From Diprion similis (Eukaryota > Arthropoda > Insecta > Hymenoptera > Diprionidae), in the NCBI RefSeq assembly GCF_021155765.1, contig NC_060118.1, positions 4,960,001 through 5,024,000 on the forward strand: 64,000 nt of DNA, read 5' to 3'. The notes beneath the pieces are model-generated. The model had not been told where the DNA came from. It did no database searches and was given only the letters and a program-made list of their open reading frames with translations. Positions 1 through 64,000 of this stretch are shown here, piece after piece. The position numbers and the translations under genes are program-made. Every line of letters begins with the position of its first letter. The first letter of the stretch is position 1.

Positions 1-1301
1 ATATTCCGGCATTGAATCATCATCGATTTCTTCTATTTCATTAGTATCATATGTTACATCTTCGTTACTTTCGATCACATCTGTTTCCGTCTCAATATCA
101 TTGTCAATTTCGTCATCGCTTAAAATTAGATCAGGTTCGGCTCACGACAAAATATTCAATAAACTTTTGGAGCCAAATTTTCTGTTTAACATTGCGCCCA
201 ACCCAATTTGAAGGCAAGATAAAAAGCTGCGTGGGCGAACGCAAGAGATTATTGCATGAGCAATCGATACTATTTTCGATAAGTATTTATTTTCTTTTTC
301 TTGCTTATTATCCAAAACGACTTTTTCCAGAAATAATCGTAATGAATTTGGGATCACTTTTTCAACGTTAACGAGAAATGAATGCGGAGACGGATAATTG
401 TCTACTTCATAATTTTCAGAACGGATATCTTGTGTGATAATCCTCGCAGCTGCAGACACAATTTTACGGCGTTCTGACTCATCATCTTCGGACTCTTGAA
501 AATGTTTCAGCAAGATTTTATGGCCCGTGTCCCGGGTATAAACAAATTATAGGCTCATTACCGGGAATGGACGTAATTATAATATCGTTACCAAGTTTAT
601 CATACAATTGCCGTTTGAGCCACTGGTTGTTTGGGACTGATCCGGTGATATTATCGGTAATTTCCTTCAGAGAAAAATTATGCTCATCAGGATGGTCTTC
701 AATATATTTCTCGATGAGGTCAACAATGTTAGGAGTGTCCTCTCCAGATTGATCAGATAATTTCGAAGGCGGGTACATAAATTTTAGATAACAGAAACGG
801 TGATATCGAGCTTGTGCCACAGTTGAATCGTCGGTTAAAAGTATGCGATCCATGACTTCGTTGGACCATGCATCCGATCGCAGTGCAGCTTGTTGTAAAA
901 CGATGTCTCGTGCATCTTTTAGGAGAGACACAGTTTCCCGTTTCGAAATATTTTTTTTTTTTAGCTTGATTTTTTAAAAAAGCATCGGACGCATTTTTCT
1001 CGCAAAATATACAATTGTTCTTGAAATCAAACTCTTTTGAAGTACCGGAGCGTGTGGATGCGGCGCACGTTTTTGATTTTTGGGCGTTGATGCAGGCTTG
1101 AATGCTATTGGCATGAGTGTAGCTTTTATGGCACTTACTATGGAGTATGATGTTATCCTTGCCATGGAGATCTCGATGCTTGTTGTCTTTTCTCTGGATA
1201 CTCGCCTTGATTAAGGTCCCCAACGCCTTTTCTTTAAGGTGAACAGTCGCACCCTCGTCTAACGATTTCTCGCACAGGAAACAGTTGTTATTTTCCTCCA
1301 T
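1..1301 (-). pseudogene. Frameshifted repeat-family ORF of unknown function, 3' end cut by window edge
   Basis: Three consecutive minus-strand reading frames belong to one protein. It starts at the ATG at 1301 with CxxC/CxxxH-type pairs (CFLCEK near residue 7, SKCHKSY near residue 55, CIFCEK near residue 96), suggesting two small zinc-binding modules. The frame breaks in a run of A near 945-960 and resumes as a ~137-residue segment (518-931) that ends in GHGP. It breaks again near 515 and continues as a 123-residue segment (142-513) containing IAHAIISCVRPRSFLSCLQ. A further highly acidic stretch stays open to the window edge (1-141). I recall similar multi-copy proteins of unknown function in arthropod genomes, so I infer a mobile or repeat-associated ORF rather than a single-copy host gene. 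The two breaks argue it is decayed, although a sequencing error in the A-run cannot be excluded. I cannot assign a function. Confidence 0.5.
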
Positions 1302-4300
1302 GACCGAGTAACCTACGATAAAATGAATTGTTAATTTTTATATTTATTTCAATTAAAATTGTATAACAAGTACTCAAAAAAACAATTTTTTGTTTCAATA
1401 AAAATTAGTAGAGTTGAATTTTTTTAAACGAAATCCTACAGATATTTGAAATTGGCGAATATGTTTAAATAAAATGTGTTAAAATATCTTTGAATGCATT
1501 ACAGCAAGCAGATAAGATATTATTAAAAATTATAACTTACCGCAGAGCGACGTTTTTAACCAAATGTATTCAGCCACGTGTTTCAGCAAACATATTTCAC
1601 ACAACGTAATAATTCGTGGACAGTCGAAATACTGACTGTTCGGGATGAAGGTTCAAACAGCTATGCGTCGTGTGTCGCCTTCTTCTATACCTGAAAGACC
1701 CTTCCCCGAAAACATCTGCCTGTAGCTCAAGAAGAGAGGGTATTTCAAAGCAAAAACCCGTTATAACGCTTGGAATCTCTCTCTCGGTCTTCCATTATAT
1801 GTCTATATATATATGTATACATACTCATACCACCGTAATTAGGTTTTATTTCATTTCATTTAATCTGAAAACTCAGATATTATATATCTAAAGTTATTTA
1901 TAGTTATTTATATTCAATATTTCCTAAGAATATGACTAAAATTAAAAAAAAAAAAAAAATTATAAATATTAAAAATCCAATTGCAGATTCAAATTGTTGA
2001 GTAAAAAATATCATAGTTCTTAAAAAAAAAAAATTTTTACGATAATTATTAACCGAGCTATTGATTTGTTAAGTAAGCGGTGAGTCCAGCCGCGCGCGCG
2101 AAGCCTCGAGCCCCCCACCACGCCGCCCGGCTTCATTCCTCCGGCTAACGGCGCTCAACGAACGTTAAGCAATTTTTTTTTACTAGATATAACGCACCTA
2201 GGGATCGGAAAAAATTCACGGTGATGGCTTGGGGTGTTGAGAGAAGACTGATATTTTTTTCTCCCCCGAAATATTAATTACAACAACAATAAACATAATA
2301 ACATTCAAACACCGTTATCTCCGGTTCTAATCGAGATATTCGGGTCTTTTTTTTTTTAAATTACTCGTCAAATAAAGGGCAAGTACAATCTATCATAATA
2401 TTTACAATAATATGAATATTCTCGGAGATATCTCTATTTGTTTAAAAGCCAAAAATTTCAAGTCGCCTAAAAATTATGATTTTCGAGTAAAAAAAATTTT
2501 TTTTTTTCATTTATGGAATGTACTACTAACGAACTGACTCCATGATTTTTTGACAAGCCGTGGGCCAATTAAATAAAAAAAGGCAGACGATATACGGATT
2601 TTGGCTTGTCGCGGATTGTTGCTCAACTATATAACACAAGCAAAAACGCATTGCACGATAATTTTGAGGACACTTCATATTATCTGTACCGTGAGTTCCA
2701 AAGCCACATGTTATTTATTCATTAATTTATAACAAAAAAAAGAAATTTTTTATTTCCACGGAACTTTCCATTTTGCAACTAAACAAATAATGATAATCGA
2801 TCTCGCGACGTCTTGTATTTTTCAAAATGATGAGACGAACAACTTTTGTTTGAACAATTTTCGCGTAAAACCCATAACAAATACGTTATTCAATAATATA
2901 TGGGGTCTCAAAAGTTTAAACAATCGTTACGGACAAATCCGGACCTAACTTTTTGGGGCGTAGGTGAAAATATGTTCGTCCGTATCTAATGAACCTACAA
3001 AAAAATCGGCTAACCATCCTTCTTCCACAATAGAACCTAATTTTATTCTCCTGGACAAGAAATTCTATTAGGGGGAGGATTTTGTTATGCATTTCTGATT
3101 ACTATAATCTTCTAGCTATATTTTAGCGGAAGTCCGATCGAAAAATTCCCAATATTGTGGCCAGTGGAGCGGAAAACATGTGGTGATACACGACCTGCCG
3201 ATCACAGTCGGTCCCAGCTCAACAGGTCAATGCATTGCATCCATAAAGCATTCCCGGTTCTCTTCTTTGATTGGAAAATGTCCTCATGACGTCAGAGCCT
3301 GATTGTCGACGCCATTTTATCACTAGATAACCTAAGTTTTCAATTTTAATGAAGGCAAATCGTAATCCTTGCGGTTTCAAATTACTCATGTCATATAAAT
3401 TAATGAAACGTGATCAATAATATACCTATTCTACCACACTATCGAAAAAACAAGGTCAACGGTCGGCTGTTGGCCTGGTTGCGCTAGTTTGATTTTTTTC
3501 CATTAGATGATGCATCGCAAAGTGACAATTCCATACTTAAGTATTCAGAATAAGGGTCCCCGAGAATGTAGAAACTTCATTCTACAGTACAGGCAGCTTT
3601 TAAAGAGGATAAATAAGAGCAAAACTTTAAACGCCGTTATCTCAAAATTACGTTTTCAAGTGATTTTACCGCGATCTTTGAAGAATAGTTCAATATATCA
3701 ATTTAACTTTTTACGGGATTGTAGAAATGGGGCCGATTCTGAATCACGTCATGCTATTATGAGGGCCGGAGTTCTGTGCCACGCTTTGCTGGGGGGGGGG
3801 GGGGGGGGGGGGGGCACAAGCCGCAGGATTTTCCGATCGCCTGGAAAAGACCGATAAATTTTATAGCACCCACCGAAATGCTTAAGACGAAATTGAATCG
3901 TTTCGTTGGAACGTTAATGACAAATATTTAACTTGTATTCAATGTCATTTTAATAAATTTGTAATCATTCTTTATTCAAACGTACAGTCATATTCCAAAT
4001 TTCTATAGCACGTTCACTCATGGGTAAAATTCAAATGGGGTCCAGGTAAGGGGGGAATCCATCCGTGTTACGTAATTTTCAGAAGAGTGGGTGGGAGTCG
4101 TATGAACGTCACGGTGTATCACATAAGTGACGGGGGTCTAATATTCCAAAAATTAGCGTTACGCGATTTATGAAGGAACCTAAACACTGTGATGGTTTAT
4201 ACAGGTATATAAGTCAATACAGGAGGATCTAATTGACAGAAACATCGTTGGCTACATCATATGGCTCTTTCCCTTCACCACAAATCATGGTAACATTGAA

Positions 4301-4890
4301 TTTTACTCAATTTTTGTCGATGCGCTGGTCAGCCCTCATCAGGTACCAAAAAAATTTAAGAAAAATATTTTCGTACTCTCTAATGATTTAAACAATGTTC
4401 CCAAAAAAGGACGTGTGTGTATTAAGAAGAGCAGTAAGATCTCCTCTCTCTTTCTTTTAGCAACATATTTCCACTTACGGAGGCGCCTATGTCTTACCTA
4501 TGCTATCTGTAATATCCAATAGTTACCATGGAAAAGCCACGTTTGGACACAAGTATTAATGGACGGCAAAAATAATCGTAAGCTGTATTGGACATGACAT
4601 TTAATGAATACAGACCGATCGGACACCAAGATTCATTCGACACAATCAATTTGAAAATGGGACTTCAGAATTACTTTTTTATGTCTGGCAATTTTGGTTT
4701 TAATCGAGTATTTGAATATATTTATTCAATCTTTGATGCTCGGTATCCAATTGATCTGTATCCACTAAATCTCGTGTCGAATACAGTTTCCGATTACTTG
4801 TGGCGTCCTATAACGCTGGTGTCCAAATGGGTTTCACCCCTTAGTATCCTAATAGACACGAATAAAACAGATACGTATATATATCTAACT
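1302..4890. other. AT-rich non-coding stretch without recognisable gene
   Basis: I see no coding exon with family resemblance here. A short GC-rich patch (about 2085-2160, with several CG dinucleotides) and a 24-base G run (3791-3814) are the only compositional oddities. If DHX35 continues to the left of the window, this DNA is part of its intron 2. Confidence 0.5.
3791..3814. repeat. Homopolymer run of 24 G
   Basis: An uninterrupted run of 24 G follows 'cacgctttgct'. Such a run is rare in an AT-rich genome. It could form a G-quadruplex, or it could be a sequencing or assembly artefact, since two-colour sequencing chemistry produces false poly-G. Confidence 0.9.
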
Positions 4891-5288
4891 CAGGGTGTCC
4901 AGTGATATCAGAATTCAAGATTACCGTATAATTCCCGTATATTCCTGATTAATTCTTAGAAATCTCCCGTATATTCGTATATAACAATTGCCTGATGTAT
5001 TCTTATTCGTTGTGACAATTTTATATTATAACTCTTTATACTCTAACCTTTCTACATTTTGACGTTTCTATGTATTTTGAAAATTCTAAAATTGTGTAAA
5101 AAAAAGTGATATTCTGAAGAAATATTTATTTAAAAAAATTCGTTTTCCAGCGGGTGCATGTAGGGATGAAACGGCAATTTCAGCGGTGATTCCCGGTTGC
5201 TGTGGGAAATTCCCGTATTTTAAAGGGTACTTTGAAATGCCTGTATAATTCCCGGTTTTCCAGGGATTCCCGGTTGCTGGTCAACCTG
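4891..5288. mobile_element. Short non-autonomous DNA element, copy A (ends cagggtgtccag)
   Basis: This copy shares long blocks with 55032-55634, including 'gatgtattcttattcgttgt', 'ctctaacNtttctacatt' and 'cccggttgctgtgggaaatt'. It begins cagggtgtccag and ends with the degenerate complement (ggtcaacctg). The second copy has the better match (ctggacaccctg). No coding capacity is visible. The dispersed pair with inverted ends supports a MITE-type element. Confidence 0.6.
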
Positions 5289-5289
5289 T

Positions 5290-6108
5290 AACTTCAGTTG
5301 CCTACTTCAGGCGCAGCAGTCGCGCCCGGTCGCGTTATGACAATTCACCGAATGCTCACGGCATATAATATACTAAATGATATATAAAATAGTACAAAAT
5401 TGGTTATGTAAATTTGTAAAATAACGAATTTTTTAGAAACATTAATCGTATGACTATTAAAAACGGAACAAAAATTCTACGAGTTGAAATCTGATCAGCG
5501 CAGGAAAAATCAGGCAAAAAGGAATGCTCTGAATAGGGGACTCAAGAAAAGTCAAAAAAATTATTTTCAGCATTGAATGTACATCCTGGATCGCCAAATA
5601 CAAAGAACTGTGGATCAATAACAGACACAGAAATTTTAACGACCGATGCAGAACTGTCTCTCGTGTAACAGTAAATTTGTTCAAGATTCAAGTTTCAATT
5701 TTGACTGGACCGTGCGATACATCATTCTACGTAAAAATGGTATTTGGATATTCAATATTTGATCACAGATTAGATATAAATACGGTAAGTAAAATGTCGG
5801 TGCCAATATTACGTATCACCAAATATTTAATTAGGGAAGGAAATTGATTTGTTTTCTGTTCATTCCGTCAAGATATCACATTACAAGACATACGATTATT
5901 CGGCCATAAATTTTTAAAGATAAGTCAATAATAAATATGATTCGAAACACGAAAGGTAGCTCGGCACTAATAACCACGAATCTGCTATCAAAATTCTGTT
6001 TTCGTTAAAGTCTTGATTTGCGGAGGACTGGAGAAATCTTATTTTTGAGTTTTACTGTCACCTCGCTTGTATTTTCTGATCACTGAACACTGCGAGGTAA
6101 TTCACTAT
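5290..6108. other. Non-coding stretch, nothing recognised
   Basis: The short open frames here show no family resemblance and no plausible splice context. It lies in the putative second intron of DHX35. Confidence 0.4.
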
Positions 6109-7463
6109 ACAGGGTGTCCCAAAAGTCCCGGGTCGGCTGAATAACGTGAAAAACTCGAGTCGTGGACAAAACATTGAGTATTCTGACTATCGGATTTTTC
6201 GCTGGATATCCACGCGCGATCTTGAATTTGACCTTCAAGGTCCTTTCAAGTTAGAACTAATTTTTCTAAATGGGACGCTATCCTTTTAACCCCAGAAACG
6301 AACAGAGTGAAAAATTCTACGACCGGATATGACATTGGGTACTAAAAATTTTTACCGATAACCATCCCTCTTAGAACGTACAGCACAATGAACCTAGTTG
6401 CAATAGTTACCAGCATTTGACTGAAAAAACAGGGAGCAAAAGCTGGTGATAGACCGGATTACTTTCCACACGATAAGGATGCTCAATAGCAGAAGCTAGA
6501 GGACTAATCGAATACGAATGCGATGCCAATGATCACTAGAGGGTGTGGGGCAGTGCGACAACCAATGAGAGGGGTACAGCTATTTTGGAGTATTTGTCGA
6601 CCAGAACAACAATCTTCCTCAATAGAAGAAACAAACCTACCTTCTACACTGTAAACAGTATTGAGATATTAGAACTAACACTGTGTTCCCGGAACTTGGA
6701 AAGACACATCAAGGGATAGATGGTGTCGTGCGAACCTTCGCTCTCTAATCATGCACAAATGCACTTTTAGTTAGCGGAAATGGTGCAGGAATAGGTGACC
6801 AGAATGGTTCCGATGTTTTCGGTTAAAATTTTCAAGGTGAGTTTGAAACGACGCTCGTGTCATGGACTGTGTAAATCCGAATTTGCTCCTCGGAATCGAC
6901 AGGTGGAATATTCAAGGAAGTCTGGATAAATTTACAACTGTTAGAAATGAAATTGTATGAAGATCAAAAGAAACTTACAGATAACTGGAACATTCTTTAA
7001 AATCACGAGGAATCTATCAAAATAATTTGAATCATTGAAAATTATTTGGAATCGCTTGGATTCCTGCGATAGCGTCAAAGAAATCGTGTGACAAGTGTTA
7101 GAAATCATAGAAATCATTGTAAGAGTTGACTTTCGATCTATAGCTCAGAGTCACCTTCAGCGCTGCATGTATCTCCCTGATCTCTACAACTTTTAAAAGT
7201 AACATTGTAATCTATCAAATGCGTTTTTGGGAAATTCACGTCCTCGGTCTAAATATAGCATTCGCACCTTGAGATGACCTTCACGCAAATTTACAATGCG
7301 TGATGTTGCTGATCATAGTTGGGACCTACTTAAGAAAATCATCTTGACTTTGAAATGACCTTCAAGATAGTCACGGAAAACTACTACCCCAGTATCCAAC
7401 ATTTTCCTATGGCTTAAAGTTTTCAAGTTATTCAGTTATCCCTGAACTTTTAGGATACCTTGT
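6109..7463. mobile_element. 1.35-kb inverted-repeat DNA element
   Basis: The left end reads acagggtgtcccaaaagtcc, followed by ctgaataacgtgaaaaact. The reverse complement of the right end reads acaaggtatcctaaaagttc, followed by ctgaataacttgaaaactt. The arms stay similar for roughly 50-60 bases and share the 'gaccttcaaggtc' motif further in. No transposase is visible inside, so it looks non-autonomous. It ends about 45 bases from the DHX35 exon 2 donor site. Confidence 0.65.
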
Positions 7464-7507
7464 ATGAATAACGTATATGTTAGATTTAATAAAGTTACAA
7501 AGCTTAC

Positions 7508-9608
7508 CTGAGGTACTTGGGTGCTTTTACCGCAACCAGTTTCACCGACCAGGACCAATGTTTGATACTTTTCCAGTAAATATATTATGTGATTCCTGTT
7601 CTTGAATATTGGTAAACGTTGACGTTGCATATCTATAGCTAATGAATGGTGAGCATTGTAAACGAATTGTGTCCCCGAATTAACATCTACATCTGCTTTG
7701 TCCTCTTTCCAAGTACTCTCGCCTGAAAGTTATACCAAATTGCAATGCTGTAGGTATTAATATATCATGACTGTAAGAAGTAATTATTTGTAGGTGCTTA
7801 GATTGAAATAGAATAGAACAAAGAAAAAATATTATTATGAAATGATTCGTTTTTGACAAGACCAAAATCAGATTGAATTTGATCCTGATGCAGATGCTTG
7901 TTCGTCATTTAACACCAACCGTACCAGATCCGGTCAAATGAAAGGTTTTCCTATGGCAAGAATAGGTATATGTGAAGTGCCGATACGATTAGTGTTAATG
8001 CTTTGTTGTATTTTCAGTACTAGGACAATTTCAATGGTATTTTGATTAACAAACATCAAATGGAAACTGAGAAAAACATTATGAAATGATTGTTGAATGA
8101 TCATTGATGTTAGTAGCTATTAACTCTCACTCACTATGCTGGGAAATATGTAGCTTAAGGGGCCTCACCAGTGTGACACTTTCAAAAAATCGAATTTTTT
8201 TTTTTTTTTGGCTCATTCGATAGTTTATATCTTCAAGAATATCCTGTGAAAGCGGCAAGGTCATATCTTGAATAGTTTTTGAATGACAGCGTTCTAAAGA
8301 GCGACCGCTCGCAGGTATAAGCCGCTCCACTTGCCTAGTTTAAACGCGTTTTTCTCGAAACGTCATTTTTCAAAATTGCTGACATCATAACTCAAAGAGA
8401 AATTGACCGATCGACTTCAAAATGAAACTGAGTATTTTTGAGTATATTTACTATACAATGACGTACGATCTTTTTGATTGGTTGAAAATTGTCAATTTGG
8501 CATTAAAAAAACGACCATTTTCTTACTCTAAAACACAACACTTTTTTCAGAACTACGCCATTTTGTTAATTTTTGATATTTTTCAAAAATCTTAGGTCAT
8601 TGTATAGGAAATACCTTCAACTTCAATGACCTTTTTGAATTTTTTTGTTTGAGCTACTCATTCGGCTGGAATCATGTCAGCAGTTGGGGAACTTTTTTTT
8701 TTTGCACCTCCGAAGACAGCAAATAACTCCGTTATTTTTCAATATTTTTATAAAAAAAAAAACCTAGAATATACTTGAAAATATACTTTATTATTTCCAA
8801 AAAAATTCAAAACATTCTATCGAGTACTTTCTTTTAAAAAAATTCCTGAAAATCGCCTAATTTTTCATGGGTTACACTGGTAAGGCCCCTTAAGACATTA
8901 CGAGCTTATAGATCTATATTACTTTTCTAAAGAGAGATTGTTTCTTTGCTTTTTATCAATGATTTCAGAAACTACCAAACTGATTTGTATGAAACTTCAA
9001 TTTGTTTATTTGGTGGCTCGTAGATCAAAAGTACACATTTTAATTTTTACCAAAGGAAAATGATCATTTTTAGTTTTGAACTTTCAAGATAAGTCCTTCA
9101 ACTGCTAATTAGTTTGACAATTTCTTTCATTGGTCAATCATATATTTATATCCACTGTCTTGAACATGTTTAAATAAAGTTGAATTTTAAGCAAAATTCG
9201 TAGAGACCGTGTGTTTTGCGATCATGCTAAATAACAAATCACATAACAAATTACTGTGATTATATTTATGATTAACCAGTTGTTATTGGCATTTTGATCA
9301 TCATAAATAAGCAACGGATTACACGCAACAGTATTTGCAATAGAAATCATATGATTAAATTTCAATAATGAACATGTAGATTAATTTTATACCACTCAAA
9401 TGACCACTAACGAAAGAATTAAAGTCAGTTAGTGATGAGCTTTTAATTAATTTTATATGGCAAAAATAGTAGCTATAGTACTTGTAATTGACACGAAAAT
9501 ATTATCGTTAGTTGAGGTAATATCTGTCATCCTAACCTCAAAAATACCAGTAAATATTTAATACGTAACACGCTTACCTGGGCTTAAAAATTTTGGTTTC
9601 ATATTCAT
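7508..9608 (-). CDS. DHX35: DEAH-box RNA helicase DHX35, first two coding exons (partial)
   Basis: Two spliced exons encode the N-terminus of DHX35, a DEAH-box ATP-dependent RNA helicase associated with spliceosomal complexes. Exon 1 (9578-9608) starts at ATG 9608 and encodes MNMKPKFLSPG, with a gtaagc donor. Exon 2 (7508-7722) has a ttttcag-type acceptor and continues in phase. It contains NSGTQFVYN, then QRQRLPIFKNRNHIIYLLEK and the Walker A motif GETGCGKST, ending at a gtaagc donor. The K-F-x-x-P-G start followed later by the NSGT-x-x-VYN block is the DHX35 arrangement. The remaining helicase core (DEAH box, motifs III-VI, C-terminal domains) is not found between 7507 and 1. Either intron 2 exceeds 7.5 kb and runs off the window, or this is a 5' fragment. 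Both boundaries are canonical and the frame is intact, so I favour a real gene. It is divergent from PRCC. Confidence 0.85.
8155..8893. mobile_element. TTAA-flanked piggyBac-type MITE in DHX35 intron 1
   Basis: It opens with TTAAGGGGCCTCACCAGTG and closes with the complement of TTAAGGGGCCTTACCAGTG, so the terminal inverted repeats are ~23 bases with TTAA at both ends. TTAA is the known piggyBac-superfamily target. The interior (about 700 bases, AT-rich) has no transposase. Confidence 0.75.
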
Positions 9609-9912
9609 TTTTTTAAGTAGTTGATATGTCGCTAATATTACAAGTCTTTTACTGCGGTGACACACTACAGTTTAGATTTGTCACTTTATTTTATACTAAT
9701 TGAAAGACATTAACGGGATAAACAATTTACACAACACCAGTCGCCGGAATGTAGCCACGAACTATGGTGATCCTAGATTAGACAATATACTTATGAAACG
9801 CGCATTGCCTTTGCTTTAGCACCGAAGCGTTGTAACGAGCTACCAGACAAGAACAGCGAGTGAAATGTTCCTAGTGCAACAGAGAGGTCATGGATTAAGC
9901 TCCATACACTTG

Positions 9913-11156
9913 TCATTAACAACCGAATGGCTTGATTCCCTTTTTAATAGTTTTCAAGTTGTTTGTAGATGTTTGTAAGTCATTTCCCGTCGTTTCTAAG
10001 TCAACAGTTCAGTTATTATCAATAAAACAAATTCATCTACGGGGTTCGAGTGACGTCAGCCCCTTACACCCATAATTAATTCACGATCGAATTGAGTTCT
10101 GCTTGTACGAAATCCGTTGTAGGTCGTTTGTAGGTGATTGTGAGCGTTTTCGGACGTTTGCAAGTCAATAGTTCAGCTGTTATTGATGAAACAAATTTGT
10201 CTAGAGAGCCCTTGCCAACACCTGCAATTCGCAATCAAATTGAGTTCTGGCTGACGCGATATCATTCGCAGGTAATCGTAGGTGTTTACAACCACTTCTG
10301 TAATCTTCAATAATTTCTCAATTGACTGTCAAATTTAGAACAAAAAATCATTCACAATCGACTTGATCCATTGGTGGTTCAGTGGTAAGGGCAGTAGTAG
10401 TGCAATGCACGAGTTTTAAAATAAGATAGGAAAATACGAATACCATGTGAGCGTTCACAATCAGCAGTTTACCATTACACTAATCGGATGTGAACGCTCG
10501 TATGGTATTCGTATTTCCAAACTTCCGCACTGCACTCCAATTACACTAAATTAATTGTAAATGATAATTTACTACAGGTGTTCATTAATTAATTACATCA
10601 AAATTCGATTTCGGGTGGGGCAATCGTTTGTTTTTCGTTTATAGGTGTTGAATAACGCAATCCAGACGTTTGATAGTCGATTGTTGATTCGCAAAAATTA
10701 AAACGAGAAAAATTTGTTTCATCAATAACGACTGAACTATTGAAATACAAACTTCGAGAAATCACTTAAAATTACCTCTACATAGCCGACAAACGATTCG
10801 GCACAGGCAGAAATAAATTCGATAGTGATAATTGCTAGTGTAAAGGGCTGATGCCACTCGAAGTCCCAGGATGAATTTGTTTCATCAATAACGACTGAAC
10901 TATTGACTTACAAATGACGCGAAATCACTTACAATCACCTAAAAATGACCTAAAAACGATTCCGTACAAACAGAACTGAATTCGATCGCAAATTGTAACT
11001 ATGACGGTCTAACATTACGAGAATTCCCTAGTCAAATTTGTTTTATTAATAACAATTGAACTATTGACTTCTGAACAACGGAAAATGACTTACAAACACT
11101 TACAAGCGACCTACAAATGATTAAAAAAAGAATCAACTCATTCGGTTGTTAATGAG
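9913..11156. mobile_element. 1.24-kb inverted-repeat element with internal subrepeats
   Basis: The left arm (9913-10080) begins 'cattaacaaccgaatgg' and carries 'gtttgtaagtcattt' and 'caataaaacaaatt'. The reverse complement of the right arm (10990-11156) begins 'cattaacaaccgaatga' and carries the same words in the same order. Inside each arm the block 'gttcagttattNatNaaacaaatt' recurs at ~130-180-base spacing (near 10007 and 10170 on the left, and 10720, 10870 and 11040 in reverse). The centre holds a separate hairpin element (10398-10536). No ORF is present. It occupies most of the DHX35-PRCC intergenic interval. Confidence 0.7.
10398..10536. mobile_element. Hairpin MITE, copy 1
   Basis: The outer ends 'tagtgcaatgcacgagttt' and 'aaacttccgcactgcact' and the inner arms 'cgaataccatgtgagcgttc' and 'gaacgctcgtatggtattcg' are mutually complementary. 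The same structure recurs at 48605-48738. Confidence 0.75.
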
Positions 11157-11345
11157 AGGCTTCAGTCTGATAATGCCGATCGGTACGTGCAGAGTTCTGT
11201 CGTACCTTCATGTATGTTGTGCTTACAATATACTACATGCTTTAAGGCTTATAATACGCTTAATTATACCTGCCCCTGTAAAACACTGTGAGAAGTGCGA
11301 GAAATGTCAAAATAGGTTATAAATATATCTTCGAAATTTTTAATC

Positions 11346-14206
11346 ATGAGTTTGGTCGCTTATGATAGCAGTAGCGATGAAGATGCTGACGATGACGAAA
11401 TACCCGTTAAATCCGTTGAAAGTAATGCTGACAATTTGGTCAAAAAATCTAGAACAGTTATGAACCTACCAGCTCCAAACGACGTAATTGACACAACAAA
11501 TTCTCAACTGGATGATGACAATGATGATAAGAGTAGTGAATTAAAATTATCAGAGATGCCTAGATTTACAGGAACTGATGAACTAACGCTTTTCAAAAAT
11601 CTACCAAAACCCAAACAAATTGAAATTAGTCCCACTGATGAAGTGGAGGAGAACGTAACATCTTCGTTCAATAAAACAAACATATCCCAAGAAAAGTCGG
11701 TGAAAAGAATTCGTGCACCGGTTAAAATATCTCTACCCTCGCTATCTGAGGTAATGTAAATTTTTTCCACCTTATGCACTTTGTTCGCAGTTTTACATCA
11801 TTTCAGGCAATCAGTTGATTCCTCATTCACGTTTATGTGAGGTTTTATCTTTCCTTCTATGTATGCAGTTTTCTTTTCAATGATATCACATAAGTCTTCC
11901 ACAATCCATGTGCTTCGTTTATCCCAAATTTGCCAACTATGCATTATGATCATGTATTCATTCTTATTTAATACTCTTCTGTTTCTTTCTTGGCCAGTTC
12001 AAAGATGTTGAAGAAGAGAAAGAGGAGAGGAAGAAGCACAGAATAAAACCTTCAGAGGTAACTGGGTGAAAAAATATTATGATGAAATTATATAGAAAAT
12101 TTATAATTGTACAGTTATTGGCAAATGTTGCTTTTCCTATAGAAGCTGAATTAGCACTTAAAAAATCAAGAAACATGTTCTTTTATGAAATTGTTAAATA
12201 TTGTCAAGTTATTGGAGTGCAAATATTTGAAATGAATCATTTACGAATACACATCAGATCTATACGGATATCTTACTCATATAGAAATGTGTGATCTTGT
12301 GTATGATGTCTCTAGTCTATATCATTTATATAAGTCCTTGCTATATAAATGTTATGGATCTATAAAGTACAACGAAAATCTACTCTGTTACTTTTTCCAT
12401 TGGGTACGCACTAAAACTTCACGTTTCACATCTTTTTCTCAGTTATCAAACAAAATTCTTCAAACTCAATTTTCACAGAAAGCCACTTCTCACAATTTTC
12501 TGTTGAATATGTTGATTGATTTTTCAATTAGGGATCTATCAGTGCAAGGAAAAGCAATAATGCTAGGACACTATGCACTTGGGTCATCTCAACTACCCTG
12601 TAAGTTCTTGAAATTGATGAATATTATCAAGTTTCTATTTTCACAGTTTCTTGTATTCAATGAATTAGAAAAACTATACCGAGAATCTATCTTGAAACGG
12701 GCCGTTTCTGACCACACGGCAACTACCCGCACCCATTCATGCACAAATTGTACCTGATACAAATGTGGTGGGCAAATGCTCTCAGGTAACAATTATGCAT
12801 GTGTTGGTGCAGGAGATGGGCGCGTAGCTTAGAAGAACCTGTTTCAAGCGGGATTCATGGTATGTACCTGAAGTGCCAATCAATCCAATTTGAATGAATT
12901 TGAGTCTTCAACAGTATCAAGTACCGATGATAAATTTTTGAGCTGTGAGTAAACCCCAAGTTGCTATTTGAGGGTATATAATTGTAAAATTACAGTTGAA
13001 TATAATGAACTATTCATTTGTTGCTGTCTTTCAATCAAGCTTGATTGACCGAAACTTCGAGTACATAACTCTATGCTACTTCCAGATGAGAATAATATGA
13101 ATTCTAAATAATAGGTGAGATGTCCCATAATAATCGCAAACTTGAAAAATTCCTAATTTGAAAACTTTTAGTACTACAATTATAATGTTACAGTCTTGAA
13201 CTCTAAATTCAGACATTAATTGGGTTCACAGAAAGGAACAGGACTCTTTGCCATTCTGCCTCCACCCAAAGGGTCGAACACGAAAGCCACCATCCGAAGT
13301 TTGATCCCTGATGCCGTTAAAAAAGTATCAAAGCCCTTGCCGGTGCTTCGTTCAGAAAAAATTGAATTAATGTCAACTACGATTTCAAGTGGAGAAACTA
13401 AGCCTAATCTTGCCTCCATAAATGATGACACAGATTCTGATGAAGAAAATGTTGATACGAGAAATGTCAAAGACAAAATTCAGAAGAATACAGTGGACTT
13501 TTTTTCATTAGCGGATAGCGAAAAAATACCTCTGCAAATTGAAAACTCTGAAAAGGAACTTTCAACTCTATTAGAAAAACCGCAACAAATCTCTGTTGAG
13601 TCCGGTACAAGTAATACAATCTTTGAAACTCTTACTAACACTCTCGAGGTAAAAGGACATAAGGTACACAATGAAATACAGAAAATGGGATATACTGTTC
13701 CTTCATTGATAGAATGTAGAAATGAAGGCGCAAAAGTAGTTGAATTTACCAATAAAGTTTTAACGAGTAACGTAATTAATCTTCCTAAGGAAGAGATAAT
13801 AATGAAAAACAAAACAGAGGTCGGTCCCAAGTTACCAGTACCAGAGCAAGAATATAACGTTGATTCGCAGGGCAACGTAGCATTCGACGATAAGGCTATT
13901 GAATATTTGTGTGGAAGAAGAGGTATGAAACGAAAAAATAAAGACTTTGATGAAGCAAACATAATTGAGATAAATGGGGAAGATATTAAACCCGATGAGA
14001 GGGAATGGCTCGTCAAAACTTTGACCGAACAACCAGCTGAGAGGCCAGTTTCTATGGAAGGAGCAGGCCCAAGTACACAATCGAAGAAAAAACATCAAAT
14101 TACCTACCTGGCTCATCAAGCTAAGGCTATGGAAGTTGAGTTGAAAAATCAGTGGGCCCAGAATAGGGTTACGAGAAAACAAACTCAATCGAAGTATGGA
14201 TTTTAG
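11346..14206 (+). CDS. PRCC: PRCC homologue (proline-rich, splicing-associated nuclear protein)
   Basis: Three exons are read: 11346-11750, 11998-12057 and 13232-14206. All junctions are in phase 0 (donors gag|gtaatg and gag|gtaact, acceptor cacag|AAAGG), giving ~479 residues against ~490 in human. The N-terminus MSLVAYDSSSDED matches the conserved PRCC start. Exon 3 opens with KGTGLFAILPPPKG, the conserved short motif. The C-terminus carries the diagnostic block with KHQITYLAHQAK and ends QTQSKYGF, as in vertebrate PRCC. The middle is low-complexity, acidic and S/T/E-rich, without the strong proline richness of the mammalian protein. PRCC is a nuclear protein linked to pre-mRNA splicing factors. 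The ATG is chosen for conservation of MSLVAY. An AATAAA follows at 14466. It is convergent with the HAUS1-like gene. Confidence 0.93.
12728..12808. repeat. Small hairpin repeat in PRCC intron 2
   Basis: 'acccattcatgcacaaattg' pairs with the complement of 'caattatgcatgtgttgg' around a short loop. The right arm resembles the hairpin at 31692-31793, so it may be a relic MITE. Confidence 0.4.
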
Positions 14207-15021
14207 ACTGTGTTGATTTTTTTTCACCATCTATAGAAAGTGTGTGATCAAATTTTTGATAATCGAATCAGAAGATTGCTAGAGCACTCAACTTTTATCA
14301 ACTTTGATGGGAATGTCTGCATTGGTTGGAGGAATGGTGATATGGAGGAAAAGTAAATCAGACGAAATATAAAAAATGTACACAAACGTTAAACTCTTTA
14401 TACACTATATATAGCTGAAGATAAATGTGAAAAGTTGTTTAAAAACCTTACGTTTGTTACAAATTAATAAAAAAGAAAACATACTTGGTAGTCCAATGTC
14501 TACTCATACCACAATTATCTCATCTCTGCTGGTGTAAAAGATTTGTTTTAAAGAAACAGCTTCTGTACAGAGTACCTTAGCGTTTCTTGAATAATTTACC
14601 ATCGTTCTGCTAAAACTGAACTTGAGACAAATGAGCTAATCACATGGTTGCAATAATACAAACGCCAAGTAAATGAAAATATGTTTTCGATGATTACACA
14701 GTGATAGCACTATATACAAGAAATAATACGAGTAAAAATGATATATTTAAAGAAATTGATTAGAGGAAATGAAAAATACGGTCACGACATTATATATATA
14801 CGAAATCTTAATTAAATTGGTTACAATTATTTGCAAGATTATTCTTCATCAGCTCTGGATTAATTTTACTTTTAATAGCAACATACAGTATGATTTCAAT
14901 CGCTATTAAATCCCTGCATTTATAAGTGGGCGGCAAGGAGACAGAAAATACCAAAAAGCCAATTTTTCAATATAAAAAACGAATTGAAGAAAATTCCAGT
15001 ATTTTGACAGAAAATTAATAA
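14207..15021. other. Intergenic interval and 3' UTRs of convergent genes
   Basis: It holds the PRCC 3' flank, then AT-rich DNA with no further coding signal up to the stop codon of the HAUS1-like gene. Confidence 0.5.
14466..14471 (+). promoter_or_regulatory. Polyadenylation signal AATAAA, probable PRCC 3' end
   Basis: A canonical AATAAA lies about 260 bases after the PRCC stop codon, in the correct orientation. Confidence 0.5.
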
Positions 15022-15861
15022 TTATATGTTACTCGAAGATGCTACAAGAAATTGTTCTGATATTTCTTTATACTCAATTTCTTTACTTTCAAGGAGAGCC
15101 CTGGCCTGTAATAAGTTTGGAGGTAAATCGCTGTATGGCGCTAATGTCTGGTCAAGTTCTGCCAACCGGTCCTTCAATGCAATGAATCTTCTGTATTTGT
15201 CCAAAATTTCTTTTGGTTCAAATTTCTCCAGACCTAAACTGTCGTGACCAGTTTCCATTTTACAAGCCAACTCATCATACTTATCCAACTTGGTTGTTTG
15301 TGATTTACAACTGATATCATCATTCTTGATGTCATCTTCTATTTTTGCAACTGAATTCGTTATAAAGCTGACATTCCCTTTTAAATCACATAGCTCCTTT
15401 TGAAGAAGAGAGTGTCTGTGTAATAACTGCTTATATTTAGTTTTTGATTCTCGCTCTAACAACTGCTGTTTTTTATCATGAATCTTTTTACTTTCCATAG
15501 ATATCAACAATGATGTTTCATCAACATCAGATAATCCATATTCTTTTACTATCATTGAAACATCTTTCAGACTCTCTTTAACATCTTCAGGAAAAGTGTC
15601 AGGCTGTATATCAAGCTCTTTTAGCAGCTCCAGAATCTCATTACCAAGCGCCGTATCCTCAGCTTCGGTTTCATCAATTGCTTTCTTGAGATGAGATAGA
15701 TTTAGTTGTTCATTTTCTTGATCTGCAGTCTTTTCCAATGTTGTGTTTTTAGCTGACATATAATTGGTATCCATATTCTTGTGCCAGGTACTTTCAAAGC
15801 CTGCACCAAAGCCTGTAACAAATGATTTGGCATTTGAAATATTTTTCCTGCATCTATTCAT
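15022..15861 (-). CDS. HAUS1: Coiled-coil protein resembling augmin subunit 1 (HAUS1)
   Basis: A single 279-residue ORF, acidic and predicted to be almost entirely helical or coiled coil from about residue 45 to 275. The closest resemblance I recognise is HAUS1 (augmin complex, microtubule-dependent microtubule nucleation in the spindle), which is also ~278 residues. The C-terminal segment around LAPYSDLPPNLLQARALLES matches the Y-x-DL-x-PN pattern followed by an acidic helix in HAUS1. The segment around EILELLKELDIQP aligns loosely with the HAUS1 middle. The WLxxIF-type N-terminal motif of vertebrate HAUS1 is not present, so an upstream exon may be missing; the frame stays open above ATG 15861 and a 'tacag' acceptor-like site lies just upstream. 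Another coiled-coil centrosome or spindle protein is possible. Confidence 0.55.
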   Translation of the reverse strand: MNRCRKNISNAKSFVTGFGAGFESTWHKNMDTNYMSAKNTTLEKTADQENEQLNLSHLKKAIDETEAEDTALGNEILELLKELDIQPDTFPEDVKESLKDVSMIVKEYGLSDVDETSLLISMESKKIHDKKQQLLERESKTKYKQLLHRHSLLQKELCDLKGNVSFITNSVAKIEDDIKNDDISCKSQTTKLDKYDELACKMETGHDSLGLEKFEPKEILDKYRRFIALKDRLAELDQTLAPYSDLPPNLLQARALLESKEIEYKEISEQFLVASSSNI

Positions 15862-16926
15862 ATCAAATGCCGAATAATAAAACTGTATAATGGTTCATAT
15901 ATCGATCAGGCAAAATAATTTGAAAGGATATATTTTTTAGACAATGTGATCACTAATAAAAGTAATTCGAATCCATCCCGATCTTTTTTCAACGATTGTT
16001 ATTAGCAAGTAAGGTAATCGAGCCTTTTTGATTTTAATCAGTAATCATGGCTGTGATACAAGATCAAAGGAATACATATGGGACAGCAGATTAAAATGAG
16101 ATAAAATATAGTTGTCAGTCAAGTTAAATTTTACGTACACTGTGAAAAATGGAATAGGAATATGAAAAGCAGCCTTGCAAACATTCACAAGAAAAAGTGT
16201 AGGGGATTGGAATACAATCATTTACCATAAAATTATAAAATTTTCCTATTACTTTTCGTATTAGGTTCTAGTATAATACGGGCTTGACAGGTTAAATGAG
16301 TAACAATGATTTTCCTTACCTCGTTCTAATTTTCTATTATTAAACAATGTATTAACTAACAGGCGGGGAAAAACCGTTCTTCTTCTCCCTTTTCTCCTTC
16401 TTTCCTTATGACAATAGCTGCACTAGATGGAAGGACCGTTGACTATCATGTTTTAAATGAATACTTGAGCTCACTCGCGCCAGCGAAGCCAACTTCATGC
16501 TCCGAAAAACGTATCGGCTGTAAACAGTGTTGCCAATAAGCTATCGTTTAGTACTTTATGGTCTCCTACGTAAAGTTGGCTGATCCCGCATTCTTTTTTG
16601 GACTTTCCAGCCAAACGGCGTACTACCAAACGTTCGTATCAAGTTTGTCGTGACCACCAAACGATTGTGCGTCAATTAAGCTCCATTTGAAATTAGTTGG
16701 AGTGAAAATAAAAAAAATCCGGCTAACTTGACGCCTAGATTCGTTTAATCGATATCAAATCAACTATTGACTACCAAACGATTTCATTAGGCTACCAATC
16801 ACCACCAATCGACCACCAAGCGATTAGTATAATCGAAATTAAAAAAGGCTCGTGATGCTCGACCAACTTTACGTAGGTTTTGAAGTTTAGTGCTGGTTTA
16901 TTGCTAAATGGCAGCGCGACACCGAA
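15862..16926. other. Non-coding interval with degraded 'accaaacgatt' repeats
   Basis: No exon recognised. Between about 16600 and 16850 the words 'ctaccaaacg', 'ccaccaaacgatt' and 'aactattgactaccaaacgat' recur. They recall the subrepeats of the 9913-11156 and 44300-44900 repeats, so this is probably a decayed relative. Confidence 0.45.
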
Positions 16927-16980
16927 AAAGGTAGATTTCTTGGGCAGTAAAAAGCAGCATCAGTTTAGTAACTTACTAGA
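16927..16980 (+). repeat. Left arm of an inverted repeat around the HTH gene
   Basis: The arm runs from 'aaaggtagatttcttggg' through 'gtaaaaagcagcatcagttt' to 'agtaacttactagatg'. It matches the reverse complement of 19404-19459 with few mismatches. Confidence 0.7.
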
Positions 16981-18032
16981 TGTTACTAACTCTCGGTCTA
17001 GTAATTAAAAAAATGAATAAGCATTTCTGTTTACGATGATTGCAAGTCGGGATGCGAGAGGAGGAAGGTTTCATCTCTGAGCATTTTTCTATAGGTTTTT
17101 AAATAATATTTGATGGATGAGAATGACATGAATTTCAATTCATTTCAGAATATTTCAATTTGATACGAGGTTGAAGTTAGTAATGTTATTGTAATGAAAT
17201 ATTGGGAAAAGATCACACTTTACTTATTTTTACAATGATTTTTAAAGGAACTAAGATTGAAAAATATGAGTGTTTTTTTTTAATACGGTTTATTAAATTT
17301 CAAACAGTTCTAAGATCGCGAAATAACGGTTCTTGTGCAGCATGAATCATTATGACAACCTTACTAACTTTGACATCAGAATTTGATGCAAAAGAAGTAA
17401 ACATAATGATCGTGTATATGTGCATCTGTACGGAAAAACCATAAAATTTACATTGATTAATAAAACCAAAACATAAAAGCTTTTTCACAGCTAAAGATTC
17501 AACTGTTGTGGTGCATTAAAGAATGTTCTTTACTGACACGCGATCCCATAAACTTTCCACACCCGACCACCGGCCATATCGATTTTGAAAAACTTTGCTT
17601 CTTTGCTTCACCCTAACAATGCGGATGTAGGCACTAAAAAAAATCTAGGTCATCGTGATCTAATAGAAAGAAGTAACTTTGCACTAGATAGTGGCAAAAA
17701 AATGAGTTTGAAAGAAAAGGTGCTGCACTATCAGCCCTGCATTTAAGGTAGACTACTATTCAGAACAATACAGAAATCAACAAAGATGTAGATAAATACA
17801 GTACAGATCGGATGTTTCGAATTATCAATCATGCTGTACAATTTTGCCCATCGGACGAAATATATCCTTAATCTAGATCTTGTATTTATCACTGCCCACA
17901 ACACAAATATCTGTCCTAATTTTTATATCACGGATATCTATTTGGTAACTAGAAAACTGGTAATGAAAGTGAAAAATTGGATCTCGTCTAAAAATCTTAT
18001 TTAATAAAGTCACCACCTCATATCACGAAGTA

Positions 18033-18707
18033 TTATCCAGGGTCTGCTTTAAAGCATTCAATATCAATGAACAGCGGGTCTTGTGGTTCATCTTTATATT
18101 CTTCAGGCTGAATTTCTTGCTTTACTTCGTGTATAAAATCACCTTGCACATTCTTTTCATGGTTTCTTCCTTGCAGCATTAATTTTGTTGCCTCCATTTC
18201 TTCTGATTCTTCAATCTCTCTTGTGTCATCCATATGTTCTGAGTCATCTGTCTCTTCCGATTCTTCCGCTTCTTCTGTTTCTCCAATCTCTTTTCGTTTA
18301 CGTAATTGACCCTTTCTGTGGATCCAAATACCACAGTTGTGAGACTGCATGGAGTAGTGATATCCATTTTTATGGAGAACCTTGATAACAGAAGATCTTG
18401 AAGTCCCAACCTGACGAGATATTTCTGAACTGCTAGCGTTTGGATTTTGTGTTACAGCAGCACAAATGAGAAGACACACATTCTCACTAAGAGCTCTCCG
18501 GGGGCGAGGTATTTTCTTATGACCATTGGCAAGGCAATATGTCTTTTCAAGCCGAAGTACAGTGGACCTAATTGTATGAACAGATGGAATGGGCCGATCT
18601 GGATGTTCCGCAGCAAAGTGATCACGAACACCTTGGAAACTAAGCCCACCGTAATATCTCCGAATCATTTCAAGCCTTTCAGCAGGTGTGTACTTCGGGT
18701 AAGACAT
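18033..18707 (-). CDS. Transposase-derived double helix-turn-helix protein with acidic tail
   Basis: A 224-residue ORF if started at the MSYPKYTPAERLEMI methionine (an in-frame ATG lies 11 codons upstream, at 18740). Residues ~5-58 form an HTH domain of the kind annotated DUF4817, common at the N-terminus of mariner/Tc-type transposase ORFs (YTPAERLEMIRRYY, then PSVHTIRSTVLRLEKT). Residues ~70-120 form a second HTH (SSSEISRQVGTSRSSVIKVL). Where a DDE catalytic domain would follow, there is instead a basic KGQLRKRKE stretch, then ~35 residues of E/S/D-rich low complexity, and a short tail. The tail contains VKQE (residue ~195), a match to the ΨKxE SUMOylation consensus. The intact frame without a nuclease domain suggests a DNA-binding protein that no longer transposes, either domesticated or part of a non-autonomous element. 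It lies between inverted repeats at 16.93 and 19.46 kb. Confidence 0.75.
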   Translation of the reverse strand: MSYPKYTPAERLEMIRRYYGGLSFQGVRDHFAAEHPDRPIPSVHTIRSTVLRLEKTYCLANGHKKIPRPRRALSENVCLLICAAVTQNPNASSSEISRQVGTSRSSVIKVLHKNGYHYSMQSHNCGIWIHRKGQLRKRKEIGETEEAEESEETDDSEHMDDTREIEESEEMEATKLMLQGRNHEKNVQGDFIHEVKQEIQPEEYKDEPQDPLFIDIECFKADPG

Positions 18708-19086
18708 ATTGTAGACAATGCAAAAAAACCTTAGCTTCAACTATTTGTTTTGTTACAGTTAATGCTATTTCCATTGGCAGCAACTAATCAAGAGCTCCTC
18801 ACGTTGTTTCCCTACGATTATAATGTAATTAATTTTCGACATTACTTTAGTATGGTCAGAAGATGAAAGATAAATAAATTTGAACTAGGTCATTTCACCT
18901 TAAGAATCGAATTCGATGTTTACATTTCTCATAATTGACTTTTCTGTTTTGAGGTTAAAGGTATCTCGTCGTCGTGAACAATTTGGTGACAAATCATTTG
19001 TTGACAGTTTGTGGTTTGATACTAAATTGTACTGAATACAATTCACTTCCGAATACTTTTCTCCGTAGAATAAAAATAGAGTGTAT

Positions 19087-19180
19087 CGGGTGCGTTCCAA
19101 AATTAGCTGATAGCGGTAAAACTCCCTAAGACAAGGGATAAACGATTGTGGACGGCATTAGAAGCCTGATATCGGAACCA
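19087..19180. mobile_element. Fragment of 'gggtgcgttcc' MITE family
   Basis: 'cgggtgcgttccaaaattag' and 'tgatatcggaacc' match the ends of the copies at 62765-62902 and 63158-63293. The right end is degenerate. Confidence 0.45.
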
Positions 19181-19403
19181 ATCCATGGTGAAAGGAATAC
19201 GTAGTGTGCTTGTAACTTGGAGCATATACGCAGTACTTGTAATGACTGCTTCTCTCTCTAAAAAAGTTTCTCTCTCGTACTCTCCGTAGGGAGAATAAAC
19301 ATTCATACCAATCGCTGGAAATCCCTAGAATCTGCAGGGTGTTCTTGTTATAATGTTTGAATCCTAAGAAAAGAGTAGAGGCAGGATCAGTGGTAGTCTT
19401 ACG

Positions 19404-19459
19404 TCTAGTAAGTTACTAAACTGCTGCTGCTTTTTACTTTGCCATGAAATCTTACCTTT
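19404..19459 (-). repeat. Right arm of the inverted repeat around the HTH gene
   Basis: This is the reverse complement of the left arm at 16927-16980. It contains 'ctagtaagttactaaactg' followed by 'ctgctgctttttac'. Confidence 0.7.
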
Positions 19460-19661
19460 ATGTTTGTCCCACATTTGTCCCCAACAGAGTCCCTAGGGAC
19501 TCTAGTCCTTACAAGCAGCACTAGCGCCTACATGAGTGGCAACTTTGGTATTTGGTTACAATGATATTCAAAAATCACCAAAATTTTGGCCCTCGATCCC
19601 ACCTGTTTCTTCCGGGATCATAGAGCGGGCAAGCAGTAAGCACATAGCAGCCTCAACAAAT

Positions 19662-22600
19662 ATGTCGACGATGGAGGGTTCGCTCAGCAAGTGGACCAAC
19701 GTTGTGAATGGATGGCAGTATCGTTGGTTTGTACTCGACGACAATGCCGGTCTTCTGTCTTATTATACGGCGAGTATTTATTTAGCCTAATAAAGCGACA
19801 ATTAAAGACATTCCGAAGCTTTTACGTCGGCAGTATTAACTCAACGACACAACAATGACAGGTTACACCCATTTTTTCGTCAAGTGGCTACTAACTCTAT
19901 GTATGATGGAAACGTCTATTATAATTTCCCTACGCCCACACAGCTTTGTTGTCAACAAATCTGCGATTATTGCTTCGTATCGCTGCTAAAAAGTCCAGGT
20001 TATTTTACACACCTATTCATTTTCCACAATGGCTTATTATTTTTAACATTCATTTATGTACACAAACTGATTTGATTTTTAATTGGTTCGAATTATGTGC
20101 TTTTTATAGATTGATCAAGACTCCTGGTGCAGGTGACAAACTTGTGCCCTCTATATACACACATATCTTCAATTTGATTAAGTGAACGTTGAATATGTTG
20201 TACGTTGAGATCAGTCTTGGATGTATTTTAAAAAGCTCGACAAAATTGCTTTATCCGCTGTCTTCTATGTCCACGCTTATTCATCATATTTATATCACTA
20301 TTAGGAAGCTTCTAATTTCTGTAACGTATTGTTTGCTTAAGGTCATATACATTTCCAAGTTCGAAAACGCCTTCGTATGAGGGAGTAAAAATCTTTTGAA
20401 TTTTTTTTACTTTCAGCAACTTAAACACAAACATAATCAATCAGACAACAACTGTATTTTATATTTAGTATTTGGCCAAATCAAATTACATTACTCTACA
20501 CACATGTTCTGCCTGCAATTTGTCTGCATGATTATTTTAGGTCGAGTCAGACTAATTGTAAACAGAGCAAAGTTTACTTTTGCAACCAAGATAATGCTAT
20601 TTCAAAAATTGAAAAAATTGCAATTTTTATCAGCTGAATAAGTAAAATAATAGATTTTCTTCAATTTTGAACTAGTATTCTCTTGGCTGTAAAATCAAAC
20701 TTTTTCAAAAAATAATAATTTTCCTCTGTTCAGTATCACTGAACCTATAATAATCACGTACACAAATTCCAGACACAAAATCCATGTAGACTTGTGTTAT
20801 CGAAACTATAAAATCGTCATTATCCCTCCCAAGACTACAAAAGTAAACGTTGAGGCAGGTATACAAATTTTTCCATTCTTTTCGTGCATGACAAGTAAAA
20901 AAATAATAAACCCTACTCTGGCACAAGAAAATTTTTTTTTTGGTTGATTGATGATTGATGCGTCTTCTACAAGTTGTTTGCAATGTCAATTGAAATCACT
21001 CGACATGAACTCCAAGAAAATGTCAAATAATTAAGAGTAAATCCACCAAATTTTTACCAAGCTTCTTAATGATTTTAATTTTACTTATAATTTATTTCTG
21101 ATGTTTTAATCAACTAAATGAGACTTGGAAAAATAAAAAAAAAATTTTTATAAGTAGGCAATCGGTAAACTTACTTTCATTGGCCAGTATATTTTATCGA
21201 AAACTGAGTCGCTTTCCCGTTCATTGGGGTAAAAACTTTCACAAAGCAAAATTATCAAGGCAATATCATGAGGATTTATTTGAAAAAACCCCTCGTTTTT
21301 CATCATTTTGCTTACGCGGGTATCAGAAAGACAAGCTCGAATTTTTACATGCAGTTACTACAGTGTTTTGTGAAGTTTCAGTTCTTTGTGAATTGAAAAA
21401 TATTAATTGACAACCAACTTATTGTTGATACAAACACGTTATTTGGTTGTAGCGTGGTCAAACGGCATAGATCGAATCCCAAAATGTATCGCCCGATTGA
21501 CTTAAAATTTGTACAGATCATTGATTATATTATATTTTTTTTTTTGTATGACTGAATGATTTGATTTTAAGAAATGTTTATAACAAAAAAACATTAAGGT
21601 CTTTTTATCATTGAAAATCAAAATTATATTTCTCTTTGGGTCACCATTTTTTCAACTCAAAAAATGTCAACAAACTATCCGAACATACCATAGAAAATTT
21701 CATAATCAAAGATCTGTCGAAATTTCAAGTTAATCGGATTAACAGATTTTGAGTTTCGATGCATGTCGTTGGACCATATTACGGATGAATACCTTTTTCG
21801 TGTCAATAATAAGTCCGTTGACAATTCATATCATTCTCTAAAATAAAACTGAAACATCGTAAAACCTCGTATTTACTGTATGCACAAATCCGACCTCATT
21901 CTTGTTATACCCTTGGAAAGTAAATGTTGAAAATCGATGTATTTTTGGACCACTTTCTGACAATAATGCCTTAGCGGGGCTACCATTCCATTAGAATATA
22001 GTTATACGAGTTTTGCATTGCAAATTACTCACTGACATCTTATTGATTCAACTTGCAGTTTTGCGGAGCAATCCATCTCTTCAAAGACTCTTGAAAAGGA
22101 TATTCAGGATTGCCACTTAACAAAAAAAAAACGTGGAATAGTCAGAGATACTTGGTCCATCTAGAGAAATTATGGAAAAATTAGGGAATAGCATGGAATT
22201 ACTGGAAAAACTACAAATTAGTAATTCGCATTTTCATATAGTTTCGAGTATTAAAGTTTTAGCAAAAAACACTTGGCATATGTGTATGCGTGATGTGTTT
22301 TTGAATAAGCAACTCAAACATGGGGAAAGTACACAAAGATTTAAAAAGAAATAAAAATTAATTTTTAACAATTGATTATATTTTTCCTCTTCTTTTATTA
22401 TTTAAAAAAAGATGAAATGTCTCTTGTAAGTTGCAATATTGGATTTGAAAAAGTCAGGAAATTTCACAGTTCAGAATTAGTGGTAACTCTAAGCTCGGAA
22501 CTGGACAAGCACTGCGCTTTAGGATATAAAATTGCTGGGAAATGATTGAAGACAATTAGTAATATTGAGTTTTTAGTCTTTCACAGTCTTTCATACAAAA

Positions 22601-25600
22601 ATGCCCAGCGGATAAGAGACGAGTAATTGAATTGTTATGGCAATAACGATAACATATACGTGATATATAATCATGTATACTGTGAGTTTTCCTTAACGTG
22701 GAAAAATCCAGCGCCTGAGGCAGACAATCAGAGTTACAGCTTATATTATTTGTTTTGACAACGTAACTCCAGTTGTCTGCCCTAGGTGCCGGATTGTTCC
22801 GCGTTAAATAAAACTTACCGTATAATTTTTTTCAGTATTGATTACACTGTGTTTCATTGTAACTATTGAATTTACGAATTTTACTAGAAAAGTATTATTC
22901 GTAACAAAGTTCAACATCACGGAAATTACGTAAAAAAACATGATATCAACTCAACTTTTAATTTCGAATAGACATCAAGAAATCACTATTACAGTGGAAA
23001 ATGAGAACATGAACTAATGAAAACCAAAGATCATCATAGGTTAAAAGGGCAGCCGCAGGCTACGCCCTCAAAACCTAAAAATATATAGTGTTGATACTTT
23101 ATTAGTATTATTATGATTTTTTTTTTTATTTACATTACAAACTCGACACATTTTTTAAATCAAGCAGTTTTTTTTTGTGAGTTATAATTCTTTCTATAAA
23201 AATGTATAAACAAGTAAAGATTTATCAGCAGATTTGTTATGTGGACAGTGACTGCTGCTTTTGGAACATCGCACGAAGATGAGAATCCTTGGCTGGCATG
23301 TACCAATAGTACAAAAAATTGAACCTGTGCAAAGAACCGCTGTTAGTTTATGAAAGACAGAAAGTTAGATCAACATTCAATTTTTCTATGTCTCTATTTC
23401 TCATTGTCAGAAAATGACTTTTGCATGGATTAGGTGCAAAAGTATGTGTTCAAAAAGAGTTGGCTCGTAAAAACAGGAAATAAAATTGCGGGAAGTTTTT
23501 TTTTCTTTGTATTCATCTTTGAGACATACTGTGAATTCCACTGAAGATTAACAAAGATTGCACTATTGAGACATTTCACTTGAAGCAGACAACGAAACAG
23601 CAGTTTTACTAAGTATGTTCTTTTTTAGCGCAAACCATGTAACTGGCGATCTGAGCAAACGCCATGTACTTTCAAACATCTCCTAAATTAATGTATATTC
23701 CATTTTGAAATTTTTAGAGTATGATCGACATACTTGAGGCTATTTTTGAAATGTTTTTGGAGAGAAAAAAAAAAAAAAAAAAATGGTTTAAGTAAGTAAA
23801 ATTCCAGTTTAAAAGGTTTACTTCTGGTTTTTCACGAGAAAAAAAAATCAAATTTCGAATCTGATTTCATAATTGAATAGTACAGTAAATTTTCTATCAA
23901 AACCACCATGTTCTCATTGTTAATTTGTTTAATTCTAAAAACTGCTGCCAAAAAATCTATATTTCAATTACGTCAATTCTTCAGAAGCCTATAACTTGAC
24001 AATTAAACGTAAAAAAACATTCATACCTTCTCGAAGTACAATAGGCCAAACTTGAACGAATTTTAGAACCTCAAATTTTTTTCATTGTCTGCTTCACGTG
24101 AAATGTCTCTATTGTCAAGTTAAAATGCTAAGTCTAAGCCGAACAAATCAGTAGCTACAATTTTTCATAAAGTTTTTCACCAAAAAATTGAAAGTAAATT
24201 TGCACAGATGAATCATTGCTACTTTTAAAACTTATGTCCCCAGAAATAGGTTCTCAAGCGCAAGTTCAAAGTTTGTTTGAACAAAAATATAGACGTTCAT
24301 GCCATACGAATTGTTTTGCAAAATTTTCATGTTCCGTGTATAAGAGTTTCCTCCAAACCTAGTAAAAATAAATGAATATTCGTAATGTGATTTGTAATTA
24401 AATTTGCCAAACAATCGCTCAGTATTAATTGCCTGAATTTCAAGGCTGATAGTGACATTTTGAATACCGTACTAAATATTAGGCTCGTAAATTTTGGGAA
24501 TACTCTCTTCTTTTGAAACCTTATCATAAAAATTCTCTGTAGTTCACGCTATGGCAAGAAAAAAGAACATCAAAATTTTCACAATCCAGCTTCTGCAATT
24601 TCTGAATAAAAATCTTTTTCTCCAATATACTTGAGGAAATTTTTAAGACCCAGAAAATTTTATTTCCACATTCGAGTAACTTTGGTAATAAATTTTCAAC
24701 TCTTACAAAGCAAGGTGTAAACTCACTATTTGAATACCGGTAATGTAGGGCTTGATAAGGCTCATAATTCTTCGTATTCTTGGGCCTCTCGCTGTCAACA
24801 TATAGTAAGTATACATGATGACATGAACTATACTGTTCAGCATTACGGGAAAGGTGCATATGCCTCCTGCAAAGTACTTGACTGTAACCCAGATTATTAA
24901 CACCGTCGTAACATGGTGATAAAGATGCAGAAAAGATATTTGTCTATCTTTTTTCCTTAAAACGAACACTGCTGTTTCCGATAGATCGATTATTTTCAAA
25001 ATCATGGCCCACCAGGTTATCTCAGCTTCCTGAAAGAGAAATTTCAAGATATAATCGATCACATGCCCAGATATACCAAACTGTTACGAAGTTGAAGTTG
25101 ATGTCACTAATGTTACAAAACTTTGGTACAGGAAACTCTATTTTGCAATTTTTCAATGACCTCCAAGTTGTTGAGTTTCCAGAATGTAAGTAAACCAAGC
25201 TTTATTTCTGTTTATTGAATTTCAGACAATTCCAATCAGGTTTGTGTCAAAATTTCAAATTGTCACAGTTTATACTGACCATTACATGAAATGTCGCACT
25301 TCCGAAAAGTTGAAACTCCGAATGGACGAAATTGCAAATAGATCGAAGTTCGTAATGGTCAAAACTCTGATCTTAACTAACCTTTACTTGTTTGATAAGC
25401 GCTTAACGACATATGTAAAGGTTAGTAATGTGCAGAGTTACGACCGTTCAACGTTTCGACCGGGACATCTGAATACACACATTTTATTTGGATCCTATCT
25501 TACCTGTACAGCCATTGGGTCCAGCCAATAATCTATAACCATGGGATTGCAAACCGCGCCGAAATATGTTAGCCATCCAGCAATTATTAATTTATAGACA

Positions 25601-28600
25601 ATCCATGTGTTGTAAAAGATTTGAAAAACATTGTAACACGTAAGGAATGTTCTTAAAGAATAAGGCTTGGTATCTCGCATGTAGCGTGGTCCACAGGATA
25701 ACACAAAGTAGAGATAACTTGCTATTATTATCATCAAAGGCAACGGTGTTGATATCAACCACCAGTCGTTGGTCCGAGAATCTGAAATCAATTGAACCCC
25801 ATTTCGAACCAACATGTTTATGGCAAATATTGAATTTGTTGTTACGTATAAAAATCCTTTTGAATGTCACTAAGTTAGTATTATAAAAGATTTACTTAAC
25901 TCACCTGCGATTTCAACATTGTAGTAGTGATATGTCTCTGCCAGCCCCATATTTGTGAATTGTTTTAACCCAGCCAACCAACCAATAAAATTTATTTACC
26001 TTGCTATAGCTACTACATGCAACGACAAGCTGTGGACTCTTTTCGATGCTACGATCCAATCATAATGAACAAACCATACATTAACCTAAGCAATCCCAAG
26101 ACACTGCTTCATATATGCCTTCTCAACTGCCCCCCTTCTTTACGCAAATCATTATAATGTACGTCATTCTATTCTAATGATATGTAACATCCGTACACTT
26201 GGATGAGTTGACGTATATTTAGCTACCTTCAAACCTTGGAATCTAACAGGCGTTTTTCGTATATTTTATAATGATGCAAGGAGCATGCGACTACCCTTAA
26301 GTAGATGAGTTTCAGAAATTATCTTAAAAATTAATTAATATTCTGCGTCTGTTTATACACATAACACGGGTCCACAAAAATAAAAAAGTTGCGTCTTTTG
26401 GGGGTCGAACTGTATTATTCTTATTTATTTTTTCCCGCTGAACACGAATCTTAACTCAGAGTTCACGATCGATGTGAAAAATCTTGAAAAAAAATCATAA
26501 AAACCCATAAAAATAATCTTTTACCAATTTTTTCCAAACAATCGTTTTATTTTTACAATGAATGTCATTTCTGGACACGTTTGTCTTCAAATCATCTATG
26601 TAGGGGTTTTTTACCTCGCTTTTTTTCTGTTTTGTGTGTTTCCCTTTGTTGTCGTCGCAGTCGAAAGATTCCGTGTTAGCAGATTTCTCACGGTATTTGT
26701 ACCGATCATGTGAAAAAAAAAAAAAATTACAAACATGTTTTTAACCATGCATGACCTCGGAACGCCCCGAATGATGGAAAAAAATATGTTTGTAAAGTAC
26801 TGGTGAATGTTACAGAGAGGAACAATCCAAAAAACTTTGGATGCAAGAACTACAAGAAAAAATTGCTAAAACATGGTTCTTAAGTGTTTTTATGGTTTTC
26901 TTCAAGATTTTTCACATTGACTTCCAATTCTGACTTTAGATTCGTGATCAGCGCCAAAAAATAGACAAGACAAATACAGTTCGACCCCCAGCACACACGG
27001 CTTTTCTATTTTTGTGGACCTGTGTAATTGTTCAATTCACAAGTATGCAATTCCATGATTTTCATAATCTCAATCGTATTTCCTTTGGATCGGAAACAAT
27101 TAACAAATTGTATCATATATATATCATATATGAAACTAACATTTCGAACACCTATTAATTAGGTATTAATTCTATTTTTTTTCTACAAGTCATTGGTTTC
27201 ATGCATATGTAGAATATGCAATTTACATTTGTTAGGTAGCAAAAGACCAAGAATAGTCAAGGACTCGTTTTATACTACCTTTCCTGTTTTTTTCACTCTA
27301 CTGTTTAGAAGGTTGAACTGTGCATCATAAATTCGGCCCAACATTTCATAATTTCTGTGGCCAAAAGTCAGGGATTAGTGACATTTTTTACCTGAAAAGT
27401 CAAGGAATTTTATTTCACCAAAATTTTTGTCACCCTGTAATGCCGTGACAAAACATTAACCAGAATCTCTAGTTTGTATCCTTAAAAATACTCCGAACGG
27501 TTTGTGGTTGCAAAATAAGTGCATTTTACTTTATGTGCATCCTCGTTCATGGTTTACTGAACTTTGGATCACTCTCAAGTCGTGAATGCATTACTTTTCA
27601 GACACGCTTCGTTATATTAACATTACAAAATTCAAGCTTGAATGAAAGTGCATTGTTCGCAGAACATTTATTTATTTACATACAAAAATTCGCTTGCTAG
27701 TCTCCAAAGCTAAAGAGATATCCCTGTGCAGTTTTGCAACACAGCTCGCATTCGTTTTAATGTCTGTAAATAATAATGGTACAAACTCTTTTCATATGCT
27801 TCATTTTGAAATATTTCAAATCTCACCATGAATAGAATTTGCAATTTCTCAAGCAATAATTATTTATATTATAATAGTATTCTAATCGACGTCACGCTGT
27901 ATTCCCCAGTTGGTAACCTTTGAACCCAGTGGAAGATAATGAGGGTAGCATTTTCTAGGTACTTTATTGAGGAGATAATGTCGATGTTGTGACAGTGAAT
28001 TTGAATTATGTTTTCAGAGCAAGGAAAAGATGATGCGGGGTGCTCGACGTGGGTGCGTCAGACTACGAGGAGCTGTGATTGGAATCGACGATGAGGATGA
28101 CAGTACTTTCACTATAACAACTTCCTCATCCAAAGACGATGCGAAAACGTTTCATTTCCAAACAAGAGATGGTGATGAACGAGAGCGATGGGTCAGAGCT
28201 CTAGAAGACACTATACTACGACACTCATATGCGGTATAGTCCCATATATATTTCAGATATGTGTGACAACGTGTGTATTTGAATATATATTCAATGCATA
28301 TATAAAAAGTAGGAAGTTCAAAAATATTAAGTCCAAAGTCCATTGTCCCGTAATTATCATACAATACTGGTCAAGAGTTCACCCCAGCGACCCTTCCAAA
28401 GCAGCATTACTTATCACTGGAATAACAATTACGAACCAATACCAAACTCGAGGTGGTATTCGCCTGCACTTTTCAATGCACAGTGCCTTCTGCCAACTGT
28501 ACCGCTTTCCATTTTAAGTGCTCGAACGCTTACCCTATTCATGACCAAGTTCTCTGGCTCTTTCAATAGTGCCACGTGCTAGGTAGATTTTGGCAATGTT

Positions 28601-31600
28601 GAAAGAGAGTGATTCGAATGTTCTCATCATCGAATCGCATTGAGAGTGGGGGTACTCTTTTTCTCACAGAGTCTCTCCCCGACATACCCATCACCGGCAC
28701 TATTAAGAGAACGGATTGTATAAAAATCTACATCCAATAAGGGTCAAAAAGGGGTTTGGCCTGATCTGAGTGTCAGGAGACCATACTGCTTGTGGTAACA
28801 TGCTTGTATGATGCATCCCTATATTTTTCAATGACATTAACCAATGTGGAATTTCAAGTATTACCCCGTAATTTTTCTAATATAAGCTAAAGTTATACCG
28901 TATAATAAATCACAATGACTTGGTAATTCTTGCAATTGCGTGTTTGGACTCAGATATATTATTACTCAGTGTTTTTGGAAAGAAAAATTCATTCCGAAGA
29001 AAGAAGATGATAATTTGTTCTGAAGCCATTTGAGAAAATAATAAATAATTCGTCAACTTCAAGGGCTCAGAACTGTATGAATGCAAGGAAAAAATAACTT
29101 TTTATGGTCACGGCACCCTGGCAGTTAATGGCGTGCCCTGGTCGATTACGACAGCGACATACATATCTCCAAATATCAAAGTTTACATATCTGAAAAGCG
29201 AAGAAGGGCTCAACAGTTACATTCTATACACAATTCTGTAGCAAAACACTCCATTACATTTTCATTTAAGGCAGAAATAAAGAATTGGAACAGATTCCAC
29301 GAACTCGCAATAGTAAATTCGTAGAATTCATGCCATTTTTTTTATTTCTGTGTCAAATGAACATGTGTTGGAGTGTTTTTGTTCAGAATTGGGTATAGAA
29401 TAGGGCTGTTGAGCCGTTTTTCGCGTTTGAGGTAGGCGGAATTTCATATTTGGAGATATATACGTCAACGTGGAAATCGACAAGAGTTGCCCCTTAAGGT
29501 GCTTATAAAGACGCGTTGTACACCTCGAAAACGCGAGGATGCAAAACTTTTATACCGCTCAAGCGAACAGAGTGAAACTTGGGCAGTTGATGCCTTATTT
29601 TAGCATGTTATGTAATGAGATCTTTTCAGATGAGTACAATGACGCATCTTGATCCTAATCAGTGGTAGACCTAAAAATCAGCCTCATCGACCCTACTTCG
29701 TTGAATGGTATTTCTACACTAGGGTGGTTCTTATTTGGTGGTCGAAAATTTTTTCATCGGAATACCCCCAGATGTGTTACAAATCGTTGAAAAATAAATG
29801 TGCAAAGTTTCAAGCCTCTACGTCAACTGGAACACGTGCAAACCGTGAAAATTTCAAAATTTTATCATAAGTTTTTAATGTATTTCTTTTTTTATATAAT
29901 CTCAATAGCATCACTTTTTACTAGGCTTATATATAAGGAAACAATAATTATATAGATTTAAAATTTTCAGGGTTTGTTTCTTTCATCACAAGCAACAACT
30001 CTGCCAAATTTCAAATCATTTGCTTGATTTATACCAAAGTTATGCAAAACGAAATAACTGATTATAAGAACTACATGTGTTTTACATTTAAAACTTTAAG
30101 AGCCTAAAGGCTCGTGTTCCAGTTGACGTAGAAGCTTTAAACTTTGCACAGATTTTTTTAAAGTAATGTGGAACAGATCTGCGAGGCGTGTCAATGAAAA
30201 TTTTCCCAACTCCCAAATAAGGGCCACCCCATTCTACACGGTAGCAGTAGCTGCGTTTTCTATTTTACTCAAGATTCTTGTGTACAAAGACTTTGCAGTG
30301 AAGTTAATACATGACTTGATCTGTTGCTATATCGAAGTACTATGTTTAAAAATCAAAATATAAACGACAGTTAAAAAAATGTACACTTACTTACAGCGCT
30401 GGGATCCCTTGAAGCCGCCTCCTAAACAGGACTTCGATCGTAAAGTTGCAGAGGCGGACGCTTATCTTCAGCTGTTGATCGATCAGATTAAGTTGATCGA
30501 AGGAAAAATACATAACTCTGCGGAAGGAGAAGATGAGAAGCAGGAAGTTTATGCTGCAGTTTTAACTCAAGCGAATGCTATGCTGAATTCAGTAAAGCAC
30601 ACCATTGTTCAGTTACAAATTGCAAAGGTATCTGAAATTCTGCGAAGTTTCTCCTGAATCACAATTTACTACAATCCAGAAATGACAGGGGTCAGTATTT
30701 ATTCACTAAACATTTATTCAGAATACAGCCATACCAGTGAATGGGATATACCGAGGTCCTGCCGAACCTGTCCACGTTTTGCCTACACTCACACATGGCA
30801 AGTATCTCTTTCCAATTTTTGTTTTAGTGCTGATAATGAATTTCAATTTTTGCAGTTCCTGCAGGAAATCCTGAAGCCACGGTACAAGCTGGTATTGAGT
30901 TAGGCTCCGAATGTGTTGAGCCACGGGTACCAATCTTGCCAAACGGTAATTACGAAATTCACTGTTCTGCTATTTTGTCTTTTCAACCCGGCAAGAATCT
31001 CAGCATAACTCTTAATTTCATGAATTATTTTGGGCATGAATCAGTTAAAATATTACCTTAATGTAAATTGTTCCACCTAAAACTGTTACTGAAAAGAGAT
31101 TGTCTATCAATTTAATTTTAATTTAATTCAAAATCTATGATTGAATCCAATCAGGTGGAATATAAATAGTACGAATGCATTTCCGTAACATAAAAAAAAT
31201 TTGCAACCCACGAATCTTAACTGATAAAAAATAACGAAGATTACCAGTATTCTGAGCAATTATAGTATTATATCATTTCTTAAATGCCAAAAATGTACTG
31301 TTCGGCCAATTTTAATGGACTGTTTTATTTATAAATGAATTCTTGGCATAATGCCTATAATAGAACGCTTCTTCAGTTCCTGAGTTATTTACACGAACAC
31401 TGTAAGCACAATAGTTATCGACTGTAATTAATAAAGTTATACTTTATTAAATGACATCTTTACATCATTAAAAATTAATTCACAAACGAAATGAACCCTG
31501 ATTTACTAAAATTGGGCAAACAATACGTTTTTTGAATTATTAAAACTGATCAAGTGTATTCTATTTTCAAAATCATTAGTAACTAAAACTTTCTTTACTC

Positions 31601-34600
31601 AATTTCGCCTCTCTCTAATCTTCACATGTCAATGAGATAAATGTTTATACCGAAAATATTTCTACGAACTGCACTCTACGCGTCACCTACTAAGAGCCAG
31701 TACCAACACATGAACAAACTTTTATGTGAGCTGAGCATAGTGAGACAAGTGCTGCAAATGAAAACTTATGCATGTGTTGGCGCTGGCTCTCAGCGATTGG
31801 TGCTCAAGATGCGGTTTGAAGAAATATTCTGGCTATAAAATTCAACTTAATCAATCTCAGTTACATTTTCTAAATTGTGATTTCATAATTTTTAACAATT
31901 TTGATCATTTTTCTTACTGAACTATGATCTTGATACCCTCTTCGTTTTGTGCCTGATTTCCATCTAGCATTCAACCATTTACAACTAGTAAAATACCGCT
32001 TACTGTAGAAATCGTTCAAAATTTGATAAAACCTGTATACTCTAACGATAAAATAATGGAAAAAACTATTGCTGGTTCGAAACGACGTACATATGAGCAA
32101 GTGTTATCCTGTAACGTCCAAATTGTTATATGATTCATGAATCTTCTGCTTCATTGCTCCGTTTAGAAGTAATGTGAAAACGTGCAATCAGACTAATTAT
32201 ATCAATAATACTTTGACAAATCGGAAAAATTCTAATTCGTATTTTACAGTTTTGTAGTTGTGTTAATGAAATTTCTATATAATATAACAACATTGTTTTT
32301 GTTTTTATTTTAGCTATGAACCTTCTAGTCCCAGAATTTTCGTACTCGTCATCAGACGAAGATGATGATTACTTTGATGCAACGGAAGAGTTTATTTCTT
32401 CCCCTTCTTCGGCACACAATCATTTGCCTCAGTGAGTATCAGTCATGCCTCGAATTTCCAAATTCAACAAAGTACCGATATTTTATCATAACGCATTTAA
32501 CACATATAACAAACGTAACATTATATTTTGGTCAGCTTCAATACTTTCAATTACAGATTGACAAGACGGTTTTCAATTATATTCTTAAACTAAACCAAGT
32601 TGATCGCTCAACTACATGTCAGTGACATAACGTTAGCAGACCACGAATAGTTGTACTCGCTCATTTTTGCACGCTAAAGTGCCGTTCTAGTGATGCAAGC
32701 ATGTTGCCAGTTGATACAGCAAAAATCTGGTATTATCGACAATTGTTTTCTTCAATTTGGGTTTTATGTACTTAACGGGTAAATCATTCAACAGACGGCG
32801 AGTGAATGATAGATTACAACAAACACAAGAAAGCAATTCAGGCGATAACCGGAAACAGCCTCCTCCACCCCCCACAAAAGGTGATGGATCTTTGGACTAT
32901 GATGGTAAGTTGAAGGTTGATGGAAGTTTATGCCGTCTGAAAGGGGTCGGTGGGTTAAAAATCGGTATTATTTTTCATAGAATTACTCAATCAGATTTCT
33001 TCGCCCCAGTAACCCAATCGATATAGTTGCTTTTTCTATATCAAAATTAATAACAAGGTATTTTCGAAAAATTTAATAATTAATGACACCAACATCGTTA
33101 AGTAAAACTGTATTTTTGGGGTTCTAGAGAATAGCTTTAAAGTGATTAAAAATACAAAATTGACATTTAAGCTCTTATTCAAAATTTTAGTATGTCGTGT
33201 TCATGAATTTTTGGGCAAATCATCATAGTTTACAAATACATTAATTTGATAAATACTCTTTGTGTGACTATCTCATAATAAAATAAATGAAAAAATATTG
33301 ATTTTTGACTTACCAACTTCCTTGATCTGAAGAAACAACTCTTGAAACATTTTGAGAAACCCAAGTTGTGGAGGTACTCTGGTCCTTGGACACGAATTTT
33401 GTAGAATAAATAAAATGTATGAATAGCATATTACAAAAAAAAAAAAATTCAGGCATTGGTCAAAGTACTTTACACCGCATAAAATTATTAAAAAGATATG
33501 TATTAGTTAGTCTTTGAGAAAAAAAACTAATACTTCAAATCCAGCATCAAGACTTTATCATGGCGCTACTGCTCGTCACAACTATGCTTCCAGACGTGTG
33601 ACATATCAGAGCATAAGAACCAAGCAATTTCCAGAATATTTTAGATTATTCAAGTATTGTCAAGTTTGAATGAGATTGTTTTTAATTTATTGAACACTCG
33701 ATTTCAACGTGGGCAAAAGCATAAAGACCAATCTGAATGAAGCAGATAAGTCAGATTTCAGATACTTTTCAATTTTTCATGAAAGCGTTACCCCGATATT
33801 GCAAATTACATTAGGATACTTGCTGATTAATTTGTGAATACATTTTTTTCAACATTTACGTAGAAAATCTTTTAGATTTATAAAAAAAAGAGGTCAAAGT
33901 TGCCAGAAGTTGAGTATTTATTTATTTATTGAACAACGATTTCCACGTTCCACAAATTTGAAAAAAAAAATCTGGAATGCACTTTGCGGTACACTAAAGC
34001 TTGGGGATTAAATTCAAAATACCGTTTTGCCTCGTTCCCGAGTAAAAGAATATCAAAGTCTACAGTGCATGTAAACTGTGCGTCTCACAGTAGTTTACGC
34101 GGCTAGCACGTAAACCAAGTGTTTATCAGTGAAACCGATGCTTCAGCACGTGCGAACCGTAGGTCGAGGTGCGTCAAAGCATGCTGAAATCATTGGTCGA
34201 CCCGATAAACAGTTTACCTGCCCGATACATTATTTTTTTCGGCATACGTATGAAAAGCCAAGAATCAAGAATTTTGTAATAAAGCTTAATTCGGGGTCCA
34301 GAGGCTTGGGGAACTGCGCATCTGAGATCATGACATTAAAACTCTTTATACGACAGTCCCAGATGCGCACTTCGTACTACGCATTGAAACTGCAGTCTAC
34401 AATCTTTTTACTTGCGGTTTATAGTGACACTTTGCGGAACGAAAACAGATGCCTCAAAGCGACTTTTTCATGCCTGTGCTGTAAAAACAAATTTACCACA
34501 CGTTCTTCAAAGATTTTATTTTTTGTTTTGCAGCTCTGTATGACGAAGATAGTGAGCCAGAAGGTGAGTGCTTTGATAGATTCAACGATGCGACTGATAT

Positions 34601-37600
34601 ATCATTCTTACTATTTAACATGATATTTAACAGTGGATTCAATGGAAAGTCACGGTTCCGTGGTTGCTCACTTGTTGTCGCAAGTAAAGATTGGTATGGA
34701 TTTGACCAAAGTTGCTCTGCCCACATTTATTTTGGAGCGTCGATCGCTCTTGGAAATGTATGCAGACTATTTTGCACATCCTGATTTTTTTCTTAGGTAT
34801 GTATTTTGCTTTTGAATAATTTCTGCTTATAATAAATTGTATTTTTGTACAAAACTTGGAGTCTACAAATAATGCTGAAAGGCAAGGCTTGTAGTAGATC
34901 ACTTTTTTTTTGCACAGAATTTCTACTCTGCTATTTCTGTACATGATTCAAATTAATGAAAGAAGTTTTTCGAGAACAAAAATCCAATGAAGAATCAAAT
35001 TGTATTCTAATGAGTTTTTTATGAGGAATGCAAAATAATAGAATAGATAATCTTTCGAAATAATTATGTTCATCTTAATGTGTCGAAAAAACCTGAAATT
35101 TGAAGAATGTCACATGTCTTCATAAAAATAATTTGATTCCGACATGCAAATGTTACATATTTGCACAAGTTTACTTTTTTATCAATCGGTTTCGAATTTC
35201 TATTCATAAGAATGCTAGGCAACAATTAGATTCTGCAGTATAAAAAATAGGGTGACCACTCGTCTGACCGACCTACAAAATTGGGAAATGTCAGAGAATT
35301 TCAGTAAATACTAGCAGTCGTTCCAAGGAATTGCGCGAAAGATGATGTACAATTCGACCTCTAAATTTTTCAACTGTTACTAATATTTTCAAATACCTGC
35401 TCATAATTTTTTTGCTGCGTTCACTCGAATATTTTGTTGATTCTTATTTCACTTATCGCGCTCTCTTGATTATCAATAATCCCAAATTCCTAAATTTGAT
35501 AATGATGATATTAATACCGAAGTAAGTATGTATGGATAAGGTCTACATTTCACTTTTACCGGAATTTACAACTTTCTGTTTTTTATTATTGAATGGCTCA
35601 ATTCCAACACTTTTAAAAATGCAGAATAATGTTGAAAATGCAATATGCAAAATCAAAAAGTCTGGAAAGAAGTGAGATTTCGGCCAGGAAAACACATGTA
35701 AAAGTCAAAGAACTTTCAAATTCAAATTGAGTAGCCACCCTAAAAACCTGAAAAAGCCAGGGATTTTCAGGTCCAATTTATAGTGGAGACGTCACCCTGG
35801 AAATCGTTTAAATTTTGTCGTAGAATAAAGCTAGATCAGACTTGACTGTAAATACAATTGTAATGCCATTATTTCTAGATATGCAGAAATTTTCTAATTA
35901 GGAATAATTAATAGTTTTCTGTACTGAAAATACATTTAATCCAAAAATGTACAGTTACCTGGCAATTCTTACCTAATTAGTTTTTTTTGTAACTTCACAA
36001 ATAACAAAATAGTGCAACCGATTTGTATTACTCATTTTTAAAGGGTAACACCACTCCAGGATTTTGGAATATTCTAGGGTTGTTGGGTTTTTTTTTTTTT
36101 TTTTTTTTTCTATTAAACAATATTTTAGGGTCATAAAAACAGTATCTAGTTGGTCCTATAAGGAAATTTTTTGTTTAAAAGGTTCAATTCTCGACTTAAA
36201 CACAATGCCTCAGAGCACAAACTGATTGTGAGTTCTCGTAAAACTTTAAATGAATTTTTTTGGAAACCACTTTTTTCAAACTGGGAGTTCAGATTACTTG
36301 ACTACTGTTGCATGGACTGGTTTGAAATTTTTACTGTGGCTTCACAAGTACATTGTCTATGGAAGTACATACCCGTTTTGTATAAACAATTTATTGCTTA
36401 CTTTTTGGCCAAAAATCGATTCATTTCTTCAAAAGTGCACTATTTCTACAAAATTTCTTTTAAATAAAAAACCCTACGTCCTTCCATCGCCAATAGTATA
36501 TAGATTATACAAGAAATCCTTCTTCCCGTGAAGGAGTTTTTGAAAAGGCGATTTCAATGATTGGCTCTGTGGCATTTCGCATTAAAATGATAATAAAAAT
36601 AATTTTCTTCATTTTTCAATATTTGTTAAATAAACCGTTTGAAAATAAACTGTCATATTCGTTTTTCCATACTCCCAAAATAAATGGTCAAAACTAGGCC
36701 TTTTTCCAGTCGCTAGAGTGGTGTTACCCCTTGAGTTAATTCTTCAAGTAGAAAAATCACTTCTTTTTAGTATCAATCCTGCATAGCCAATAGATCTTGT
36801 CAATGAAATTCATATGTTTTAGAATAGCAGACATGCCCACTCCAAGAGAGAGAATGGTGCAAACGGTACGATGGTACCTCTGCAGCTTCCATGCAGGACG
36901 TAAATCAGGAGTTGCTAAAAAACCGTACAACCCGATCCTTGGTGAAGTGTTTCGATGTCATTGGGACCTTCCAAAGGATAGTGAATCAGACACACTTTCA
37001 AAGGCCAGTACTAACACTGTAAAAGATGGGCCGGTACCTTGGTGCCGAGAAAATCAACTAACCTTCGTTTCTGAACAAGTTTCTCATCATCCTCCGGGTA
37101 AAATTTGTTTAACGAAACTGTGGAACACCTGTACTGTCTTTATATCTAAAATAAACTTGCTCTATTTGAATTTCAGTCAGTGCCTTTTACGCCGAACATT
37201 ACGCCAAGAAAATTAGCTTCAGTGCCCACGTTTGGACCAAGAGTAAATTTTTGGGTCTTAGCATCGGTGTGCACAACGTCGGTAAAGGATGGGTTAGTGT
37301 CTTAGAACACGGCGAAGAGTATGTTCTCACTTTCCCTAATGGATACGGAAGATCTATTCTTACCGTTCCATGGATTGAACTAGGAGGTGCAGTCACAATA
37401 ACCTGTGCCCAAACTGGATACCATGCGACCATTGATTTCCTTACCAAACCCTTCTATGGCGGAAAACGCAATCGCGTTACTTGCCAAGTCTTTCAACCAG
37501 CAGATAAAAAACCTTTTCTTGTTATCAATGGCGAGTGGAGTGGGGCTATGGAATTGAAATGGGCTGACGGGGTAAGCGTTCAGCTGCTATGCAGAGAACA

Positions 37601-39489
37601 TTAATAGAGCATATTCTCATTACCTTTATTATCCCGTTTATAAAAATGTATTTTTTTCCTTGTGGATTGAAAAAAAAAAAACAAAAACAAAAAAAAAATA
37701 GAAAACAGAGCTCTTTGCGGACGTGAGAGATTTAAAGGCTGAAAAAAAACGAGTGAAACCTGTTAGTGAACAAGAAGAATGCGAATCGAGAAAAGTATGG
37801 CGCGAGGTAACTGCTGGACTCAGATTAAATGATATGGATCGTGCTACTGTTGCTAAGTATTCAATTGAGCAACGACAAAGAGAAGAAGCTCGCCTTCGCA
37901 AGGAAAGTAATGTTCCCTGGCAGACTAAGGTAAGTTGTTTTACGTGGTTCATATTCAGGCTACAGTCAATTTTCAAGGAAAAAAAACGCCGATGACTACG
38001 TTGATATTTCCATACGTGTCTTACATATCACTGTAGATTATATAAAATTGAAAGTGATATCCAAGGTGTAAATGTGGGGGAAAAGGAATTCGTTTTAATT
38101 TCATTCTGCTCAAAACAGTTTGCAATAAGAAAATATAAGACCTGTTGCATTACAAGGATAACTGAAAAACAAAATTTTTGCAAATCAACAACTTTTTGTC
38201 AGACTTAACTGATCAGAGTTATTATACACTACAAAAAAACTCGCCAGTTCCAGAAACGATTTGATTTTAAAATCTATAAATAATTCAGAAACTACTATCC
38301 GGTGATACTCAAATGTGACCATTTGTTAGCAATATCATGAACTACTTATCACAAGACTTTTACGAACATATATCTGCAGTTTTCTAAATTATTGTAATTT
38401 TAGTTTGTTTGGATTCATCACTTCAGGCTGCATAGATAACTTATCTGTACGTTTTAATATCTGTTTACAAAAATAAGTATTTTTCATGCATTTTCAATTT
38501 TGTATATCAAGTATTATGGTACTTTTCTATATTGATGGCTAAATAAAAATGCGTAATATATAGGCAACATTTAAACTGTTTTGAGTTGAAACAATTTCAA
38601 TCAATTAACAAAACACGCAGTCAAAAAAACCTTGAAATATATCCGATTTGACGTGGAATTGGCCATGTATAAAAATTCTAAAAATTTACAGAAATTGCGA
38701 TACAAACTAAGTTTTTCGACCGAAAGAAATTAATTTTTCGTCATTGATAAAAATGTTTTAGATAAAAATATCATCCCGAAATATATAATCCCAAAATTTG
38801 AACATGCTTTTATGAGTCATTTGGTTAATTGCTTTTTGATAGTTTCACGATAATTATGGTTTTCAAACATTCGGTCCGCAATCCCAAGTCCATATTCTAT
38901 ACCTTCATGTTCAAAAAATTCCTATTGAAACTTCGAAGTCGATATATTTGAAACTTATCGCGACCGCCTGTTGTGCTGAGTATGTAAGGGGCTGTAACTA
39001 TAAAATTTTATGAATTGGAACAGAAAATTTCTGGAACATTTCCCTCAAACCATACACTTTTCATTCATGAAAAAAATCGATATATTTCAACCATTTAAGA
39101 CTTCACGTTATAGAAGAACCATTTTAATTTCTACGATCAGCCACTATATAGATGATAAATTCCATAGGTACTGGAAAAAGGAATAATTACATTTCTTTAT
39201 TTCACTTAACATACAGTTCCATCTTTTGCAAGGCAAATCAGAAATATATTCTTAAAAACAATTTACCTCTAAATTCAAAATCAAAGGGGTAAAGAGAGTA
39301 AATGCAGGTCATTGGAGGCTGTGCCTGAGTCTCAATCTGTTAATAATAATTCTCAACTCAGATTAAGCTTAAGGTATTAATTACTTTTTGGAACAGCTTT
39401 TTAAGGAAACTAAAGATGGAGGCTGGGCATATGTATCACCACTTTCGGACAGGCTGCTAGTCACTACAAAGGAAACCAACAATGCATAA
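19662..39489 (+). CDS. OSBPL9: Oxysterol-binding-protein-related protein, ORP9 type (complete, 13 coding exons)
   Basis: Coding exons: 19662-19769, 28018-28233, 30397-30627, 30722-30797, 30856-30945, 32314-32431, 32795-32904, 34534-34563, 34634-34796, 36823-37097, 37177-37571, 37702-37929, 39397-39489. The frame is kept throughout, giving 710 residues (human ORP9 ~736). Exons 1-2 encode a PH domain ([19 protein letters not shown], later [10 protein letters not shown]), which in this family binds phosphoinositides. Exon 3 continues the helical region. Exon 6 has an acidic tract leading into YFDATEE, a FFAT-like VAP-binding motif for ER contact sites. Exons 9-13 form the lipid-binding ORD ([20 protein letters not shown]), with the ORP signature EQVSHHPP ending at the exon 10/11 junction, and YNPILGE and [12 protein letters not shown]. 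The C-terminus ends KETNNA. Role: lipid exchange between ER and Golgi or other membranes. Exons 1 and 4 appear to use GC donors. An in-frame ATG at 19536 would add 42 residues; I prefer [10 protein letters not shown] because the family begins near the PH domain. Confidence 0.95.
21453..21780. mobile_element. 330-bp inverted-repeat MITE in ORP9 intron 1
   Basis: The left arm 'cgtggtcaaacggcatagat' followed by 'cgaatcccaaaatgtat' matches the reverse complement of the right arm, 'atggtccaacgacatgcat' followed by 'cgaaactcaaaatctgt'. Similarity continues for ~90 bases ('acagatcNttgattat'). Confidence 0.65.
22694..22805. mobile_element. Hairpin MITE of ~110 bases
   Basis: 'aacgtggaaaaatccagcgc' followed by 'ctgaggcagacaatcagagt' pairs with the complement of 'actccagttgtctgcccta' followed by 'ggtgccggattgttccgcgtt', around a ~30-base loop. 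A similar half-site ('cttcagttgcctacttcagg') occurs near 5292. Confidence 0.6.
23125..23130 (-). promoter_or_regulatory. AATAAA, possible polyadenylation signal of the elongase
   Basis: The minus strand reads AATAAA about 30 bases past the elongase stop codon (23160). This is plausible for a compact 3' UTR, but the region is A/T-rich. Confidence 0.4.
23160..25950 (-). CDS. Very-long-chain fatty acid elongase, ELOVL family (complete, nested in ORP9 intron 1)
   Basis: Four exons are read: 25905-25950, 25504-25781, 24727-25029 and 23160-23324. All junctions are GT-AG in a consistent frame, giving 263 residues, typical for ELO/ELOVL proteins. The family condenses malonyl-CoA with long-chain acyl-CoA in the ER membrane. 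Visible hallmarks: [20 protein letters not shown] (first membrane span) and the [13 protein letters not shown] loop. Further in come [19 protein letters not shown] with the catalytic HxxHH histidine box, [14 protein letters not shown], and the last spans in exon 4 ([20 protein letters not shown]). The C-terminus ends in KKTA, matching the KKxx ER-retrieval pattern. The start at ATG 25950 ([10 protein letters not shown]) fits the usual short N-terminus. It is antisense to the host gene. The paralogue class within the insect ELOVL expansion cannot be decided here. Confidence 0.92.
23560..24117. mobile_element. 560-bp MITE in elongase intron 3
   Basis: The terminal arms 'actattgagacatttcact' plus 'tgaagcagacaacgaaa' and, in reverse complement, 'acaatagagacatttcac' plus 'gtgaagcagacaatgaaa' match over ~38 bases. 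The interior is AT-rich without an ORF. Confidence 0.7.
26364..27025. mobile_element. 660-bp MITE in ORP9 intron 1
   Basis: The left end 'acacgggtccacaaaaata' and subterminal 'gggggtcgaactgtatt' are mirrored on the right by the complements of 'acacaggtccacaaaaata' and 'gggggtcgaactgtatt'. Confidence 0.75.
29127..29497. mobile_element. TTAA-flanked palindromic MITE, copy 1 (ORP9 intron 2)
   Basis: It has TTAA at both ends. The arms contain 'catatctccaaatatcaaa' on the left and the complement of 'tatatctccaaatatgaaa' on the right. A second copy lies at 57409-57770 with the same 'atatctccaaatat' word and TTAA borders. Confidence 0.75.
29713..30239. mobile_element. 527-bp element with ~120-bp inverted repeats (ORP9 intron 2)
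   Basis: The outer ends 'ctacactagggtggttctta' and (reverse complement) 'gtagaatggggtggccctta' and the inner arms with 'ctacgtcaactggaacacg' on both sides give long imperfect terminal inverted repeats. No ORF is supported. Confidence 0.7.
31692..31793. mobile_element. ~100-bp hairpin MITE (ORP9 intron 5)
   Basis: 'agagccagtaccaacacatg' pairs with the complement of 'catgtgttggcgctggctct', with an inner loop of ~60 bases. Confidence 0.6.
35249..35799. mobile_element. Probable 550-bp element with agggtgacc/gtcaccct ends (ORP9 intron 9)
   Basis: It starts 'agggtgaccactcg' and ends 'gacgtcaccctgg', with 'gccaccctaaaaacc' nested inside. A similar 'gtcagggatt...caccctg' stretch lies at about 27360-27440. 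The ends are short, so the call is tentative. Confidence 0.4.
36038..36734. mobile_element. ~700-bp MITE with aagggtaacaccactc ends (ORP9 intron 9)
   Basis: The left end 'ttaaagggtaacaccactcc' and the reverse complement of the right end 'tcaaggggtaacaccactct' match over ~19 bases. The interior has a long T run and no coding signal. The left flank is TTAA and the right is TCAA, close to the TTAA elements. Confidence 0.65.
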
Positions 39490-42400
39490 GAAAACCCGAA
39501 GATGCTTCACGAAATTTAGAAAACGATATTAATTATACATTTTTAATATGACGACGATGTCGTAAGATATGATGCCTAAGGTCTCACATGACCGTTGTAG
39601 TATGTGTAAATTGAAGGGATAGAATTAAAATGCCTTGCTATATAGTTTATCGAATGAAAGAAGAAAACAGACATGATTGATATGATTAGATATATTTTGA
39701 AGAGCACAATAATTAACAAAGTGAATTAGGTGCTCCTATTTGAAATGCAGTTGAAGACATGGGTTACTTGAGGGCTAATTCAGACTTAGCGGCTCAAGAA
39801 GACCGAGTAGATGGATATAATGCAAGTAGGTATACTGATCACGCCTAAAGTGTCATGATTGCCTTTTAAGCAATGCCATTGTTAAGTATTTTGTAGTTTC
39901 CAAATCAAGAATCACTTAGTGATCTCAAAGCGACATATTAACGATATGTGTAGATTAAAAAGGTTATTCCGGTTTGGAAATTTGATTGATCAGTTGAAAT
40001 GGCGTGAAAACTAATTTTGTTATTATACCCTTGAGCGCCAGAAGAATCAGCTTTTACATTTCATAATCGGTTAAATGAAATTTTCAGCTGACCGAATAAG
40101 CTTCTTCTGGTAAAACAGCCTGCCTGGGTTTGGATACTATAGTCTTTCCAATAAGATGACCAATGGCTTCAAGTACATAATTTTTGAAAGTAGGAATTGT
40201 AACCCATGATCCCTAAGAAGTAAGATATCATATGATGAAAATATTTGAAGGAAGGTATGTACCAACTGTCTCATCGCGTAGGTCAATTCGGAGCATTTGG
40301 TGGTCATGATTTTCATGAACCAACCTCCAATGATACACATTTTGAACTTGGCAATGTTATACCTCTGAACAAAGCTTCAGTACACATTTCTAATGTTGAA
40401 TTTGGCTCACAGAAAAAGTGCACACCGAGTGCAAATTCCGTGATTGTCAACCGGTGCAGAAAGGAGAAAACCAGAAAAACCATAAGCGGTGCACATTCTA
40501 TAGCAAATGGAATTTGCTATATGGTGCAAAATTAATGACCAAAATTCCGCAAAGCCTAAAATAATTTTTGCGTACTATAATGCCGTGTATCAGAACGTAA
40601 GAAGTCATTTATTTTAAGCTGTACCATTGAACTGTGTACTTCAGAAACGTGTACCAATGCCTTGTGAGTTACTGTTAATGTTCGTGTGTACATTTGAAAT
40701 GTAAGCAGGAGATATCTTTTTGATTTTGTGTCCAGCAATCAGGCGTTTTTGTGTTAATTTTTATGCAATAATTCATGTCTAATTCCATTACGTTGAACGG
40801 AATAAAGGTATACAAGAAGAAAAAAGTAATGTATTATTGTAATATTCGTTCTATTCCATTATTATAGAGCTTATAATAACATTATTGAAAAACAACACAT
40901 TAATTGTACTGCAGAAGATAATTAAGGTTGCTATCACAAATATAGTATAAACTTTATTTGAGCCCCATGCGATGCTTTTCTCTGTTATAACATTTAGTAA
41001 TTGTATGCAACATTAAACTGTTGGTACGTACGTTTTATTTTAAGGCATGTGTAATTAATTTATTGCAACATTGTTGTAATGTACATGTACATATAGGTGT
41101 ATACGTACGTATGTATAATATGAATATTCATGGATTATTTTATAACCTACTTCGACATTTTTTGTGCCCCAGCATCGGGTTTCTTTCCATTTTTCCTGAG
41201 CCGATGATATTCGGCAAAAACCATTGACCTCAATCTTTCAAATCTATATCTCTCCTGCAGTCTTCTCCCAAGAAATGTTAAATTGAATTTGAATATTTTA
41301 TTTCATCATTAATTAGAAACATATTTCTCGTATGGCTCATAGCGGTCTCATTGATCACAACAAGTTACAAAAGTGACTACAAATATTTGAAAAGTGACCA
41401 TTTAGTGACTAAAATTCATGCTTCTTCTTTACTTATACACGATATGCACGATCATTATGTCCACTTTTTTGCATCAAATTGGCATATTCTGAAAAAAACT
41501 GGAATTAATGTGATTCTCGTTCATCATATATTATTGAGAGGCCTATAGAAAAATATAAACTTATAGTGCTTATAAATGAAATCTTCCTCTTTTCGCATCC
41601 AGGCTTGCAACCGTTGTAGACGGAGTTGATTGATCTTCGTTTTTTTTTCAATTTTTTCATGTACTTTTTTCTAATTTTATCTTATTTCTGATTGGTTGAA
41701 AATAATCCCTTTTTTTTATAGTAACATTCAGAATCGCGATTGTTAAGCCCTTATTTTAGGTTTATTTTCCAGGCTCTTCTTACTTTATGTTAACACACAA
41801 TGAACATTACTTATTAGTTGTAATGATAATTTTTGTAACTTGGAAAATTCATTTCTTGACGGAAAAATTGCTTAATAGTTACTTTTCATGAATTGTATCA
41901 AAAATGTTATTCTGTTGACATCCATTAAGTGACTTCTCACCTACAAAATTCCAAATACGGATGTACTCTATAAACACTTTCTTTCTCTGTGAAAATTCGT
42001 ATCATTGATAATTAAATTTATCAAATATTATATATTATACAAATAAACTGTTATTGAAAATCAAAATATCAAGTACCTACCCACTTATTTTCAGTGAGAC
42101 TGAACTTCGTAACGTTAATGCAATGGTGGATTTGTAGTTAAAGTTGCTATTTCGGCTTTTAAGGGCTGTCTGAATTACAGTAAAACGTGATAAAACAAAA
42201 TATATTAATGTTTTGTAAACTCAGTACCTTCAAAGTCATCTAAAGTTACACAATAAGCATTTTTTCCCTGATTCATTACGTCAATGTTACCAATTTCAAC
42301 CTCATTATTGTCAAATAAATCTTTGTACAATATCAACTGACTCTAACATTGAATTCAACACAAATCATTAATTGTTGTAACTAATAATGACTAAAAATAA

Positions 42401-43062
42401 TCGATTAAATCGATTATTCTTTCCCGATTAATCGAGTATGATCGACTATATTTCAGACTTGAATAATTGACCAATTCGATTATTTTTCATCATAATCGGT
42501 TTTTGTTTTTTTAATCTCATGAACGATGCAATGTGATATCAATTTATGCGATTAAAGTATCAATTAAATATTCAGAATCTTCCGAAAGGTTGGAGTCTCC
42601 TGAGGCCAATGATCTATTGATCATCTTTGAGAAAAATTATTAACGTTAGCTGTTACAAATGATATGTCGGAAACATGTTTTTGTTTGCAGAGCTGTGCAA
42701 AAACTCTGAGAAATATCAGAAACCTGCATCTTAATATTACTCAAACCTCGATTCAAACTAATGCAATTTAAAATTTTGAAAAATCTCGAAACCCTTAGCT
42801 AACCCCTAGAAGACATATGTTTTCATCAACGTTCTCTAAAAGTTTGTGAATATATTTCACTTTTCACAAGTATACATTTAATCCACACTCCCACAAGCCA
42901 AATTTATCACCCATTCTTCATCAAATTCATCTCCTTCTATTTTCTAAGTTTTAATTACTCTGGAAGTATCGATTCCAACATTCATCAAACATCAGAATCA
43001 GCTTTCTATGGATAACAATTTTTTTCATTCGATGTTTTCTTGAACGTTAAAATTAAATCATT
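39490..43062. other. Long intergenic stretch after ORP9
   Basis: It presumably begins with the ORP9 3' UTR (an AATAAA occurs near 40801). Beyond that I see AT-rich DNA with no conserved exon and only short chance frames. An 'aatcgatt'-rich patch lies near 42400-42500. Confidence 0.5.
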
Positions 43063-43201
43063 CCCAGATAGAAAACACGTATGGATAAAGTCTAAATACC
43101 GTCTAAAATACGTATGGTATTGGTAAAATGCATTAGTTACGTATAATATACATATTATTGGCTGTCCTTTAGTCTTTATCTATACGTGTGTTCTATCTGG
43201 G
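43063..43201. mobile_element. 139-bp near-palindromic MITE
   Basis: 'cccagatagaaaacacgtat' followed by 'ggataaagtctaaa' is mirrored by the complement at the right end ('tttagtctttatctatacgt' followed by 'gtgttctatctggg'). The arms are ~34 bases with few mismatches. Confidence 0.8.
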
Positions 43202-43299
43202 TTGACATTCATTTAAAAAAAATAGTTTTTCCATTTGATACTAATTCTTTTTCCGACCGTCTATTCCCTGCGTATAGAATAAGAGACTGAAAATTCTTT

Positions 43300-44900
43300 G
43301 TTCAAAAGAGTAAGGCTAATAGTTGACACTCCTTTTTCGAAAAATTTCGGGAAATGCTTGAATCGAGTGTTGGCACTGCAAGCAATGGATCAGGAGTTAC
43401 AGCCGAGAAACAAGAAGCGTCTTGCATAATTTCTGTGCTGTTGATCCCACGAATCTGTGGCTTCTTGAACTTCCGCTTCGCAACGAGTCGGTGTCGTTTT
43501 TCCCAGTTTTCTCGGAAACTGTGAGGGAGCAAATGATGGAATTGGTAAATAATTAAAAAGAAACCGAGGAGCAAATAGAAGCAATTGTCACTCGGACCAA
43601 ATCGATATTTTTTTGTTTCGGATACAATTTCGAATCTGCCGTTCTTCAACGTAACCTCCAAGCCGGTCCCTTTTTTTCCAATTTCATCGAAAACTATGAG
43701 GGAGCAAATTACAACATGTGCGGAGCAATTACTAGCGATTCAGGAGCAATTAGTAGCAATTATCAAATTTTCCATATCTTCATTAGTCTAAGCGACACAC
43801 TTCGCCTCGCGGAAACCCCTGTTTTTGGTTTTTCCTAATTTATTTGAAAACTATGCAGAAGCAATATACAAATATATGAAAATAATTTGGATTAATTAAG
43901 CAGCAATTCAAGGCCAATCCAATTCGGATATATGGAATAACCATCGGTTTGTTCTAAACGTTCATTTGAATTTGGCGCCATTTTACTAGGCCTCAAGTAC
44001 CCGGAACGTTTTCGTTGGATTTTATCAATAACCGTGTGGGCTATGGGAGCAAATAATAAAATTTAGGGAGCGATCAAAAGCAATTAAGGAGTAATTATTT
44101 GGCACATGAATTCTTCGGAAATTCTACGATTTTCGAAACTCCGTGAAAAACCTGGTCGCTCCCGGAAATGTATCTTCTTTTTTTTCGAATTTCTCGAAAT
44201 CCGTGTGGCGGTAAATAATAAAAAATTGAGAGCAAATTGAGAGCAATTTTTGGCGTGAAGATTTTCAAGGAACTCGAAGATGGCAGGCCAACTTTGCATA
44301 GGTGATTGCCCGTACGGAAAATTGTTGTCAGGCAATTTACAGTTAATGAGAAGCTGTCGTAAGTTAGATGCGCTAGAACTGGACAAACTTCCGGGACTAA
44401 AACCCGACTACAATTGTTTCAATTTTTATGAATAACCGATTGACTATCAAACGTAGGGCTTGCGTTATCAAACACCTACAAGCGAACAACAAACGATTGC
44501 CCGTTCGGAAAATTGAATTTCAATGCTATTTAAACTTAATGAGGACCTATCGTAAGTCAGATGCACTAGAATTGGACAAACTTCCGGAACTAGTGCCTAG
44601 TCATAATCATTTTTTTTTTTTTTTCGGCAGGGTCAGAGGGGGGATTTTTAAATTCTTACAGATAATTGGAGGACTGTTAAAAGTTGGTGAGGCGTTCATA
44701 AACACCAACAAACGATTCCGCACATGCAGAACCCAATTCGATCCCAAAATACAATTATAAGGCACGAAGTCATTTTAGTTCCTAGTCGATCTTGTTTTAT
44801 TAACGACTAAACTATTGACCATATCAAAAGTCGGGATTTCACTATTAAACACCAATAAACGATTAAAGAAAAGAATCAACATTACGGGATTGAAAACTCG
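43300..44900. repeat. Degenerate repeat region related to the foldback and 9.9-kb elements
   Basis: The words 'gggagcaaat' and 'ggagcaatt' recur between 43500 and 44250, as in the 48.6-52.8 kb foldback. From 44300 two ~215-base units share 'attgcccgtNcggaaaattg' and 'gaNttggacaaacttccgg'. The last part ('aacgattccgcacatgcaga', 'cttgttttattaacgactaa') resembles the right arm of 9913-11156. It is a mosaic of decayed members, without a gene. Confidence 0.55.
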
Positions 44901-45602
44901 TAATTCATGACGTCTCGACACTAAACTGACAACTGATTTGTGAATTAAGTATGAAATTGAGACTTATCAAATGAATGATCTATGCTGTTTTCTTTACCTT
45001 CATATTCAGGTCAACGGGGATTACCCGTGCCTGTAATTTGTTCAAAATCGTTTCGCAAATATAACGAAACATTAATTGAAACAAAAACCAATGTGTTGTA
45101 TGTTTGGAACGATTGAAGGAGTGTTAAATTACGAATAAGTTAAAGAATTTGTATCAATATATTGTGCACAATTAATAACGATTTTTCCTAACAGTATATC
45201 GTTACGTTAACCTTGCGAATTTAACCTCATCTTAGTTTAAGGAATTAACAATGATTACGAAGTTTCTTGGCAGACAGTAAAATATATCTGGGTATAAAAA
45301 TATTACACGTTCTAAAAGACCAATTTTATTTTGTATCAAATCAATGGAGTATGAAATTATTTTTTCCAATACCTAAATAAATATGGCTCATAAATAATAA
45401 AATTTTATAAGTACTCACTTATGTTCATGGAAGAGAGACAGAGACACAATGTTCTCTCAAGATAATGCTAAATTAAACAAACACCTGTGTGGCATTTTTT
45501 GATGTCATTGAAAACAGCCGTCCAGCGCCCTGCTCTCTAAATATTAACTAGCTTAAACATCATTTTTCATAGTCCTCACTGAAACACTGTCATTTTATAT
45601 AA
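44901..45602. other. AT-rich intergenic DNA, nothing recognised
   Basis: No exon, RNA gene or repeat structure could be supported by eye. Confidence 0.4.
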
Positions 45603-45912
45603 AGTCTGACCCCGGAATAAGTGCGCCTAGACTGGCAAGGAGAAATTTTTTTTTTGAGAATCGCTATACCCCTACCACATGCTATTCCTCACGTCCCTCT
45701 GCTTCGTTTGTCTCTAATTATTTATTTTAATGCGTGACTTCTCAATAATCAATAATTTGTTTAACTAGGCATGCTTATTCATAGGTTGGGATACAAAGTT
45801 CAACTGAAGCCAAAGTCTCAGTGGGAGAGAAGGCCTCCTGTTCCTGAAATTGACTGAGAAACGGAGGAAACTAGCTGATTGCAGGAGCACTTATTCCGGG
45901 GTCTGGCTGTAC
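45603..45912. mobile_element. 310-bp MITE with agtctgaccccggaataagtg ends
   Basis: The left end 'tctgaccccggaataagtg' and the reverse complement of the right end 'ccagaccccggaataagtg' match over ~24 bases. It has no ORF. Confidence 0.8.
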
Positions 45913-46374
45913 TCATACATAATATCTGAACATTTGTTTATGCTGCCAGTAATGTAATTGTCAATTGAAATTAATGTTTCTATTTCTTCAAAGTCGGTAT
46001 CATCAGTTAGTTCCATGAATTTTCTTGAAACAGTCAACATTGACATTAATGAATGAGTTGGTTATGAAAAGATGAAACATGAACAGCTAACGACAAAGTT
46101 TTCAATAATCGATACATATAATTGCGCAATGCAAGAGAACCGATAGCATTGTCAACTTAGAAATCCTGAAAGAAAAAGTGATTCAATTCCGTACTTGTGA
46201 CTATTTGAATTGGCATCTGCTCATATTTCCTTACACACTTCAGAAAAAAAGGAAAAAATTAACAAGCAGTAATATTAAATAATTGTTAAAATTCCAGGCC
46301 ATTTTTCTTCATATGGACTTATCTATAATAATTAAGCCGAAGACAAGTAAGAATGGGTCTTTGTCGAAGTATCG

Positions 46375-47490
46375 TTATAAGTAAACAAACCCTACAAAAT
46401 ATTTATCAATAATTCTGTACGACGGAGGATATCGTTTTGTGGATGATGAAAGATGATCAACAGCAGCCAGCATGACTGGCAAAGCTACTTGACACCGTTC
46501 TATATCAACACAGTAGCTTTTCATCTCTGTCTCATTTTCTGTGTACTTGTATAAAAGTTTGGTCACTCGACTAGATGCCAATTCAATTGTATCAGCTTTA
46601 TTTAAAATGGCACAATCCTTCTCTATTAATAATTCTAAATTCTTATCCATTACCTGCAAAATCAGGTAATGGGAACGTTCACCATCCAAAGTTTCGACTA
46701 CGATTCGATTACCCGTGAAGATATCGGTTCGATTGCTAACAATTGAGATGAAATCTTGCAATGGATCTGAAGCTTTTTCAATGTCAGATTCATCATCTGA
46801 AAATTTAAATTCTATGCAGCAATTCCATATCTTAATGCTATCTTTATATGTAGAATGACCCCCAAGTGTAGATAAACATCTATTGCACGTGACTGTTTGA
46901 CTATCTTCATCGATTTTCAGTTCCTTCTTAAAAATTGCCTTGTTCAACAGTCTGTAATCCTTTTCGTAAAAACAATCCGACTCCTTGGGGTCTGGGATAA
47001 CTGAGTAATCATTGCCATCATGATTGCAACAAAACCATTCACTCGGTTCACAGATATTTGAGGGTAAGGGTAGCACTCGTTTGAAGAAAACTACTTTAGT
47101 GATGTCATTCTTACAACGTGAGCATCGCAGGCAACAGTTTTTTTCTTTTAATCGGTGTTCAATATTCATGGGATTGCTTGGAAAATCAGTGATCGAATCT
47201 CCAGGTGTAGAAACTATCTCAGTTTTGAATGATCCATATGAACCTTCGATCGGTTGGGTCTGTACTCTGAGCGAGATCCAGTTGTCGGCAACAGTCAACG
47301 AAGAAAGAGTTTTTGGTATAATTTTTATAAAATGCAGTGGTAGAAATTTTGTTTGGCTTCCAATTTGAAGAATTATCACAGATTCTTTGAGCTTCAACTG
47401 TATCGCACTTTTTTCCACAATGTCCCGAGTCAAGATGAATATGTTGCAAGAACGTATGCGCGATCTTACTTCGATTGTTATCAATTCCAT
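46375..47490 (-). CDS. UBE3D: E3 ubiquitin-protein ligase E3D (UBE3D) homologue
   Basis: A single uninterrupted 371-residue ORF (human UBE3D 389). Recognised features: a cysteine-rich segment near residues 118-127 (CCLRCSRCKN), then FFKRVLPLPSNICEPSEWFC with the family's R-V-LPLPS...EW-C-C pattern. Next come ESDCFYEKDYRLLN (human has NDCF followed by a similar stretch) and a CNRCLSTLGG second cysteine knuckle, with a hydrophobic C-terminus ending VGFVYL. The family binds E2 enzymes such as UBE2C/UbcH10 through the Cys-rich region, and its C-terminal HECT-like cysteine region is atypical. The start at 47490 (MELITIEVRSRIRSCNIFIL) gives the expected N-terminal β-rich domain. The gene has no intron here. 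Only 84 bases separate its ATG from the ATG of an opposing ORF at 47575, suggesting a shared promoter. Confidence 0.88.
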   Translation of the reverse strand: MELITIEVRSRIRSCNIFILTRDIVEKSAIQLKLKESVIILQIGSQTKFLPLHFIKIIPKTLSSLTVADNWISLRVQTQPIEGSYGSFKTEIVSTPGDSITDFPSNPMNIEHRLKEKNCCLRCSRCKNDITKVVFFKRVLPLPSNICEPSEWFCCNHDGNDYSVIPDPKESDCFYEKDYRLLNKAIFKKELKIDEDSQTVTCNRCLSTLGGHSTYKDSIKIWNCCIEFKFSDDESDIEKASDPLQDFISIVSNRTDIFTGNRIVVETLDGERSHYLILQVMDKNLELLIEKDCAILNKADTIELASSRVTKLLYKYTENETEMKSYCVDIERCQVALPVMLAAVDHLSSSTKRYPPSYRIIDKYFVGFVYL

Positions 47491-47574
47491 TGCATATCAA
47501 GTGCGGAGAAAGGTCGTTCATCTTCAATTGTTTGTCCTTCTTAAATATAGGACAAAGGCTGAGAGTGCCAGCCA
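47491..47574. promoter_or_regulatory. Possible bidirectional promoter between UBE3D and the 47575 ORF
   Basis: An 84-base interval separates the two divergent start codons. No TATA box is evident. The assignment rests on geometry only. Confidence 0.3.
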
Positions 47575-47755
47575 ATGGACAGTGCTGTTATTTCTTGTTT
47601 GTTATCATCAGGTATCAATTATGTCAGGCAATGTGATGAGTTTTCTCTTGACTGTACTGTCATTTTTGAACTGTCAATCAGTGCATGGAAGTCTAACCTT
47701 GCCATATGTCCAGATGAAAAAATCCCAGTTTTGACACGACATACACTTACGAAGG
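47575..47755 (+). CDS. Possible first exon of an unrecognised small gene
   Basis: The ATG at 47575 opens a frame of ~60 codons (MDSAVISCLLSSG..., later ELSISAWKSNLAICPDEK) followed by a good donor (acgaag|gtacac). I do not recognise the family. The divergent position next to UBE3D and the donor site are the only support. A candidate terminal exon lies at 61920-62032, but the phases do not join directly, so at least one further exon would be needed. It may equally be a chance ORF in the UBE3D 5' region. Confidence 0.3.
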
Positions 47756-47778
47756 TACACCGTTTCTATCGATTTTAA

Positions 47779-48572
47779 GGAAAAATCGTGGAACACTATT
47801 TGAATGTTTTTGACCACTATAACGGCGTAATCCGTTAAAATAACTTCATTCTGTATGGTCTAAGGTCCAGACGAAGGCAACACAGCCCTAGAATAAAATG
47901 ATGAACACAGCTTACACAGCCAGCAGCCAACCTGGACGAACCAAGAATGTGGCCAGTGTTGCCAGAGTGAGCTATCGTTTAGTACTAGACGGCGCACATT
48001 GGGGCCGATTCCCAAGAAGCTGGTAAGAATTCAAAAACGTAGTTCCGTAGTTCATTCTATTTGAGACGTAATATATATGGGTTTTTGGTATAACTGATTA
48101 CGAATCTGAAGTAAAAATCGTGAAAAACGAAATGGCGGATCCAATATGGCGCATGCGATTCTCGAAATCAACCGGATTCGCTTGGAATGTATTATTAGGT
48201 TTTTGGGGTCGTTGAATACGAAAGTGAATGAATACACGAATCAGGTGTGGAAACCATAAAATTCTAAATGGCAGACCAAAAATAGGAATTATACTCTTTA
48301 GACATTAGTCTATCTATTTATGTACTCTAAATCCAATAAAATGAAACTTCATTTTTCGAGTTTTGGCCTATGAGTCACAGCTTTAACTTATAAAACAATA
48401 TGGGTAGCTTTTATATTCCCTTATACATCTTGAAGTCGATTGGCGGGAAATTCGTCGAAAACAATTCGTCAAAAAGAATTCTTCGAGAACGAGTCGTTGA
48501 AAACAAGTCGCCGAACAAACATCACGGTGAATTATAATATTGCAATATTAATACCATAATAAGCATGCACTT
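47779..48572. other. Non-coding flank of the foldback element
   Basis: No gene is seen. 'gccagagtgagctatcgttt' followed by 'agtactagac' resembles 'gccaataagctatcgttt' at about 16530. A short tandem repeat lies at 48449-48520. Confidence 0.4.
48449..48520. repeat. ~14-bp tandem repeat, about five units
   Basis: The units read aaattcgtcgaaaac, aattcgtcaaaaag, aattcttcgagaac, gagtcgttgaaaac and aagtcgccgaac. Confidence 0.65.
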
Positions 48573-48604
48573 AAGTATTATTCACAATTGACTTAGTGCA
48601 ATGG

Positions 48605-48738
48605 TAGTGCAGTGCGAAAGTTTGGACATACGAATACCATGCGAGCGTTCACATACGATCCAATACGATCAGTGTAGTGGTAAACCGCTGATTGTGAACG
48701 CTCGCATGGTATTCGTATTTTCAAACTCGTGCACTACA
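48605..48738. mobile_element. Hairpin MITE, copy 2, inserted in the foldback left end
   Basis: The ends are 'tagtgcagtgcgaaagttt' and 'aaactcgtgcactaca'. The inner arms 'cgaataccatgcgagcgttc' and 'gaacgctcgcatggtattcg' are fully complementary. The corresponding place in the right end (about 52770-52785) lacks it. Confidence 0.8.
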
Positions 48739-49359
48739 TTGCACCACCTATGTGAAGCTGGCCTGCAACTTAAGATTTTTGAAATAATTAATATACCAAA
48801 AAATTGCTCCCGATTTGCTCTTAATTGCTCCGTACTTTTTATTAATTGCTCCCGCATGGATCCAGAGAAAAACTAAAAAAATGAAAACCGAAAAAAAAAC
48901 TGAAATCTAGGGAAATTCTTTAAACGCGGTTTTTGGCTAAACGGAAGGGATTTAAAGGATCTTCTGTGCGGCAAAAAATTGCTCCCCGTATGCACTTAAT
49001 TGCTCCACCGTCAGATTTAATGAATTCGCATTCGTTATCGAAAAAAAAAGGAAAAATGCAATGTGACCATAAAGTAGTGGGGGGTGGGCTAACTTCACAA
49101 CCGGCTTGAAACAAGCCTGACGAACAAAAATTAAAAAATAATTATACTAATTAATTGCTCCTGATTTGCTCCTAATTGCTCCGTAGTTTCCATTATTTGC
49201 TCCCGCATAGAGCCGGAGAAAAACTAAAAACAAAAAACCGAAAAGAAGAAGAATCTAGGGGAAAATGGCTGGAACGGAGTAGGAAATAGATATTTGCGTC
49301 TATATGAATGAAATACATCAGAAAACAATTGCATTTGTATTGCTTTAATTTGCTCTACC

Positions 49360-52250
49360 TTTATTTCTAATTGCTCCCTCGTAATTGCAGAGTTATGAAA
49401 TGATTAAGCAAGCTAGATGACGACATAACCCTACTTTTGATCGGACTCCGTTATACGGAATAAAAAAGGGACAATTGGGCTTATATGCATAAAATGAATC
49501 GAAAACGATTGCTTTGCTATTGCTTTAATTTGCTCTATCTTTATTTGTAATTGCTCCCTCGTATTCACAGAGTTATAAGATGATTAACAAGCTCGATGAC
49601 GACATAACCTCTCCGTTATACGGAGTAAAAAAGGGATAATTGGGCATATATGCATAAAATAAATCGAAAACGATTGCTTTTTTGTTGCTTCAATTTGCTC
49701 CACCTTGATTTTTAATTGCTCCCTCGTAATCGCAGAGTTTTAACATGATAAACAGGCTTGATGACAACATAACCCTACTTTTTGGTCAGCCTTCGTCATT
49801 AGTTAATCATCTTAAAAATCCCGATTACGAGGGAGCAATTCAAAATAAAAGTGGAGCAAATTGGAGCAACAAAAAATCAATCGTTTTCTGATTTATTTCG
49901 TCCATATATTCCCAATTATCCTTCGCTTTTACTCCGTATAACGGAGTCCGATCAAAAGTAGGGTTATGTTGTCACCGAGTTTGGTAATCATATTATAACT
50001 CAGCGAATACGAGGAAGCAATTAAATATAAAGGTAGAGCAAACTGAAGCAACAGAAGAGCAATCGTGTTTTGATTTATTTTATGCATACATACCTAAATA
50101 TCCATCACCTTCATCGTAAAACGGAGTCCGATCGAAAGTATGGTTATATTGTCATCGAGCTTGCTAATCATCTTAAAACTCCACGAATACGAGGGAGCAA
50201 TTAGAAATAAAGATGGAGATAATTAAAGCTTCACAAATTCAGTCGTTTCCTGATTTATTTCATCTATATAAACGCAAATATCTATTTCCTACTCCGAATG
50301 ACGACGGCCGATCTAAAGTTTATGTTGTCGTCGAGCTTATTGTTAATCATCTTGTAACTCCGCAATTACGAGGGAGCAATTAAAAATAAAGACGGAGCAA
50401 ATTGAAACCGCAGGAAAGCAATCGTTTGCCAATTTATTTCATCCATATATGCCCAATCATCCCTCTTTTACTCCGTATAACGGAGTAGATCAAAAGCAGG
50501 GTTATGTTGTCGTCGAGCTTGTTAATCACTTAAAAATAAAGATGGAGCAAATTGAAGAAACAGAAGAGCAATCGTTTTAGGATTTATTTTATGTATATAT
50601 ACCTAAATATCCATCACCTTCATCGTTGAACGAAGTCCGATCAAAAGTATGGTTATGTCGTCATCAAGCTTATGTTAATCATCTTGTAACTCCGCGAATA
50701 CGAGGGGAGCAATTAAAAATAAAGATGGAGCAAATTGAAGCAACTGTAAAGCAATCGTTTTCTGATTTATTTTATCCATAAAGACTCAATTATTCATTTC
50801 CTACTCCGTATGGTGGATTCCGATCAAAAGGAGGTTATGTTGTCATCAAGCTTGTTAATCATTTTGTAACTCCACGAATACGAGGGGAGCAATTAAAAAT
50901 GAAGATGGAGCAAATTGAAGCAACAGAAAAGCAATCGTTTGCCAAATTATTTCATCGATATATGCCCAATTATCCCTCTTTTATTCAGTATAACGGTGCG
51001 CACAATCAAAAGTAGGGTTATGTTGTCATCGTGCTTGAGAATCATCTTCAAACTCCGCGATTATGAGGGAGCAGTTATATATAAAAGTGGAGTAAATTAA
51101 AGCTACACGAATTCGGTCGTTTCCTGATTTATTTCATCTATATATAGACGCAAATATCTATTTCCTACTCCTAATGACGAAGGCTGATCAAAAAGTAGGG
51201 TTATGTTGTCATCGAGCCTGTTTATCATATTAAAACTCTGCGATTACGAGGGAGCAATTAAAAATCAAGGTGGAGCAAATTGAAGCAACAGAAAAGCAAT
51301 CGTTTTCTGATTTATTTTATCCATGAAGGCTCAATTATTCATTTCCTACTCCGTATGATGGATTCCGATCAAAAGGAGGTTATGTTGTCATCAAGCTTGT
51401 TAATCATCTTGTAACACCGCGAATACGAGGGGAGCAATTAAAAATAAAGATGGAGCAAATTGAAGCAACAGAAAAACTATCGTTTGCCAATTTATTTCAT
51501 CCATATATGCCCACTTATCCCTCTTTTATTCCGTATAACGGAGTCAATCAAAAGTAGGGTTATGTTGTCATCGTGCTTGAGAATCATCTTAAAACTCCGC
51601 GATTACGAGGGAGCAATTAGAAATAAAGGTGGAGCAAATTAAAACTACACAAATTCAGTCATTTCCTGATTTATTTTATCTATACATAGATGCGAATATC
51701 TATTTTCTACTCCTAATGACGAAGGCTGACCAAAAAGTAGGGTTATGTTGTCATCGAGCCTGTTTATCATGTTAAAACTCTGCGATTACGAGGGAGCAAT
51801 TAAAAATCAAGGTGGAGCAAATTGAAGCAACAAAAAAGCAATCGTTTTCGATTTATTTTATGCATATATGCCCAATTATCCCTTTTTTACTCCGTATAAC
51901 GGAGTCCAATCAAAAGTAGGGTTATGTCGTCATCGAGCTTGTTAATCATCTTATAACTCTGTGAATACGAGGGAGCAATTACAAATAAAGATAGAGCAAA
52001 TTGAAGCAATAGCAAAGCAATCGTTTTCGATTCATTTTATGCATATAAGCCCAATTGTCCCTTTTTTATTCCGTATAACGGAGTCCGATCAAAAGGAGGT
52101 TATGTCGTCATCTAGCTTGCTTAATCATTTCATAACTCTGCAATTACGAAGGAGCAATTAGAAATAAAGGTAGAGCAAATTAAAGCAATACAAATGCAAT
52201 TGTTTTCTGATGTATTTCATTCATATAGATGCAAATATCTATTTCCTACT
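49360..52250. repeat. ~180-bp tandem array, inverted: 3 units one way, ~14 the other
   Basis: The word 'gggagcaatt' (or a one-base variant) marks units near 49831, 50011, 50191, 50371, 50704, 50884, 51066, 51249, 51429, 51609, 51790, 51969 and 52149, i.e. spaced 180 ± 3. A shortened unit lies near 50530. In reverse, 'aattgctccc' marks units near 49371, 49551 and 49716. Each unit also contains a short palindrome 'ctccgtataacggag' and the phrase 'gttatgttgtcatcgagctt'. Orientation switches at about 49802. Confidence 0.9.
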
Positions 52251-52825
52251 CCGTTCAAGCCATTTTCCCTAGATTCTTGTTCTTTTCGGTTTTTTGTTTT
52301 TAGTTTTTCTCCGGCTCTATGCGGGAGCAAATAATGGAAAGTACGGAGCAATTAGGAGCAAATCAGGAGCAATTAATTAGTATTATTATTTTTTAATTTT
52401 CGTTTGTCAGACTTGTTTCAAGTTGGTTGTGAAGTTGGCCCACCCCCCACTACTTTATGGTCACATCACATTTTTCCTTTTTCTTTTCGATAAAGAGTGC
52501 GAATTCATTAAATCTGATGGTGGAGCAATTAAGTGTATACGGGGAGCAATTTTTTGCCGCACAGAAGATCCTTTAAATCCCTTCCGTTTAGCCAAAAACC
52601 GCGTTCAAAGAATATCCCTAGATTTCAGTTTTTTGTCGGTTTTCTTTTTTTCAGTTTTTCTCCGAATCTATTCGGGAGCAATTAATAAAAAGTACGGAGC
52701 AATTAGGAGCAAATCGGGAGCAATTTTTTGGTACATTAATTATTTAAAAAATCTTAAGTTGCAGGCCAGCTTCACATAGGTCATTGCACCACTGCACTAA
52801 GTCGATTGTGAATGATACTTTAGGA

Positions 52826-52940
52826 TCCTGTCCCATGAATGGAAATTTTACCGGCGGAACGATCACTGAAAAATCGCAACCGTTTCTTTCAGCGCTATAT
52901 TCGAAACGCGCCGCTATGATTCCGGATCACGGGACAGGGG
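52826..52940. repeat. ~115-bp hairpin next to the foldback right end
   Basis: 'ggatcctgtcccatga' near the left pairs with the complement of 'ccggatcacgggacagg' on the right. It may be a small MITE. Confidence 0.45.
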
Positions 52941-54010
52941 TAATTTAGAGAGCCGGAATGTCGATGAACCCACACATACCTGAACCGATTGTGACACTCG
53001 GTGTCAGCATAAGCGGATGCAGAAACTGTTTTGTTGTCTATTGTAGCCATTACATTTTCGTAGCTGTGTGGATAATTCGGAAGAAAGGCTGTATGCCGAA
53101 AATTATACCGATTCATCTGGATTTAAGATATTTTGGAGTCTGATAGAGATGGTCTTGAAACTGGGGAAATTTCCTAGTCGAATCGTATGAGAACTGTAGT
53201 ACGAATCTGTGTATAAAATTTTTCAAATCGTAGCTTGAATAAAAGTGTACGTCTGTATCTCAGTCATTGCTAACGTAGATCGCTGATAGGATTTATTACG
53301 AATAATGACAAAATAAATGAACGCACGTTACATCAAACATGGCCAATTGGAACTACCGACTTGTGGAATATTCATCGCTTCTATGATTTCAGAATTCATT
53401 TTACTTCTGGAAGGGAGAAAGAGACGTATAAAAGCACACCGTAAGCCACGAAAATCTATACCATAAGTTAGCTTTCCGTAAATATGGCGCGGTTCGATTA
53501 AAAAATTTTCAGGTCACAGGAGCCCGTTCATGATCCACAAGAAGTCTCTCTCGGCTTGTAGGTGATTTCATAGGTCGGATCTAACGGAACAGACAAATGA
53601 AATCAGCGACCTCTTAGTGTAAGTTCTTATAACATTACGAAATTGATATTTACAAACTAGGTCAGCGGCACCTTCAAATTACTTCCTGGTAACCATTTTC
53701 TTATTCTACCTAAATTGGCAATACGAGTCACCCATTTGTCTCATACAGGAAAAAAAGTTTACAGGTGACTCGACTTTGTCTTGACTCAGTTTATATGTCA
53801 ACAAAAACGTCATGTCTTGTTCGCCCAACAGAATTTTAACAAGTCTTAAGCAACTTCTTACAGTAAAGAGAATCAACCTGCGAGATCCGGAATTTTCGGG
53901 CCTTATTTGATATTATGGAGTGATTTTATATAATCAATGCAAAATGTATACAATCGCGAGCATCTATTCTCATTTTATCATATTCTTTAATACTTAAACA
54001 TTTCCGGGAA
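52941..54010. other. Non-coding interval, nothing recognised
   Basis: Only short chance frames are present, with no repeat structure I can support. Confidence 0.4.
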
Positions 54011-55031
54011 TCATTCAACAAACTTTCTTCTTGAATTTAAAAAGTCGAATAAATCATTTATTTTTCTGCAAAACTCAGATAATGCATCAATATTTTTAAA
54101 TTCCTGTGGAAATAATTTTTTCATGAATATAAGTCCGTTCACAACACTGGTACTGGGTGTTCGCAGAGCTAATTTGACCATTTGTTTACTTTGGAAATTA
54201 ATATCACATTGCTGGATTTTTGTACCAGGATACAAATTTTCTAGCTCCTGATGATTGACTTTTCACAAAAATACCATTCATACTGAATTTTTATCTAGAA
54301 GATCGAACTCTGAAAGAGTATTTCTAGTTCTCTATGGTGTGAGACATTGTGCATCAGGCACAACGATTACTGGTTAATTGAATGCTCAAAATAAGCATCT
54401 TCCTCAATATTTTTCAAGTCCCCACGAAGTTGTTTAATCAAGCCTACAGTAGTTGATGCGCTGTCGAAAGTTATTGCTCTAATCCCCATGATCCTATGTG
54501 CGTGTAATATAGTCCAAAACTTCTTTCAGGATATTCGATCTCGCTTCACGGGCCAAGCTCTTTATGAAGCCAAGATCTACATCTACATATCCTCGAAATT
54601 GAAACCCATTTCACTAATAAACACCTTTTTTTTACAGACATTTCATCTACTAGTATACCAAATTGTAGGTTCGTATCTTTAAGTGCATATTCTTCAATGA
54701 TTCTTTTCAAGTTATCTAATACTGGCTCACTAATACCAGGACTCCCAATCAGATCAATATTTGTGAACCACTTTCGAGTTGTTTGAGGATGTGGTAAGTA
54801 TTTCATAAATGAATTTCTGAAGTAATTATAAGCAGATGATGAATGAAACATTAAGGACGAAGCGAACCCTTTCAGGAGAGGTGAATATGCTATTTTATTT
54901 TTTGTACTGGGAATGTTCTTGATTATGTCCTGTAGTCCAACAGACGTAGAAAACTGTAAATGAAAGGAAAACACAAAGGCGTATATTATAGTACTTGAGG
55001 TAAATCAAGGGATGTCATAATGGTGAATACT

Positions 55032-55634
55032 CAGGGTATCCAGCGATAGCAGAGTTCAAAATAACTGTACAATTCCCGTATATTCCAAGTTATTTTGTTC
55101 AAAACTCTCGTATACTCATATATAATGATTTTTATACCGTTTGTGCATTATTATGGAATAATCAACATTGAACATCATCATATTCGACGATGTGTAGAAC
55201 TGATGAATTCGGATGGAGTCAAAAACGTCGAAAAATCAGAAAATAAAAGGGTCACAACATCGAATTTTAAAATATGTGCAAATGTATTTCATAGAATTTC
55301 AAACTGTAGAAAGCCGAAGTACAGAAAAATTGAAAACAAAAGGTAAAAAATAGAAAATCAGAATATAGAATCGTCACAATGCTGATGTATTCTTATTCGT
55401 TGTGATAATTTTATATTACAGCTCTCTATACTCTAACATTTCTACATTGAATTTTAACTTTTCTATGTATTTCAAAAATTAATTTTTCAGTTGGTGAATG
55501 TAGAGACGACAATTTCAGTGCGAATTCCCGGTTGTTGTGGGAAATTCTAGTATAATTCCCGTATTTTCAAGGGCACTTTGAAATTCCCGTCTAATTCCCA
55601 GTTTTCCAGGGATTCCCGGTTGCTGGACACCCTG
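55032..55634. mobile_element. Short non-autonomous DNA element, copy B (ends cagggtatccag / ctggacaccctg)
   Basis: This is the second copy of the 4891-5288 element, with better preserved inverted ends and ~200 extra internal bases. It lies in the intron between the 54953 and 55977 exons of the minus-strand P-like gene. Confidence 0.65.
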
Positions 55635-57408
55635 ACTATTTCCACCAAATCAATCAACAGATTGTTTATTGTAAAAAAAGGTCTTGATTGGAGGGTAAAC
55701 TATTGAAATAATTTCTCCAAAATAACAATGGTTGTTGGCGTGTTGTATATAAGAAAATATTGCAGATTAATTTACATATATAACTCAGAAGACTTCAATT
55801 GAAGTGTAAATATATTAGTTTCAAACTGTATTATTAAATTTCTGTGTATTATAAAAATCATATAATAAATTGTACAGACATAAAAAAGTAGTGAACTCGA
55901 TTAATCACATTCATCATCGAATCATGTCAATGATTATGGTAGTCATATAAATATCATATAATGTACCTTAACTCACGTCAGTTCATTACAATCTTCATTC
56001 GAGACAAGTCCACTTTCTTTTAAATGCTCTAATAAAGTTTGTAATTTCTCTATTTTCAATTTGAATCTTCGAACTTTTTGAGTTAACACCTTCTGCTTTC
56101 TCCTGGTGTTCTCCATATGATGTTTAAATATATTCCAACTAACATCAGATGTAAAATCTTTTCGTTGCAAATCTCCAACATATCTTGCGTTACAAATGCG
56201 CCTCCTACCTACTGTAGCATGAGATTCGTCAATTGTTCTATAAAAAAATAGAATTCATACATAACGGTATCCATACATACACCTATGAAGTCTAAAAAAT
56301 TTTCTAAAGTTCAATACAGTAATCACTTCAATTTATTCAGGAATACTTAGATAGGCAAGCTGGCATTTTCATGCTCACTTCTGGAAGTGGAAAATTCATA
56401 GTTCCAATAATAAAAATATATATTGCAATTCTTTCCAGTCTCGATTGTTTGATATTGATTAACATTAAGTTAAAAAACGCAATCATGGAACACTTTGTAT
56501 AGCTTACCTTTTGAGCATGTTGTCTTTAGAATCTGTATACTTTTGTCCGTTTTCTCTGTTTTTACTTTCTTCGGAGTAATGATTGTTATCAATATCTATT
56601 AGATTCTCAGCATTTTTCAAGTCTGGAAGATTCTGATTCGAATGACTTTCAATAGCTGAAATTTCTGCATTTGAAAGTGTTAACAACTCGGAATTCTGAT
56701 CTCCTTCTTGACTACATTCCTCAAGATCAGAAAGATCTTCGGACTTGATTGGCACCGATGGTTCTATACTATCAATTGGATGATTGATTATTAGTTTAAT
56801 TGTAAAATATTTCAAAGTACTGTTTTACTCGATATAACACATAAAAACCAATATTTTATTAACGTACATATTAGTATATTGCAGAGGCAACACAGCAGAT
56901 TCTTCACCAAAAGATGTTGTGTGTTCAATTTTTAGGGTACTTAAAAATAAAATGTAGCGCAAATTTGAGTTGCAATCAATACTAATAGCTGTTACATTTA
57001 TATTGAGAATACATCCTTTAGGTATGTACAATTTATCAATAGTTAATTGCATCGAGTTATAAAAAGAACTTTCTCTATGAAGACCCATAAACATTCAAGA
57101 ATTACATCTAATTATGTAAGTCAAAGTTGCAGATAATTCAATTGAAAATAAGAAAAAAGCATACCTGTCAGTCTCAGTATGTGACAAACACGGAACAGCT
57201 GTAGCCTTCAAATACCTTCTTACGTTTTCACCATAAATTTTATATTCAAAATCATCATCTTTGAAATGCTGACTGCAAACTGCGCTACAATTCTTGACCT
57301 CTCGACCTATGTTTAAGAACCACTTTCGCTTTGTTGTGTCATCTTTAGGTAAACTGAAAATATAGGTAATATTAAACATTAAATTAATAACTGCATCAAG
57401 AGATCTTC

Positions 57409-57770
57409 TTAAGGTGGTGCCCAAGTCGGTTTCAACGTTGTCATATCTCCAAATATTGAGGTCCATGTATCTCAAACGTAAAAAATGCCTTAGCATTCTA
57501 TACGCAATTCTGAATAAAAATACTCTGATGCATTTTCATTCAACATAAAAATACAAAAATGACATGAATTATACGAATTTACTATTGCAATTTCGTAGAA
57601 TCAATGCCATTTCTTTATTACTGCGTCAAATGAAAATGCAATAGAGTATTTATGTTCAGAATTATATATAGAATGGGTTAATTAACACCTTTTCCGCATT
57701 TGAGATACGACGACCTCGATATTTGTAGATATATACGTCAACGTCGAAATCGACCAGGGTACTCCCTTAA
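57409..57770. mobile_element. TTAA-flanked palindromic MITE, copy 2
   Basis: TTAA lies at both borders. The left arm 'gtcatatctccaaatattga' is mirrored by 'tcgatatttgtagatatata' on the right. It is related to 29127-29497 and inserted in the first intron of the minus-strand THAP/P-like gene. Confidence 0.7.
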
Positions 57771-58116
57771 CAATTATCATAACCTCAAAGTAAACAAATA
57801 ATACGAAATAATGAATTACCGATGAAGAGAAATGTCTACAAGTATTGAGGATTCCGCTTTGCATATACAACATTGCCGCACCATTTTCTTTTCTTTTTTT
57901 TTTTTTTTTTGTCGAAATTGGCTTCAATTTTTTCTTACATTACATTTGCACATGACCAACAATGCACCCAATGTAAGCACTGCAGCCATCTTGATGAGCT
58001 AAATAGATATAGATATACCACGGACGCACACGGATGTATGGTACGCACGTGCAGTTGTTGTGATTATTGTATAGGTTAGGTCAGAAGGTAGCCGACACCA
58101 TTGAAAATAATACAAC

Positions 58117-60998
58117 ATGCCTTATTGTGTAGCGCCTAACTGCAAGAACAGATCATTCGCAAAATCAAAAAAACAATGTGAGATCGAAGTAGAGAATAAG
58201 GCTACATTTCGCCTGTAAGTATAAGAAATGCTTTTGAAACTGTAAATAATGTGAATGCTGTGTACCAAGTAATGTATTTGTATCTATATTCATTCAAGTT
58301 TTCCGAAAAATATTGAGAGGCGTAGGATATGGCTTGATACGATAGGGTTGGCGAACACAAGTGTGCCAAAGTATGCCTATTTATGTTCGTGTCATTTTTC
58401 ATCGAAATCATTCGATCGAACATCTGCCTTCAAAGTTAGGCTGAAAGACGATGCTATTCCAAATGTGAGTTCAATTCTTGGTTTTTGAATACAAATATGT
58501 ATCAGCATGTGAATATAAATCATTCATTTACGTAGGTTTGCATTCAGGAGAATACTGCCTTGCAAGAGACATGCAGCGTTGATAGAGAACGCAAATGCTC
58601 GGAATGCACAGAATTTCTTCTCGCAGATGAAGTCCAGTTGTACCCTGATGCAGCGGAACCTTCATCTTCAATTGATCAAGAATCTGCAAATAAAACGTCG
58701 AGAATTGATAGCCGTGAGTTGATATGAACTCTATGATGACAATATCTAATTGTTGAGATCTCCGGGACCCTTGTTAATACAAATATTAGTTTCATAATTT
58801 TCATTTTTTCAGCATCAGAGAATTTTAAGCAAAAAGATGTTTCCTGTCAAACGCCACAACCGCCAAGATGTGTTGATAAAGGTACGTGGGTATCGAAGTC
58901 GTTGATTGCAACTTCTCCCTCAAAGGAACACCTACTCAACATCATCAAAGAGCTGAAGGAATCACATCGAAAGGAGATCAAACGTCTAAAAGAAACAGCA
59001 CAACGGACAAAAAAAACGCATTGCTACCTTAAAAGATGTGATGGGTGAGTTAGGAAAGCGAATAGACCTCAATCTTCAGGAGCTAGATGTTTTAACCGAT
59101 ATTGGAAAATCAAATGCAGATCTGCTTAAACGAGTGATTAAAAAATCGATGCATGCCACAGTACACGATCCTTATCAAAGTGGTATCGATCTATCAATTG
59201 TGAACCTGGCTTTAATACCAAATGCCTGAATGCTATCAAAGAACGTGCGAAAATAGTCGATGATGTTTTGATTGGCTCTCTTGTTTTCGATGAGATGTCC
59301 ATACGTCAATATGTAGAGTATGATGGACAAAAGTTTAGCGGGTATGTAGATATGGGACCAAATATAGCTAACGATCATAGGACTGTTGCTAAAGATGCTC
59401 TAGTGTTTCTCTTCGTTGGTGTAAACAGTTTGTGGAAGATACCTGTCGGCTACTTTCTAACCAATGGTATTAGTGGAAATCAAAAGGCCACCTTAATCAA
59501 TGAGTGCCTAACTCTATTGCAAGAGTGTAATATCATTGTCAAATCGATAACGTTCGACGGAGCTCTTGCAAATATTTCAATGGCAAAACTACTCGGGTGC
59601 GGATTAGATGATCCAGCTTTTTTGCATCCTGTTACCTCGGAGAAAATTTATATCGTTCCTGATTCCTGTCATATGATAAAGCTCATACGTAATGTACTTG
59701 GGGATTCAAGAATAACAATCTTAAACGGAAATGGTGAATCCATATTATGGGGTTACATTGCCAAAATTCATGAAATTCAGGAACAAGAAGGCCTTCATCT
59801 GGGTAATAAATTACGATCAAGTCACATCGAGTATTACAAACAAAAGCTGAAAGTCAAATTTGCCACCCAAGTTCTCAGCACATCACTTGCTCATAGCATA
59901 GAATTTTGTAGAAATATTTTAAAGCTCGATTATTTTCAAAAATCAGCAGCCACAGAAGAATTCCTGAAACTATTCAATGTTCTTTTTGACATATTTAATG
60001 CGAAGAATTCGCCACAGTCTAATTTCAAGAAGCCAATCCATTTAGAAAATATAGTCGAAGTGATAAACAAACTGGATGAATGTCGAAATTACATCTTGAA
60101 TTTGAAAGAAGAAGGCACCAGACTCAGTATTGTTAAAAGACAACGTCGAATGGGCTTCTTGGGCTTTTTAATTTGTATTGAAAGCCTGAAAGGTATGTTC
60201 TACGAACTGTGCGAAGAGGCTAAAGTGTTGACACATATACCCACTTACAAGTTGAGCCAGGACCATGTGGAATTGTTTTTTGGGTGCATACAGTCGTATG
60301 GGGGGCATAATAATAACCCGACCGTTCGACAATTTAAGGCAGCATTTAAAAAAATGCCTATACACTCCGAAATGTACGAAATGGATTCAGGAAACTGTAT
60401 ATCATTGGAAAACATCGCTATCTTGCACGTTACTTCTGCCTGTAAGCCTGAGGATATAATTAATTCATCCACCCCCACTGCTCAGCTGGTCGGTAGCCTC
60501 GCAATCTCAAACCTAGACAGTGCAGCAAACGTGTTTGATGACCATTCTTATTTACCAGACATAAGAGCAATATCCGAATTTTCTGACAGGGTTATCGTGT
60601 ACATAGCTGGTTTTGTGGTTAAATATCTGAGCAAAGTCACAATCTGTGAGATTTGCGTGGGTACTCTGTCCGGCAGTGTTTTGAATCCGCAAACTGAGCT
60701 GATTGCATTAAAAATTCGAGGTGCGTTACACTATCCATCTGATAGCGTAACAACGATTTGTCGTGTAGCGGAAAGAGTTATCCGCTTTGCGTTAAAAGAA
60801 AGCGGTGGAAAATTTTTAAAGATTTTTTCAGAAGATTACCTTGCAACTTGCATTCTCTCCAATTTAACAGAAGCCAATACTTTATTCCGTGATCTCGATG
60901 ATCACTGCCATGATCAAATGGTTCTGGAAAACCATTCGGTGCATTTAACAACCGCAGTTGCACGTAAATACGTAAAAATCAGACTTTTTTTATATTGA
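58117..60998 (+). pseudogene. THAP/P-element-like transposase gene with frameshifts and an internal deletion
   Basis: Exons 58117-58214, 58299-58464, 58536-58713 and 58813 onward join in frame. Residues ~1-85 are a THAP finger (MPYCVAPNCKNRSF, FRLFPKN, CSCHF, DDAIPN). A coiled coil follows (LLNIIKELKESHRKEIKRLK). Breaks: an extra A in an 8-A run near 59013, and a loss of roughly 40 codons near 59170-59185, judged from the family's usual segment before the KWY motif. After that the frame runs intact from 59268 to 60998 (576 codons). It contains LVFDEMSIRQ and ITFDGALANIS, which hold the two catalytic aspartates. It also has the insertion domain around QVLSTSLAHSIEF, and LSQDHVELFFGCIQ with the catalytic glutamate and the GGHNNNPT motif. 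The C-terminus ends VARKYVKIRLFLY as in relatives. Its fold elements are well preserved, so the decay looks recent. Confidence 0.85.
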
Positions 60999-61919
60999 GA
61001 AGCAATCTGTAAACGCTGCACGTAGCGACAGGCATAAGTTGAATAAGCTCGTCCTCTTCAGAGGGCAGTAGGAAGCTATCGATCGATACCCGAGACTACC
61101 AACTGAGACTTCTTCTTTTGTTTAATATAGCTGGTTTTGCCTCTAATCTAAGTGTTGCTATTTGTTTATTTGAACAGAATATTATTTAAGACATATATTT
61201 AGTCATGTAGTATAAGATGCTGGTCATAATATTATTAGATTTGTTGTCTAGTCATTTCGTCAGAAAGATGCCTTGTCATAAGGTGTTGTTCGTATTGTTG
61301 TGAATTTTATCATACATCTTTAAATGTTTGAACATATTGTTACATATGCGGGTGTAATAAATAGTCAGGAGATTCAAAAAGACTGGGGTGGTTTATTTAG
61401 GACAAAAGTACAAGGAGATGTGTCGCTTTCAAAGTCCGTTCAAGGAATGCAGAAGGATCCTCATCGATTCCAAAAGACGACCATTGTCAGGGAACATCAG
61501 ATCTTCATTTTGATTAATTAAATCAATAAATGCATATTCGAAGGGGGAAACCGTAACAATATTATTTGAAGTAGATACATAAAGAGGAAAACGTCGTTAA
61601 TTCAACTAAATGAGCATTTAATTGTGTCAATTCAAATTTTGTTGATTTAAATAATCCAACTAAATATTTTTTTAGGCCAACAAATTTTTAATCGACATAA
61701 TTAAATACTCATTTCACCCCTCGTGACCGCTCATTTAGTTGAATCAACGAATTTTTTCCCTCAGTGTACATATTGAATGTCATGTTTTAGTATTTTCCTT
61801 TATTGTAGTTGTTTCTTTTGATTGCATAAGGCAAACGTTTCCAGTATAATTTTTTTGTTCCAATAATATCAGTTACCTAAACCTAATGATTAATTCCTCT
61901 AACCATTCACATTTTATAG
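60999..61919. other. Non-coding interval after the P-like gene
   Basis: The P-like element's 3' terminus should lie here, but I could not pair it with a 5' terminus by eye. A small inverted-repeat element occupies 61593-61749. Confidence 0.4.
61593..61749. mobile_element. ~157-bp MITE
   Basis: The ends 'gtcgttaattcaactaaatg' and the complement of 'catttagttgaatcaacga' match over ~20 bases. Confidence 0.6.
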
Positions 61920-62032
61920 GTATTTCGTAACGGCAGCAGATTGGACGAGAGCTGTTGAACGAGGAAATTCGCTGTACACAACAGAAACTGTTTTCATGTT
62001 CTGTGTAAAAGGCGCAATCGATTTATATATTT
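61920..62032 (+). CDS. Possible terminal exon of an unrecognised gene
   Basis: A 'ttttatag' acceptor is followed by an open 37-codon frame (YFVTAADWTRAVERGNSLYT, later VFMFCVKGAIDLYI) ending in TAA. The composition looks protein-like rather than random, and the acceptor is good. I do not recognise the family or find a convincing partner exon nearby; the 47575 exon is a candidate from the same gene only on speculation. Confidence 0.3.
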
Positions 62033-62764
62033 AAATGTACCATGTTTCATTTTTTGATATAATGAATTAATAACTTGAAGCTGAATCTGCTTTCAAGGGT
62101 CGGTTTTACTAACTCTGGATACCGTGAATCTTCGGAAAATGATATTCAATCAACGAAATTGAATATTTTCCATTCCATCTAACGACAAATAGCAACAATT
62201 CAGCACCTATTCAATTTATAATTAATAATATTTTCATCCAATAAATGAAATTCCTCCGAAAAAAACGAAAATATTCATGGTTGCTAAAACCGACACTTGT
62301 TCTATATACAATAATTTACGAATTATTCAACGCGATATTTTGTGTCCATTCTGTCATTGTATTATCTTTTTTTGTTTTTGTTTTTTCTTTGTATACATTT
62401 ATACTTATAGTATTATTCTGGTTCTATATACAGGTGCTTTGCACCTCTATAGAATGTACGCCGGAATTAAAATTGGATTTAAAAAAAATGTGCTTACCTG
62501 CACAGTTTCTTATACAAAAGAATTGAAGCTGTGTTCGTACATACCTATACAGTTCGAGGAAATAGTTTATGGCAACGATCTGTCCGAAAAACTAATACTG
62601 CCTAAAGTGAATCGTTTAAACGTGGCGCCCGAAAACTTAGCTCATCAATATGGCCGACGTGTTACCTCATGTACTCTCCCCAAGGCGCATACCCTTCGCC
62701 AACAAGCCTAGCTCGCGTTCCGTCCATAAGTCCGTGACGCTATCAGAGCGGAGCAGCTCCTTAG

Positions 62765-62902
62765 TTAAGGGTGCGTTCCGAAATTACCTGACAAAGCTAA
62801 AAATTCCCTAGAACAGAGGCAGAGCTACTTATGCACTTGATGGAGCAACAGAGATAAAATATTGTTGACAGCATTGGCAGTTAATATCGGAACGCACCCT
62901 TA
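62765..62902. mobile_element. 'aagggtgcgttccgaaatta' MITE, copy 1
   Basis: The ends 'aagggtgcgttccgaaatta' and the complement of 'taatatcggaacgcaccctt' give 20-base terminal inverted repeats in a ~135-bp element. Confidence 0.75.
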
Positions 62903-63157
62903 GTAAGGCGAAAGGTGTTGGGGATGGAGAGGGATGGGAGCACTAGTGTATTCCCACCCATCGTCATGGAAAATCATAGAGAATGGAATGAATGGATTAG
63001 AAAGAGACAGCGATTGAGTGTCGCAGAAAAAGATGGAAAATTGGATGGATTCTGTCTTTCTCAGACACTTGTTTTTGAATAGCCACGAAAGACTACATCT
63101 CTCTATTACTAATAATGACAATATTTCTGTCTTTGTTCAAACTTTGCGCACGTGCCC

Positions 63158-63293
63158 AGGGATGCGTTACGATATTAGCTCCTAATGCTGTGAACAATCT
63201 TTCATCTCTCTTGCGCTGCCGAATTTGTGACTAGCTCTGCCTTTATCCTAGGGAATTTTTAGCGCGCTGCCAGCTAATTTCGGAACGCACCCA
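63158..63293. mobile_element. 'gggtgcgttccgaaattagc' MITE, copy 2
   Basis: This is the same family, ~255 bases downstream of copy 1: left 'agggatgcgttacgatatta', right complement of 'taatttcggaacgcaccca'. The internal 'agctctgcctttatcctagg' is the reverse complement-like counterpart of copy 1's 'ccctagaacagaggcagagct', so the copy is inverted. Confidence 0.7.
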
Positions 63294-63740
63294 TAGACGA
63301 TAGCTGACTCTGGTAACACTGCACCACCATTAGGTTAGAACAAGAAGAACAATAATAAATTCGTGTATACACAAAATAAGAAGGTACAAACTAATTTACG
63401 TAAAAATAGTTGACATGATATAGTGGTGATATTCTTTCCCGAACTTCATCCGTAGAAAGTGTGTATCACTTGAGGAACAGTAGTGTTGATTCTTATAGTC
63501 TAATTAAGGTTTGACAGAACCTAATCACCGACTTCGCCTGCATGTGCATATAGAATTTTATAATTTTGCTTGATTCATGTTAAAATTTGCTTTAGAATTT
63601 TTTTTTAATATTTGTATGCGCGCAGACCATCGTTAACTATACTTATCAGAGTACCTGGCTTCCCTTCACCTTATATCGTCTAAAACTACAAGTATAATTG
63701 TTCATTTTCTAAACCAAATTTGACGTTCCTTTGTTTTCAG

Positions 63741-63831
63741 ATGAGCCGCAAAGAAGCACTGTCTCAATTTATACAACAAATTCATGGCCGACCAGTCGTA
63801 GTGAAATTGAATAGTGGTGTTGATTACAGAG
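63741..63831 (+). CDS. LSM6: U6 snRNA-associated Sm-like protein LSm6, first coding exon (partial)
   Basis: ATG 63741 lies directly after a 'tttgttttcag' acceptor, so a 5' UTR intron is likely. The exon encodes MSRKEALSQFIQQIHGRP followed by VVVKLNSGVDYRG and stops at a gtatgt donor in phase 1. Human LSm6 has the same length to this point and the identical IGRPVVVKLNSGVDYRG-type Sm1 motif. LSm6 is a ring subunit of both the LSm2-8 (U6 snRNP, nuclear) and LSm1-7 (mRNA decay, cytoplasmic) complexes. The remaining ~50 residues (the rest of Sm1, and Sm2) lie beyond the window; 63832-64000 is intron. Confidence 0.93.
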
Positions 63832-64000
63832 GTATGTATTAAATTAAATTAAAAGAAATCTAAATACTTCGTTTCCCGAAAAATAAGCGGGCGGAATTTT
63901 TATAAGTCAACACTTTTGGTCTATATATCAACTGAACACTTATAGTTAACTACAGTGACTCGATTTTGCAATTGCATTTTCTTATTGTTATCCAAAAAAG

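Follow-up and report, generated by a model that had tools for sequence, protein, structure and literature searches.

The Drosophila elements FB and FB-NOF have foldback arms made of tandem repeats, a 9-bp target-site duplication, and a large associated protein; the element described here resembles them in these general features. A close structural match is Tetris of Drosophila virilis, which in the excerpted account is a non-autonomous foldback whose terminal inverted repeats (TIRs) contain ~220-bp internal tandem repeats, with an external flanking domain and duplications of 8-10 bp (PMC4079207). Rehavkus DNA transposons, such as Rehavkus-1_TC of Tribolium castaneum, are described in the portion of the source used here as having a 9-bp duplication, a minisatellite before the 3' TIR, and TIRs of 26-400 bp (PMC6446971). 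Galileo, of the P superfamily, has long, recombining TIRs with internal tandem repeats, chimeric copies, and 7-bp duplications, again from a partial account (PMC3573991). The protein that mobilizes a foldback element need not be known when the element is described, as with Tetris, for which the excerpt reports no coding partner (PMC4079207). Here, one genome holds a coding copy sharing the ends of a foldback, derivatives made by deletion and inversion, an empty site, and a recent sister copy without a single difference. The breakpoints at which a long-TIR transposon becomes a foldback can be located in the sequence itself, and the transposase is accessible to experiment.

The window, meaning the whole stretch of 64,000 nucleotides that was analyzed (C14:4960001-5024000), belongs to a 269-Mb Diprion similis assembly of 60 contigs, and all counts from whole-genome searches are lower bounds. 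We consider it highly probable that the element in this window (Table 1) is a non-autonomous cut-and-paste foldback DNA transposon derived from a larger, transposase-coding element like C14:278757-294242 (15,486 bp, hereafter the 15.5-kb copy). Its architecture is that of a foldback or Rehavkus-like DNA transposon, a known kind, since the long inverted repeats with internal tandem repeats and little unique interior that define the foldback structural class are all present, as are features of foldback mobility, namely target-site duplications, an empty site, and dispersed copies. The agreement with Rehavkus is in architecture and duplication length (PMC6446971 and PMC10218199, both in part), and we class the element as a foldback that works like Rehavkus, a candidate rather than an established member. 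Like Rehavkus, the family makes 9-bp duplications (6/6 two-ended copies) and has a minisatellite adjoining the 3' terminal repeat (14.3 units in the 15.5-kb copy), with a smaller array in the left arm too; unlike Rehavkus, its coding copy is longer and its inverted arms exceed the TIR lengths given in that source (PMC6446971, in part). Tetris units also form kb-size satellite arrays according to the excerpt (PMC4079207), whereas none occurred among the matches listed here.

Table 1. Positions of the window element, its parts and surroundings, its two-ended relatives, and an older related end.
Feature	Position (strand)	Size or sequence	Remarks
Highly probable non-autonomous foldback transposon (window element; two-ended copy)	48746..52781 (.)	4,036 bp	Exact ends, 9-bp duplication, empty site, 100% identical C8 copy
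Terminal sequence at right end, window element	ends 52781	GGCCAGCTTCACATAGGT	
Target-site duplication, left copy	48737..48745 (.)	CATTGCACC	
Target-site duplication, right copy	52782..52790 (.)	CATTGCACC	
Target repeat, left part	48573..48736 (.)		Older, dispersed, palindromic, MITE-like; outside element
Target repeat, right part	52791..52820 (.)		End approximate; outside element
Left terminal flanking domain	48746..49255 (+)	510 bp	508/510 identical to left end of 15.5-kb copy
Three reversed array units	49276..49802 (-)		Inverted copy of right-arm array; 58-60 matches in most 60-base stretches, apart from a 14-nt gap
Tandem array	49803..52254 (+)	~13.8 units of 180 bp	Last three pair with left arm, ~11 in loop
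Right terminal flanking domain	52272..52781 (-)	510 bp	Inverted: 482/509 vs left domain; 500/510 vs right end of 15.5-kb copy
Two-ended copy	C5:2901171-2904723		
Two-ended copy	C8:655890-659925		
Two-ended copy (coding)	C14:278757-294242	15.5 kb	
Two-ended copy	C9:10839064-10840736		
Two-ended copy	C1:16614058-16617788		
Old single end of related element	43526..44303 (+)	terminus AACTTTGCATAGGT at 44303	Six forward GGAGCAA(A/T)T at 43526-44046

The window element is an insertion into an older dispersed palindromic repeat. It starts with ACCTATGTGAAGCTGGCC at 48746, the complement of ACCTATGTGAAGCTGGCC closes it at 52781, and the 9-bp duplication either side (CATTGCACC) is perfect; ACCTATGTGAAGC is the end sequence of its family and is common to the 15.5-kb copy. 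The first-pass annotation had placed the ends at 48573 and 52820, however, 48573-48745 and ~52782-52820 are the halves of the palindromic repeat, and the arms had been overextended because the insertion target is itself palindromic. A genome search with 48573-48900 splits at this border, with the query from 1 to ~166 matching one dispersed repeat and from ~173 a second family with copies in inverted pairs. When joined minus one duplication, the flanks match the palindromic repeat at 84-87% identity, uninterrupted in 4/4 copies examined (L017-L020), which represent the empty site. At the duplicated 9-mer, three of them lack 2 bp and the fourth is also different, as would be expected of copies that have diverged. 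This MITE-like repeat is ~155 bp long and has many genome copies, including a second one in the window (10430-10569) besides that at 48573-48736.

The inverted foldback structure itself is borne out. Aligned with the reverse complement of 51713-52781, the left arm (48746-49802) has 1,021 identities over 1,054 aligned bases (96.9%; 1,021/1,072 columns when gaps are counted), and the eight longest inverted pairs span 153-224 nt with 89-99% complementarity. By TRF, the stretch 49802-52254 holds 13.8 units of 180 bp, which, with three units pairing with the left arm, agrees with the earlier estimate of ~11 units in the loop. The description of the ~1-kb arms as near-identical stands for the inner part (500/506, 98.8%, with 16 gap columns) but not for the outer 510 bp (482/509, 94.7%), and this unevenness rules out a single uniform pair of near-identical arms. 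Among five copies compared over the outer 510 bp (window, C5, C8, C1, and C14, with the sixth two-ended copy at C9:10839064 left out), left ends are 99.2-100% identical to one another and right ends 97.3-100%, while left and right within one copy agree at 94.3-95.9%. As this left/right difference of 4-6% is common to all five, it predates the copies, and the more recent homogenization was confined to the inner arm.

A short motif, GGAGCAA(A/T)T, recurs throughout the element and may be a transposase-binding motif multiplied by the arrays. It has 43 sites in the 4,036 bp, 13 in reverse orientation, all within element bases 1-1057, and 30 forward, all after them; 200 single-base shuffles averaged 0.07 sites and reached 2 at most. 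The count is inflated by tandem duplication, yet nine of the sites, in bases 1-530, fall outside the array, and the reverse-oriented motifs are also borne by the left terminal flanking domain. Only seven sites occur elsewhere in the window, six of them in the old related end at 43526-44046. Within the 14 array units of the coding copy the motif is slightly more conserved than the remaining positions (0.94 vs 0.86), a value reached by 7/180 circular shifts.

Comparison with the 15.5-kb copy suggests how the foldback was assembled. Mosaic painting in 60-base windows every 30 bases (and also in 50-base steps) matched element bases 1 to ~510 to the left end of that copy (59-60 of 60) and bases ~530-1057 to its right array in inverted orientation (58-60 of 60 for the most part, against 37-57 for the left array), the latter match interrupted by a 14-nt gap near element base 865. 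Bases 1057-4036 are colinear with its right arm, and 49802-52781 aligns with bases 12506-15486 of the copy at 98.6% identity over 2,981 columns. Judged from these alignments, the window element is a mosaic of left end, inverted right-arm array, and colinear right arm, and the near-identity of the inner arms does reflect conversion or template switching. The proposed route would start from a larger transposase-coding element resembling C14:278757-294242, in which gap repair after excision, or conversion of the inverted arms with deletion, would have set the inverted piece of right array behind the left end, with loss of the sequence between the junction and the start of the right arm. Both termini would have been retained, leaving an element that could be mobilized by transposase made elsewhere, presumably from the coding copy or a sister since lost.

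As to the route only, one template-switching event has to be weighed against a two-step history, in which the arms of an intact element underwent ordinary gene conversion and the interior was deleted later and separately; we regard this history as a serious possibility while leaning somewhat away from it. The inner left arm is in register with the right arm, as such conversion would leave it, and the right tip of the C1 copy equals the window left end for its first 100 bp, which points to conversion of the tips as a separate event. However, the junction at 49802/49803 has ~1 bp of shared sequence (by eye), nothing decisive separates the two routes, and the sequence outcome is the same by either. 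A converted inner left arm with an intact interior was found at none of the eight family loci, two of which were seen from one end only.

By either route the outcome is a derived foldback transposon, and its copies show that it has moved. A right-arm query returned at least 19 matches in the genome, 14 from eight loci of the window-element family and five elsewhere at 74-79% identity. The search for further copies and target-site duplications that the first-pass annotation had proposed was thus productive: 6/8 family loci are two-ended, and all six have perfect, mutually different 9-bp duplications, while C9:10482940 and C6:665594 each show a single end within the DNA examined (9.9 and 7.5 kb). 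The movement of the window/C8 element is recent, because the C8 copy matches at every one of the 4,036 bp while its surroundings are unlike; the target-site duplications differ, and no similarity to the window flanks was found within the C8 flank examined (281 and 266 bp). The zero differences in 4,036 bp bound the age of the element, and the identical copy with its different duplication and unlike flanks makes an assembly artefact an unlikely source of the inverted structure. The earlier suggestion of recent origin or gene conversion holds in both of its parts, the first for mobilization and the second, as conversion or template switching, for the inner arm. The C5:2901171-2904723 copy is nearly identical to the window copy, but its array is shorter and the two differ locally near element base 865, and the C9:10839064 copy fuses a 1.2-kb right arm (1,215/1,232) to 442 bp of left end (440/442). 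With ~1-kb arms of 96.9% complementarity in one molecule, the element, if transcribed, may be a source of siRNA, as had been suggested. That it now acts mainly as a hairpin-RNA siRNA locus, a role not needed to explain the recent movement, seems to us highly improbable.

No coding capacity is visible in the window element, and the earlier view that a protein would be needed in trans is supported by the coding copy with the same ends on C14. That copy has arrays of ~180-bp units (6.5 in its left arm, 14.3 in its right arm) and two open reading frames, ORF1 (656 aa) and ORF2 (577 aa). The genome has at least 67 matches to ORF1 (67/126 candidates scored): its own locus, one 43-residue piece at 91% inside the same element, and 65 at 23-38% identity; the 15.5-kb copy is the only locus found with this gene. 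In an alignment of eight proteins from the Diprion similis genome, D293, D363, the D-x-x-H motif, and E592 of ORF1 line up with the paralogues, giving the shared motifs IDA(S/T)G, (T/C)D, D-x-x-H, and SA--E; 7/8 rows span all four, L022 covers the first only (as FDATG), and three of the rows (L034, L037, and L038) are closely similar. We infer that ORF1 is DDE-transposase-like, with these residues putatively catalytic. Neither ORF of the 15.5-kb copy has a Pfam match and ORF1 has none in PDB, where its alignment profile reached two unrelated chains, a diguanylate cyclase and a flavodoxin-like protein (E 0.091 and 0.41).

Ten proteins were scanned against Pfam. Rehavkus transposases carry a PHD finger; the scan gave no match in the C14 ORFs, and the PF23663 zinc finger occurs in three of the ten, all paralogues. 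UCH peptidase matches were found in two, one above the cut-off, and the few further weak domain matches look like chance. Membership of the canonical MULEs was rejected, with PF10551 in one paralogue only (E 0.056; 14.3 bits vs a cut-off of 27.6) and none of at least 28 genome matches to PF10551 within the 15.5-kb copy. ORF2 has at least 25 matches in the genome, the top one besides itself at 25% identity. A profile of its C-terminus with five paralogue pieces matched 46 PDB sequences up to E 10, comprising 42 ubiquitin carboxyl-terminal hydrolases (best E 6.7e-5, hydrolase 6), two TssM deubiquitinases, and two other proteins. The matched region is the C-terminal one, which we take to be the His box of these hydrolases. 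In single-piece Pfam scans the ORF2 piece had no match, and UCH was matched by 2/6 pieces. ORF2 likely has a ubiquitin-peptidase-like (USP) domain, an assignment built on its alignment with paralogues; it is a lead for a host-interaction function and is not among the Rehavkus features in the portion of the source used here (PMC6446971). The frames of ORF1 and ORF2 differ, meeting at a 17-A run that may mark an intron, an error, or a true break, and the 15.5-kb copy may therefore be non-functional. Inside this copy lies a 1.6-kb palindrome (L011/L012, C14:287280-288901; 86% self-complementary), possibly another nested foldback. Among viral contigs, the ORF1-protein alignment gave 23 pattern matches and a single transposase protein 90, with zero confirmed as transposase relatives in either case, and the 24-base terminus was absent from the viral contigs searched.

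Could the element instead be a Galileo-like P-superfamily foldback, with P-type transposase supplied by, for example, the THAP9-like sequence at 59142-60998? Galileo does have long TIRs with internal tandem repeats, and P-type coding sequence lies within the window, however, Galileo makes 7-bp duplications (PMC3573991, in part) against 9 bp in 6/6 copies here, and the 15.5-kb copy with window-element ends codes a different protein with no P-type match. On these two grounds membership was rejected, and we consider such an origin highly improbable. That the locus is an immobile satellite array, locally inverted and duplicated, would fit its 13.8 tandem 180-bp units but is virtually untenable, being contradicted by target-site duplications in 6/6 two-ended copies, exact ends, an empty site, and the finding that all 55 matches returned by a two-unit array query (a lower bound) lie in seven places also carrying element ends.

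The foldback transposon belongs to a wider group. A partner for the old end at 44303 was found neither in the window by terminus pattern nor by a repeat search of 38000-47000; the genome search with 43700-44303 gave at least 26 matches, 25 besides itself, at 66-78% identity, and these diverged matches argue that the lineage has long been resident. At C9:10817432-10825904 lies a related coding locus whose termini (ACCTGTGTGAACCTGGC and its near complement) are similar; it has inverted 142-bp arrays, flanking 9-mers alike at 6/9 positions (by eye), and a different 9-mer, CGTTTGTAC, repeated 24 times in the arm stretches counted. A second relative, C5:6641311, has inverted 135-bp arrays and 1.3-kb stretches 94% identical; element ends were not found there with the terminus patterns tried. 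A doubtful but far-reaching generalization is that a DDE recombinase and a USP/C19-like deubiquitinase domain are joined in the transposase clade (at least 67 matches scored, pieces included), and that inverted tandem arrays have arisen in its elements several times independently, through template switching between arms that multiplies short binding motifs particular to each family. If true, foldback architecture would be a selected way of multiplying transposase-binding sites, and the peptidase would shield the transposase from degradation. Among six related loci scanned with ~1.5 kb of flank, tandem arrays appeared in L024 and L043, the two sides of the C9 element, and not in L026, L032, L034, or L023, which weighs against arrays being general in the clade; in L026, the C5 relative, they appear once it is extended, the other three having been scanned with ~1.5 kb of flank only.

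After the right array of the C5 relative (L056, C5:6645500-6645900) lies sequence resembling the start of an 18S ribosomal RNA gene (by eye), possibly an rDNA-adjacent insertion. Within the window, the THAP9-like sequence at 59142-60998 (+) is a 618-aa open frame with THAP9/P-element transposase domains (PF21787, PF21788, PF21789, and PF22824), and a piece resembling it lies at 54546-55004 (-) (by eye). The window also has host coding sequences resembling PRCC (13220-14206), HAUS1 (15022-15894; just below the cut-off), and HECT_2 (46375-47496).
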